From assembly GCA_037447655.1 (NCBI GenBank), contig JBBHKE010002698.1:236782-300781 (forward strand): a stretch of DNA of 64,000 nucleotides. Direction: 5' to 3'. The notes under the pieces were generated by a model, which made no database searches, was not told the origin of the DNA, and saw only the letters and a program-made list of their open reading frames with translations. Source of the stretch: Zygnema cylindricum. Its lineage: Eukaryota; Streptophyta; Zygnematophyceae; Zygnematales; Zygnemataceae. The position numbers and the translations under genes were made by a program. Positions 1 through 64,000 of this stretch are shown in pieces; position 1 is the first letter of the stretch, and each line of letters opens with the position of its first letter.

Positions 1-796
1 CGTCAAGTTGACCGGTAGCGGTCAGCTTTATCCTAATAGACTAGGACCAATGCTAAGTACTATGGTATGTGATAGATATATATTTAGTTTGCGTGACTAA
101 AATTCATTTAACTAGAACTTTATACGGCGTACATAGATTCAGTTTTATAAAGTACGTCGTACGACGCTAATTCGAAACGGATACCACGCATTTTATTTCG
201 ACATCGGAACAAATATCACGCAAGCATTTATTACGGCTAAGATTGCGTTTGGCACAAAATCCAACGGCGCACATCATCGCCGAAATCCCGGAGTGGTCAT
301 TTTGGCGTTTTGTGACGTGGCATGACCTGGAGCCACGTGGAGAGATGACATTCGGTCATAGGAATTCCGAGGAATGTACGGACGAGTGAAAAGCGGACAC
401 GCGTCCACTTAATAGCCTTGTCGTACATAGGCCGTACAAAAGGTACATCGGCAGTAGTACTTTTGTGTACGATACAGTAATCTGATTGGTCCGTACTTCA
501 GTAGATAGGAGTTATTAGAGAGAATCAGGACTTAGAAAATTTAGGTAGGTAGTCATCTCTCCCTTTGAGAGTTTGTACAAATTGGCATTTTTACTACCTC
601 ATAACTTATCGCCTGGTTGGCCGTTTTCAGTGATTCTTTTTGCTACGGACTCAGGGGAGTCCAGGCTACACAGGGGTGCATTCAAATTGTCAGTTTGCCT
701 TCTGAGGCAGAAGTGGTTGTGGCTTAAAGTGGGTTAGTTAAATACTATCTAGAGGCTTCCTGTATTCTATAGTCCAATGGAGGACACAGAATTGCA
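1..796 (+). repeat. 5' LTR of copia-1 (3' 796 bp only)
   Basis: It matches 5376-6171 base for base over long stretches and ends in ATTGCA, followed directly by the primer-binding site. The LTR start (TGTTGAAATT in the 3' copy) lies outside the window. The LTR is rich in GTAC motifs. Confidence 0.9.
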
Positions 797-811
797 GGTT
801 ATGGGCCCACC
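797..811 (+). promoter_or_regulatory. primer-binding site, half initiator tRNA-Met type
   Basis: The 15 bases GGTTATGGGCCCACC sit directly after the terminal CA of the LTR. They are the reverse complement of the anticodon stem-loop of plant initiator tRNA-Met (loop GGGCCCAUAACC, recalled from memory), not of its 3' CCA end. Drosophila copia uses the same kind of internal site, primed by a cleaved 39-nt half tRNA. The same site follows the LTR of copia-2 at 34283. Confidence 0.8.
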
Positions 812-1860
812 CTCTAGGGTGCCACCTTTAATGGATCTGGGTTCATCTATTGGGAAGCCATGATGATGGGAGCTTTGTGTGAAAAACGATACTGGGGTAT
901 CGTCAGTGGACAAGTGAAACGTCCACCTTCGCGAACTCCACCAGGATTTGGGGGAGTAAGGTTTTCTGCAACAACGGCTGCCTCAGCGAAGGAGGCAGAT
1001 GATGGGGACAGTAGTGTGTCCGAAAAGGAGAAAGGGAAGGAGACACCCCTCACTCCTATTGCCACAGTATCGGGAGCGGCGACCGTGAAGACCGTGGAGA
1101 ACGATACTCAAATGTGGGAGGATGTAAACATGGCTGCAAAGAACTTCATTCTAAGGCACCTCACTCAAGGTTTGGCCACTCCTCATCTTCACATTTACAA
1201 GGCCGAGGAGTTGTGGGAGAGTGTGGTGGAGATTTATAGAGCTGGAACTATTCAGGAGCTCCAGTTGGCTGAGCAAAAGCTATTGAGTTACACTTACAAA
1301 GGAGAAAGATGTAAGATTACTGTAATGATCTTTCTCCTTTGTATATGGAAATGGAAAGTGCCGGGTGGACAAGTACAATGAAAATGAAAGTTAACACCCT
1401 TATCATGAAATTACCAGATGAGTTCGAAAACATAGTGTACCGAGTACAGGGATTGCCTGATAGTTCATGGAAATGGAACACAGTAGTCATGATGATACTT
1501 GTGCAGGAAAACACAATGGAGATTAGGAGAGGAGGAAAGAGCATTCAAGCTCTAGCAGCAAGAGGGGACCGATGGGGGAAGGACCCGAAGAAACCTTATA
1601 GAGGGGAAAAAGATCATTCTAGAGGACAGAGGCCCCCAAAGGGTCTTTGTCATTATTGCAAAAAGTAGGGACACTTTATCGCAGATTGTGTCAAGCTATC
1701 AGAGCTGAGGCTCCAAGAGAACCGTGGAGGGGGTCTTCCGGAGGGAAGAAAAAGGCACTTGTGGTTACAAAAGTGTCAGGAGAAACCGAGGATGAGTCCT
1801 CTGAGGAGGATGGGGAGATTCTTCTTTACGAGAGTCTGGAGGAGAAGGAGATTCCTCGGA
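801..1860 (+). pseudogene. copia-1 gag (capsid and zinc knuckle), frameshifted
   Basis: Gag coats the retrotransposon RNA and builds the cytoplasmic particle. Just after the PBS, the frame at 827 shows the copia gag start FNGSGFIYWEAMMMG and then YWGIVSG. The capsid region continues over two frames (860-1381, 1339-1668) with the typical stretch about MKLPDEFENIVYR. A CX2CX4HX4C zinc knuckle lies at 1648-1689 (CHYC, GHFIADC), but a TAG at 1666-1668 falls inside it. The likely start is the ATG at 801, inside the PBS. A one-base loss near 825 separates it from the capsid frame; copia-2 keeps the two in frame. Confidence 0.85.
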
Positions 1861-1889
1861 GGCAGAAGTGTGCCCTTGGAGCAATCTGG

Positions 1890-4800
1890 GAAGCTCCACA
1901 GGAAGGATGGATCATCGACTCAGGTGCATCCATGCATATGTGTCGTGATAAAGAACTCTTCACTAAGTTAAGAAAAATTCCTACCGTAGAGATAGAGTAT
2001 GGGGATGGGAGGGTGGTTACTACAGATCTTGTGGGATCAGTAGATTTGATAGTCTTAGTGGAGGGTAAGACTTCTATACTTACATTCTCAGATGTACTTT
2101 ACATTCCTTAGCTGAGTAAAAATCTTGTCTCTACGTCTGTGTTAGATGACAATGAGTTTGATACCTTAACTAGAAAGGGAGTCTTTACAGCTAAGTATGG
2201 GGATGAAATTTACTTCACAGCAGATAAGGGTAGCCAAGGAATGTTTAGGCTTAATCTGAGTAATGAAAAGAAGAATGCTTACTATGTTGGTGTTCCTAAG
2301 ATGATGATTTGGCATAAGCGGTTGGGGCATGTGCATTTTGATAGGTTAAGGGAAATGAAAAAAGTTGGGGTAGTAGATGGCATTCAGTTTGGGGATAATG
2401 AAATGATGGATGGTTGTAGTGGTTGTGCTCAAGGTAAGGCTCATAAACTTCCCTTTCCCAAAGCCACGATATATAGAGGTGAGAGTGTGTTAGATTTGGT
2501 CCACACAGATATTTGGGGACCTGGAAAAGTACCTTTGGTTGGAGGAAAGAGGTTTATGATGACAGTAACTGATGACTGGTCTAGATACTCTAGAGTCTAC
2601 TTTGTGAAAACAAAATCTGAAGCATCAACTTACTTCAAAGAATATAAAGCTTGGAGTGAAAAGTTGCATGAAACCCCCATTAAGAGGATAATGAGTGATA
2701 ATGGGGGGGAATATACCTCTAACGAGTTTGAGGAATATCTGAGAGATGAGGGAGTGCAGCACCAGAAAACTGTACCATATAACGCGGAACAAAATGGGAT
2801 AGCTGAGAGGCTGAATCGAACACTAGGAGATAGTGTACGCAGTATGTTGGCTGACAAGAAAATAAGAAAGAGATTTTGGGCAGAAGCAATGAACTGTGCC
2901 AACTACATCAAGAATAGAGTCCTTACCTCAGCTGTAAAGGGAGTGACACCTTAAAAGATATGGGTTGGAAGGAAACCAGATATCCACACCTTAAAGTATT
3001 TGGTAGCCAAGTTTACAGTCTTGACACGGATAGGAAAAACTGGAAACTAGATGCTAAGGGAAAACCTGGATACTTTGTGGGATATGATGAGGATGTTAAG
3101 GGATATAGAGTCTATGACTTAGCAAAGAAAGATATCATTCTGGTCAAACACTTAGTTGTCATGGATGAAGGGAAGTCATTTGACCCCTTCAAATATACAA
3201 AGAAGATAAGGATCAGATTTGAGTCCGAAAGTGATGAGAATTCGGTCGTTCCCGAAAGGGACATGAATGAAACCGTGATTACAGATTCAGGGGAGATCCA
3301 AGATACAGGAGACTCACCAGAAACCTCACATACTCCTATGGACTTCGAGGAGATAGAAGAAGCGGGACAAGAACCGGTTTCCATGGACAGGGGAGCCGAT
3401 GAGACAGTGAGAAGAAATCCAAGACTTCCATCCATTCCAGCTTCGGAGTTCGAGAAAGCAAGGAGGAGCAGCAAAAGGATACATGAAAAACAAGCTGCCC
3501 ATAAGGTAACTAAGCTATCTCATTAGATGAGCCTCAGTCTTACTTAGAGGCAGTGAATAGTCTAGAGAAAGAAAGATGGATTAGAGCCATAAATGATGAG
3601 ATGGATTCTATCATGGAAGCAAATACTTGGGAACTAGCGGATTGCCCTCCAGACCGAAAACTTATTGGATGTTAATGGGTATTTAAACTAAAACTGAACC
3701 CAGAAAATAACAATTGAGAGGTATAAGGCTCGATTGGGAGCGAAGGGGTTCACCCAAAAAGAGGGGATTGACTATGAGGTGACCTTTGCTCCAGTTGTTT
3801 GGTTCCCATCGGTAAGGATTCTCCTCAGTCTGGCCGCAGCGGAAGACATGGAAATATACCAGATGGACATTAAGACTGCATTTTTTAATGGTGTGTTAGA
3901 GGAAGAAATTTTTATGAGGCAACCCGAGGGGTTTGTGGAAGAAGGAGAAGTGAGCAAAATCTGCAGGCTCATAAAGTCCTTATATGGACTGAAACAGGCT
4001 CCTCGACAGTCGAATAAGAAACTAGATGAGTTTCTCACCGATCTGGGATACATCCGGATCAGCTCTGACCATTCTATCTAAATGTTTGAAGATGAGAATG
4101 ATGTCATTTTTATTGCAATATATGTGGATGATCTGCTTGTGTTAAGTAAGTCTTTGGAGAATATCAATAGGCTAAAGAAAGATCTTAGGGACAGATTTGA
4201 TATGAAGGATTTAGGGGAGGCAAAATATATTTTGGGGATCCAAATGGAGAGAGATAGGGGGAAGAAGATTATCAGACTTACTCAGAAAGAAACAATAGGT
4301 AATATGCTTGAAAAATGCCATATGGAAAATGGTAACAGTTGTACCACTCCCATGGACTTGAAAAAAATAATTGATGGGAGTGTAGAAAGAGGAGTGATGA
4401 TCTTAGATGATCAGATGAGTCCAGAGGAGAGAGAGTTTATGAAGTATATCCCTTATAGACAGGTCGTAGGAAGTTTAATTTATTTTATGAACTGTACCAG
4501 GCCGGACATAGCGGCAACAGTTGGAGTACTCAGTAGGAGTCTTAATGATCCTAGGTAGAGAGACTGGGAGGCAGCCAAGAGAGTCATGAGATATCTGGTT
4601 AGAACCAGAGAATTATAGTTGCATTTGGGAGGGGAGCACACTGATATCACCACTTGGATTGATGCCAATTATGGGGATGCACCTATGAGAAGATGCACTT
4701 CTGGATATGTTTTGTATGTGGGGGAAGGAGCTTGTTGTTGGAGCAGTAAGCAACAAAAGGTAGTTGCTGTCTACTATGGAGGCTGAGTATATGGCGTCTT

Positions 4801-5060
4801 GTTCTGCTGTAAAAGAACTAATGTGGGTGAAATCATTGTTACAAGAACTCGGATTTATAAAGGAGGGAGTGCATGAAATATTTTGCGATAACCAAGCTGC
4901 AATTGCAATTGCAGCCAATCCAAAACACCATTTCAAAGCAAAACATATGGACATCAGATTGAGCTTCGTAAGAGAAAAAGTTGAAAATAAAATTTTAATC
5001 TTGTGTATAGACCTGATGAAGAAATGGTGGCTGACATGATGACCAAACCTGTGCCCTCTC
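1890..5060 (+). pseudogene. copia-1 pol (protease, integrase, RT, RNase H), broken
   Basis: Domains run in Ty1/copia order. Protease: WIIDSGASMHM near 1910, where DSGA is the catalytic Asp motif. Integrase (2139-2954): HHCC finger (HKRLGH, CSGC) and a D-D-E core in HTDIWGP, MSDNGGEY and NGIAERLNRT. A charged linker and the KVFGS region follow (2960-3526). RT (about 3550-4558): MDIKTAFFNG, SLYGLKQAPR and the YVDD box at 4121-4132 are all intact. RNase H (about 4610-5060): WIDANY, STMEAEY and FCDNQAA keep the acidic triad, and the usual ADMMTKP tail is present in a shifted frame near 5027. Stops and frameshifts interrupt it about eight times. Many stops are TAG where relatives have Gln, suggesting C-to-T decay. 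Confidence 0.92.
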
Positions 5061-5119
5061 CTAAACTAAAATATTGTCGGGAAAAATGCGGGTTGAAAGA
5101 AAAAATAAAATTAGACTAG

Positions 5120-5132
5120 AAAATAAGGGGAG
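5120..5132 (+). promoter_or_regulatory. polypurine tract of copia-1
   Basis: The purine run AAAATAAGGGGAG lies directly before TGTTGAAATT, the start of the 3' LTR. It is the expected plus-strand primer. The same tract precedes the 3' LTR of copia-2 at 36284. Confidence 0.8.
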
Positions 5133-6171
5133 TGTTGAAATTTATAGATTTCTAGAGTATTTTCTAGGTTTAAATATGTTTTTATAAAAGGAAAAGAAAA
5201 AGGACGGACAGCCTGCCTCCACCTCCGCTCTCTAGCTCCCATACTTGTTGTAGTCACTGAAGGTAAGAGAGAGAGGTTGATCCATGGCTGCCTTAGTTCA
5301 ACAAACAACTATTTTTAGTGGGTTACTAAAAATATACTTGACGGACCAGAGATTTGATCCCGGTACTTGCGGTTAGTCAAGTTGACCGGTAGTGGTCAGC
5401 TTTATCCTAATAGACTAGGACCAATGCTAAGTGCTATGGTATGTGATAGATATATATTTAGTTCGATTGGATAAAATTCATTTAACTTGAACTGTATACG
5501 GCGTACATAGATTCAGTTTTATAAAGTACGACGTACGACGCTAATTCAAAGCAGATACCACGCATTTTATTTCGACATCGGAACAAATATCGCGCAAGTA
5601 TTTATTACGGCTAAGATTGCGTTTCACATAAAATCCAACGGCGCACATCATCGCCGAAATCCCGGAGTGGTCACTTTGGCGTTTTGTGACGTGGCATGAC
5701 CTAGAGCCACGTGGAGAGATGACATTCGGTCATAGGAATTCCGAGGAACATACGGACGAGTGAAAAGCGGACACGCGTCCACTTAATAGCCTTGTCCTAC
5801 ATAGGCCGTACAAAAGGTACATCGGCAATAGTACTTTTGTGTACGATATAGTAATATGATTGGTCCGTACCTCAGTAGATAGGAGTTATTAGAGAGAATC
5901 AGGACTTAGAAAATTTTGGTAGATAGTCGCCTCTCCCTTTGAGAGTTTGTACAAATTGGCATTTTTTACTGCCTCATAACTTATCGGCTGGTTGGCTCTT
6001 TTCAGTGATTCTTTTTGCTACGGACTCAAGGGAGTCCACGCTGCACAGGGGTGTAGTCAAATTGTCAGTTTGCCTTCTTGGGCAGAAGTGGTCGTGGCTT
6101 AAAGTGGGTTAGTTAAATACTATCTAGAGGCTTCCTGTATTCTGTAGTCCAATAGAGGACACAGAATTGCA
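5133..6171 (+). repeat. 3' LTR of copia-1, 1039 bp
   Basis: It starts TGTTGAAATTTATAG after the polypurine tract and ends GAATTGCA. Comparison with the 5' copy fixes the right end: the two diverge exactly after ATTGCA, into the PBS on the left and into AAGTACATCGG on the right. Confidence 0.9.
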
Positions 6172-7150
6172 AAGTACATCGGTAGAAAGACAACCTGCGC
6201 CATAGGCTAACCCTTCTGCCACGCGAGATTTTAAGGCCTCACCGAAACTCGGACAAAAATCTCCTCTTCAGCGGGAAGGGGAGGACACAACAGGAGCTAA
6301 CAAAAAGGGGTTGGGTGCAGATCCACCAAGTAATTGAGTAGCCGCGTCCACTAAGCTTCCTACTCTTATATAGGTGGCAAGATCTTCCACAGTGGAGGCC
6401 GTGGTACAACCACAACCCGACAGGAGACTCCACATTTTCTTGGGACTAAACACTCCTCCTCCATCACCACCTCACGGTTACTCTCTTTCCCCTTCCTTCT
6501 CCCCAGCTGTAGTAGTCTGTGGGTCTCCGAATTCGCTTGTTCTTCCTTACAAATACACCGCATACTCACCTCCTAACCGCTGATCCCCATCCTCTAGTGC
6601 CGGAACGCCTCATTTCGAGGATCTCCAAAGGAGGCACAAGAGTCAAACACCGACACCCTTTAGGAGACAGACACCCTCTCCTCCAAGCTTCCAGCTGTCC
6701 CTTCTCCGCCGCTAGCCACCACCCGGGGGCCTCGACCTCGCTTGCACATTCCCTTGGTGGAGACAATGTTAATGGGAGAACCAGTATCTCCTGAATATAG
6801 ATGAGCCGACGATCTACCATCTTCTTAAAGAGCAAGATCTTCCTCAGTGGGAGAAAGAATCACTCCTGTCACTACAACCCTTCTTACTCGGGGAGGGACC
6901 GGTTCGAATCCTGAGATTCAAGACCCCAAAGAAGTCTCACCAGCTCAGTTTGCCTGTCCCACCAGACAGGCTTCACCACGGTTCCTCAGTACTACGGAGG
7001 AGGAAAAAAAAATGAGGACGTCTGGATCTTCACAGGGGAAAACTCTAGGATTGCTCTATTTGATTTCGAACTACTGTGGAAATGTTTCACACAATCCAAC
7101 CTTAACAAATACAGGGGGAGAGCAATACCACCGAATTTCGAAACAACTCT
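6172..7150 (+). other. gypsy leader region, no gene seen
   Basis: This 1-kb stretch separates the copia-1 LTR from the recognisable gypsy gag. It holds only short overlapping frames with no motif. A GGTTCGAATCC string near 6901 resembles a tRNA B box, but no tRNA fold surrounds it. An upstream in-frame piece of gag may lie in 6847-7170, joined to the capsid by a frameshift near 7170. Confidence 0.5.
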
Positions 7151-8640
7151 ATGGTCAATTATTTAGACGGAGGGGCATTGGCCAATTATAAGGAGCGTCA
7201 ACTCTTGTTGATGGCCCCCACTATCAAAATAAAAGATCTAGACTTAGACGCCGATGTCATTCAGGTAGCCGCCGAATTGGCCGCTGCCGCTGTAGCTCCT
7301 ATCACTACAACGTTCACTATGGACATAAAGCTGCATGCCCAAGGTAGGGCCTATGTAAATCAACTCAAAGCCGTACAAGCCGCCGAGGCCGCCACTCGGG
7401 TGATTGCTAACCCCACTCCCTCCACGACTCTTTTGGAAGCTTGGAGACTCCTTTATACAAAAAAAAACGAAACATTAATCAAGGAGTTCACGAACTTTCG
7501 ATCTTTGAAGAATGAAACTCCTCAAACTCTGTTCAACCGCCTCTCTAGCCTTTGTCAAAAGACCAAATTGTCCACCATTGATACGCCAACAATGGCCACC
7601 AAATACTATGTGGTTTTTCGAAATTCACTCGAGCCAATAGGGCAAGCTGCTCTGGAAAATTGGAGTACCAGTGAGCCTATACACGAGAAGAATCTTACTG
7701 CGCAAGAAATTTCACTGGCGACAATGAAGTTATATGATTATTTTGTCAACAGCGAGGCGAGAGAAAAGGCGGTTACGCGAAAAGCAAGAGCCAACTTTGC
7801 AGGTTTTGCGGGGGAGTCATCTCTCAGCGAAGAGGAACATACTGAACTTCAAGCTTTGCGGAAGGCTAAAGGGAAACAAGAAGCTTAAACTAAACCCGAA
7901 CCCGCAACGGGGGCAGATTAAAAAATATCTTTACAATTGCTTGAACTGCAACCAAACTGGTAACGGGTGGAAAAGATGCCCTATAAAACTCAACCCATAA
8001 CTCTTGATCAAGCAAAAGAGTTTGAGAAGGAACGTGCGAAAAGAACCTGGAGGCAAAAGGAACGCACGCAAGGAGGCAAAGGAGGGGACTGCATGCCGGT
8101 CACTGGAGACAGCTATAAACCTACTCCCGCTCTGAAACGACAAAATGTCTCAATCCCTGTTGAGACAAATCTGACATCCTAAATTTGATGATGCTCAGAT
8201 CTCAAATGAGCTAAGGGGGAAGTATACAACTGAGGGGTCGAAATGTGAGGCTTGTGGTTTCATGGGGCACAAAGAAGGGCAATGTTTCCGAAATAACGGG
8301 GTCCCAAAACAAATGCTGCAATACGCGGTGTCGAAGGGGAAACAACGGTTAATCCTTTGCCACTTCAACTTTTATATCCACTGGGACGCCGATCTCTCGG
8401 TGAACTAAGACCCAGTACAATGAAACAGGAGCATCTCATCCAAAAACAGAGCACTCAATTGGCCGCCTTGGCAGCAGAACTAGCTGCTCTCTGCTTGGGA
8501 TCTAATACTTGCACCCCTCGACCTCTAACGACAACTTAGAAACTGCAGAAACAAAAACAAGAACTGCTGCAAAAGTTGGCAAAGCTAGAACAACAAACCA
8601 TGGTGGGGGGTGATAACGATGACCTAATGGGATGGGATAT
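7151..8640 (+). pseudogene. gypsy gag (capsid plus two zinc knuckles), broken
   Basis: The 245-codon frame 7151-7888 has the look of a retrotransposon capsid: Ala-rich helices, then TLLEAWRLLYTKKNETLIKEF and TPQTLFNRLSSLCQK, which suit a Retrotrans_gag fold. Two knuckles follow. The first, near 7937-7982 (CLNCNQTGNGWKRC), has Asn in place of the zinc-binding His. The second, at 8242-8290 (CEACGFMGHKEGQC), is a complete CX2CX4HX4C. Stops at 7886 and frameshifts between the knuckles break the frame. The spacer 8640-9300 is Pro- and Glu-rich with no recognisable domain. Confidence 0.75.
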
Positions 8641-9300
8641 GGAGCCTACAAATGCTCGTCATGCTCAAACATTACTGTCAGGAGCCTAGAACGTTGGAGT
8701 AGGGGACAGTCGTAGGCAACTGAGCCATACAATGTCCTCCCAGAGAAAGGACAAACAGCTAATGTAACGAGGGGACCACAACCGCAAAGCCACTGGTCCT
8801 TTATCCTTCACACCCAGAGCAGTCATTTTGAACAGTGATATTGGGCTGGGCCTAAAGCCGACTCATCCACCTCCTCCAGCTCCAAACAAGCTTTTTCCTG
8901 GTTTCGAAGATTTTAAGAAACCCCAGCAGGAAAAAGATCCTTCAACCACTAAGACAGGTCATAAATGGTTCGACCGATACCTGGCTGAAAGACCAACCAC
9001 TGATCCTCCGATTACACCTCCAACAAGGAATTTTGACGAGGAAAGTGAGGAAGAAGGGGGGGGGAATGATGAAATCAGAAGACGACAATTCACCCATTTC
9101 ATCACCCAAAGCTCTCCCTCCTTCCTCCAAGCTGGCAGTAATGCTAGCACGGCACTTCATGCCCTACGCTCTGACTCATGTCAAAACGCTAGCCTCCTCC
9201 CACAATTTGCCCAAAGAAACACTCATACATGCATTAGGGGAAAAGATTCACACCAGGAGAGAAAGGGTTGTGTTGGTAGAACCACCCAGGACAAGCTTCA

Positions 9301-9888
9301 TTGCGGCAAAACCAAAAACTTATATGGCCAAAAGAGATTGTAAGGCCCTTGTCGGTTGCTCTTATTTTTAACAGGATGGGAAATTTTAAACTCAATGGAT
9401 ACGGCGGGTATCAGGATGCCATAGTAGAAACAAAAGCTCTCCCGAATATCATAACCACATCAGCATTACAACAAATGCCCGAAGACCTCTTGCCAAAAAT
9501 CAGTCTAAGTGACATCTGCCTGAGTACGGTCAGCAGTGGTAGCCAACCAGCATACGGCATCTTCAAGGCAATGAAAATCGAGTGTGCTGATGACGCGTGC
9601 CAATACGTACTTATTCAACTCCCCTTCCTAGTGGTGGATGGTAAGCAGTTTGAAATTTTGGTGGGTATGGCTACCTGGACCAGGTTGAACATTGAATTGA
9701 GCGTGTGGAAGGAACAAATTACAGTTTCAGACCGGGAGGACCCAAAGGGCACCAAAGTGTTCATCCCCTTAGATTTATGGAACCGGTGGAAAACAACTAT
9801 TCCGGTATCTAGATGCTATCCCGTATACTCTGCATCAACACTTTTGGAGCTGTTCAAAGACTCCACAGATATTGCAAACTACATATAG
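9301..9888 (+). pseudogene. gypsy aspartic protease-like domain, active site mutated
   Basis: This 195-codon open frame has the retropepsin outline. An N-terminal strand is followed by AIVETKALPNIITTSAL where families have A-x-x-D-T-G-A-x-x-N-I-I. Further on, LVVDGKQFEILVGMATWTRL matches the usual second strand pair. The catalytic DTG reads ETK here, so the enzyme should be inactive. It sits between gag and the methyltransferase, as expected for a gag-pol polyprotein. Confidence 0.65.
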
Positions 9889-10092
9889 CAATTCCCTATT
9901 TCCAAACAGTAGGAAAAAGAGTATTATAATAAATTGGTTCAGATGACCACACTTCGGCGGGAAGTGGACAAAAGCTTTGCCGCCATATCGTACGGAACAG
10001 CAAAGGTTCTCCTGTCAAAACTTTGGACAGTTTCTAAAAAAGGGAAAGACTTCGATCGACAAGTGGTGTCACTAGAGATCTCGCCCTCCGGA

Positions 10093-10990
10093 CTCAAGAT
10101 TCTATCATTATTTTCCGGTATCAGTTCCAAACCTAGAAGCTGACCTAAAAGCTGGATACTAAGTAGAAACATACTCGGCAGTCGAGATTGACCCGGACGC
10201 CCGTGCAGTCAGCGAGTATAGACTACAACAACTTCACCAACTTTACCCACAACAACCCCGGTATGTGCCATGTGTAACTCTCACCGCATGCTACCCCAGA
10301 ATGTGGACAACATTACAAATTCACATTTGGAAAAGCTGGGACAAGTAGATCTGGTGGTTGCTAGATGGCCATGCCAAGGGTATTCGTTAGCAGGACAGGG
10401 TAGGGAGCACCAGGATGTATGTAGCAGAACATTTTTCAAGATGACGCGACTGATAACAGAGATAAACAAACGTCAAGACACGCCAATGGGGTACGTCTTG
10501 GAAAATGTTCACACCACAGATGATAAAAGAAAATAGGTGGTTAGCGGCTGGAACTAGGTAACTCAAGTTCTGGGGACTCCCATAGTTTTTGACGCAGCTC
10601 AGATCGGATCAAGAGCCCACAGAGTTTGAGCTTACTGGACCAGCTTGGTTCCTCTTCCAATCCTCCAACACCTCTTGAAAACACAGGTTCAGGATCGTAG
10701 CCTCACTGTTGAGCAGATACTCGGACTAAGGCGAATGGCCACCCTCGTGACCAAAACTCACAAAGCACCCTTCTTCTATTACAATCATCTCGGGAATCCA
10801 CGGAAAGCCCTACCAACACTAGTATCATTCCCCAAAAGCCATCCTTATCGGAAAGGTGCCCCATAAATGATATTTGACAGCACAGCGACTACGTGGACAA
10901 CGCCAAGCATTGAAGAACATGAACGAGCATTGGGATTTCAACGAGGAACCACAGCAACACCAGGGTCTCAGTCTCTAAAAGGCGCAGTTT
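10093..10990 (+). pseudogene. DNA (cytosine-5) methyltransferase domain inside the gypsy pol, DNMT3/DRM-like
   Basis: It resembles the enzymes that move a methyl group from S-adenosylmethionine to cytosine C5. Conserved motifs appear in order over about 300 codons, in three frames. Motif I: LKILSLFSGIS at 10093. Motif II: YSAVEIDPDARAV at 10172. Motif IV: the catalytic Cys loop PCQGYS at 10369-10386, preceded by VDLVVARW. Motif VI: YVLENV near 10492-10509, followed by DKRK. Motif VIII: FDAAQIGSRAHRV near 10591-10626, then AYW. A motif IX-like stretch with ALPT and RALGFQRG lies at 10810-10950. The spacing of ENV to DKR and the AHR-x-R/x-YW block are closer to DNMT3/DRM enzymes than to MET1, CMT or bacterial enzymes. 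Frameshifts near 10140 and 10250 and stops near 10534 and 10627 kill this copy. Confidence 0.85.
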
Positions 10991-11299
10991 GATCGGGCAA
11001 AGTATGGATTTGAATGCAATTTCTTCGGTACTGCAACAATCTCTGGCATTCTCCAAACTACAATCTCTAAAGTCACGACAACATACCTTCAAGCTCCACA
11101 ATTCTTGGCCATGCAAGCTACTTTAGAGCTTGAGGGGGGGAGAAATGGAAGAAGAGAAAAATTCAAAAATTTTTAATCAAAGAGCACACTGAACCCAGGA
11201 GTTTCCTCAGTGGGGGGGGGGAGAAGCTCAAAACAAGAAATTGTCAGTAGCAGCGTTTTTGCATCCAAGCAAGGGATAGATCCACAAGAAGAGCTTAAA

Positions 11300-12330
11300 T
11301 TTGACATCTCCCTCTGGGGTCGACCGCCGAAAGCATGGGCTGTAAAGGAACCAAGAAAGATGGACTGGACTCTAGAGGAACAGCTAGATCCACATATGAA
11401 GGCTTAACTCTCTAAGTTGTTAGAGGAGAACGGGTAGGTGTTCTTTTAGTCTAACAAAGATATCCTATTTTTAGGGACCCCTATCCAATAGATTTGACCG
11501 ATAAGACGTCAACCTTTTGGCAGAAACATTATCCTCTCAGCTTCAAGGAGAAAGAGTTCATCACCGCAAAGGTGCAAACTTTGGTGGACGCAGGGTTTGT
11601 GTAGGAGAGTATCGAGCTACATGGGTTTGCCTCTCCAACAATGCTCCCGCCAAAGAAAGACTCCTCCGAGAAAACTGTAGATTTTTTATGTGTGGAGACT
11701 ATCAGATACTCAACACGGCGACTATTTTCGATCCTTATCCAATGCCTACCCCAGAAGAGATCTTCGATTCTCTTGCTGGGACCACCATTTACTCCACGTT
11801 GGATATAAAAAATGGATTCCACCTGATAGCAATGGAGCCAAAGCACCGAGAGAGGACAACTTTTTGGGCACGATCCAGGTTGTATGAGTGGTTCTACACG
11901 CCATTTGGTCTCAAAAATGCATCATCAAAATTCCAACGAGCTATGGACGAGGCCCTCCGGGGAATTGATTACGCATAGTGTTACATCGACTCTGTAATCA
12001 TTTTCTCCAAGACATTCAAAGAACACTTAGAGCATATACAGATAGTTCTTTGGGCTCTCCAAGTAGCAAGCTTGAAGTGCCATCTGGGGAAGGGAATCTT
12101 TGAGGTGCAAAAAATCATTTGTCTGGGTCATGAGGTGACTCTTAGGACAGTGGGTCCCCACATGGTTAAGGTGGCAGCACTCGAAGCCCTTCCACCCCTG
12201 CACGACATTTTTGCCCTTCGCACTTTCCTAGGTTTGGCCAACTATTACCGGAGGTTTATTCCCAAATTCAGTAGACACTCCCAGCCATTAAATGAAATGC
12301 TGCGAAAGGACCAAGAGTGGCAGTAGGCAG
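11300..12330 (+). pseudogene. gypsy reverse transcriptase, broken
   Basis: RT copies element RNA into cDNA. The N-terminal part (PHMKA, LSKLLEENG) lies at 11390-11440. The fingers then read IDLTDKTSTFWQKHYPLSF at 11490, in another frame from the palm. The palm (11650-12000) has GDYQILNTATIFDPYPMP, the D of YSTLDIKNGFH and TPFGLKNASSKFQRAMDE. The catalytic YxDD box at 11982-11993 reads YIDS, losing one metal-binding Asp. The thumb and connection follow with LGHEV and FLGLANYYRRFIPKFS at 12230-12280. At least five in-frame stops occur, several of them TAG at expected Gln codons. Confidence 0.9.
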
Positions 12331-12399
12331 AAGAATAGCAAATTGCTTTTCAGATCTTGAAAGACTCCCCTAAGCAACATCAGGTGTTCCGGATGCCCG

Positions 12400-12790
12400 A
12401 TCACCAGCGACCTTTCCTCCTTTATACTGATTGGAGCAGGTTCGGATTGGGAGCAGTGCTGGCACAATAGGATGATGCATGGGTGGAATACGTAGTGGCT
12501 TACGCCTGTAGGAGCAATAACAGGGCCAAGGGGAATTACAGAAGTTACCACGGGGAATTACTCGTCGCAGTATGGGCCATCCAGCATTTCAAGCCTTACC
12601 TCTATGGAGTACATTTCACCCTTATTACAGAACACCAGCCCCTCAAATGGATAATGGAGAACAGTGAGTTGACTGGCAAGCTGGCCAGATGGGTTCTCAT
12701 TTTGCAGGAATACGATTTCAACATCATCCACCTAGCAGAGTAGAATCATGGGAAAGCAAACAAACTTAGCAGGAATCTAGACCCTTCCAT
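12400..12790 (+). pseudogene. gypsy RNase H, broken
   Basis: This is the gypsy-type RNase H that removes RNA from the RNA-DNA hybrid. FLLYTDWSRFGLGAVLAQ carries the first Asp, YHGELLVAVWAIQHFKPYL the Glu, and FTLITEHQPLKWIM the next acidic position (Glu where Asp is usual). RWVLILQEYDFNIIHLAE is the normal C-terminal end. TAG codons interrupt it near 12469 and 12741. It directly follows the RT thumb. Confidence 0.88.
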
Positions 12791-13009
12791 CACAGACTCT
12801 ACCGTAGCTCGCAACGATGAAGACTCGGAGCTTAGCTTGGGACTTATCCGAGCTTCTTCCGCCTTCATTTGACTGGCTTAGACTGAAAGAGAAATGTTGA
12901 CTTTTGCTACAAAGGTCGAGGGGCAGGCTCCCATTAGGGCTGGCCTGAAAGATATATGGAATGACACCGATTCCCTCTAGTCCATGCAAAATGGTGTCCC
13001 TCTTCCTCA

Positions 13010-15270
13010 CTTGGCCGGGAGTCATTTATCCCATGTTCAATCTCGCTTGGCGGCGTATGAATGAGACCGAGGCATTCTTCTTAGAAAATGGGCCGATGTG
13101 ACAAGGAAAGTGATTTCCCTTTGGCAGATCAGGAAAGCCTCATTGTTGACTTCACCAGCAATGCAGGCACTTCGGACATAAACGAACAACCTTACTCGTT
13201 ACAAGGTCATAATTGTGTCATGGGTTGCGGGCCCAAGTCAACCGTGTGGTGCAAACGTGCCTTTCATGTGACCAGGTGGAAGTTGCCTTTGAAAAGAAGG
13301 GTGGAACAGAACTTTATTCCCTCCCCCTCCGGGGGATGTTTTACAGGTGGTCACTGGATCTACTGGGACCACTCCCAACCTGCCGCAGGGGAAGCCGTTT
13401 TGTTTTGGTAATGATTGAACACTTCTCCAAATGGATCGAGCTGGTGGACCTTCCCCGAAAGAAGTCAAAAGCAATCACGGACGCAATCTTGCAGAGAGTG
13501 TTGTCCCAATCTGAAGCACCGATAGAAGTCCTCACGGATTAGGGTTCCGAGTTTGCCGGAGAATTTTCTAACCTTTTAGAGAAACGCCTCATTGACGACC
13601 GGTTGACCAACCGAGACCACCCCCAAGCCGACGGTCTGGCTGAAAGGTGCGTACAGACACGCATGCGGTTGAAGAGGATTTAAAGAAGGGTGCTTTGGAT
13701 TGCCATGGGATACTGGTTCAGTAGGCAGGCCTCCCTCGACTCTTATAGCCCTTACTTCATTCTCTTTGGCCGACATCCCATCCTACCAGAAGTTGCCTCA
13801 GCTCAGGCGATTGTGCTTCCAGAAATGAAAACCCGGGGGACTGTTAAGGAACTGATTGAAATTTTGAGACCTCCATAAGTCCTCAGAGTGGACAGCTTCC
13901 AAGAAACCTCTAGGATAACTCTGACCCCTTTGTGTTTAAGCAAAAACAACTGCCACCCTGACAGACAAAAACTCTGGCCACCTGCACCCTTATGTAGGCA
14001 AGACTCCCCTGAGTCTATTGCAAAAAGAATTTCTGAATTTGCTCCCCTGAGCAGAACATTATGGAGGGTCAAAGTTGACCTTTTGTACAAAAGCTCTCTG
14101 GGAGAGAGGGTCCTATCTCCTAATTTTTCTAAGTTCTATCTCTCTCACATACTCTATCTACTGATGTACGGAACCAACCAGGATGCAGTTCCGTATGCAA
14201 AAGTACAACTGCCGGTGTACTTTATGTACGGACATTGTACGACATGGCCTAAATGTTGACACATGTCATATCCGGATTCGGTGCCATAATCTCCGGAGAT
14301 TCCACGATCCAATGTAATTTCGCCACGCGTCATCCGATGTGGCGATGGCCACAAACCGCCAAAATCTTCTTCCGCGATCTCGGCGCTAATTCCGGCCGTC
14401 CGATTAAATTCGAATTTAATCGTAGCCGTAATACATGCATGCGCGGTATTCGTTTCACTTCAAAAATAAATGCGCGGTATTGATTTCTTGTCCGTACCGC
14501 AATCCGTACTTATACATTACCGGATCTATGTATCCCGTAAACACTTACAGTTAAATGATTTATCCTACGTATACATGTTTAAATAAATATCAAACTATGT
14601 AGTACGTAACACTAGTTCTAAACTTAACGGCTAAGGCTATCGGCTATTCACTGTCTACCTGCCGATAGGTACAGGGATCAAATCCTGTGGCCGACACATA
14701 CCTTTTAGACAAAATAAACCCCTAACTAATATAAATTTCCCGTAAACCTCTGGATAGCCTAGGTAGCCATGGCTCTAGCTCCCTCTCCAATTTCTCAATG
14801 ACTGCGACAAGCTTGAGAGTTGGAGAGAGAAGTTAGAGGTAGATTGCCTTGGCTTCTTTCTATATTTCTATTTAGACCAAGAAAATACTAAAAATGGACC
14901 ATTAATTTCTACAGTGATTGCCGACCGAGCCAAAGTGTTTCATCGGGAAATACCTCTGTCCATCGGCAGTTTACAGGTTGCTCAACACAACACAGGGATG
15001 ACCTTTGGTATTCCCAACGCTTGAGCGGAAATTATGTCCCACAACAAAGGCGATTTGTACCCGGGGATTTTGCGTATCGCATGAAAGAGAAGAAGGATAC
15101 TTTGGACAATTCGGCCGGACGAGTGATATTGAAAGTAGTGGAGGTCTTTAACAAAAGGGTTCTAACCTTGGAGGGGAAAGACGGCCGCAAAATTAAAGAA
15201 AATCAGATCAATGTGGCTCCTTGCCACCTACGAGGGCTAGAAGACCAACCCACTTTCCACCTCACCTATT
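13010..15270 (+). pseudogene. gypsy integrase, split by a solo LTR
   Basis: Integrase inserts the cDNA into the genome. The Cys pair of the HHCC finger (TCLSCDQVE) is at about 13243. The catalytic core follows with WSLDLLGPLPTCRRG, VLTD-stop-GSEF and HPQADGLAERCVQTRMR, giving D-D-E. Then comes SPYFILFGRHPILPE. The frame is interrupted at 13857-14913 by a solo LTR and resumes with ADRAKVFHREIPL. C-terminal GPY/F-like residues (YVPQQRRFVPGDFAYRM) begin at 15021. The frame from 15021 to the PHD end is open for 141 codons. Confidence 0.9.
13857..14913 (-). repeat. solo copia LTR (copia-1 family) inserted in the gypsy integrase
   Basis: Read on the minus strand it starts TGTAGAAATTAATGG and ends AATTTCA, about 1057 bp. 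It aligns along its whole length with the copia-1 LTR, for example the blocks about TTTGATCCC, GTACTTCAGTAGATAGG and ATTCTTTTTGC. It is flanked by CTGAT (13852-13856) and GTGAT (14914-14918), a 5-bp target duplication with one change. Removing the LTR and one duplicate restores an uninterrupted integrase frame. No internal copia sequence remains, so the LTRs recombined. Confidence 0.88.
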
Positions 15271-15293
15271 TTGCAGAACCACCCTCTTATTCC

Positions 15294-15434
15294 TGTGTTT
15301 GCAATGGGTCCTCTACGCTCGACCTTCAGATAATATGTGAACACTATCACCAAGGGTGGCATGAAGGTTGCCTTCCACTGAATTGGGAGCCCTGCTCTCA
15401 TCCTGCAAATCCGTGGTTCTGTGGGGACTGCGAA
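15294..15434 (+). pseudogene. PHD finger at the integrase C-terminus
   Basis: PHD fingers read histone H3 tails; gypsy chromoviruses carry a chromodomain at this position instead. The pattern is C-V-C, then IICEHYHQGWHEGCL, a spacer, and WFCGDC, giving Cys-x-Cys, Cys, the GWHEGC core (His plus Cys) and a closing Cys-x-x-Cys after a Trp. One metal ligand is uncertain: where a second Cys of the second pair is usual, the sequence has EHY. It is the last domain of the frame, which ends with TGA at 15444. Confidence 0.72.
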
Positions 15435-15446
15435 TTTGGCGGCTGA

Positions 15447-17105
15447 TTTGTCTAATCCACTAAGTCACATGGGACTCAAAGGAGGGGGGGAATCTGAGGG
15501 GGGGAATATGAGGGGGCCTACTGGGTACTTTTTCCTCTTTCACTCAATTCCTCATTATTACTTATGCATATCTCTTGTGGTGGGGGAACAAAGAAAGGCA
15601 TTGTCACAGGTTTGGGGAATCATCAGCATTTGGGGTGGATGGCAAGTTTCTTATGCACACCTCATAGGACATCTTTTATAAACCTCACATCCCCAGGCAC
15701 GCTAAACAGCTGTCAAGCTCATGTGCATCTTCGGCACATTTGCACTCTTAGAAGATCCAGGGCCTCTTCCCACCATGTACAGCCTCCAATGTACAGAGAA
15801 GGGGGAGGACAACCCTCCCGATGAGAAATTTGTGTTTTCACTGTGGAGCACAACGCCCTTGAGTTCACCCTAAACGCAAGTTGAACTGCGGAGTAAGTCC
15901 GGTGCAAAGGTGGCGGCTTCATTTCATGGCATCCGTTCTATGTAGCTCTAGCGGATGGGTACATTGTGGAATGGCGCGGAGCCTTTGGGATTGTCCCGTA
16001 GATCTTGCTGTTAGTTGTGAGTAGGATGTTAGTTCAGGCCCAACAGACAGGCACAGCATTTATGACATTGGGTCAAAGTTAGACGTTTCACGTCAATTCA
16101 GAACTTTGTTGCTTACTAGTGTGCCATAGGGGGACCTTTGGCTGTCAATTCAGCCGGAGACAGTCGCCTAACTTTTTGCCTTGAGTGTAGTACACCATTT
16201 TTTGTCTTATGCCCGTACAATAACAATTGCTGGCCGCTGATTGGCTTTTAGCATTGCTTTGACTTTGGTAGGTGCAACATGACAGACTTTGGTTGTATAA
16301 GACACTTGGGCCGAATGAGACAAGTTGCTTCTTGAGTACTATCTCCTAAGAAAACCCCCACATAATAGAATTAACCTTTTCTGTTGGACAACTGTTGCAT
16401 TTTGTCGTTGACTCTTTTTGCCATCTTTGTTTTGGATTGTCTGTTTTGGAGATTGTAGCTCAGGTGGGTGGTTAGCACTATCCTCTCTTTGGGCGGTTTG
16501 GACTTTCGCTGTTTGAAACTTAGAAGAGTCCTGTCGGATGTGTATGGTGGAACCAAGGGGTGAGGGAGACTCATACCTGTCTTCGGGGCCATTGGGAGAG
16601 TTTCCTTCTTCTGAGTTTGGTCATCGTTTCAATCCGGGGTATGTTCGCTCGCTTCACCACTATGATTGACTTCTATCTTTATTTCCATTCTTTGGGGCAA
16701 GGTGATATTGTTTAATATGAAAGAGCCGATTTTTATTGATTCTTTATTTCTGCGTGGGAGCTATTTGCGTACTCTTGTGGTCGTCTTTGGTTTCTGTCTG
16801 GAGTTCTTATGGGCTAGATGGGATGACTATCATTCCCTTTCTATTCTTTGGAGAGTGGTCTGGAGTGTAGCATTTAGTAGGCTTTTGGTGGATAAGCATT
16901 AAATCTGAGGGGTGGTACGGGGTACTTTTTTCTCTTTCACTCAATTCCTCATTATTACCTATGTATATCCTTAGGGGGGGGGGAACAAAGAAGGGCATTG
17001 TCACGGGTCCATGGAATCATTAGCATTTGGGGTGGATGGCAAGTTTCTCATACACACTTAATAGTACATGTTACTTGAACCTCACGGTCCCCAGGCACGC
17101 TCGAC
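15447..17105 (+). repeat. gypsy 3' end and LTR-like sequence with a duplicated 200-bp block
   Basis: After the integrase stop come purine tracts (15479-15515), then a block at 15494-15700 that recurs at 16905-17100 (shared text CTCTTTCACTCAATTCCTC, GGGGTGGATGGCAAGTTTC, CCCCAGGCACGCT). The simplest reading is two LTR starts about 1.4 kb apart: one full LTR followed by a second truncated one, or two nested insertions. Its termini could not be fixed because no 5' LTR is available for comparison. No gene is seen inside. Confidence 0.55.
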
Positions 17106-17254
17106 ACTTTCGAATATTTAAGATTGATTAGCTTTCCCTCACTTTTGATTTCACAGCGTTCGTTTTTCTTTTTCTCAAATTCAACTTTTAGTCCACTACT
17201 CACAGCATGCATAACACTCAAAAGGTTATGCTTTAAACTATGTAAGTATAATAC

Positions 17255-18335
17255 TTCTTTTAATTGGCCTTCATGGCTACCAGTATCACAGTATAACTGT
17301 AACTTAAAACCTCGTCTATTAAACTGGTCTTTAAAATCTTATCATCTACCAGTATAATCCATCGATGACTCTTTAAAGCTATGAGAGAAGAAAATATGGA
17401 CTTATCATTACACATATTATGAGACGCTCTAGAGTCCATAATCCATTCGTTTTTCAAAGCATTAGACTGTGTGAGAAAAAGTTTTGTCTCATCTTGAATA
17501 TTCATGGCAAATGATTGTTTGTTCTGTTTGTTGTCGTTTTTACTACGACAAACAGAAGACTTATGACCTGGTTTTCCACAACAGTAACAAACAATCTTTT
17601 TCTTGAAGTTTTCAGTCCCTTTCTAATTAAATCTACAATCAACAGTCTGATGATTAGTTTTGCCACATATGGCATCAGTAGTTACTAACTCACTACGTTT
17701 TACTGACTGTTTGCCTTTGCCATAAAAAGCTACATCTGACTCTTTTTCCTCCTTTCTTTTAATTTCAACTTCTTATTGTATGAAATGTTGACATATTTCA
17801 TCAAAGTCTCAAGTAGGTTGACTTTTCAAAACAGTGAACATCATAGCATACTGTGATGGCAATGACCTAAATAGTGTGAGGATCAAATCATCATCATTCA
17901 GTTTTGTGCCAAATGCGGCTAACTGTAACGTAAGCTCTTTCAATCTATTAATATGGGTTTCCATAGAATCTCCACTCTCCATACTAAAGTCTAGCAGATT
18001 GTTATTTAATTGTATAATATTGGACGGATTAGTACGCTTATGTACATATCTTAGTTTATCCCACACAGCCTTAGGTTTATCAAACTCAACTATGTGTAAA
18101 AGTTGACAGTCTTCCACTGCTAGAAAAATTAATGTCGCTGCCTTTTCTTCCATTATATAATATCCTTATGTCGCTTTCAATTTATGGTTATATATATGTT
18201 GCTGCCTTTGAGCTTTAGTAGGTTCTTTTTGAGTGTCTGCTATAATACCCCAGTAATTCTAAAATTTTAGAATTCGGGTCATCTTAGCTTTCTAGAGTAA
18301 ATAATTACTTTCATTAAATTTTTAGATATCTGTAT
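17255..18335 (-). pseudogene. copia-3 gag and protease start, broken
   Basis: Near 18325 the frame reads KFNESNYLL-stop-KAKM, the copia gag N-terminus with Trp changed to a stop. The capsid is open at 17809-18153: AVWDKLRYVHKRTNPSN and FRSLPSQYAMMFTVLKS are typical UBN2-type capsid. A zinc knuckle, CYCCGKPGHKSSVC, lies near 17550-17590. The protease motif reads WIMDSRASHNMC near 17430-17455; the usual DSGAS has Arg in place of Gly. Stops near 17807 and 17623 break the frame. Confidence 0.85.
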
Positions 18336-18346
18336 TTTTACCTAAA

Positions 18347-18358
18347 GTTCGGATACCA
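18347..18358 (-). promoter_or_regulatory. conventional tRNA-Met primer-binding site of copia-3
   Basis: On the minus strand the LTR ends AACA and TGGTATCCGAAC follows at once. This resembles the usual plant copia site TGGTATCAGAGC, complementary to the 3' end of initiator tRNA-Met, with a few changes. It contrasts with the half-tRNA site of copia-1 and copia-2. Confidence 0.7.
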
Positions 18359-18937
18359 TGTTGAGATTTAGAAGAAGTGGCCATAAGATCGATCAATTAC
18401 AAGACATAAAGCTAAAGAAAACAATTCTCTATATGAGAAGGCAAAGCTTAACTAGTGAACAAGAAATAAGATAGATTACTTACACGACAAAATAAGCACT
18501 CAGTGCAAAAATAGCAGCAGGGAAAAAATTGGAGAGAATCATTTAGTAGATTGATAATTAATTTTCAATGTCCAACATGCGTACATTTTATATGTGTGAA
18601 TGACGTAGGTACTTCGCTACTTGTGTTTCACGTAAAGGAATGGAATCCTAACGTGTGAACTACGTAATCAAATCAACGGTCGTAATTCACTACGTGTCAT
18701 ACACTCCAAACCTGCGACACTGAAACTTGCCGTACACTACAAGGAGTCGACTACTTTTTGCTTAACTTGACGTCTACGCAAATTATGTTTGACGTCTCCC
18801 TAATATTGATGTCTGCTCAAATCATACTTGACGTCTAATATGCCGTACTTGAAGACTTAGTTGAATTCTCTCTCACGCAGCTTTGACTAACGTTGACTTC
18901 TGGTCCTTAACAGAAAATTGACACGGAAATCTTAACA
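18359..18937 (-). repeat. 5' LTR of copia-3, 579 bp
   Basis: Bounded by TGTTAAGATTTCC and AAATCTCAACA on the minus strand, giving an imperfect terminal inverted repeat TGTTRAGATTT and the canonical TG...CA ends. The PBS follows directly. Confidence 0.75.
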
Positions 18938-20388
18938 CCCACCCTTTTCCCCTCCTTAGTCTCCAAGCCGCCTTCATACAAGTTTGGACACCAACCCTTC
19001 AACTCCTCCCTCCCCGCCTCCTTCCCACCATCAAAGAGCTCCTCCCTCCCCTCATCCCCTTCTATGTTCTCTTCTTCCTAAATTGCATAGCAACATGTTA
19101 GGATTAAAAATGTTGAAATCTACGTTTACGAAATGTTGGTTTGTAGTTAGTGTGGATCAGATTTGGTCCCGCGTCAGTTTTCGTCACTTCCCGTATTTTG
19201 GTTTTGTTTTGTTTAGTTTTATTCGGTATTTCGTGTGTATACATTTCACGTGTATAGAATTAGATTTGAGTGATATATCTTGTTTCTTTTAAGTTCTAGT
19301 ACCGTACGTCGAGAAGTTTCGTTTTGCGCGACGTACATCTAGTTGTTTCCTTTCGCGTAAGTTAAGTTTGCATTACAAGACTTTGTTAGTTTTGTTTCTA
19401 GTAGTTTCACTTTGCGTTGTACCATATTTGCGTCGAAGTACATTTAGACACTTCTAGAAATAGTGTTCTAGACAATACCTGTGGCTAAGTTAAAAAGCCA
19501 TCGTGTGAGTGTGGTAGAATCAATAATTAGAAAGAAAATTAGAAAGAAAATTAAGTTAAGTGTAATGTTTAAGGATTGAGTTAATATGAGTTAAGTAAGT
19601 GTTCTATTTGCCTCTAACTTGAATAATGAGCTTTCAATGTGTTATAATCTTTGTTTTGGTTTTAATTTCGCTTCAGTATTGAGATATTTGAGTGATTGTG
19701 AGCGCATTCCGATTTGACTCTTATTCCTATCAAGGGAGAGGGAGAGGGAGAGGGAGAGGGTGAGGGAGAGGGAGAGGGTGAGGGTGAGGGAGGGGGAGAG
19801 GGAGAGAGAGTGGGAAAGGCGGAGGTGACTATGCTAACTGTTGTACACGTTGCCGTGTGCGTTAGAGCTACTAAAACTTAAGAATTTTAATTGAGGTTAT
19901 CGGAGACTAATCATTGTAACTGATGAACCTTTAAAACGTCTAAGATGCTCAAGGTAGTCTATGTAAGCATCCAAAAAAAAATCCAAAAACCAAGATCATG
20001 ATTTCGTGAACTATGTTGAAAGATACAATTACATCTCATGTTATGTTGTTATAACATAGTGGGGAAGACGGTCTTCAAAGGATCCCAGTGGACAACTTGC
20101 CCTTACAATGGAAAATTTTTGAAATTCAAATTAATTGAAAATTCGACAAGACAACTATCAAATTCAATTGTGTTGTTTGAATGATCAGATGAACAACAAT
20201 GAAAAACTTTGGAGGGTCGACTGATAAATTAAGTGTAAATTTTGGAGGAAACATTTAATGCAATGGCACAGAAAACTTGTATTGCCTTAAGATCTTTTTC
20301 CAGCTATGATAGTAACACAATCTTCCATGGATAAAATTAACATGCCAATGTTTCACTACCAAGGATTAAACTACAAAGAAGAGCACAT
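18938..20388. other. intergenic, GA-rich microsatellite, no gene seen
   Basis: No credible coding region. A GGGAGA/GGGTGA tract lies at 19735-19812. The rest is AT-rich, with several GTAC and CGTAC motifs near 19310-19330. It lies downstream of the receptor-kinase pseudogene, so 20250-20388 may hold that gene's 3' UTR. Confidence 0.5.
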
Positions 20389-23300
20389 TCAAATATATTT
20401 CTGGACGTCCATGCGTGGCTGAAAATCTCTAAAACCTTCTCCTCCAATCACAGCACAACAATCTCGCATATCGGGTCGATCCTTGTTTTGATTGTCTATG
20501 CAAATAAATCCGAGACGCAACAGCCTTTCGAGGTAATCGAGCATTCCAGGAGAAACTCTTTCGGTTTGACTGACATCCTTTCGAAGCACGTGAATTGCCT
20601 GCATTCAAAAGAATTAAGGAAACCAAAGATTGAAATGAAATTAAAGAGTGGTGCTTCAAAAAAGCTATTGTCAAGATCGTTTCTCAGGAAACTTGGGACG
20701 GAAAATACCCACTTGTCATGGCATATCAAAACGAACAACTTGTTCGATGCTTATGTCAATAATCAAAATATTATGAACCAAAATAAATGGATCGTGACCT
20801 TCAAATTTCTATTTGTATATCAACGCAAGAGGACTTTCAGCAATGGCAACATTCAAGTACGATACATCATTCATCTTTCATCATTTTTCTAGAATCGATG
20901 AGAGAGGAAAGAAAGACACACCCACTGTTGAAAAGTGAATGTATTGGGAATGCCTTTGACAAGCTCTGTAATGGACATGCCGATAAGAAGCTCAATCAAT
21001 AATTCTCCATAGGAATATACATCTGTCTCCCTAGGGGGAAGATTCACCGGCATCCGAAAATCTGAGAGATGGTTGAAGTCAAACGCTGCCAATTTTCAAT
21101 CTTCGTAAGTAAATTAGTTTTAGCTTTGAGCTTGAAACAAGTAAAACTTACATAATCTCACACTAGTTTATTTTATCTAAGCGAGCAACAAAACCTGTTG
21201 TTATGATGCATGTTCCTTTCTATGTATTCTGACATGTTTATGTCAACATGGGATTCAACAATCACGGAAAAGAGAATTTCCCGTTTTAAATCGATCTTTT
21301 CCAAATTCATCAAGATTAAGTAAAACAAAAATAAATCTAAGCGGAAAGGCACAAGAGATCTTACATTTGTTTAATCTTCGCATTTGGCTTGATCCAAATT
21401 TGGCAACCACTGGCTTCCAATCGTGTTCGAGAAACACAACATCAGCCTGTTAAGAATCCCATAGTTTTTGGTCTTATTACCGTTCAATGATATTTAGCCA
21501 CAAATGCTTGCACAGATGAAAAACATTATCTACAAAAACATCACAAGTCACTCACAACTGTACTTATTTATTGGAATTGGCATTGCAGGTTAGACATCAT
21601 TGAAACACCTTTGCAATCCAATTCTCCACACGCTTTAAAACTGCCTCATTTTAATGTCCAACTTCATGAATGAAGACTACACTTATCTTTAGATGATTTA
21701 AAAAATTGGTAGAGTTACAAGTCCTCACTTGGAGGTCGCGATGGAAAGTCGGGGGATCACATTCCTAGTGAAGGAAACTGATGGCCGATACCACCCCCTT
21801 CGCAATAATTGGCCTGTATTTGATGGGGATTGGTGGAAAAGGTCCTCCTGCTATGTCACACTCCATCTTCATGAAATAAGAATTAATAATTACACCCTAG
21901 TTAAAATATCACATTCAGAATCTGTGACCACATCAACTAAGTCGTTTACGGTTGTAGAAATGTACTGTTATTATTTTTTATGAGAAGAAAGTTTTCCAAA
22001 GTATATGTGCCATCTTTGACCATTCAGTTTTAAGTATTTCAGAGATGTTAAAGTATGTTGATGCCATTTTGAACACTAGGAGGCCTATCCCACATTTTCG
22101 ATTAAGTCATGCGTTTAATCAATGTCTAGATCCATGAAAAAAAAAATGATGAAAAATAGCAAGTAATTGTTTTAACTGAAAATGTAAACATGTTTCTTCT
22201 AAATCCCACGAATTTTCAACAAAATGATAAAGGTATGAGAAGTAATATTTGTACACAAGATCAAGGTAATTCAGAAAATTGCGGGAACTCATTTAACACT
22301 TTTTCCTGGATTGCCATACAACTCACCGTTCGAATGATAGATACAAATGTGGATGCAAACCTGGTGAGCATCTTATTGTTGTTTCCTAGGTGTTGACTAT
22401 AAAGAGGGAAAGCAACAAAGGGCTGTGATTCAAGCAAAGGAATATCCTGACTTAATTCGCACTTAAGCACATTCCTCCAAACCACTAGTTGGAAAAAGAA
22501 ATACCTCTTAGATGGCTTGCCACAGAATCATTCGGTGGCATTGCATATAGCAAAACGCCCTCTTCTGGCTCCATGCATAACCCCTTTGCTTGGAGGAGAT
22601 TGGGGTGACCCATCCGAGTTGTGTCATCAAGTGCTTTCAAGAAGGGCTTTGACCCTCTAACGTTCGAATACTGCAAAAGAAAAAAAGAAAAGAAAAACAA
22701 AAGATAAATTCAAAATGCAGTTTCTAAGGGACGCAGACGATTGGCAAATTGTGGCATATCGTATAGAAGACAGAATCTCTGTTTGCTTCATGTGCAAAGT
22801 GCTTTTAGGCAATCATTACAAGCATTGTTATCAAATTAGATGAGCATTGTATAAACCAACTATCGAAATCTACAAAGCTTGCAAAAAAAACTGTCACAGG
22901 CTAGAATTGATTGAGGTCAAGCAGGAGAACAGGCCAAAAAAAGATGTAAGGATTTTTATTCAAAGTTTTAACACCGGGTAAGATGCCGGCCAAAGAAAAT
23001 CTGCTTCCATGGATAGGACTCCATAGTTATTGGTTGAAGTCCTCATTACATCGAAGTCGGAAAACATCATCCATAACAGATTCAAATGTTACTTGTTCTT
23101 ATGACACTATTGTTAGTCCTATACAAAAAAAACTTGTAATGAAACATATATTTTAGCATATTTAGGTTCAGTTTTATCTTCATATGTTAATTCAATCCAC
23201 AATAATGATTATGCAACAAATTCAATGGTGACATCGCAAACATTCAGGAAAAAACCACGCAGATGGCTTGGAAGGGCAGGTCCCGGATTTAGACAATTGA

Positions 23301-23869
23301 AATGAGATCTCATACCAGAATATAGATGTACGGAAGGAGAGGGAACTTCTCACCTTGAACCAATTGACTAACACTTGTTGCCCTTCATAACGATCTTTGC
23401 AAACTACATAATTTTGTCCTTCTTTGAAAGGTATAGAAGATCGAAAAGGAGATATCTCTCATGAAGAGAACTGTTGTAACCCATCCAGAGTTTTTTCAGC
23501 TGCATTAAAAAAACATATGATAAGCTCATTATCTCCTAGAAAGATGTACCACAAATGGCAGGTGGAAATTCCCTCCTATAAACTGGAAATCGTCAGCTGT
23601 CATTATCCAAATGTAGGTAATATCTGGGGCCTTCTGGGTTCCGCCTTCCGTTTTGTAGTGTATAAGAAACAATATAATCTCGACATCAGCAAGGAAAACT
23701 TGTTTTCATCCAGCCAACAAAAGGTCTTCCATAATTACATCTTACTATTGGGTGTAACTTGTGTTAATGTCCTTTTTTTTAGGTACATCTAGAAGCACAA
23801 GTAATTAATTTCACAATCTAGCATGTCCTTTCATCCAAAAATTCAGGTCGATATTCTCGTTTTAAAATT

Positions 23870-24256
23870 GTATAACTTACATGGTGTCATGGAGTTTGCT
23901 TCAATGTGAAAACGTAAAGACAAGTCTCGTTGACGTTGAGATGGTTTTTGGTAACAACAAATATAATAACAAAAACAGTATAAAAGTACGTAGATTGCCG
24001 CTGACGTGACAATGGGTAGAATGACGTTGATCAATACCCTTCGTACTTTAGACTCTGCCAAAGCACAACAATTTGACTCCAAAGCTTTATCTATGACAAA
24101 TGAAACATGATGAATAACAGTACAAATCTCCATGTGTAATTTGTTCGACAAAAGAGTTATAGCATGTGTCTTATCACCGAAACCAAATTGAAATCCACAC
24201 ATTTCACAAACATGTGCCATCGGATCCAACTTGTTGTCTGCATAATTTTTTCCCAA
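23870..24256 (-). other. membrane-spanning exon of the receptor gene
   Basis: An open minus-strand frame holds a Cys-rich piece (CEMCGFQFGFGDK) and then a hydrophobic helix, NVILPIVTSAAIYVLLYCFC, followed by basic residues (QKPSQRQRD). That layout suits a single-pass type I membrane protein, with the kinase exons downstream on the same strand. Confidence 0.6.
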
Positions 24257-24999
24257 ACAATGTAATACATGTTCTCGTTATTTGTTGTTTACAGTGTAGA
24301 TGTTTTACACGTGACTTCTGATATGCACTATGAAAGATTCTTATGATTTATCTCTCCAACATTTTGAATGCTCTTGTATATCTTGACAGAAACGATATAA
24401 ACCTCACTATGCAAGATCGTGAAAAGAAAAATCCAACCACCACTTGTAATTGTAAACAAGTTGCCACACACTTTCACTTTGAACTTGCATAAAAATTGAA
24501 ATATGCTCTTATATGTTCTTAATATGCTCTTATGGATATTAGTGTTATGAGATGAGACATTCTTGTTGTAATGATGGGTGAGTTAACTTACCGCGTGAAG
24601 GTCGTGGCGGCCTTGCTATCGGCAATTCCAACAACACACAAACAACAACATCAAGGGTCACGCGAGTCAAACAAAACATAACCATGCGATGGATTTCATG
24701 ATAGGATGTTACCTAAGAAATATTTAATCTAAATGTAAATGGTGGCATCCTACATATATAACACAACTTCACTATCAGTCTCTCCCAAGGCGCATGTATA
24801 AAAGTAATAAACATGCGTAATTTGGGTTAACTACATAATATTTGTGAAACAAATAAGCCATAGTAGCCTAGTACCTAAAATTTCTACTGATTTTAGTTAA
24901 CGTTTCATGAAAGCAATTATTTTTCGTTCATGAGAACATTACTACCATGTGAACAACAACTACCACGAGGGGTCTTGAGTTTCATGAGATTGTACATCC

Positions 25000-25260
25000 G
25001 CATGTGTTTATGGGGTTGATGAGTTCATAGCCATTGTCGCATGTACACTCAGGTGTCATCCCGTCCGTGCCATTGGAGCATGTGCCATGTCCTCTACAAG
25101 AACCACCAGCTTGTGTGGTGTTGCAACCGTAAAATGAATCACATTCAGACCTAGTACGTTTTTCCTAGCACGTCGTAGATATGCAATTGTGAGATTTTTG
25201 GTAACATTCTCCGCCAATTTCCCCTATCAAGTAGTTATCGGAAACATTCCTGCCACAAGT
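25000..25260 (-). pseudogene. LRR cap and EGF-like exon of the receptor gene
   Basis: The minus strand reads DNYLIGEIGGECYQ, an LRR end, then CDSFYGCNTTQAGGSCRGHG, TCSNGTDGM and CTCDNGYELI with NTCG. The six-Cys spacing suits an EGF-like module. One in-frame TAG near 25167 interrupts the linker between them. The joining of LRRs to EGF and a membrane kinase is inferred from order and strand. Confidence 0.65.
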
Positions 25261-26265
25261 CGATCATAAATGAGATATACCGTTCAGAAAAAGTGATAAA
25301 ATTTTGGACTTTCACCCATTTGGAACAATATCCAATCATTACCCCAACTTCTAAAAAATAGGAATTGAGAAGGTAAGCCAATTCATTGAAATAAAGGAAC
25401 TAACGGCAACATTAAATCAAGCTAAATACGGGAAAGGAACAACTTTCTCACTTCATCATGCAAAAGTCGTTCAATAAAATGAGGCAATAAGGAGCCCCGA
25501 CTATAGTAGTATTTATTAAATTTATTTGAACCAAGTAAGACAAACAAAATCACTCTTATTCTAGATTATCTTGACCTTGAAGGTAATCAAAAGGGAGATC
25601 GAATAAATTTTTTGACAGCACATAACAAATTCGGATGGCTTTGTGTAGCATTTGGCTATCCGTGCTGTTAAATTTAAACTAGGCAACTTTGGGAACATCT
25701 TCAAATAGCTTCGTATAAGATAAGTTCAATAAGTATTGTGTACATTAATTAACAATGCTTTCATTAAATTAAATCAGGTAATTCTCTAACGGGAATCCAA
25801 CGATATATTATGGACAAGTGTCACACGATATATTTAGTGTATGTTTCTTAGAAAAAAAAAGGGAATTTGAGTTGCCTTTTTTTCTTGTGACATAATGGTG
25901 GAATCGAAAGGCAAGAAACTGATTGAAACAAATGACACAAGTTACATTAAAGTTGAAAATGATTAATGAAGATTTTTTTAATGGATGGATGACATGAATG
26001 TACTTTTGGGGAACATTGACTATTCAGAAAATTTCAATCGCCGTGTTTCAATTAGAATCAGATACAAAAACAAAACACACTCGGTTAAAAAATCCTTCTT
26101 TCATAAACGGCTTTTCCTCTCTTCCTTCATTAGCTGGTTCTTCAAAAGGGCTTTTAAATACAAAATCAACACTGGTCCATGGAGAAAATGTCATGCTTTA
26201 GAAAAAAGGAAAACCGGGGGGTTGAATAATTTGCTTTATGTGTATATCAACAAAACGACCCTTAC

Positions 26266-27676
26266 CAATAAATGGAGTGCATCAATAGGTTCATAGGAAG
26301 TTGAATGCTTCCAGACAAAAAGTTTTGAGATAGGTCCCTATTGTAACCATCATCCCAACACCCCACCCCCACCCCCACTCCCACCCAACACTTCTTACTA
26401 GTGTAAATTGTATCTTCAGCTGTCATAAACCAACAATCAAACTTCACTTCTAGGAAATCAATAGTTATTTTTTTTTGTTGGTGCATGGATCTTGCAGTAT
26501 GTATAAAAACTTAAATATAACTTCTTACAAATATTCGAGGGATGTCAGTTTACTGATGGACGGTGGAACGCCTCCACCCAATCGGTTTCTGGCTAAATTT
26601 CTGTGACACCTCCCACAGGCCCATTTACAATAGAAGAGATGGATGTTAAGAGTTGAACTCGACAGCAATTGGTGTTGAATTTCATTATAAGTATTGTATG
26701 GTTTGAGCTGTCCAGAAATGTGTTTGGTTGACAAAACGGTATGCAAATGAACCATGACTTGAATAAATGATGTGCTCATGGACATTTAGAGAATGAATCC
26801 TTTAATTTTTCTTTAATGTAAGAAGCATAAAATTTTATTGAAAGTTTGAGTATAACTTCTTACAAACGTGTGAGGGATGTCAATTTAGTGATGGACAGTG
26901 GAATGCTCCCACTCAATACGTTTCCAGATAGATCTCTGTGACACCTCCCAACACACCATTTATGATAGATCACAAAGATGGTTATAACTGAAATTGGATT
27001 TTACAGCAACAAATAGTTATAAGATAGGACTCTATTGCAATAACCTAACTACAATACTCCACTCTCCACCCTCACCACCCCTTCATACACAAGGTAAATT
27101 GTAACTTCTACTGTCATAAATGTACAATCAAAATTTATTTCGCAACATTCAGTTGTTGATTTTTTTTGTTGATGCAGGAATTGCAATATTGTTTATGAAA
27201 ATAAATATTACCTTTTCAAAATAATGGAGAGATGTTAATTTTACTAATGGAAAGAGGAATGCTCCCAGTCAAATGTTTTTCCTACAACACTTTGTGACAT
27301 CTCCCACCAGCCCCATTTGCTCTCGCGCACGAAACTTAAGATACAAAGTACAATACCATGATAAGGATCTCTATCAAAATTGAAATTTCTCCATCTACCA
27401 AGAAAATCATCCAAATTACCAACTTTGGACTCAAAAGCTTATCATACCTGAACAACTTCCATAAAAACAATCCATTGGTGGCCTTAGCCGTTCGAAACCC
27501 ATAAACCTCCCATGGAAACGCATTCCCCCTAATGTTTTGAGCCACCTTTTTACTTTCAATCCCAATAAATCATGTCAATTATCATACTCCCAAGTCGCAC
27601 TTACAAGTGCACAAGTTTTGTGAGGTTGCCAATTTCGGAAGCAATGGTTCCCTCCATCCCGTAGTTTTTGAGAATT
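26266..27676 (-). other. LRR exon array, one 24-residue repeat per 72-bp exon
   Basis: Minus-strand exons 27605-27676 (GMEGTIASEIGNLTKLVHL), 26864-26935 (GNVLSGSIPLSITKLTSL), 26529-26600 (RNRLGGGVPPSISKLTSL) and 26266-26337 (QNFLSGSIQLPMNLL) are each exactly 72 bp, with an AG acceptor and a GT donor. The piece at 27211-27291 keeps the pattern but has an AA acceptor and a one-base frame change. The exons and their flanks resemble each other, so the array grew by duplication of exon plus intron. Confidence 0.75.
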
Positions 27677-27716
27677 CTGCACATTAGAGAGATACAAGGA
27701 AAGTGTACGGGAGACT

Positions 27717-28820
27717 TTGCATAACGAGAAGTCAATCATTTGTTTCTGGCTCCCTCCCGTTCCCACTCTCCTGTCTTCCACTCATAAGGACCGAGAAATC
27801 TGTCGATCTCCCGCACATCCTTCACTTTTAATCACAAAGGAATGTCAACATTTGTCTCCATCTACATCACTCGTCTGTATGCCTCTCCTTTTCTTTTCAC
27901 CCTGTCTTTGCCATCAGCATCACCTCTTCATCACTTCCCACACCCCATTCCCAATTCAATGCTTAAGCCCCTTCTCACCCTCTACTGTTCCTTTTATCCT
28001 TACCTCCAAACCTTTACCTTTTCCTCCACCCCACATTCCCACTACACCCCCAACTCGCTATCTACCTCCCCCCTTCTTTTCGTCTCCCGACTTCCACCTC
28101 GGACTCTTTTCAAATAACCAACCTTTGTACCTCTCCCTCACTATCTCCATTTCTCTCCTTCTTTCCCCTCTCTTCGGCCTCCCCTGCTCCCTTCCATTTT
28201 CTCTCACATCCATTTCCCCTCTTTGTTCTCCTCCTCACCCACCCTCATATTTCTCCTCCCTACCATTTCCTGCCTGCCAACGTCCCTCACCTTTCCTCCC
28301 GATTTCTCAACTCCCCTACCTCGCCCACCGTCCCTCGCATTTCTGTCCTTCACCATTTTACTCCCACCGCTCTTTACCTTTTCTTCCCTCTCACCCTTTC
28401 CTCCACGGCCCTTCATCTGGTTTCGATAAGAAAAGTAAGAAGGGGGTGTAGGTGGAGAAGAAGAGAAGAAGAAGAACGAAGATAATAAGAAAGACCAGTA
28501 AAAGCAAAAGACAGAGGATGAGGATCATGAGAAGAAGAAAAAGCGCGGACACGGGAGAAGCAGAATTCTCCCTGCGCCTCTCTGTCCACCCTACCCCTCC
28601 AACCCTTCTTCCCCAACGTCGTCTACTCCCTCGCTTCTCTCATTGCGTCCCAGCTATCAGCACACATCTACCCTCTCCCTCCCTCCCTCCATCCCAACCC
28701 AGCCCCTTTTTTCTTTCCCCCCCCCTTCCCTCATTTCCCCCTATCCCTCTTTTCCCCTTTTCCCTTTTTTCCCCCTCTCCCTCCTTCCAAATCCCTTCGT
28801 CCCTTCCACCCTCCCCATAA
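27717..28820. repeat. pyrimidine-rich low-complexity DNA upstream of the receptor gene
   Basis: The plus strand is largely C and T over 27720-28450 and 28560-28820, so long open frames appear on both strands by composition alone. A purine-rich block sits at 28441-28570. No convincing gene; the missing first exon of the receptor could be hidden here. Confidence 0.6.
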
Positions 28821-28989
28821 TGTGTGCACGCAGCAACTCACACATGGGTCACGCGGCCAGAAATGTCGCATTCAAAAGGAGGCAAAAAGTAACCGCATTC
28901 AATCCTCGGAAAGTCATACATCGTCCGTGCACTCACCGCCGCAGCAACCGCCTTCAGCGCCGCCTCTGCGGCAGCAATGGGAACCGCAC

Positions 28990-29420
28990 GAGCCAATGTG
29001 AGTGTTATTACGCACGTGCGGATCCTCTGTGACTGGGACACGGGATCCAAACGGGCCAATGTGAGTGAGTTTACAGACAATTCCGAAAATAGCGACTGAC
29101 ATGGAAACCAATGGAGCCAGTAAGAGTGATTCTACACACGTGGGAACGCTCTGCTGCAGTGAAATGGAATTTAAAGAAGCCAATGAGAGTGAGATTATTT
29201 CCCACGTGTGAGTTGATCGGCTGCCACCGTGGCGATCGCCATGAGGGAAGGAAAGAGGCGAAAAGGAGGTGGTAACTTACTGTGTTCTGTAGCCATTTTA
29301 ATCGCCCGTACGGAATTTACGAGAGGATAAAGAAATAAAATCGTGGCGACTGCATTTCAAGGTGCCATGTCTGCGAAAACGCCACGTGGCACTGCTGTAG
29401 ATGAGCCACGTGGCGAGATT
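28990..29420. promoter_or_regulatory. cluster of G-box (CACGTG) and CCAAT motifs in degenerate repeats
   Basis: CACGTG occurs near 29011, 29136, 29200, 29383 and 29405; the last two lie in CCACGTGGC. Imperfect units of about 70 bp with CCAAT-GTGAGTG recur at 28995, 29056, 29107 and 29177. G-boxes bind plant bZIP and bHLH factors. The cluster lies upstream of the minus-strand receptor gene; whether it drives that gene is unknown. Confidence 0.45.
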
Positions 29421-29768
29421 GATGTGTGAGATTGGATTAGGGTTTGGAACTTTTGGAATTGGTCGTCGAGTTTCCTTTCACGTGCGACCTTGTTGAGCGA
29501 CACGTTTATAGAACCGTTCCACGTCGGCTGTCGGATTCTCCTGTGACGTGACGCTCGCTTCATGGACAAGACTGCGCACTATTCATTCCCGTCGTCAGGG
29601 ACAGCTTCTCGCGGAAGATCGGCGATATACTTGGCGTGATTCAACGATACACAACGATATCGCTTAACGAACATAACCGCTAACGGTTTTATCGCCGCGG
29701 AAGTGGCGCAGGGAGGTGGAATTTTTCGAAGGAAAACTGCTTAGTTGTTTAAAACTGCATAGTTGTTT

Positions 29769-30108
29769 ACGGGGTAGGAAAAACATTGGGAACCTGTCGG
29801 CAAGTGGGAAAAGAAAAAACGAAACCGCATTTTTGTGCGACAGCGAAAGATAATTTAGGGTTTCGACACGTCGACAATGTGGCGTACGGACATTACGAAG
29901 TCACAAAAATTGTACAACGTGCGCCTCAAATTGAAGCCGAGTGGAAGTTTCGCCTCATTTTGTGTAACACCACCTGTCACATTATTTCGTGCACGTCTAC
30001 GTAAGTCACTTTTTTAAGTAACAATTTATTTGCTCTGAAAGTTGTATGGAAAATCTTCGCTAGAAAGCAAAGCAACAAGACTAAGTTTAGGCTACATGCG
30101 AAAGTACC
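29769..30108 (-). mobile_element. truncated Harbinger-like TIR element, subfamily B
   Basis: This 340-bp piece matches the left part of the complete element at 55523-56320 in reverse orientation (shared text GTCGACAATGTGGCGTACG in closely related forms). Its right end shows ACATGCGAAAGTACC, the subfamily B terminus, followed by TTA. The left end is missing. Confidence 0.65.
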
Positions 30109-30687
30109 TTAAGTAAAACTCCCATCTATTTTCGGTACATTTCAGTACATTTGACGATTATGTTTTTGGGGTTTTTAGAGTAATTTCTCGTACATTCCAG
30201 TATATTTTCGTTCTATTGCTTTAAATTTGTCGTACGTTTAGGTACATCATCCGTGTAATTTTGTATTTATTAAGGTTATTTAATGGGGGATTTTAGGGTT
30301 ATTAGGGTGCTTTCCCTCACATTCTATACAGTCTCCTATATTTTAGTACAATTACCTTACCTTTTCCTTACTTTTAGGGATTTTAATGTTCACTTTTTGT
30401 ATAGTTTCGTACATTTCCGTATATTTCCTGTACGTTTTAGGATTTTTTAAGGATTTTTCCAGGTTAAGTGGACAATTTCCGTACATTTTAGTACATCGAT
30501 AAGCTAAAACTATCAATATTTACGAAAATTACAAAATCGACGAATACGACTTAAAAATCATAGAAAAAGTCCAAATCCATATGAATTCAACAACTATGGA
30601 AAATTGCATTTGTGGCTTACTAAATTAGATGCATTAATTGAACGCGCTAAACAAAAGGAGTATATCCATGAAGCTTAATTTTCCTTA

Positions 30688-31408
30688 GGGTATGTCCCCA
30701 GTAACTTAGCGAACTTACTTTGTATTTTAGCGCGGATCCGCCAGACCGGGTTTTCGAGTGTCCCTATGTGTTAGAACGAAAACGTAATTTACATTTGTGA
30801 CTATTGTATACATCAACAATACCTGTAACAGTTGTCAACGTCTACAATCTGCGTTGTCGCACGTTATTTTTTGGAATTGCTTGTGACGTCGCATGTTTTA
30901 CCGTGACATTGTAGACGTACCGCCTTTTGAAGAAGCTAAGTTTTGCCTTTGCGTAACCTGTCTGCTCGACGTGTAATGGCATCACAATTTCAAGACCCTT
31001 GCAAAAAAAAAAATCGTACAGGGCGAAAACAGACAAAACAAAACAAATTGTGTACTTTTCGTCGTCGTACTGGACACAAATAGACAGAAAGAATTTTGTA
31101 TTTTTTTTGTTGTTGGACATCGTCTGAAATTTGCAAACATGTGTTTCTATTTGTTTATCGAATACCTAGTTTTAAAACACATCGCCAATGTGTTTTAAAG
31201 ATAAGTTTGAGCATGATGTTTTGTGTCGTGGTCGTGGGTCGAAAAACACAAGACGAATTTTTTTGGTATATCTTAAGTTCGAGGGTGACGCAAATTGTAC
31301 TCCACAAATTTGCGATTACTTCCTACGATTGCAACTTAGGCATTACGGCGCTAATTTATAAGAAAACAACAAAAAAAAACCCTTAGTTAGGCACATGGGG
31401 ACATACCC
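30688..31408 (+). mobile_element. Harbinger-like TIR element, subfamily A (721 bp, non-autonomous)
   Basis: Ends GGGTATGTCCCCA and TGGGGACATACCC form a perfect 13-bp terminal inverted repeat, flanked by TTA on the left and TAA on the right. There is no transposase frame. A second copy in reverse orientation lies at 56963-57737, and a remnant at about 38665-39490. TIRs starting GGG beside a TTA/TAA target fit PIF/Harbinger or Tourist-like elements; that class is inference. Confidence 0.75.
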
Positions 31409-31592
31409 TAAGATCCATTATCCAACGTGCCGCATGGTCATTATCTAGCGTGTCGCAACTCAATTTTCTTTGTAAATGGTGATATACCTCGAGAGGTAAA
31501 TCACCATTAACAAAAAAAAACCGAAGCGAATGCTCCCCGAAAAAGTAAACAACTGTCATTGTTACCTCCAAAACTTTGGAGAATATTGGCAA

Positions 31593-31798
31593 GATTCCCT
31601 TTAATGTTGTTTACTGATACAACCAAAACAAGAGGTACAGAGTGTTGTTATTTGTGTATTTTCTAAGTTTGATTTATGATAAAAATAAGCAGAGGCATTC
31701 CCTTTAATGTTGTTTACTGATACAACCAAAACAAGAGGTACAGAGTGTTGTTATTTGTGTATTTTCTAAGTCTGATTTATGATAAAAATAAGCAAAGG
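31593..31798 (+). repeat. 103-bp tandem duplication across the LTR start
   Basis: Two adjacent units (31593-31695, 31696-31798) share text from ATTCCCTTTAATGTTGTTTAC to ATAAAAATAAGCA, with about two differences. Each contains flanking DNA and the first bases of a copia-2 LTR (TGTTGTTATTTGTG). Confidence 0.85.
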
Positions 31799-32956
31799 CA
31801 GTCTGCCTCTAAACTCCCTTCTCCAAGCCCCCACACTTGTTCTAGTCAGTGATGGCTGGTATGGAGTTAGAGCCACGGCTGCCTAAGCCTTCTAGAGAGA
31901 CAAGAGTAAAAATTGGTAGATTTACCTAAAGGGGGTTTGACGAACCCACAATTAATCTAGGTACCTACCGTTCGTCAAACTAGCCGTAGCCGTTAACTTT
32001 GTCTATTAAATCTAAAACCAACGCTGAAGTATATAGGGTTTGATGGACATTCAAATATTTACAAGTAGGAAATTTCGTTTAACTAATAAATAGAACGATA
32101 GAATATAGAGCTAGTTTTAAACTATAGTACCGCACAAAATAAATGTTGCGAACATTTATTTCAACAACTAATAATCAATCCGGTCTTCATCAAACCGCCC
32201 TGATAGGAGCCGATATCGCGGAGAGGGCCTTTTGGCGTTTTCTGGTTGCCGCCACTCCGGATAACACGTGGCAGCATCATACGGGTTTACAGAATCTTGG
32301 GTGAGCAAGACAACAAATCTGGATGTGACAGATGTCACTATTTTGGCCATATAGTATAATTACCATACAGAAAGTAATCCTGTACTTGTATTTTTTCTAC
32401 GGTACAGTCCTATGATTAGTCCGTACTTCAATAGAAGGGGTTTATAAAATGAAATAGGACTTAGCATTTTTGGATAGGTAGCCGCCTCTGAGTGACAACA
32501 CTCTTGTATAAAAGCCTAACTTTGACCAACCATAACTATCAACTCAATAGACCATTTTCAGTGATTATTTTTGATCCAGACTCATGACTGTCCAAGCTAC
32601 ACAAGGGTGTAGTCAGTCGAAGTTCTCATGACTGTCCAAGCTACACAAGGGTGTAGTCAGTCGAAGTTCTTCCTTCCCAGGGTGGTTGCATTTCTAAGGG
32701 AAAGTCAAAATGGGTGAATGTGTCCAAAACTCAAATTCTAACTTTGCATTCTGTGGTGAAACTGAGCACATAGAAAGTCTTACTTCCCAGAGGTGAAATT
32801 GTTTTAATGTTTTGATTTTCAAGGGGTCAATCATTTGGGTTTGTATCAACTTGGAGTCAGCAATAACTATATAAGCTTCTTTGGATCTGCGAATTCTGTG
32901 GGGGTGGACCCCATAGAATTACGAATTCTATGGGGGAAGGGCCCCATAAAATTTCA
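31746..32956 (+). repeat. solo LTR of copia-2 family (LTR-A)
   Basis: It begins TGTTGTTATTTGTG, ends CATAAAATTTCA, and matches the copia-2 3' LTR at 36285-37423. A TATAAAAG box lies at 32507-32514. Local changes include a 46-bp tandem repeat near 32583-32675 and a short duplication of the GAATTCTRTGGGG end region near 32890-32950. Confidence 0.82.
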
Positions 32957-33764
32957 CGGAGTAGTACACAGAGGTCCGAATTTGTATAAACAACCTCATT
33001 TTTCGTCCAATGGAACATCACCTTTAATTTTAGATGTATAATTTAAAGTTGATTTTTGTTGGCGTTATGCCTTTCAACCATAATAAGAGCTTTCTCTCTC
33101 TCTTAGTCTTGAATATTTTTGAGTCAAAATCCGTTTTTGTTACTTTGGATCCAAGAAAACTACACCGCTCATCGTTATTAGTGTGAAAAATTAATGTAGT
33201 TGCGAAATTAGACTTAATAATGCTTATTTAGTGCAAGGTGAAATAACACATTTTGGTCCACTTCCTTAAATAATCTTGTTAACTCTATTTTATGAATTTT
33301 GGCCAAAAAAGGTTGTGACAAAATATGTGTTATTAACACTAATAACAACGATGGGCGGTGTAGTGTACAATACACCTTGGAATCACTAGTAGTGAAAAGA
33401 TAAAAATAGTGTTATTAACTTTAATGCCAACTAATTTATACATGTAACAATATTTTGGAAACACATACCCAAGGTATTTTCACTATAGACTATGTTCACA
33501 TAGTCGACGTTTGAACATGTGAGACAAGTTTGCGGGATTTTTCCCTTTCTTTATTAAGAATGAAAATTGAATGTGCTTTCCCATGTCATCGCCATAACAC
33601 TTTTTTTGTATGGTTCGGATAAAATAACGAGCATTTTTAGTACAAAATGCTTGAGTCGGTAAACAACTTTATTTGTGAAATGCTCAATATAGTAAAATTG
33701 ACATCGATTATACTGTACCTATATTATAACGGGAAAATGTAATTCAACTTTCTAGGGTCAAAAT
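32957..33764 (+). repeat. flank copy X, duplicated at 37424-38225
   Basis: About 800 bp follow LTR-A and recur after LTR-C (37424-38225) with high similarity, including text such as GTTGGCGTTATGCCTTTCA. Each copy contains a 200-bp TIR insertion (33160-33363, 37628-37826) with ends CTACACCG and CGGTGTAG. It marks a segmental duplication. Confidence 0.82.
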
Positions 33765-33767
33765 AAG

Positions 33768-34281
33768 TACAGAAAGTACTCAAGTACTTATACTTTTTGT
33801 ACAATACATTCCTATGATTGGTCTGTTCTTCAGTAGAAGGGGTTTAGAGAGGGAATAGGACTTAGCATTTTTGGGTAGGTTGCCTCCTCTTTGTGAGAGA
33901 ACTGGAGTATAAAAGGATAAATTTGGCCTTCCCTTACTATTAACTCAATTGACCATTTTCAGTGATTCTTTTTACTGCGGACTAACGTGAGTCCAAGCTA
34001 CACAGGGGTGTAGTCGGTCAGAGTTTTTTCCTAACAGAGTGGCTGAATTTCTAAGGGAAATTCAAAGTGGATGAATGTGTCCAAAACTCATATTCTAACT
34101 TTGCATACTGTGGTGGAACTCAGCACACAGAAAGTCTTATTTCACAGGGGTGAAGTTATATTGGGGTTCTGATTTTCAAAGGGTTAATCATTTGGGTTTG
34201 TATCAACTTGGAGTCGACACTAACTAGATAAGCTTCTTTAGATCTGAAAATTATGTGGGGGGTGGACCCCATAAAATTTCA
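33768..34281 (+). repeat. truncated 5' LTR of copia-2 (LTR-B)
   Basis: It aligns with the last 590 or so bases of LTR-A from ACAGAAAGTA onward and ends AAAATTTCA before the PBS. The first 600 or so bases of the LTR are missing; the break joins directly to flank copy X. A TATAAAA box is at 33908-33914. Confidence 0.82.
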
Positions 34282-34282
34282 T

Positions 34283-34297
34283 GTTATGGGCCCACCA
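34283..34297 (+). promoter_or_regulatory. half initiator tRNA-Met primer-binding site of copia-2
   Basis: GTTATGGGCCCACCA lies one base after the LTR end (TTCA, T). It is complementary to 15 bases of the anticodon arm of initiator tRNA-Met, as in copia-1. Its ATG (34286-34288) is in frame with the gag motif FDGTSFTY. Confidence 0.8.
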
Positions 34298-35289
34298 TCT
34301 AGGGTGCCTATGTTTGATGGAACAAGCTTTACTTATTAGGAGTTTTTGATGAAGGGATTGCTTTTCGAAAAGCACTTATGGGTAATTGTTTCGGGATAAG
34401 TGAGGTGTCCGCCATCGGGCTTCGGTGGAACTCACTATAAAGATTCATGTGGCGCTTCCCAGAAAACCAACCGGAGTTCAAATGCAACAGGAGGTGAAGG
34501 GAAAATCATTGCCATGGAAGAGGGAAAAGAGGAGAAGGGAAAAGGAACACCTATGGTGAGGGGAGCATGACTCTCGGCTACGGTTCCACTTGTAAGGGTT
34601 ATAACTAAAACTGAAAAAAATGATAGTAAAATCTAGGAGTATAAAAACACTGTAGCAAATCATCCCATACTTAGATACGTGTCTAAGTCCATAGCTATCA
34701 CTCTTTTAAACCTAACCAAGTCTTCAGAAATCTGAGAAACAATGATTCAAATTTATAAGAGTGAAACTATACAGAGGCAGCAATTAGTAAAACAAGAAAT
34801 AGAGGCCTATGTTTATAAAGGAGGTAGCATGATAGAGTTTTGCAATGATATTGTTGCATTATATGTTGAGTTTGCTAGTGCACGTTATGTTAAATTTGAG
34901 GTGAGCAAGATTAACACACCAATCATGACACTTCCAAATGAGAACAAAGACATAATTTACCGTATGCAGGCAATGGATTGCTCCTCATGGACTTGGAGCG
35001 TTACAATGGGGATGATTCTTGTGAGGGGAAGCACTTTGGAGATTGGTAGGTGAAGTGACAGGGTGAATGCATTGAGAGCTGGTGGTGACAGGCACAAGCA
35101 TGATAAGAGGAATGATGGTGATTGGCGGAAGAGTGATGAGAGGAACGATGGTGACTCGCGGAAGCATGATGAGAGGAAGAAAAACAAAGGTAAACCTTAT
35201 CGTAACTTCGGTGGAAAGAGAGAGAGAGGAAAAGAAAGGGGAGCCTTGGAAAAAAGGTTTGCTTCTTTTGTTGGGAACCGAGTCATTAT
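34286..35289 (+). pseudogene. copia-2 gag, broken
   Basis: From the PBS ATG the frame reads MGPPSRVPMFDGTSFTY, then a TAG where Trp is expected, then EFLMKGLLFEKHLWVIVSG. The capsid continues at 34742-35053 (LPNENKDIIYRMQAMDCSSW), homologous to the copia-1 capsid. A basic stretch with repeated R-N-D-G-D and K-H-D-E-R units follows at 35063-35200. Stops lie at 34337 and 35051. Confidence 0.8.
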
Positions 35290-35979
35290 ATGGAGGAAAG
35301 CCCTTGTTTGGAAGAACTTAGAAGTTGGTATGAGAAAGATATGGAAGAGATTTTGGAACTTTTTCACATCGGTAGAATCGAGAAGAGAGAGAAGCACAGA
35401 AATTACACGAAAGCAACAATGTGTTTTGGAGGTATAAGGGAAATAAAGGGAAGGGAGGTACTTGAGGGAGTTAGAAATGATGAGGATGTCAAGGAGTGTA
35501 GAGAGTATGACTTTGAAATAAGTAAGTCAGATCTAGGATCCATAATTGAAAAAGGGAAAAATAAAAATAATAGGGATAATTTTATATATATTTTGGAAAC
35601 AGAAAACTGGTCGGAAAGGGAGACTTCAACGGATTCCGAGGAAATGGGAGAAGAAAATCTAGAGGGGGTTTTAAAGGATAAGGGAGAAGAGGAATATTTA
35701 ATGAAAGGTTTAGGGGAGGAGAAATATTTATTGGAAATAAAATTAGAAAGTCATAGTGGAAAGAAGTCCATGGGAGAGAGTGAGGAAAGTTCAGAAAATG
35801 GGGTGAGTATCATGGATAAAAATATGAGTACAGAATATGTAGATTTTATGAGGAACCTAGTGGGGACTCTTGATTTAAAGATAAATTTGGGGGGTAATGG
35901 TTTTGACACCACTAATGGGAGTGATGCCATTTATGAAGGTGTGCTTGTAAAAAGGCTAGCATCTGGGTGTGTGTTGTAG
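35290..35979 (+). CDS. 229-codon acidic open frame, gag tail fused to an RNase H remnant
   Basis: The frame is open without a break. It starts within a degenerate zinc knuckle (upstream CFFC, then HYMEESPC with a shifted last Cys), passes through a Glu-rich stretch, and ends in LDLKINLGGNGFDTTNGSDA, which aligns with the copia-1 RNase H start (LHLGGEHTDITTWIDANYGDA). So the protease, integrase and RT have been deleted in frame. Further RNase H homology follows past the stop (KSLLQEL near 36060). Whether it is expressed is unknown; its being open while the upstream gag is broken may be chance. Confidence 0.55.
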   Translation: MEESPCLEELRSWYEKDMEEILELFHIGRIEKREKHRNYTKATMCFGGIREIKGREVLEGVRNDEDVKECREYDFEISKSDLGSIIEKGKNKNNRDNFIYILETENWSERETSTDSEEMGEENLEGVLKDKGEEEYLMKGLGEEKYLLEIKLESHSGKKSMGESEESSENGVSIMDKNMSTEYVDFMRNLVGTLDLKINLGGNGFDTTNGSDAIYEGVLVKRLASGCVL

Positions 35980-36284
35980 ATTCGGGATGGGGTTGGCTAT
36001 TTGAACTGCAAGAGAGAATTTGTATTTTGCTCGGATGAAAAAGGGATGAGGTGGATAAAATCCTTGCTCCAAGAGCTCAGGTTTATATAAAGTGGCATGA
36101 AAAATAAAATGTTTGATAAACAAGATGCAATGTGTATTTTGACTCATCTAATACACTTCTTTAAACACGGGGGTATTCATTTAAAGTTTTATGAGAGGAA
36201 AAGAAAAAGAAAGAAAAAGGTTTTTTTTGTTTTGTTTTGATTTTGTGTGAGATGAGAGGAAAATAGACTAGAAAATAAGGGGAG

Positions 36285-37423
36285 TGTTGATATTTGTGTA
36301 TTTTCTAGATCTGTTTTAGGATGGAAAAAGAGCAGAGGCAGTCTGCCTCTAAACTCCCTTCTCGAAACCCCCAGACTTATTGTAGTCACTAAAGGCTGGA
36401 TAGGGAGTTAGAGACATGGCTCCCTAGGCTTTTTAGAGAGACAAGAGTAGAAATTGGTAGATTTACCTAAAGGGGGGTTTGGCAGACCCAGTATTTGATT
36501 CAGGTACCTATCGTTCGTCAAACTACCCATAGCTGTTAACTTTGTCCGTTAAGTCTAGGACCAATGCTGAAGTATATAGGGTTTGATAGATATTTAAACA
36601 TTTACAAGTACAACATTTTGTTTAACTAATAAATAGAACGGTAGAACATAGAACTTGTTTTGTAATATAGTACCGCACGAAATAAATGTTGCGAACATTT
36701 ATTTCAACGGCTAATATTTAATCCCCTCTTCATCAAACGGCCGTGATAAAAGTCGACATCGCGGAGAGAGCATTTCGGCGTTTTTCGGTCGCCGCCGCTC
36801 CAGATAATATGTGGGAGCATCATACGAGTTTACAAAATCTCCGGAGAGCAAGACAACAAATCTAGATGTGACAGATGTCACTATTTTGGCCATGTAGTAC
36901 AATTACCGTACAAAATGTACTCCGGTACTTGTACGTTTTATACGGTGCATTCTTTTGATTGGTTCGTACTTCAGTAGAAGAGGTTTTAGAGAGGGAATAG
37001 GACTCAGCATTTTTGGGTAGGTAGCCGCCTCTGTGTGAGAGCACTCTTGTATATAAGGCTAACTTTCGCCAGCCATAACTATCAACTCAGTTGACCATTT
37101 TCAGCAATTCTTTTTGCTCCGGACTCAAGGGGGTCCAAGCTACACAGCGGCGAAGTCGGTCGGAGTTTTTGCCATCCAAGGTGGATGCATTTCTAAGGGA
37201 AACTTAAAGTGGGTGAATGTGTGTAAAACTCATATTCTAACTTTGCATTCTGTGGTGGAACTGGGTACACAAAAAGTCTTATTTCACATGGGTGAAATTG
37301 TATTGGGGTTTTGATTTTCAAGGGGTCAATCATTTGGGTTTGTATCAACTTGGAGTCGGCACTAACTAGATAAGCTTCTTTGGATATGCGAATTCTGTGG
37401 GGGATGGACCCCATAGAATTTCA
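36285..37423 (+). repeat. 3' LTR of copia-2 (LTR-C), 1139 bp
   Basis: It starts TGTTGATATTTGTG after the tract AAAATAAGGGGAG and ends CATAGAATTTCA. A TATATAAG box is at 37050-37057. It matches LTR-A along its length. Confidence 0.87.
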
Positions 37424-38225
37424 CGGTGTAGTATGGAGAGGTCAGAATTTGTGTAAACAACCTCACTCTTCGTCCAATGGAACATCACCCTTAGTGTTAG
37501 ATGTATAATTTAAAGTTGATTTTTGTTGGCGTTATGCCTTTCACCCTTAATAAGAGCTCTCTCTCTCTATTAGTCTTGAATATTTTTGAGTCAAAATCCG
37601 TTCTTGTTACTTCGGATCCAAGAAAACCATACCGCCCATCGTTATTAGTATGAAAAATTAGTGTAGTTGCGAAATTAGAATTAATAATGCTTATTTAGTG
37701 CAAGGTGAAATAACACATTTTGGTCCACTTCTTTAAATAATGTTGTTAACCCTATTTTATGAATTTTGGCCAAAAAAGGTCGCGCCAAAATTTGTGTTAT
37801 TAACACTAACAACGATGGGTGGTGTAGTGTACAATACACCTTGGAATCACTAGTAGTGTAAAGATAAAAATAGTGTTATTAACTTTAAAGCTTACTAATT
37901 AATACATGTAACAAAATTTTGGACACACATACCCAAGGTATTTTCACTATAGACTATGTTCACATAGTTGACGTTTGAACGTGTGAGACAAGTTTGCGTG
38001 ATTTTTCCCCTACTTTTTTAAGAATAAAAACTGAATGTGCTTTCCCATGTCATTGCCATAACACTTTTTATGTATGGTTCGGATAAAATAACGAGCATTT
38101 TTAGTATAGAATGGTTGAGTCGGTAAACTACTCTATTTGTTAAATGCTCAATATAGTAAAATTGACATCGATTATACTGTACCTGTATTATAACGGGAAA
38201 ATGTAATTCAACTTTCGAGGGTCAA
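37424..38225 (+). repeat. flank copy X', duplicate of 32957-33764
   Basis: Similarity to flank X runs from CGGAGTAG/CGGTGTAG to the shared GAGGGTCAAAA text, after which X continues into LTR-B and X' into unrelated DNA. The breakpoint fits a tandem duplication of the whole copia-2 segment. Confidence 0.82.
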
Positions 38226-41200
38226 AATTTAAGGGCAACAAATTAGTGTTATTAATACTTATAGCGATTTTTTTTCTACCTACATGCCAACGACACGTGA
38301 GTGACAAAAGGCGTCAAATTTTGTATCCTTTCATTCATCAAAAGATGGTCACGGCCTTCAAAAAATTTCGCCCGACAATTGCGTAGAATCAGATAGCGTT
38401 AAAAATGTTCTAAGCTCTTAGGCTAGCATCCCATGTATAGTTATTATTTTTATGTTGTTTCCTTTACAAAATGAATGGTTGCACCAATGAAATCTTTTGC
38501 CTTACAAAAATAGTGTGATAGCTGAAGTACCTGAAATCTCATCCTCAAAGTTGTGGTACTGCCCAATCTAATTATATCTTAGCAAATTTTGTATTTAAAC
38601 ACATATTTTACGTACATGATTTTCAAGTGCTCCAATGTATAAAACGAAATTGTTACTTAAGGGTGTAATGGTTGTATAAGTCAACAATGCCCGTGACAGC
38701 TGTCAGCATCTACAATCTATCTTGACGCACGGTATTTTTTTAAACGTGTTGGAATGTCGCAAGACACATCGTGTTTTTTGAAACGTTTTGGTACGTTGTA
38801 AGCTTTTGCGTGACATTGTAGAAATACAACCTTCTAGCTATGGTTGCCCAAGATTCTCTTACACTTGCCTCACAGTCCCAAGGATCGACATAGAACTTTG
38901 GAGGCCCCTCGATTTCCTTTGTTTTTTTTGGGGATGTATGTTTGATTCTTCCCAGCGGGACTTGGTAGGCGCACATGCGATTGCCCTCAACATTTTATCA
39001 TTCTCCACTTGTGTCACGAAATAGTGAAGTTTAGAGTGAAGGAGGGGGAAGGCGAGCAAGGTGAGAAAAGTGAGAGCTCTAGTAGCACCTTCATGGATTT
39101 TTCGCCTTTTCGTGAAATGGAATTGAAGCCTTGAGACCGTGCAAAAAAAAATCCGTACAACATGTAAGCGGACAAAATGAAATAACTATGTTCTTGTTCT
39201 TGTCGTTTGGAAATCGTCAAAACCTTTTCAAAACTTTTGGTGTTCAAATCTTGTTTTCTATCTGTGGAGTGGTGTTATTTTATTTAAACAAAATTGTCGA
39301 TGTGTTTCAAGATAAGTTTGAAGATGACGTGACAGTGGGTAAAAAAAACACAAGATGACAACTTGTCGTACATCCTAAGTTCGACGATGACACAGATTGT
39401 ACTCTACATTTTTGCAATTTCTTCTTACGGTTGTAACTTTAGCAGTACAACGCTAAGTTTATGAGGAAAACGATAGAAAAAAACCCTTTAGCCCTTAGTA
39501 TGTTCTTCATTCGGCGTCTTGTCTTTTCCGACCCATTGCCACGTCATGCCAGCTCATCTTCAAACTCAAACCCAAAATCTCTTGAATAGTGGTTTTAAGG
39601 CGGATTAACACTTGACCGATGAATAGTATATTTTTTGAGCACGTTTCACGAGTTTTTGACTTTTTTTGCACAAAGGAAAATACAAATTTTTTTTTTGCCT
39701 ATCACGTGTAGTACTAAAAAAAACTTTTAAAAGTCTTGTACTTCTAGTTTCATTTCATGGATCCTCTGCAAAACTCTACGCCGACGTACCCTCTCTCCCT
39801 CCCTCCCCTTGTACTAATTCTCTCTCCCTTTATTTGTAATGAAATATGAAGATGTTTGTAGTTAGAGGAAAGAGCGCTAAAGTATCTTCTTTTACATTTT
39901 TTGATGACAGATTAAGAGATAAAACAGAAATAGAAAATAGGGAAGCAATTGCGAATATTTCTAGAAGTAATGACATTGCGTTGTCATAAGTAAGGATGAT
40001 GTCACAATGCCACAAGACCCCAAACATCTACAATATCACAAAAAACTAAACGTTTAGAATGTCACAAAAAAATTGACGTATACAGCAGTAAATCTTCACA
40101 AATTATGTTGTGCAAGGTCTACAAATGTCACTTTTTTAAGAGACGACTTTTTTTTTTGAGCATTTGAACTCACGGATGCATAATTGTGTAACGTCTACAA
40201 ATGTCACTAATTTAAGTGACGACATTTTTGTTTTAACACACGGGCATACCGCCTAAGTGGCGACAAAATTATCAACACTTAGAGCGGTACACGGTGTACA
40301 CCATGAATGGTTGTCAGTCTAAATAACACGATATCTACAACCATAAAATACTTTAATACTTTAAAATACGTTGGTATCCAATTTTTACTGTCACGACATT
40401 TTGTTGGTTCATATTTAATTTGTAACGCCCAACGCCTGTTGTCAAATTTTTATTTTTTCGTCGAGTTTCAAAAATATCTGCTTTCGGATTTGCTAATTTA
40501 TATTTTTTTTTCTTCTGTTTTATGCTCACATCTTTCGTGAGTACGATGTAACATCACGTTTCTTGATTTGTTAAGGTTTTTTTTTTCAAAGTGAAATTGT
40601 GATTTTAATTTAGGGTTGAACTTGCACTTTTAACTTTTGATAGTACATTTTAATTTTCGAAGATTTTAGGGGATGAAAGGAAGGAATCAAAGGTTTTTGG
40701 GTGAAGGTTTTTTTTTTTAATCATTGTATTTTCTGGAAACCTCAACTTTTGTTAAACCTCATAATAATATAATATCCTGTTGTTCACCTGTAACGCTCTC
40801 TCTCTCCCTCTCGCTCTCGCTCTCTTGATAACTATTTAGTCGTAGAATTTGTACGGCACTGCTCTTTATCTATTCTTTATATGTTTCGGGTTGATCAATA
40901 TATATATATATTTTTTTTTTCGGTAAAGGAAAAAAAGCTTTTCGTCATCCTTAGTGGACATGGTGTTGAACCATAAACAGTACCAGGCAAAAATATTTTC
41001 GTGGTTTGGTTGGTGTCGCATAAAGTTGCAAAAAAATACTCAGAGAAAGCAATCGTTTAGTGACAATCGGTGAATTATCTTGACCACTAGCAATCATTTT
41101 CATTTTTTTTTTGTCGTTCTTTTTTGTATTGATTGTACTTTTAATGTCATTTGTATTCAATCGTTTCGTAATGTACATCAAATAGTTTCTTCATTTCTCA

Positions 41201-41570
41201 TCTCCTCTCTCATTCTCTCCGCCCTCCTCTTCCTCTCTCCCTCCTCCTTATCCTTCTGTCTTTTCTCTCATCCTCTTCTCCTCATCCTCTCTCAAATATA
41301 TAATTGTGTAAATCCATCATTAATCCATCCCACATCATATAAATATATATTAAATTTAAATATCGCCGTAAAATAAAATGCACTCTCTTCTCTACTCCCT
41401 AAAATCTCCCTCTTTAAAATCCCTCTTTTTTTTCTAATTAATCTCCCTCTCTCCCTCTCCCTCCCTCGCTCTCTCCCTTTCCTTCACTCTTCCTCTCCCT
41501 ATCCCTCTCACTCTCTCTCTCCCTCTCCCTCTCTACCTCTCTCTCTCTCTCCCTCTCCCTCTCCCTCTCC
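38226..41570. other. non-genic AT-rich DNA with a TIR-element remnant and CT microsatellites
   Basis: The stretch 38665-39490 shares blocks with the subfamily A TIR elements (the CAACAATGCCCGTGACAG region and a GAGACC-GTGCAAAAAAAAATCCGTAC region), but its ends are unclear. 39500-41190 is AT-rich with homopolymer runs and no gene. CT-rich microsatellites lie at 40790-40830, 41190-41300 and 41390-41580. Confidence 0.6.
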
Positions 41571-41574
41571 CTCT

Positions 41575-42100
41575 CTCATAGGTTTTATGACTCGAAAAAA
41601 TATTAATACTCGAATGGGAAACTTCTGTGACACTACACCGTTATCACTATTAGTGTTAAGAATTCTGTTCGCCACTTAAAATAACTTTTCTCTGTACACA
41701 TTTGTCAGATTATACATCTGACGGTTGCGATTGGAAGGTAAGATTCCCAGCTTCCGATTAGTGGTCTCAAACCGATAATAGGACAGGTGTGCACAGAAAA
41801 AAGATGTCTGAAGTTGCAAATAAAAATTTAACACTAATAACAATTAGTGGTGTAGAAACTCGTCAGTTTTGATGGTTTCAGCAAAAAACCCACAATGTTT
41901 ATTTGTGTGTTTTGTTCATTTACTGTTTATTTTTTATTCCACCTTGAAACAGTTGAATATGTGAGACGACACTTTTGCTCGTAAATGATAAAAACCTCAA
42001 AACAGTATATGCTGAACAGAGAATAAACAGCGAGTATCAATGTGAAAGCAAAAATTTTGTGTCTGCTTTCGGTACATACATATATTCAATATACACGAGA
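41575..42100 (+). repeat. inverted duplicate of the 51215-51840 segment of the DUF616 gene
   Basis: Read in reverse, 51215-51840 matches this segment over some 550 bp, including the MITE and a decayed copy of the 51282-51359 exon (here near 41960-42040, plus strand, ending GAGTATCAATGTGA). It lies just past the 3' end of the DUF616 gene. Confidence 0.78.
41633..41855. mobile_element. 223-bp foldback MITE, copy 1
   Basis: Ends CTACACCGTTATCACTATTA and AATTAGTGGTGTAG, with arms that pair over about 90 bases (CGCCACTTAAAA on the left; a TTTGCAACTTCA-like arm on the right). It lies inside the inverted duplication of 51215-51840. Confidence 0.75.
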
Positions 42101-43001
42101 TTTAATATATGAAAAAAATATTATATTACTATATTATATTATATTATATTTTATATTCTATTTTTTCTCTTGTACATGATGGTTCAAATCATGTTGATGT
42201 CGCAAAATATATTGAAATAAACAAACAAGAAATAAAAACGCAAAAAAAAACAAACAAAGGAAACAAACAAAAAAAACAAACAAAAAAGAAACAAACACAA
42301 AATAACAAATAAATAACAAAGCCGCTATATAAACAACTGTTTTAAAGATTGCGAAACCCTCAAATAGGACAAACAACATTTTGTACCGAACAAAAGTACA
42401 CAATAGTACATGTCCTTTTGCACAAATTTTAAAACGAGAAACTCTAAACAAGCTTCGAAAACATAGATGTAGACGAATGTTTAAGGTACAAATTTCATAA
42501 AAAAAGGGGTATTTCGACCTTTTTTTAATTAATTTATTTTTGACCAATAGGGAACCTTCTGTTCATTTACACAAAAAAAAAGAACATGAGACATCTACAA
42601 AACTACCCTTTAAGGGGGAGAGGGAGAGAGGGAGAGAGAGAGAGAGGGAGAGAGGGAGAGGGAGAGAGGGAGAGGGAGAGATGGAGAGGAATATAGAAAG
42701 GAGTGAGACATGGGGACATCTACAGAACTACTTTCCCCCTTCCTAACAAATCTACAAAACATTTTATTCTTTCGAGTTCTACAAATAATGTGAAGAAACC
42801 TCCCCCACCCTCCATATAAACTCTTGTTAACCAAACCATGTACATTTTTTTTATTTTCTTTTTTACCGTCACGTCACCTAAAAAAAAAACCCCTAGAAAA
42901 CAAATGGGGATCACCTACGTCTCATTTTCTCATTTCCATTTCTCTTTACAATTTTTTATTCAAGCAAAATATAACTTTGCATGGAAAAAAAAAGAAGCCC
43001 T

Positions 43002-43100
43002 AAAAAATCCGAAAGAACCCTAAAAAAAAACCCCTAAAATAAGAACCCTAAAAAAAAAACCCTAAAAATAAAAACCCTAAAAAAACCCGAAAAAACCCCA
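43002..43100. repeat. CCCTAAA-like (plant telomere-type) interstitial tract
   Basis: About six CCCTAAA units with expanded A runs lie in about 90 bp directly after the DUF616 stop codon. The units are irregular, so this is a degenerate interstitial tract and not a telomere. Confidence 0.55.
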
Positions 43101-43105
43101 AAACT

Positions 43106-46100
43106 TCACAACCTAGTCCCATTACTCATACCGATGATGTGAGGAGAGAGAGAAGAAGAAGAAGATTGTACCGCCAAGGGCTTCGGTTTCCGGCGATGAC
43201 CAATAGCGTTGACCAGCGCTTTTCTCGTGCACACCGGAAACATGTGGATGTGAAGCAAATTGAGTCTTTTAAGTACATACCCGAAACTGAGTTGGTCTCG
43301 GGCGCTAAACCGAACGTTTTCGTTGAACCAGAGACACATGAAGAGGTTGGTGAGCGTCGTGTGTTCCCGTACAATCACCGACGCCTCGGCTAATACTGCC
43401 AAAAAAAGAGTTTGAAGGTTGATTGTTTTGCCTCTTATTGTCAGTTTATAACGATATATTTACAGACAAGAAAACAAATAAGTATGGAGTTTTCTTCAAG
43501 CCTCAGCTAACACTGCAAAAGAAAAGAAAGCGCCTGAGAAATTTCTATTGTGAGAATAACATTAAGAAAGAAAGGTACATAGCAGATAAATAGGTGAATG
43601 ACAGTATCACCAGTATATAAGTACCAACTGTCGGACATTGATTTACCTCGTATCATCAATTCATCACAATGTATTGATATTTACAGACAAACTAAGCCGA
43701 TAATTATCAAATTTTCTGCAACAAGGTCAGTCGATATATGCGGATAAAAAAATTCAATTGAGAATTGAATACACACTCGACAAAAAACATTAATGGAAGG
43801 TACAAATAGCCCATGTCCTTTGTCTATATAACAGTCAGATATTTTTAGTATTAGTATTTTCATTATATTATATTCAGTATTTTCATATTAGTATTATTCA
43901 TTATATTATATTCAGTATTTTTAACATTATTAGCAACATGTACAATATTATATTCGACATTTTTAGTACTAGTATTATTTATTATATTGTATTCGGTTTT
44001 TTTAGTAATAGTATCATTTACTATAGTATATTGTGTTACACATAACACTTCCGGCGCCAAACATTCATACAAGAACAACTTTTTATACATTTAGGTGAAG
44101 CATAAAGTACAAAAAAGAACAAACTATTTACACATGCACGGAACAGTCGGTTGTCTTGGATAATCTTGAAATTGACATTTATCAGAAAAACCGAATGGAA
44201 AAACTTTTTCATAGACGATAAGTCGGTATCTTGAAGAACTAATTTAAACAAGCGGGATTTCGCTTTTAAGCAACATATCTTCCCCTTCCCCAAATGCAGT
44301 CCAACCACACAAATTCATATTAAAATATTAAAATGAGATGGGTACATGCAGTAGACATTTTTAAAGCACTGTTTTGAGTGTAAAACATTATTAGAGGTGA
44401 TATCAACAACGACCAACTAATACATAACAACTATAATATAATATAATCTAATATAACAAATAAATGATAATGGGTGTTATTATACCTCTACGACCGTCAA
44501 AAGTAGCGTTAACAGGAAGTCCCTCGGAGCGATATCGTTGCAATTGAACCGCAACTTCTTCCGGTAGAGCTTTCCGTTTTGCCACAATAGCCTCTCCCTC
44601 CTAAAAGAAAAAGAAAAAGAAAAAGAATGCATTCAGTACATTGGAGAAAACATGACGATGAAAAGCGAAAAAAAAAGAGAAACACAAAAAAAAAGAGGAA
44701 AAAAAAAGAAAGAGAAAAAGAAACAGAAACCAAAACCAAAATCGAAACCGGAATAGAAGAGAGAAGGGAAGAGAAGAGAAGGCGCCACGAGAGACAGAAG
44801 GAGAAATGCAAACAGAAACAGGAACAAAAGCAGAAATTGAGACAGAAGGATAAACCGAACAACAACAGAAGCAGAAAAAGCAAAGGAAAGAGGAGAAAAA
44901 AAACAGAAGCAGAACAAAAACAACGAAAAGAGGAAAACTATTGCAGAAGCGGAAACAGAAAAAGAAAAGAAAGAGGAGAACAGAAACAAATAAGAAAAAG
45001 AAATAGAAAGAGGACAAGTACAGAAACAGAAACAGAAGCAGAAATCTCTATACAAATTATAGACCTTAGGTCGCCGTTCTGGAAACCTTTAAATAGGCGG
45101 TGTTTGTCGTTCAGCGCGTTGTCCGTCTGCAGTAAGGAAGCGAATGTATGACAGGACAGTACCAAAACGTCTACATGACAGGACACGGTCCATGCCCGTG
45201 AAACGGGCACGTAACGGGATAGTGTAACTTCCAAAGTAGGCCCTTAACGAAACATTCTGCCGTACCGCCGGCAGAATGCACCGTTTGGAAACCGCAGAAA
45301 GTGCCATCGATGCGAGTTTACGAACCGACAATCCACAAACCGACAGTTGTAGACCCAAATCAACTGTATCAGTTGTTGGTTACCGTATGACAGTACGAAA
45401 ACATCTATACGACAGGACAAGGTCCATGCCCGTGTAACAGGCACTTAACGGGAAACTTTGTCCTCACCGACCGGGCAACGGCCCGATTCATCAAAAGTGG
45501 TGTAAATTGAGTCGATGACCCGTTTAGAAGTAAGGCCATTTTCGAACAGTTGTCCACCGTACAGACTTAGTCTGCCGGCAACCAATCCAACGGTTCGTCA
45601 AAAGTGGCGGAAAGTGTGATGACCCGTTTAGAAGTTGGCCCTTGTCAAACAGTTGTCCACCTACACTTAGGCTATAGAGGTTTATAGGTTGTATAGGTTT
45701 GTATGCTAAGGTTAGAATTTTAGATGCATGTTGTGTAACAAATCATGCAAAAATGGAAAATACAATTTGAAAATGGACAAAGAAACAAATGAATGAACGA
45801 ACGAACGATTTGAATTAATCATTAAACAAAGAAACGTACGATGGTTTTATGCTTTGTTTAGGGCAAAAGAAAGCGTGATAAAACAGGACACCGTCCATGC
45901 CCGTGTAACGGGCATTGTTTTCCTAGTACAAACAAAAGAGAACGATAAAAGGAGAAACAGAAGTAGAAAGAAAAGAACAAAAACAGCAGCAGAAACAAAA
46001 TCGTAAAGAGGAGGAAAAAAATACAAGCAGAAAGAGAAACGGATACAGAAAGAGGAGAACAAAACAGAAGAGAAACAGAAACTGAAAGAGGATTACATAA

Positions 46101-47643
46101 ACAGAAGTAAAAACAGAAACGGAAAGGGGGGAAAAAAACAGAAAGTAGAAACAGAAATGGAAACAGAAAGAGGAGAACAAAAACAGAAGCAGAAACAAAA
46201 ACAAAAAGAAGCACAGAACCAAAAGAGGAGAACAGATATAGAAACAGAAAACAAAAAAAGGAACAGAAAGAGGAGAACAGAAACAAAAGCAAAAACATAA
46301 ATAGAGAAATAGACATCGAAAACCTTAACCTAATATACTCAACACTGATTTGGACTACACCATATATCGCTATTACTGTTAATATTATTTTCGCCACTTT
46401 AAACATCATTTCTCCGTACACTCTTATCCTATTTCCAGATAAAGACCACCAATCGGAAGGTGAGAATCTTGCCTTTCAATCGCAGCCGTCAGATCCATAA
46501 TCTGACAAGTGTGTATTGAGAAAAGATGTTTTAAGCGGCAAAAAAGACATTAACACTAACAGCGATACTTGGTGTAGTGAACACGGAACTTGAACATGGA
46601 ACTTGGTGCAATCATCTCTCACCGAGGATAGAAAAAGAGAAACTGACAAGAACACCCTGTTTAAATACTGGTCTATTCGAAACAAAACGGTTTTGAATGA
46701 AAAACCAGACAAACCAAGAAAAACAAACCCAAGAAAGAAAAAAAAAGGAGAGATTATGAATGACCTGGAATGTACAACTCCTTGCCTCTGTTCAGAAATG
46801 GTCAAGAAACACTCGCCAATTTGAAATCAATGGTATTAACGGTTTCAAAACAAACAAATTAAAAAAAAAGAAAGAAAAACAAAAACCACGCAAAAAAAAA
46901 ACCCAAGAAAAAAAAAACTCAAAAACAAAAAACCCAGGAGAATGAAAAAAAAAAAAAAACTTCTCAATCACCTGGTAAATACAACTCCTCGCCCCATGTT
47001 AGGAAACAGCCATGAAACACTTGCCAATTCAAAATAAATTGGTTTCAAAACAGAATCAACCAAAACAAGAAAAACACACTCACGAAAAAGAAAGAAAGAA
47101 AAAGAAAAAAAGAGAAATTCTCAATCACCTGATAAATGCAACTCCTCGCCCCATGTTCTGAAATGGCCATTGCCGCCTGGCGCCGCCACAGAAGTGCCTC
47201 CAAAACAGAAATTGGATCGCGACGAAATTGAGATTTCGCATCGACCCAAATGGAGAACCGAGCTCGAGGGAAGAGGCGGTGGCCCAACATCTAAAGGGGA
47301 GGAGAGAGAGGAGAGGAGAGAGGGAGAGAGGGAGCGAGGGAAAGAGGGAGAGAGGGGGAGGGAGAGGGAGAGGGAGAGGGAGGGAGAGAGAGAAAGAAAG
47401 TGAGAGAGTCAAAATACTAAAATACTGATTCAGAGAGGGGAGAAAAGAAAGAGAGAGGTTCAGAAACCCAAATATTATGACCCAAATGGAGAAGGGAGCT
47501 CAAGGGAAGAGGCGGTGGCCCAGCATCTGAAGGGGAGGAGAGAGAGGAGAGGGAGAGAGAGAAGAGGGAGGGGGAGGGAGGGAGGGAGGGAGGGAGGGAG
47601 GGAGGGAGGAAGGGAAGGCGGGAGGGAGAGGGAGAGGGAGAGG

Positions 47644-47691
<48 letters not shown>

Positions 47692-50600
47692 AAGAGATTA
47701 CTGTAACAGTGATACTGAAACACTGGCGTTTAATACCAACGGTCGCCCTGTGAGTACATTGGTGACATTATACATTGTCTAATTCCACATTTCTACTATT
47801 TCATTTTAAGGGAAAGTTTTCCGTACTTTTTAAGCAGAGACTTCTGTCTCCTTCCTCCTTCCTTTTCCCTTCTCCTACTTCCCTTCCCTTCTCCTACTTC
47901 CCTTCCTTTCTCCTACTTCCCTTACTTCTCCTACCTCCACATAGAAATAAAACTCACTTTTGGAATTTTCCCATTTCTCCGTTGGTCCACAAATGGTAAA
48001 TTTTTTACGATAACTATCCTCCAGAGTCCCACCATTTTTGTTCGAGGATCAGGAATCACTCCCTCCTCTGCCATAGAACTGGCCGTCACGTCGTCCCAAA
48101 AGGCGACATAACATGTCTGCAAAAAAAAAAAATCCACGTCAGCATTCAAAAACGACAAAAAATGAGCATGCACAAGGCAATATCTAATTTCGCTCTTTCT
48201 CTCTCCCTGTTTCTCGACGTCCCCCTCCCCCCCTCCCCCCTCTCCCCCCCCCTCTCCCCCCCCTCCCCCTCTCCCCCCCCTCTCCCCCCTCCCCCTCCTA
48301 CCCCCCCCTCCCCCCCTACCCCCCCTCCCCCCCCCTCCCCCCCCCCTCCCCTCCCCCCCCTCCCCTCCCCCCCTCTCCCCCCTCCTCCCCCCTCCCCCTC
48401 CCCCCTCCCCCTCCCCCCCTCCCCCTCCCCCACTCCCTCTCCCCCCCCCTCCCCCTCCTCCTCCCCCCCTCCCTCTCCCCCCCTCCCTCTCCCCCCCCTC
48501 TCCCCCCCTCTCCCCCTCCCTCCCTCCCTCCCTCCCTCCCTCCCTCCCTCCCTCCTCCCTCCCTCCCTCCCTCCCTCCCTCCCTCCCTCCCTCCCTCCCT
48601 CCCTCCCTCCCTCCCTCCCTCTCTCTTTCCTCTGCCGCTCCCTCTCAATTTGCTGTGTGAGAATTAAACAACATCAAATGTTTGAACTTATTGGAGTTGA
48701 GAGAGCAATAAAAAATTATAAAAATATAATAAATAAATTAATAAAAATAGAATATATATGGTGGTAGAAATGACCCAGTTAAGAGACAATCAAAAGTTGT
48801 CTTTTGAAGTTTCAAATATTATATTAGAGTATGTTTAAAATTCATGCGATTTTTGTACGTTTAGAGGAGATATTCTGTTGTACAATTCATTCCCATGTTA
48901 AAAAAAAACAAGTCACAATCATATTTTACCACAATTACCTCCCTCATCTCTTCATACTCATTTTCATACATCATCAGTCTACTTTTGAAAACTAAGAAAA
49001 AACACAAAAAAAAAATAGCAAAAAAAAAGGCAAAATAAAGGGGAAAAAAAAAAAAAGGAGATATCTCCTTCCCCGTAATACAAACCTCCCCAGTGTGTCC
49101 AACAGCAAATAGTGTTAGTAAATAGTGTTTAAATACGGTGTTTCTTTCGGTCATAAATGGGGTTTCTACCTGTGTACCTTTTCCAAAGAAAGGTTTGTCA
49201 TTCCTATAGGTTGCCACAAATCGTCTCCTCCTCCAAAAGTACAAGTAAGTACCGCCAACCAACACTCGTTCATGTAAGATAAATCCTCGGGAGAAATATC
49301 GAATCCTGTTTTGGTTCCGGAAAACCCACAATGGGTTTCCATTTCTTCCTTCACCTGTGAAATGAACATCATCGATTCGATTTGATATTGTTTTGTTTTT
49401 GATTTTCTTTGGTTTTCAATTTTCTTTGGTTTTCAATTTTCTTTGGTTTTCGATTTCTTTGATTTGGTTTTGTTTCTCTTTGTTTTCCGTTTCTTTGTTT
49501 TTGGTTCTGGAAGATCTGTTTTTGTTCGGTTTGTGTCTCTTTTTGATTTCCGATGTTTGGTTTGTAAATAGTGTGGTTTACGGAGAATAAAACCTTCAGA
49601 TTTTCCTATATGCAATCAGCTTAATAACTTAGTTTAAATTTGAAACAGATGGAAACCCATGGAAATAGAAAAATGTACAAATTCTCAGGTTAAAAAAACA
49701 CCCAAATGCAACCCAATTTCGAAATCGAACCAGTGTCGAAAGTGAAACGACGTTAAAAAAAAACTTCAAATCCCAACAAAAACAAAGTCAAATAGGTGGC
49801 AAATAACAAACGGGACTGAACCGAAACCGAACCCAAACAGAAACTCGAGCCAGAAGAAAAAACTGAAAATTTAAATGGGTGTTTGAGAAATATAAAACCT
49901 GAACAAAAAACAGCTAAAAAAAAAGAACCCAACCAGAAATTCAGGTAATAATTGGAAAAAAGACTAACAAATGCGAAATGCAACCATTCAAAAGCTGTGG
50001 AACCCTAAAAGACTTTCAAACCCTAATTTAATCCAGAACGGAAACCGACCCATAACTGACCATAACCGACCATAAACGATCCGTAACTGACCCAAAACTG
50101 ACCCAAAACGGACCCAACACTGACCCAAAACGGACCCAAAACTGACCCAAAACGGACCCAAAACTGACCCAAAACGGACCCAAAACCGACCCGAAACTGA
50201 CCCAAAACTGACCTTAAAACTCTCATCCCTCTCTCCCCATGTCTGCCTCCCTGCAAACATGTCAAGCTCCAGTGTCCTCCCTTTGTGCCCCTCCTTCATC
50301 CCTTTCGCCGACTCGATTTCCAAAAAGTCGTCGTCAATCGAAAAATATTTTAGGGATCTAATGGGGCTTAAACTGGGGGGAGGCTCCTCTAATTTTGGTA
50401 CATCCGAAACCGGAACGAGGGGAAGACAAGCTGAAAATGGGAGAGAGAGGGAGGGAGAGAGAGGGAGAGGGAGGGTTATATAAATAAAATTAACCTTATT
50501 TAAAATTGATTTTAAACGGACGACATTAAAAAATGAGAGCATTGACAAGAAAGAGGGAAGGAGAGAAGAGAGAGAGGGACAGAGAGTGGGGGAGAGAGAG

Positions 50601-52129
50601 GGACTGATAGGGGGAGAGAGGGAGAGATGGAGAGCAAGAGAAAGGAGAGAGATTGAAAAGAAGATGCCATCCGATCCCGGAACAAGGGGAAGACAAGCTG
50701 AAAATGAGAGAATTGACAGGATCAAAAAAACTTTTAATTATAAAAATAACATTAACCTTATTTAAAACTTGATTTTAAACATACGACATTTTAAAATCAG
50801 AGCATTGACAAGGGAGAGAGGGAGAGGGAGAGGGAGAGAGACACATGAACGTAAATATGCAAACAAAATACCGCAGGTCCTTATGAGAGTAAAAAAATGG
50901 GGTTTATAGTAGTGTTAATAACTCTATTCAGTTACGAATAACGAGACTAGTTTTGAACTGTTTAAAGAATCATCATTAAGCGAAAAACAATTAGTACTAG
51001 CAATACTATGTCAGGTTCAAGGGCTAGAATTAAGGGGCACAAGTATGTTGTAATTAACTCTAATAACGATACACTTTCAGAGTGTATATGTAATAATACA
51101 ATACGGTGCATATAATACGGTGCACTTTCAGATCATTTTGTACTCCACTGTACATATTGAAACGCTGAAATTCTGAAACAACGAGTAAAACAATAGACAT
51201 CGTCATCACCGATTATACATCGGTGTAATATATATATATATATATATATACAGAAAGCAGACGCAGAAAATAGAAACTCACATTGATATTCACCGTTTAT
51301 CCTCCGTAAAGGCATACTAAGATCATTCACAAGCAAAAGTTTTTTCTCACGATCTTCATCTGTTTAAAAAAAAAAAAAAAAAAAAAACAGTAAATGAACC
51401 AAACACATTAATGAAAATTATGCAGTTTTTTGCTGAAACCATCAAAACTGACGAGTTTCTACAACGCTAATCGTTGTTGAAGTTTTTTTCGCCACTTAAA
51501 ACATCTTTTCACTGTGCTCCCTCTCCCTCTCCCTCTCCCTCTCCCTCTCCCTTTTCTCCATACACACTTGTCGAATTGTCAATCGGAGAGAGCCAATAGG
51601 AAGATGAGAATCTTGCGTTCCAATAGAAACCATCGGATTGACAAGAGAGGGGGAGAGGGAGAAAGAGGGGGAGAGGGAGGGGGAGGGGGAGAGGAAGAGG
51701 GAGAGGGAGAGGGAGAGGGTGCACGGTGAAAAGATGTTTTAAGTGGCGAAAAAACCTTTAACACTAATAACGATTAGAGGTGTAGCGTTGCAGAAATTTC
51801 CCATTCGAGAATTAATATTTAATCTAGTCAGAAAACCTATTTGACGTACATCAAAAAACAGTTGATACAAATGATATTAAAAATATAATCGATACAGAAA
51901 AGAATGAGAGAAAATTTTTAAATGAGAGAAAAATCTAAAATGAGAGAGAAAATAAAAATGAGTGTAAAGTAGAAAAGAAACTCACCGGTCGTTACAGAAT
52001 GATTACTTTCTCGGAGAATTTTTTGTAATTTTGAGAGATATTTTCCAAACCACAAAAGATTTTCGCTCGGTACTGTTTCCGGTTCGACTCCATGTTCACG
52101 AAGAATGGCAAAAAGCTTTTCTTTGTTTA
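43106..52129 (-). CDS. DUF616 protein (TOD1/MUCI70-type glycosyltransferase-like), 8 exons seen, 5' end not found
   Basis: DUF616 proteins are plant Golgi or endomembrane proteins; MUCI70 acts in cell-wall or mucilage glycan synthesis, TOD1 in pollen turgor. Exons on the minus strand: 51986-52129, 51282-51359, 50213-50430, 49178-49354, 47958-48116, 47129-47290, 44486-44600 and 43106-43395 (stop TGA 43106). All donors are GT, all acceptors AG, and phases agree at every junction. Family motifs in order: WGERDESFK, METHCGF with KTGFDIS, GLWRIVIVKNLPF, RRNGKIPK, HRLFPRARFSIWVDAK, ISEHGARS, REHTTLTNLFMCLWFNE and SARDQLSF. No stop or frameshift was found. An N-terminal exon may lie near 54140-54284 (HPDPCRISAIVNSWQPEW), unproven. 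The first exon with a membrane anchor was not found. Introns are loaded with microsatellites and MITEs. Confidence 0.85.
44632..45045 (-). repeat. 400-nt polypyrimidine stretch just before the acceptor of exon 44486-44600
   Basis: The plus strand is nearly all A and G (AGAAACAGAAGC-like units). In the DUF616 transcript it reads as U and C leading into TTTTAG. A similar tract lies at 45930-46310 in the same intron. Confidence 0.75.
45150..45935. repeat. three hairpin modules (GCCCGT...ACGGGC) and a tandem repeat
   Basis: Modules near 45165-45225, 45385-45455 and 45870-45920 share GACAGGACAC/AGGTCCATGCCCGTG followed by an ACGGGCA arm, able to form a short hairpin. Between them two units of about 110 bp (45475-45572, 45590-45680) share GATGACCCGTTTAGAAGT and ACAGTTGTCCACC. 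All lie in a DUF616 intron. Confidence 0.7.
46355..46577. mobile_element. 223-bp foldback MITE, copy 2
   Basis: Ends CTACACC and GGTGTAG, with inner arms CGCCACTTTAAACATCATTT and AAAAGATGTTTTAAGCGGC. It is the same length as the copies at 41633 and 62757. It sits in a DUF616 intron. Confidence 0.8.
46750..47180 (-). repeat. tandem duplicated exon ends of the DUF616 gene
   Basis: The 3' end of the 47129-47290 exon and its donor (CATTTATCAG, then GTGATTG) recurs at about 46960-47010 (CATGGGGCGAGGAG, ATTTACCAG, GTGATTGAG) and, more diverged, at 46755-46805. Upstream, 47243-47320 is repeated at 47480-47555 (GAGGCGGTGGCCCA). Only the 47129-47290 copy is complete and in frame. Confidence 0.75.
47291..47700. 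repeat. GAGA microsatellites in two duplicated blocks
   Basis: Plus-strand G and A tracts at 47300-47410 and 47530-47695, including pure GGGA and GA runs. Each follows a copy of the exon start motif, so the block was duplicated as exon start plus tract. Confidence 0.75.
48220..48622. repeat. 400-bp uninterrupted pyrimidine tract, C-rich then (CCCT)n
   Basis: Nearly pure C and T over 400 bp, with many C5-C8 runs at 48225-48510 and a regular CCCT array at 48510-48618. The minus (transcribed RNA) strand is therefore G-rich, with strong G-quadruplex potential. It lies in the DUF616 intron upstream of exon 47958-48116. Confidence 0.9.
49396..49460 (+). repeat. 17-bp minisatellite, about 3.5 units
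   Basis: Unit TTTTCTTTGGTTTTCAA repeats with one or two changes. It lies in the DUF616 intron just before the acceptor of exon 49178-49354. Confidence 0.8.
50080..50212. repeat. 11/22-bp minisatellite directly at a DUF616 splice donor
   Basis: Units ACTGACCCAAA and ACGGACCCAAA alternate for about 130 bp. On the gene strand each unit begins GTCAGTTTTGG or GTCCGTTTTGG, so donor-like GTCAGT copies follow the real donor of exon 50213-50430. Confidence 0.85.
50415..50830. repeat. 265-bp tandem duplication that copies the acceptor of exon 50213-50430
   Basis: GGGGAAGACAAGCTGAAAATG occurs at 50419 and 50689, followed in both copies by an AACCTTATTTAAAA-TTGATTTTAAAC block (50490, 50755). On the minus strand the far copy repeats the acceptor and first codons of the exon (ACLPLVP) but not the rest. 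Confidence 0.8.
51459..51785. mobile_element. foldback MITE, copy 3, with mirror microsatellite expansions
   Basis: Same arms as the 223-bp copies (CGCCACTTAAAACATCTTTT left, AAAAGATGTTTTAAGTGGCG right). A CCCTCT tract sits in the left arm (51516-51552) and a complementary GAGGGA tract in the right arm (51645-51720), lengthening it to 327 bp. It lies in the DUF616 intron between exons 51986-52129 and 51282-51359. Confidence 0.82.
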
Positions 52130-52539
52130 CTGGAAAAAAAGAACATTGAACATATGTTCGTGGGAATTTTTTGAAGTTTTTTTTCCTTTTCCTTTTGAGT
52201 TAAATTTGAACTTCATCATTCATAAATGTTTGACAACAATATAACTAATAATAATGAAAAATATTTTACTAGTTTTCTAATTTTCAAATTCAATAGGGAA
52301 TTCAGTAATAAGAGGCCTCCCAAAATTGCACTGGGATTTTTTTCAAACAAGTTCAGGGACATAATAGTTTAAACGGTTTTAAAGGTTTTGACGAAATTAC
52401 GGTTTTAACGAGTTTTATATCGGATTTTCCCGGGTCCGGAAAGAACCGGCTACTTGTGGTTTGAAAAAGGAGAGACAGACGTGTAGGGGCATAAACACCA
52501 TTTGAAACTGGAGATATCTCATTCTAAAATAACTGTTGT

Positions 52540-52650
52540 ACTCCCCTCCCTCCCTCTCTCCCTCCCCTTCCCTCCCTTCCCCCCTCCCTCTCCCTCCCCC
52601 TCCCTCCCCCCCTCCCTCTCTCCCTCCCTCCCTCCCTCCCTCCCTCAAAG
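52540..52650. repeat. CCCT-rich pyrimidine tract
   Basis: C and T only for about 100 bp on the plus strand, upstream of the first DUF616 exon found. No gene. Confidence 0.85.
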
Positions 52651-53099
52651 CGAGAGAGGCACTCATTACATCATCAGTTCCAATTTTGATAATTTGACAC
52701 CCATACCCATTTTAAACCCAATATTAAAGCATATGCCCATATTAAATTTCATATTAAACTATATAATTTGATAATTTGACACTTTAAATTCGACAATCAA
52801 CTCTATTTTGAACCGTACAACCATATTAAAAACTCCAATTTAAGTCATTCCTTTAAAGAATTTTGATAATTTTGACGGAGAAATCGAGGATTATCGGAAA
52901 AATTCAAAATTATTTATTTATTTAACATATTATAATTATAAATGAATTATTCGAAAATTCGAAATTCGGTAAATTATTGAGAAATTAATTCAGGATTATC
53001 GGTTAAATCTTAAATCTTGAAATCCCCAAAACTGCAAAAAAAAAAAACTGTCAGCTAGTAGAGCATTTTTTTTGTCCTCTCTTCAAATTTTTAATCTGT

Positions 53100-53640
53100 T
53101 CGTTTATTAAATTATTATTTATTTATATATTTGTTCATTTTTTTATTTATTTATTTATAAATTTACATACCTAATTATTTATTTATTTATTTACATACTT
53201 ATTTATTTATTTATTTATATATTTACATGCTTATTTATTTATTTCTTTATTTATTTCTTTATATATTCACATACTTATTTATTTCCTTTTTATTTCTTTA
53301 TTTCTTCCTTATTTCTTTCTTTATTCTTCATTATTTATTTCATTTCTTTATTTATTTCATTATTCCATATTATTTATTTCTTTCTATATTCCATTCTTTC
53401 TTTCTTCATTTTTATTATCTATTTATTTATTTCTTTATTTCTTTCTTTATTTCGTTTTATTTCTTTTTTTTTATTTATTTATTTCTTATTTATTTTTATC
53501 TGATCTTTGGATTTTCTTTATTTCTTTCTTTATTTGTTATTTATTTCTTTATTTATTTATTTATTTATTTATCTATTACATATAATTATTTATATATTTC
53601 TCTATTTATTTTTTTATTTATCTGTGCTTTGGATTCTCGG
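53100..53640. repeat. ATTT/TTTC low-complexity tract
   Basis: Over 500 bp of ATTT and TTTC tetranucleotides. The long frame across it is a composition artefact (Phe, Leu, Tyr, Ile only). No gene. Confidence 0.88.
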
Positions 53641-54139
53641 ACCGAAAATTTTATAAGGAATGAGAATATAATTAAAATTCAAGTTAAGATAATTTTCCTT
53701 TGATATTCTTCCATAAATTAGCTTTGCCTCCCCTCCCCCCTTCCTTCTCCCTGCCCCTCCCACCCCCCCTCCCTCCCTCCTCTCCCCTCCCCTGCCTTCC
53801 CTCTCTTCCTTCCCAACATAATTGGTGTTACATTGATGATTTCAAGAATCGACATAAAAAATCATTTTTAATTAAAAAGAAAAACCAATAAAACCTAAAA
53901 AAACCGGACCTAAAAAAAACCCAAAAAGTCCACTCAACACCTCCATTCCATTCCATTTTCAAAATTTTATCTCCCTCTCCCCCCTCCCTCCCTCCTCCCC
54001 CTTCCCCTCCTCATCCCCTCTCCTCCTAAAACCATAACTTAAACCGTTTTCCATTTTTTTTTTCCATTTCCCTTATTTTTCCTGTTTTCGGTTTTCCGTT
54101 TTTCCCATTTCTTCCGTTTTCCCCGTTTTCCGTTTTCCT

Positions 54140-54284
54140 GTTTTTTCCGTTTTACGTTTTCCGTTTTCAAACATTTCGGTTTTCCACTCCGCTCTTGCCA
54201 TTCGGGTTGCCAGCTGTTCACAATTGCACTAATACGACAAGGATCCGGGTGCTGCGAGATCACGGGCGGACGTGGTGGCTGGGG
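54140..54284 (-). other. possible upstream exon of the DUF616 gene
   Basis: After an acceptor-like CCCCAG (54285) the minus strand reads PRPPVISQHPDPCRISAIVN and then SWQPEWQERSG. The composition differs from the simple repeats around it and looks coding. A donor that would join it to exon 51986-52129 (phase 1) may be the GT after CGGA, but this is not proven. Confidence 0.3.
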
Positions 54285-55522
54285 AAAAGGGAAGAGGAGA
54301 GGAAGAGGAAGGAAGGGGAAGGAGATGGGGAAGGATGGAGGCAGGAAGAACGAGGTGGTGGGAGTTGAGGGAAAGTGGGGAGAAAGGATGGGAGGGAGGG
54401 AAGGAACACGAGCGAGAAGACAAGATAGGGAGAGAGGACAATTTGTTCAAAAATCCTGTCATGGACTTTTTCCTTTTCCAAGAAAGGTACGGAAGGTCAG
54501 TTGTTTCCGTACATATATGTACGGACATCCACTTTGTCGGCACGTGTGATGGAGTCGTCACCGAAGAAGACTTTTGAGTGACAGAATGACAGAAAAACCG
54601 TACAGTACTGTATTTATAAAGCTGTATTGAAATATAATATAATATAATATTCAATTAGTATTGTAATTATAACAGTAATCGTTATTAATGTACTATCTAT
54701 TGACATTGTACTTTAATATAATAAACTACACTATTAAGGTCGTGGACCATAATCTGCCACGTCTCCTGGAACTAAATTAGAATGAGTGACGCTAATTTTT
54801 TCTTTACACTAATAATTTCTATACGCTAATAACGATTCAAGGTAGTTGTATCGTACGGTACGGTAAACCTATCGGCTATCGCTATTAGCCTATTAGTGTT
54901 CCTGTTTTTTCGCCACTTAAAACATCTTTTCTCCGTACACACCCGTACAATTTTCAATATGAGACCGCCAATCGAAAGCTGAGAATCTTACCTTTCAATC
55001 GCAATCGTCAGATCCGCTATCCGACAAGTGTGTACGGAGATAGATGTTTTAGAGACGAAAAATAACATTAATGTTTTTTCTCCAGTTGAAACACCTTTTC
55101 TCCGTGCACACGTGTACAATTTTTGATGGGAGACCGCGAACTGGAAGCTAAGAATCTTACCTTTCCATCGCAACCGTCAAAAATCACGCAAATCTGTGTT
55201 CCACGTGGCGGCAAAAACAACAAAGCGATACGTGGCGAACTGCACAGTGCACAGCAGAGGTCGCAAAAGTCAAAATTATAAAAACCGAAACCGACCGTAT
55301 TTTTTTTTTCAAAAGCTGAGTAACCGACGCCCGACCGGGTTATGTCACGCTCCAAAATTGTTAACCGTTAACCGACCGGCGTTTACGAAAATAAAATTTA
55401 ACCGAAACTTGATTTCTCGCGACTAACCGTGCCCGCCCGTAACCGAAAAAGTACAATAATTACAATTTGTTACGTTCCTTCAGATTCGCGAAATGAATTG
55501 TGTTACTACCGTAGTGGTATTA
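54285..55522. other. non-genic DNA with a palindrome and MITE pieces
   Basis: GA-rich sequence runs to 54425. A perfect 20-bp palindrome centred on TATA lies at 54506-54525. One and a half foldback-MITE copies lie at 54880-55190, with arms CGCCACTTAAAACATCTTTT and then CACCTTTTCTCCGTGCACAC. No gene is seen. Confidence 0.6.
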
Positions 55523-56320
55523 GGGTACTTTCGCATGTAACCGAAACTTAGTCTTGTTACTTTGTTTTTTAGCAAAGATTCTCCGTACAACTTTCAGAGC
55601 ATTCGGATGTAAACGCAAATAACTTGTCACTTAAAAAAGTGACTTACGTAGACATGTAAAAAACAATGTGACAGATGAAGTGGTACACAAAATGAGGCGA
55701 AACTTCCACTCGGCTTCAATTTGAGGCGTCTCTCCGCACGTTGTACAATTTTGGTGACTTCCTAATGTCCGTACGCCACATTGTCGACGTGTCGAAACCC
55801 TTTCGCTGTCGCACAAAAATGCGGTTTCGTTTTTCGTTTCCCAACTTGCTGACACGTGCCCAATGTTTTTCCTACGCCGTATGTGTGAAGACACGTGCAT
55901 TTGAGTGAGACGGCCCCTGTACAGAAATCAGCGCAAGGAAAGCAGTATGCACAGGAAACGTGCGTGTGTTTTTCTTTTAGGTACTCCGCGCACAAAAAAT
56001 GAAAAAAAAGTATGTCACGTGCAACAGCGTCTGACTATTTGCTCACCTTATTGGACTTTATTTCAAATCACCTTGCGAGGTGATTTGAGGTAAAGTTTGA
56101 ACATATGTTGAAAGGACGCGAACGTGGGTCAAAATCCGCTAGACGATAAACAGCATCGCGCTAGACGTCAAACTACTATCGTATAAAGTTTTGAGAAAAC
56201 GCAAGTTGTACACTGGTTATTTCAACTTTTTGGTACGGCTGCAGATTTTCACGTTTTTTTCTAAGTTATGGAGGAAAACGACAAAAAAAAACTATAACTT
56301 TAGCACATGCGAAAGTACCC
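55523..56320 (+). mobile_element. Harbinger-like TIR element, subfamily B (798 bp, non-autonomous)
   Basis: Ends GGGTACTTTCGCATGT and ACATGCGAAAGTACCC form a perfect 16-bp TIR, flanked on both sides by TTA, a direct 3-bp target duplication typical of PIF/Harbinger. No transposase is encoded. A truncated copy lies at 29769-30108. Confidence 0.82.
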
Positions 56321-56962
56321 TTAGACATTGGGGGGAGGGCCTATTTAGCGGGCGACAGAGACCTTCAAGGAGAATTTTGCATGGGCAATGTAAATCCCTC
56401 CTAGTTATTGATAAGGACAAAAAATTATTGCGCGAAGCGCAATTTTTTTTGGAGTCTCCTCAGTGATTAAGTCAGATGGACAAAAAAAAAAATTAAGGAA
56501 CAAAATTTTCGTACTTACAGCTTTCCCATATAGAGTATTCACTACAAATAGCGTCATGCGCATGGTATGAGAACATGTAAATCGCGTTCGTGACTCAAAA
56601 TATCTATAAAACTTATCAAATATTGACACTTTAAGCACGACCATTTAATCCGTCGAACAAGATGAGCCGCGTATCACGTGAGAACACTTCACGTATGATA
56701 TGAAAAACAAAAAGAATAACATACAGTCATATTGTCGTTTGGCGCCAAAGGCGATATTTTTTTTGTACGCTACGTGAAATGAGGAGCATACGCGGAGCGT
56801 ACAAAAATATCCTACAGTCATGATTGAACGAGTATTTTGAAAGGAGGAGATGATATTTTGAAAGCAGAGAATTTATGTACATTCAAGTTTTAAAAGTACA
56901 AGACAAATCCGCGTGTACCATTTATTAGTCATATGTAGCGTATCCGCGTGTACGATTTATTA

Positions 56963-57737
56963 GGGTGTGTCCCCATGTGCATAAGTAAGGGTTTTTTCTG
57001 TCGTTTTCCTGTAAAACTTAGCGCCGTACTGCGTAAGTTCCAACCGTACGAAGGAATCTCAAATTTGTAGAGTATAATTTACGTCACCCTCGAACTTAGG
57101 ATGTACGAAAATTTGTCATCTCGTGTTTTTCGACCCACTTCGACGACAAAAAACGTCATCTTCAACCTTATCTTTAAAACACATGCGCAATGTGTTTTAA
57201 AACTAGGGATTTTATATAAACAAATAGGAACACATATTCGCACGTGCCGTAATTTTTGAAGTTTTGACACGATTTTCAAAGACAAAGGAAAGTACGGAAG
57301 TCGCTATGTTTTGTCCTTTTGCATTTAATACGACAAAGAAAATCACACAATTTGTTTGGTTTTGTCCGTTATCGTCCAGTAAGGATTTTTTTTTTGCAAG
57401 GGTCTCGAAATTCCGATGCCATTTCACGTCGACCAGACAGGAGACGCAAAGACAAAGCGCAACTTCTTCAACCGTGAAACGGTACAGGCTGGAAGGCGGT
57501 ACGTCTACAATGTCACGGTAAGACATGCGACGTCACACAAGCAGTTCCAAAAAATAACGTCCAACAACACAGATTGTAGACGTTGACAACCGTCACAGGT
57601 ATTGTCGACGTATACAATCGTCACAAACGTAAGTTACGATTACGTTCTTACACATTAACACTTGAAAAGCGAGCCGCCGGATCCGCGCTAAAATACAAAG
57701 TAAGTTCGCTAAGTTACAAGTACATGGGGACAGACCC
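56963..57737 (-). mobile_element. Harbinger-like TIR element, subfamily A, second copy (775 bp)
   Basis: Ends GGGTGTGTCCCCATG and CATGGGGACAGACCC, flanked by TTA and TAA. The interior matches 30688-31408 in reverse (shared ACATTGTAGACGTACCGCC in opposite sense). No coding region. Confidence 0.78.
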
Positions 57738-58459
57738 TAAGATGGCTTGCCCCCTAAACTTGCGGCTGTTTAAACGGTTAAACACGACACCGTGAGTCGC
57801 TATTAGCATTATGTACTCTATATCGGCGCCCCCAATTTTTGACCTCGAAACCTGAAATATAATTAACATCATTAATTTTTCTTTGACGTTAATTACGGTT
57901 CTTGTAATTTAGCGTTAACAATTATGATGTACGCATTTCCTGAATAGTGTGGTGTACGGAAGGTGTTTGTTCGTACAGCAATGTACTTTATTACGGAAAA
58001 TCGTACGGAAAATATAGTTAACTTATGTCGGTTGCATACAGAACTGCGCTTCAAATTAACGTGGAGTCGAGTTTGCGACAAACGCGTTCGCAAACCCAAA
58101 TTAGAATTATGGATTAATTATAATACATTGTACGAGCTGTTAGATTTTGTACATCTACCTATTTTACTGTAAACATAATTACGCAGATCCGGTGTACCTA
58201 AATCAGCGTTATGGATCAATTAGAATTAAACTTTTTTTTTGAAATGTTGCAAAACCCAAATTAGCATTAATAACACTAATTAATTATTAACACTAATCAT
58301 TTCTAAACGTTAATAACGATTCACGGTGTAGCGTTTAAACGTTTGAATCATCGGTCGTTCAAAGGTTTGGCCCGGAAAATCGTACAGGTAGCTCAGATTA
58401 TATTTGGAAGCTGACCGAACTAACCACTTCCACAGGTCCAAAACTTATTCTCAAGCTAA

Positions 58460-59118
58460 GGGTGGCGTTCCACCAGACGAAAAGCGAGGTTTTTTACAGA
58501 AATCGGGGCCTCTCCGTACCACGCCGTACTTGCTATTTTGTTTTTATACGCGAATATCATTACAGAGAATCTTGCCAATATTCTCCAAAGGTCTGGGAGG
58601 AAAGAATGACCGTTTACGTAAATGGTGACCGCGACACGTTGGATAATGAATGAACGTGTCAGGACCGGCAACCAACGGAAATGGAAAAATTTCGCACATG
58701 ATATATGCATTCAAAAATTCGACGGAAATCACGAAAGTGATCTCGTAACGAGCTTTCGTTGCGTTATTTTTGATACCGGCCATTCTTCACACTATTTGTG
58801 GAAGCGCTCATTCGTCACGCGAAAAAGCAGAAACCCTAAAAATAATGTGATGGCGTCTGACAAGCATTTGCAAAGAGTACAAAATTTGTGTGGTACAATA
58901 CCCTGGTCCGCACGTACATGGTATGCAAATGACGATTTGGAGTTGAAGTTGGTTGGTGTAAAAGATATTTGACGATTTTCAAATACGATCTTATCTTACG
59001 TGGAACCACTCTTATTTGTACACGTGGAATACAGACTGCGCGATAATACACTGATCAAAATGTTGCATTCTGTAATGTTGGCCGTACGTTTACAGAATTT
59101 CCTGATGGAACGCCACCC
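58460..59118. mobile_element. Harbinger-like TIR element, subfamily C (659 bp)
   Basis: Ends GGGTGGCGTTCCA and TGGAACGCCACCC form a perfect 13-bp TIR, flanked by TAA on both sides. The interior is unrelated to subfamilies A and B and has no long convincing frame; the 116-codon frame at 58622-58972 has no known motif. Confidence 0.8.
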
Positions 59119-59389
59119 TAATTAGCTGGAGGAGAACGAGCCAAAATTTATAAAGGCAATACTAAAATTTCTGAAGTCAATGTTAAAAACTAGCTTCAAA
59201 ACATGGGTGCTTTTGTAGTGTGAAAGCTGACCATCAAAAAGGAAGGAAAGAGAGAAGGGCAGAAGAGAGAAGGAACGGAAGAAGGAGCGTGAGAGAAACA
59301 GGCATAGGGAGAGGAAGTGGAACTAGGAAGAAGAGAGATAGAGGGAGGAGATGAGAGAAGGAGATAACAGTAAATATAAATAAAAAAAT

Positions 59390-62300
59390 ATGGCCATGGT
59401 TATTGGCTCCTGCAGCCAAATCATTCAGTGTGCTGCCATCTTTCTTATCCTCTCTGTAAATTTTTTTACTGGGAGAGTATAGGCCGTCGAGACAACGTCT
59501 CTACAAAAATATTCTCCCTCGTATAAAGGAGAGATCTCGAAAACCCGAACGGAAAGTTGGACATCAAGTTCGACAGAAGAGAACGCGGCGTTAAGATCGA
59601 CGCAGAGGAGTACGGCGGCGAATGATTTCGTATGCACGGATTCGGTTACCTGGCAAAAGTTTGAAAAAATGGATTTCCCTGGGTATGATATCCGAAGTTG
59701 GGAATTGACGAATTACGCCCCAGGCGATGCATGGAAATACTGCGCGGGTCTATGTGCGAGTAATTGCGAATGCCAGGGATTCAATTTGTCACCAAAAACT
59801 AACAACGCTGAAACCTGCTGGCTCAAGTATTTCATTTCTGTATCGAGATTGACAAACAGCGTTGATTTGGATTTGTATGTCAAACGTGCAGGTAAGGCTT
59901 TAGACCCAGATTTTAGACCAAATCCCCGTTTTAAATGTCAAGTGATAAGTTCTTGTTTTTTACCATTTTTTTGATGCAGTGTAAAATATTAATGGTCAAC
60001 GGTTGTATGTTTTTCCCAGATGTGTCACGAAAATAAGATTTTTTTTTTCAAATTATAATATTCAAACAAGATCCTTTTACTAGCTAAACAAAGACAAGAA
60101 AAATTTATGTCTAAACCCAAACGAGAACCACATAAAAGTAATTTGCTTGTCTTATATAGCTAAGGTGATTTAGTTCTTGAAAAGAGAAAAGAGAATCGAT
60201 GAAATTTATATAAGAAATTGTATACAATTGTAGCATTGATAAACTTATTTTTGTTCAAGAAATGGTTAGTAGCTCTAAACATGGTACTTTTTTTTAAAAT
60301 GACAATTTATATTTAAGTTTTTGAAATTTATGGTTCAAATATTAAGAACTAACTTGTCATAACTAATGGCATATGATTCAGTATGCACGGAATACGTTTC
60401 TTGGCGGAAGTTCGAAAAAATGAATTCCCCCGGGAATAATAACGTAAAGTGGACATTGACAAACTACAGTCCAGACGAGGGATGGCAATTCTGTACGGGT
60501 ATATGCAGCAAAGACTGCAATTGCAAAGGCTTTAGTATGACGCCTGTTGTTAACTCCGAACAAGCGTGTTACTTGAAATTTTTCATCGAAGTGGAATCTA
60601 ACCTGATAGTAACCAACAATTACGATTTGTATGTTAAACGTCCAAGTAAGCCTCAAAATCCTGATTTTTTATCATGTTGTTGACTTTGACCGATTTCCCT
60701 TTTATAAGTTGATTAGGTCTTGTTATTTGCGTTGTTTTGAAGATGCAGTGTTGTACGCTCATGGTCAAACATCGTATGTCCAGTCATGAATCTCCAAGTG
60801 CCCATTGTCCAAAGGATCTTTAACGATGACATATGACTTGTTGATATTAACAAATATGTCATTTCCCAGCTTTTGATGCACTGCATTAAGCATCTTCAGA
60901 TTTGATATAAGATTCCTCAATAGATATTGGGTGGTAATTTCTGACCTTAATTAATGCACCATAATTTTTTGTTTTTCTGTAAAAACCAAGGTCATGTGGT
61001 TGAATAAAGTCATGAAATGCATTCCTCTATTAGATGATGGAACCTTTGTGTGTTGTTTAGCATCATGGGGGTGATAAGACTAACTGTTGTGTGAAAGCAC
61101 AAGAGTACACCGTCAAAAAGTTATCTCTGGTTAGGAGACCGGGAAAACCTACAAGTATCTTATTTTTTAATCCTAAGTTACTAACCATATTGGTATTATT
61201 TTTGGCATTTTTGACAAGAAAGGTGAAGTATTTGGACATGGTCAAATGTGTGGCACGAAGGGCAATTATGTCTAATGTTTGTAGGCTTTGTCAGCATTGG
61301 AGGATACACACAAAAGAGCTCAGGATCATAAAACTGAAGGATATTTTTTTTGACCTATTGTGGACCTACAACATTGTAGAAATTTTGCTACTCTACAAGT
61401 CTACATTTACAGGTTGAAAATTAATTATTGTTATAAATCGTCCTTGCTAAGGTCAAAAAAGAGAGAAATAGGTATTTCCAATTTAAAAAATGTCCTTCCT
61501 TTATGTCAGCTAATTTTTTTTATTTATGAGGTCCACTGTACTATGTAGTCCTATGTCTTATACTGAATTTCTAGATGTTTTTTTTTTTGACAAAAATATC
61601 GTATTTTGTGGTACTTGCAAAATGCACTTGATCTTTAAATATAAAAGAAACGCATTATGAACCGTCATTGTGTCCATTTTTTCGAATTATGCTCAAAGCA
61701 AATCAAATAGAGTTATGGCTTGGCCCCTAATTGCTGGAAATAACACAACCTTGATGTTTTTTCGGTTATAAGATTTGAGAACATTATTGGAACTGAACTC
61801 CTTCGTTTGTGTTTTTTTTGTTTTAGTTACATGACGGAGAAAAGACAAGAGATAGCGATAGTTTTTGTCTCTTTTGAAAAGGTTGCTTTTCTTTGGTTGA
61901 CTAAGGAACAGTCAATCTTTACATGATGGAGAAAAGACAAAAGTTCGAGATAGTTTTTGTCACTTTTGAAAAGGCTGCTTTTCTTTGAGTGACTAAGCAA
62001 CAGTGGATTAGCATGAATTATCAAGAAGGTTTTTGTCTCTTTTGAAATGGTTGTTTTTTTTCGAGTGACTAAAGAACAATCAATTCACATGGATTTGTAG
62101 CCGACACGGTGAAAAACGGGGACAAGGAACATGAGGAATCTTGCAAATGGGAGACTAAGAACGTTGAGAATGTGAACATTGATTTAATCTACACACTAAA
62201 TAGTGTAAGAGTTGTGAACTAATTCGAAGTGGCATATGATTGTGAATTATTCTATTGTTGCACACTCTGATTTGTGTAGCGATTATATAATAAGGTATAA

Positions 62301-64000
62301 TAATGCACTAAAACGTTAGTGGTGATTGGACGGAAATATTGGTTTGTAAGCTTTCTGATACTCTTACGAGTGAGAGTTGCTAAGACTTAGAATATTTTGA
62401 ACTGATGTCACTCAATATGTAACGTTGACAGTGTTACAACGTATGTTAAACAATATTTCAAATTAGTATCACTCAACATGTGGTTGATAGTGTCACAACG
62501 TACGTAAACTAGAATTAATGTGACACTATCTCTACGAAACAAACACGAGACACGCGTATCTCTACAAAACAAACACGAGACACGCGTTAGTCTCTAAGAT
62601 TTAGGTACAACATTTGAAATACACGTCGCTATGCTTGAAAATCAAGTTCGGATCGATTAGCTACAGAAAACTCGGGATCAAATGAAAGACCATGAACGAA
62701 AGACGACGCGAGCGCCGACGGGTTTGTTTTATCACACGGACGACATTACGTGTTGACTATACAGCGTATCGCCATTAATGTTAATAACTCTTCTGCCACT
62801 TAAAACACTTTTTCTCCGTACACACTTGTCCGGTTTTCACATGTAGACCGCCCATCGAAAGGTGAGAATCTTGGCTTTCAATCACAACCGTCAGATCCAC
62901 AATCGGACAACCATGTACGGAGAAAAGATGTTTTACATGGCAGAAAAAATATTAACACTTATAGCGATACACGGTGTAGTTTCAAGCACCACACTGACAC
63001 TACACAATTGTCGTATATAAAGGATTGTGTTAGTGATATGGAATAGAACAGGCACCTAGTTGGTGGACTTTAAAGTAAGATAAATTTCTCATGAGATTAA
63101 GATTCATTAGATTTAGCGATGATCACTACGTGTATGTGCTCAATCTTGAAGAAATATTGTCTTTGCAACCATTTATGCAGATGATTAATTGCTTATTAGC
63201 AATTCATTAGAGGAAATCGAGAAAGTAAAAACTTGTTTTGAAATTTGGAAGCTAAGTGATAAATAGGCAAAAAGGGATCAAAAATATTCACTTCATCACA
63301 TAAAATCATCTTTTTATTTCTATTCCTAATAGAATTTATAACTTTGTTTCTGCGCGCATGTGTTTTGCCATTTGACCAGAAGATAGAATTGATAATAATA
63401 ACTGATAGGTACTAATTTGTCACATTGCTTGGGAATCAAAGACACTAAAAAAGACACATGCTATTAAATTTCTGTAAGACTGTACCAAAAAATGAAACAT
63501 TATGATCACTTTATAGGCATTTTTTGTGTTGTAGTTCTTGATCAGAAAAGTTCAGCAGTTTGCAGTTGGCAGCCATAGCACCTGGAAAGATTTGCAGAGC
63601 TGAAAAACAGTGTCACACTTTAGCTCATTTTTGAGGCCTTTTTGTGTTTTTTGTGGCTTGATTGAGATGACGGACTAGAGTTTGATTCCAACTTTCATCT
63701 CTTGTACTCTGGTGAATGTTTTCTGATTATCATTGAGTCAATATTTATTATTGGTGGTTCACTGCTGACTATGATGTGTTTTTCACTTCAGTTATACCTT
63801 CTCAAGTGTATTTGTTTTATCACTATTGTTTTGTTTATCTGTTGATGTGGTTGAAATCGCTGTATAGAAGCATTTGCCATGTGTATGAGCGACTCAGATA
63901 AACAATTGTTGTGGTTTCTTTTTCTAGCTAATTATGCCATGGGCCGTCCAACGTACCAGAGCAGCTCAAACATCGAGGGTGGAGTCCTATATGAAGCAAA
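59390..64000 (+). CDS. secreted PAN-PAN-F5/8C (fucolectin-like) domain gene, 3' end outside window
   Basis: Likely an extracellular carbohydrate- or protein-binding protein. Exon 1 (59390-59891) starts ATG with a signal peptide (IIQCAAIFLILSVNFF) and ends in a PAN/apple module (YCAGLCASNCECQGFNL, CWLKYF, LDLYVKR). Exon 2 (60382-60645) is a second PAN module (FCTGICSKDCNCKGFSM, CYLKFF, YDLYVKR). Exon 3 starts at 63928 after TTTCTAG and reads NYAMGRPTYQSSNIEGG, the start of an F5/8 type C or F-type lectin domain. Both donors are GTAAG and all introns are phase 1, which suits module shuffling. An in-frame TAG at 59480 lies just after the signal peptide, so this allele may be a pseudogene unless the stop is an error, is read through, or another start is used. 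Confidence 0.75.
60646..63927 (+). other. 3.3-kb intron of the PAN gene, with tandem repeats and a MITE
   Basis: Bounded by GTAAGCC and TTTCTAG. It holds three units of about 90 bp (61838-62098, sharing TTTTTGTCTCTTTTGAAAA), two units of about 65 bp with CACTCAAYATGT (62405-62510), two 30-bp units with AAACAAACACGAGACACGCG (62530-62588) and the foldback MITE at 62757. No coding exon was recognised, but small ones could be missed. Confidence 0.55.
62757..62979. mobile_element. 223-bp foldback MITE, copy 4
   Basis: Ends CTATACAGCGTATCGCC and GCGATACACGGTGTAG, with arms TGCCACTTAAAACACTTTTT and AGATGTTTTACATGGCA. It is the same length as the copies at 41633 and 46355. Confidence 0.8.

Follow-up and report, generated by a model that had tools for sequence, protein, structure and literature searches.

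The window, the whole 64,000-bp stretch of Zygnema cylindricum DNA that was analysed, contained one copy of a large gypsy-type retrotransposon family. This copy is dead and cannot itself make the proteins described here. It carried a C5 cytosine DNA methyltransferase (DNMT) domain between the aspartic protease (PR) and the reverse transcriptase (RT). Alignment with relatives, among them the copy L009, together with domain searches and repeat comparison, gave the following features.

6212..6525, + strand: 5' leader fragment of the DNMT element (aligns with L009 829-1142, 73%)
6937..9288, + strand: gag region, decayed (aligned with L009 from 1615 onward, 77.7% identity)
9289..9885, + strand: PR region (open frame 9280-9885)
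9886..9888, + strand: in-frame TAG, then CAA TTC, at the PR-pol junction; putative readthrough stop (conserved across copies)
10072..11107, + strand: C5 cytosine DNMT domain, DNMT3-like, decayed (alignment to relatives)
11108..11619, + strand: linker between DNMT and RT (L009 alignment, 76.4%)
11620..12338, + strand: RT, gypsy type (RVT_1 3.2e-12 on 11505-11975; boundaries from the L009 alignment)
12339..12740, + strand: RNase H (RT_RNaseH 6e-23 on 12471-12740)
13104..13858, + strand: integrase (IN), first part (rve 1.3e-5 on 13213-13539, below the cut-off; boundaries by alignment)
13859..14914, + strand: nested insertion of 1056 bp within the integrase (missing from the L009 alignment)
14915..15278, + strand: C-terminal part of the integrase past the insertion (aligns with L009 from 8570; 83.4% counted with the PHD finger)
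15279..15443, + strand: C-terminal PHD finger, decayed and missing some Cys (aligns with L009 8929-9093)
15505..15709, + strand: terminal repeat B1 (direct repeat of 16902-17106, 84-86%)
15710..16898, + strand: terminal repeat A2, with a TGTC start in relatives (80-82% to the 5'-terminal repeat A1 of copies C1374, C544 and C1042)
16902..17106, + strand: terminal repeat B2 (ending in GACA), the 3' end of the element (repeat comparison)

Decay was similar along the element. Identity to L009 was 77.7% in gag, 81.8% in PR, 80.7% in DNMT, 76.4% in the linker, 84.3% in RT-RNase H and 83.6% in IN, in agreement with the equal level of decay claimed in an earlier note made from the letters alone. The L009 pol had the Ty3/gypsy domain order, with RVT_1 at 601-763, RT_RNaseH at 851-955, H2C2 at 1090-1146 and rve at 1166-1259. 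In L009 gag, zinc-knuckle-like Cys-His patterns were recognised by eye, and the Pfam search of L009 gave no match to gag. The Pfam search of the window PR piece itself gave no match, and the relative L006 (253-1089) matched Asp_protease_2 at 2e-4, below the cut-off.

The terminal repeats were split. C1042 was built as A1, coding region, B1, a shortened A2 and B2, and the 3' end in the window as B1-A2-B2, while C1374 and C544 stopped after the first B repeat. The element ended in TGTC...GACA, and a target duplication was not seen by eye at 2 copies. The nested insertion was flanked by a 6-bp duplication (TGATTG, 13853-13858 and 14915-14920), and its repeat also occurred in L018, L024, L027 and L028 (84-89%) and in L029. 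This insertion is a later event, foreign to the DNMT element. Part of it was 68% similar, in reversed orientation, to the terminal repeat at 2-796 of a Ty1/copia-type element, and by this likeness it is perhaps the lone terminal repeat of a relative. The Ty1/copia-type element itself, at 2-6171, adjoined the 5' part of the DNMT element; its terminal repeats (2-796 and 5376-6171) were 94% alike, and it matched gag-pre-integrase, integrase, SH3 and RVT_2. Elsewhere, the window contained a 2-kb direct repeat within 31743-38228 (31743-33764 and 36282-38228, 85%) and, at 41400-53800, a satellite-like stretch of numerous short diverged repeats lying in either orientation.

In the DNMT domain, motif I (ILSLFSG) lay at about 10099, motif II (AVEIDPDAR) at 10178, motif IV (PCQGYS) at 10369, motif VI (ENV) at 10501 and motif VIII (SRAHR) at 10609, between PR and RT on the same strand, where the earlier note had placed them. 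The reading frame of motif II differed from that of the other motifs. The extent first given, 10093..10990, was right in location and slightly too narrow, the alignment putting the domain at about 10072-11107. The HMM search against the C5 methyltransferase family that had been proposed as a check was positive: the open piece 10222-10533 alone matched PF00145 with an E-value of 1.3e-8 (35.1 bits, cut-off 22). Five other open pieces from 9280-10989 gave no Pfam match, and 8 stop codons lay within 9889-10977.

The residues expected of a C5 methyltransferase were compared in 59 rows, namely 58 rows of the DNMT tree set described below (window copy included) and DNMT3A. The catalytic Cys and the Glu of ENV were present in 59 of 59, and the Arg of motif VIII in 58, with one gap. 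The Pro of motif IV was replaced by Glu in 39 of the 59 rows, family B among these; motif IV was PCQ in the window's family and ECQ in family B, not PCN as in the DNMT3A row. PCN is common in DNMT3 and was not taken as defining. The domain was labelled DNMT3-like because of this PCQ or ECQ. Among solved C5 methyltransferases, it was nearest to DNMT3 both by sequence and by the predicted fold of a relative, and on these two grounds its DNMT3 affinity holds. One profile search was biased toward DNMT3A, which was among its 8 query rows; in that search DRM2 was matched in two stretches. Neither fold list contained DRM2, CMT or MET1 in its 50 rows, which excludes nothing. In DRM, the plant rearranged DNMT3, motifs VI-X stand ahead of I-V. 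The order I, II, IV, VI, VIII in the window and relatives was unrearranged; a DRM-like identity was therefore rejected, so that of the DNMT3/DRM affinity first suggested only the DNMT3 half was kept.

The genome assembly scanned consisted of 352.8 Mb in 2689 contigs. It contained nuclear light-harvesting genes (88 PF00504 matches). The open frame of one of these, L039, had its best score with an LHCI-2 chain of 620 aa (503.6 bits over two stretches), followed by land-plant LHCII chains at about 416-422 bits and, lower, a Chlamydomonas chain at 370 bits, which puts the host in the green lineage and perhaps among streptophytes; no rbcL was found in the search for it. The RT of the relative L006 gave 146 scored matches (3211 candidates), and the best 20 of the 146 were fetched. 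The DNMT stood directly before RT in 20 of these 20 copies, whole in 15 and partial in 5; in the partial copy L011 it lay behind a run of N. Comparison with 141 DNMT match rows showed a DNMT match within 1.5 kb upstream in at least 69 of the 146 RT matches, a lower bound obtained with 28 of the 123 rows of one DNMT match list. Six of the other 77 RT matches belonged to the 20 fetched copies, with DNMT, and 18 copies were sampled at even steps from the remaining 71. The DNMT was found in 16 of the 18. No recognisable DNMT or linker was present in the 1.5 kb upstream of RT in L041 (C1479) and L058 (C2146), which may be broken copies or a DNMT-less variant. These two came nearest to the findings that would have spoken against the earlier note; intact members without the domain, or a host pseudogene in one copy, were not found.

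Family B (L034), from the same genome, had one open frame, 2155 aa in the stretch fetched and 2395 aa by the genome-wide count. According to Pfam, this frame carried a zinc knuckle (below the cut-off), DNMT, RT, RNase H, H2C2 and integrase. Its protease was a DTG motif seen by eye only, without a Pfam match, and by eye its continuation had the PHD pattern. The continuous PR-DNMT-RT frame that had been looked for was present in family B, open from gag through DNMT to integrase with PR recognised by eye, and absent from the window's family, in which a conserved TAG separated PR from DNMT. A 5743-aa open frame at C961 was discarded, its striking length being a run of N.

With the family B domain as query, 43 related polyproteins were obtained, two of which (P0031 and P0060) came from Haematococcus lacustris. 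Domain order was mapped with home-made profiles. The DNMT lay before RT in 3 of the 43, and after RT or RNase H, and before the integrase where present, in 33. Three proteins lacked RT, RNase H and IN and had the DNMT in the upstream place, 3 had DNMT and IN (and PHD) only, and 1 had DNMT only. PHD was found in 32 of the 43.

Quick trees with SH-aLRT support only were constructed. The DNMT tree (66 rows) left out 12 fragment or broken hits (P0008, P0010-P0016, P0018, P0045, P0047, P0060) and, from 117 further hits, took P0062 and the outgroup rows P0063, P0071, P0077, P0084, P0108 and P0120, plus P0017. The outgroup consisted of bacterial-looking sequences and the tree's single animal DNMT3, which stood on that side by the chosen rooting, with no plant DNMT3, CMT or MET1 rows. 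In this tree, 58 rows stood on one side against the 8 outgroup rows (99). All 34 rows in which the DNMT precedes the integrase sat in one 39-row set (99), whose other 5 rows were proteins lacking RT. The RT tree, of 39 rows, was based on rows with RT longer than 180 aa plus RNase H, and on P0062 and P0012; it split the two DNMT positions at 100. Families A and B had the same neighbours in the RT tree as in the DNMT tree, P0062 and P0019. The window copy grouped with the A1 copies (a subfamily, as is A2 here, not the terminal repeats) in the DNMT tree (95), but in the RT tree it fell within the A2 rows (83, 81).

Because the two trees agree, the DNMT and RT appear to have travelled together, which suggests one old DNMT-RT association with one change of place as the simplest history. 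The DNMT tree, with its outgroup of one animal DNMT3 and bacterial-looking sequences, also suggests a single capture from a host. A viral source was rejected, IMG/VR giving 15 loci that were 24-29% identical; so were plasmid records, 3 of which matched P0031, none across more than 80% of it. The DNMT is a native part of the element's Pol and no stray insertion, because it had the same place in 20 of 20 copies, decay similar to that of PR and RT, and a tree that agreed with the RT tree; its membership of the polyprotein, read at first from the window alone, was supported.

Among copies with a readable junction, PR was followed by TAG CAA TTC in 21 of 21 rows, which represented 19 distinct copies (L006 = L009; L002 = L012). 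All 16 aligned copies had a stop at the junction codon, and from DNMT to integrase no codon was a stop in more than 3 of the aligned copies. A genome scan with the pattern ATH-NNN-CAR-TTY-CCN-ATH-TCC found 268 sites, against 1 for the reversed pattern, the sites being counted by pattern and not each confirmed as inside an element. Among 100 listed of the 268 sites, NNN was TAG in 87, TAA in 2, and TAC, CAG and TCG in 1 each; the remaining 8 looked unrelated by eye from the matched letters, five of them lying in one contig. The codon after TAG was CAA in 87 of 87, although the pattern allows CAG and pol prefers CAG, whereas the neighbouring Pro codon used all four third bases. This difference points to constraint on the RNA at the stop context, with the caveat that the copies are related.

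The conserved TAG CAA TTC therefore predicts readthrough, and the DNMT seems to be made only in this way. Compared with the TMV-type (tobamovirus) leaky stop consensus UAG CAR YYA (PMC2754532), five of the six bases fitted, with UAG followed by CAA UU; the sixth was not A but C in 79 and T in 8 of the 87 sites. Gypsy-type rice elements are named as readthrough candidates in the same source. Unlike in the TMV-type and rice cases, the stop here would gate the DNMT as well as RT. Conserved RNA structure 3' of the stop was unconvincing (of 28 pairs predicted from 7 sequences, 6 showed compensatory changes and several were broken). Reassignment of TAG in the genome was rejected, the 1520-codon pol frame of L009 having no TAG and 91 CAA or CAG codons. 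An internal start was likewise rejected: QFPIS, which directly follows the stop and precedes the first Met (codon 19 in L009 pol), was kept in the 19 copies, bar one Phe for Ile in L018. Splicing out of the TAG may be an alternative to readthrough.

Upstream of PR, in the L009 frame at 3397-3691, five codons were stops in 11-15 of 13-15 copies. These stops look like a frame change, because open frames of 488, 623 and 511 aa (L012, L020 and L024) cross the stretch and reach to or near the TAG. Gag start and PR were joined in one frame in 0 of 11 copies listed (L009, L012, L014, L016, L020, L024 and others). A second recoding site (programmed frameshift) or plain decay would explain this break.

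At the Pol C-terminus of the window's family, a Cys4-His-Cys3 pattern was aligned in 15 copies, with some cysteines lost. The L009 pol matched PF00628 at 0.0044, below the cut-off, and the four relatives tested (P0028, P0029, P0031, P0025) had a PHD finger above the Pfam cut-off. The nearest solved fingers included those of MLL3, MTF2 and ATXR5 (2.5e-4 to 1.5e-3). Some such PHD fingers read unmodified histone H3 tails. The same four relatives, in which the DNMT lies between RNase H and integrase, extended beyond the PHD. There, P0029 showed a weak match to a D12-class N6-adenine methyltransferase (0.0031, below the cut-off) and P0028 to Methyltransf_11 (0.13), so that a second methyltransferase is possible by these matches. 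P0028 also had a G-patch domain directly after the DNMT (1184-1223, 2.7e-7), and the same family was listed for P0055. P0021 and P0022 had ORFs of about 1330 aa ending about 78 aa past the DNMT, on contigs of 8-9 kb; in this lineage the recoding site may lie after the DNMT instead of before it.

Between the A1 and A2 copies (12 x 4), the median dN/dS was 0.094 for DNMT (48 pairs), 0.025 for RT-RNase H (48 pairs), 0.071 for PR (36 pairs) and 0.051 for IN (44 pairs), with synonymous sites saturated. The DNMT value was higher inside A1 (median 0.34, range 0.125-1.57, 66 pairs) and was 0.19 between the window and A1 (12 pairs). By these ratios, the DNMT evolves under purifying selection. Stops per 1000 codons numbered 3.7 in PR, 3.6 in DNMT and 4.4 in RT-IN; the rate of 10.6 in gag was inflated because of the frame change. 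In the pol frame of decayed copies, 62 stops were TAG, 31 TAA and 25 TGA, largely from CAG to TAG and TGG to TAG.

On the window branch, C>T changes in coding parts were found at 37 of 217 CG sites versus 82 of 843 CHH sites (p 0.004), and in the non-coding repeat at 18 of 87 versus 25 of 330 (p 0.001), which suggests that the window copy was methylated at CG, by whichever enzyme. A strong CHG footprint was seen in coding parts (60/265 versus CHH 82/843, p 2.6e-7) and was not claimed because it was absent in the non-coding repeat (11/102 versus 25/330, p 0.31).

The retrotransposons with captured methyltransferases that the earlier note had mentioned for charophytes and dinoflagellates do exist (de Mendoza 2018, PMC5890265), and a 2025 paper (PMC12344493) refers to these Klebsormidium and Symbiodinium elements. 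KnitGypsy-Dnmt3 is a gypsy element of Klebsormidium nitens with DNMT3 in Pol. As it is described in the former paper, it shares with the present element an intronless DNMT3-type domain of unrearranged order in the Pol ORF, purifying selection and a DIRS-like repeat order with gypsy domains; judged by this description, the two are of one kind. Its authors conclude that the K. nitens lineage acquired the domain independently. The DNMT here differs from that account in belonging to a set shared with Haematococcus and many other sources: P0031, P0060 and 41 others are in the same DNMT tree set, and most of them also carry gypsy RT, RNase H and integrase; they differ from the window's family in that in 33 of the 43 the DNMT is not before RT. 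The Symbiodinium retrotransposons SymbioDIRS-Dnmt3 and SymbioLINE-Dnmt (PMC5890265) also carry DNMT. In SymbioDIRS the DNMT3 lies in Pol, and when placed in yeast it methylates CG de novo; the authors proposed that DNMT acts on cDNA for DIRS elements. As described there, these elements differ in being DIRS with a tyrosine recombinase, or LINE, with no DDE integrase. The main text of PMC5890265 mentions readthrough, PHD, protease and Haematococcus 0 times, and no PR-DNMT-RT order is given in the text compared. The conserved stop, the PHD and the two DNMT positions go beyond that text on the known kind. A search of the open-licence literature found such elements reported neither with a PHD or a readthrough stop nor from chlorophytes, which is no proof of absence.

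On balance, it is probable that the DNMT is a Pol protein dosed by readthrough that methylates the element's own cDNA, with the PHD sensing the H3 tail at the target. The upstream reading frames would yield gag and protease as the major products, ending at the leaky UAG. A minority of ribosomes would decode UAG-CAA-UU(C/U) as sense and make DNMT-RT-RNaseH-IN-PHD; with readthrough, the methyltransferase would be packaged beside RT and at the dosage of Pol. Following cleavage, the DNMT would methylate CG of the double-stranded cDNA, in or after the particle and no later than integration; the PHD on the integrase would sense the histone H3 tail at the target. Judged from sequence, the element's own cDNA is the most likely target. 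Counting against this explanation are the yeast result given below, the sixth base after the stop, the unconvincing RNA structure, the gag-PR frames, the dN/dS of 0.34 inside A1 and the 2 of 18 copies without DNMT.

It is unlikely that the DNMT acts through host chromatin, released or fused to the integrase, methylating the target site or other copies and limiting jumps as self-restraint. The CG deamination footprint in coding and non-coding parts and the PHD at the integrase end of Pol would fit such a role; however, host methyltransferases alone would give the same footprint, and the marks are not tied to the element's enzyme. Quite improbable is a non-catalytic or RNA-directed role, such as nucleic-acid binding in the particle. 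Glu in place of the motif IV Pro would agree with it, as would the Klebsormidium enzyme, which had no activity in yeast, a result that its authors call inconclusive (PMC5890265), but PCQ is kept in the window's family, the active-site Cys and Glu are invariant, and DNMT3 is what a relative's predicted fold most resembles. There is practically no probability that a host methyltransferase pseudogene or exon was inserted in this one copy: nothing was found in support of this, and it is refuted by the constant place of the DNMT, its similar decay to PR and RT and the agreeing trees, together with the single open frame of family B with DNMT, RT, RNase H and integrase.

Beyond readthrough-dosed methylation of the element's own cDNA, a wider history is possible, though doubtful: a green-algal gypsy ancestor may have captured DNMT3 once, before RT, and shifted it once, later, into the place between RNase H and integrase. 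With the PHD finger carried by the integrase, the enzyme would then be a mobile counterpart of DNMT3A-ADD, a histone-tail reader joined to a cytosine methyltransferase within a single polyprotein, metered by readthrough, by which the element marks its own cDNA on arrival.

The puzzle is why a transposon carries the class of enzyme that hosts use for silencing transposons. The many copies, the several subfamilies and the long frame of family B make self-methylation a question that can be tested on extrachromosomal cDNA. The conserved stop offers a concrete model of dosage, and the PHD a model of targeting. This genome, Haematococcus and many other sources share one DNMT set, which occurs in two positions in Pol and whose tree agrees with that of RT; this speaks for a long-lived association and not the accident of one lineage.
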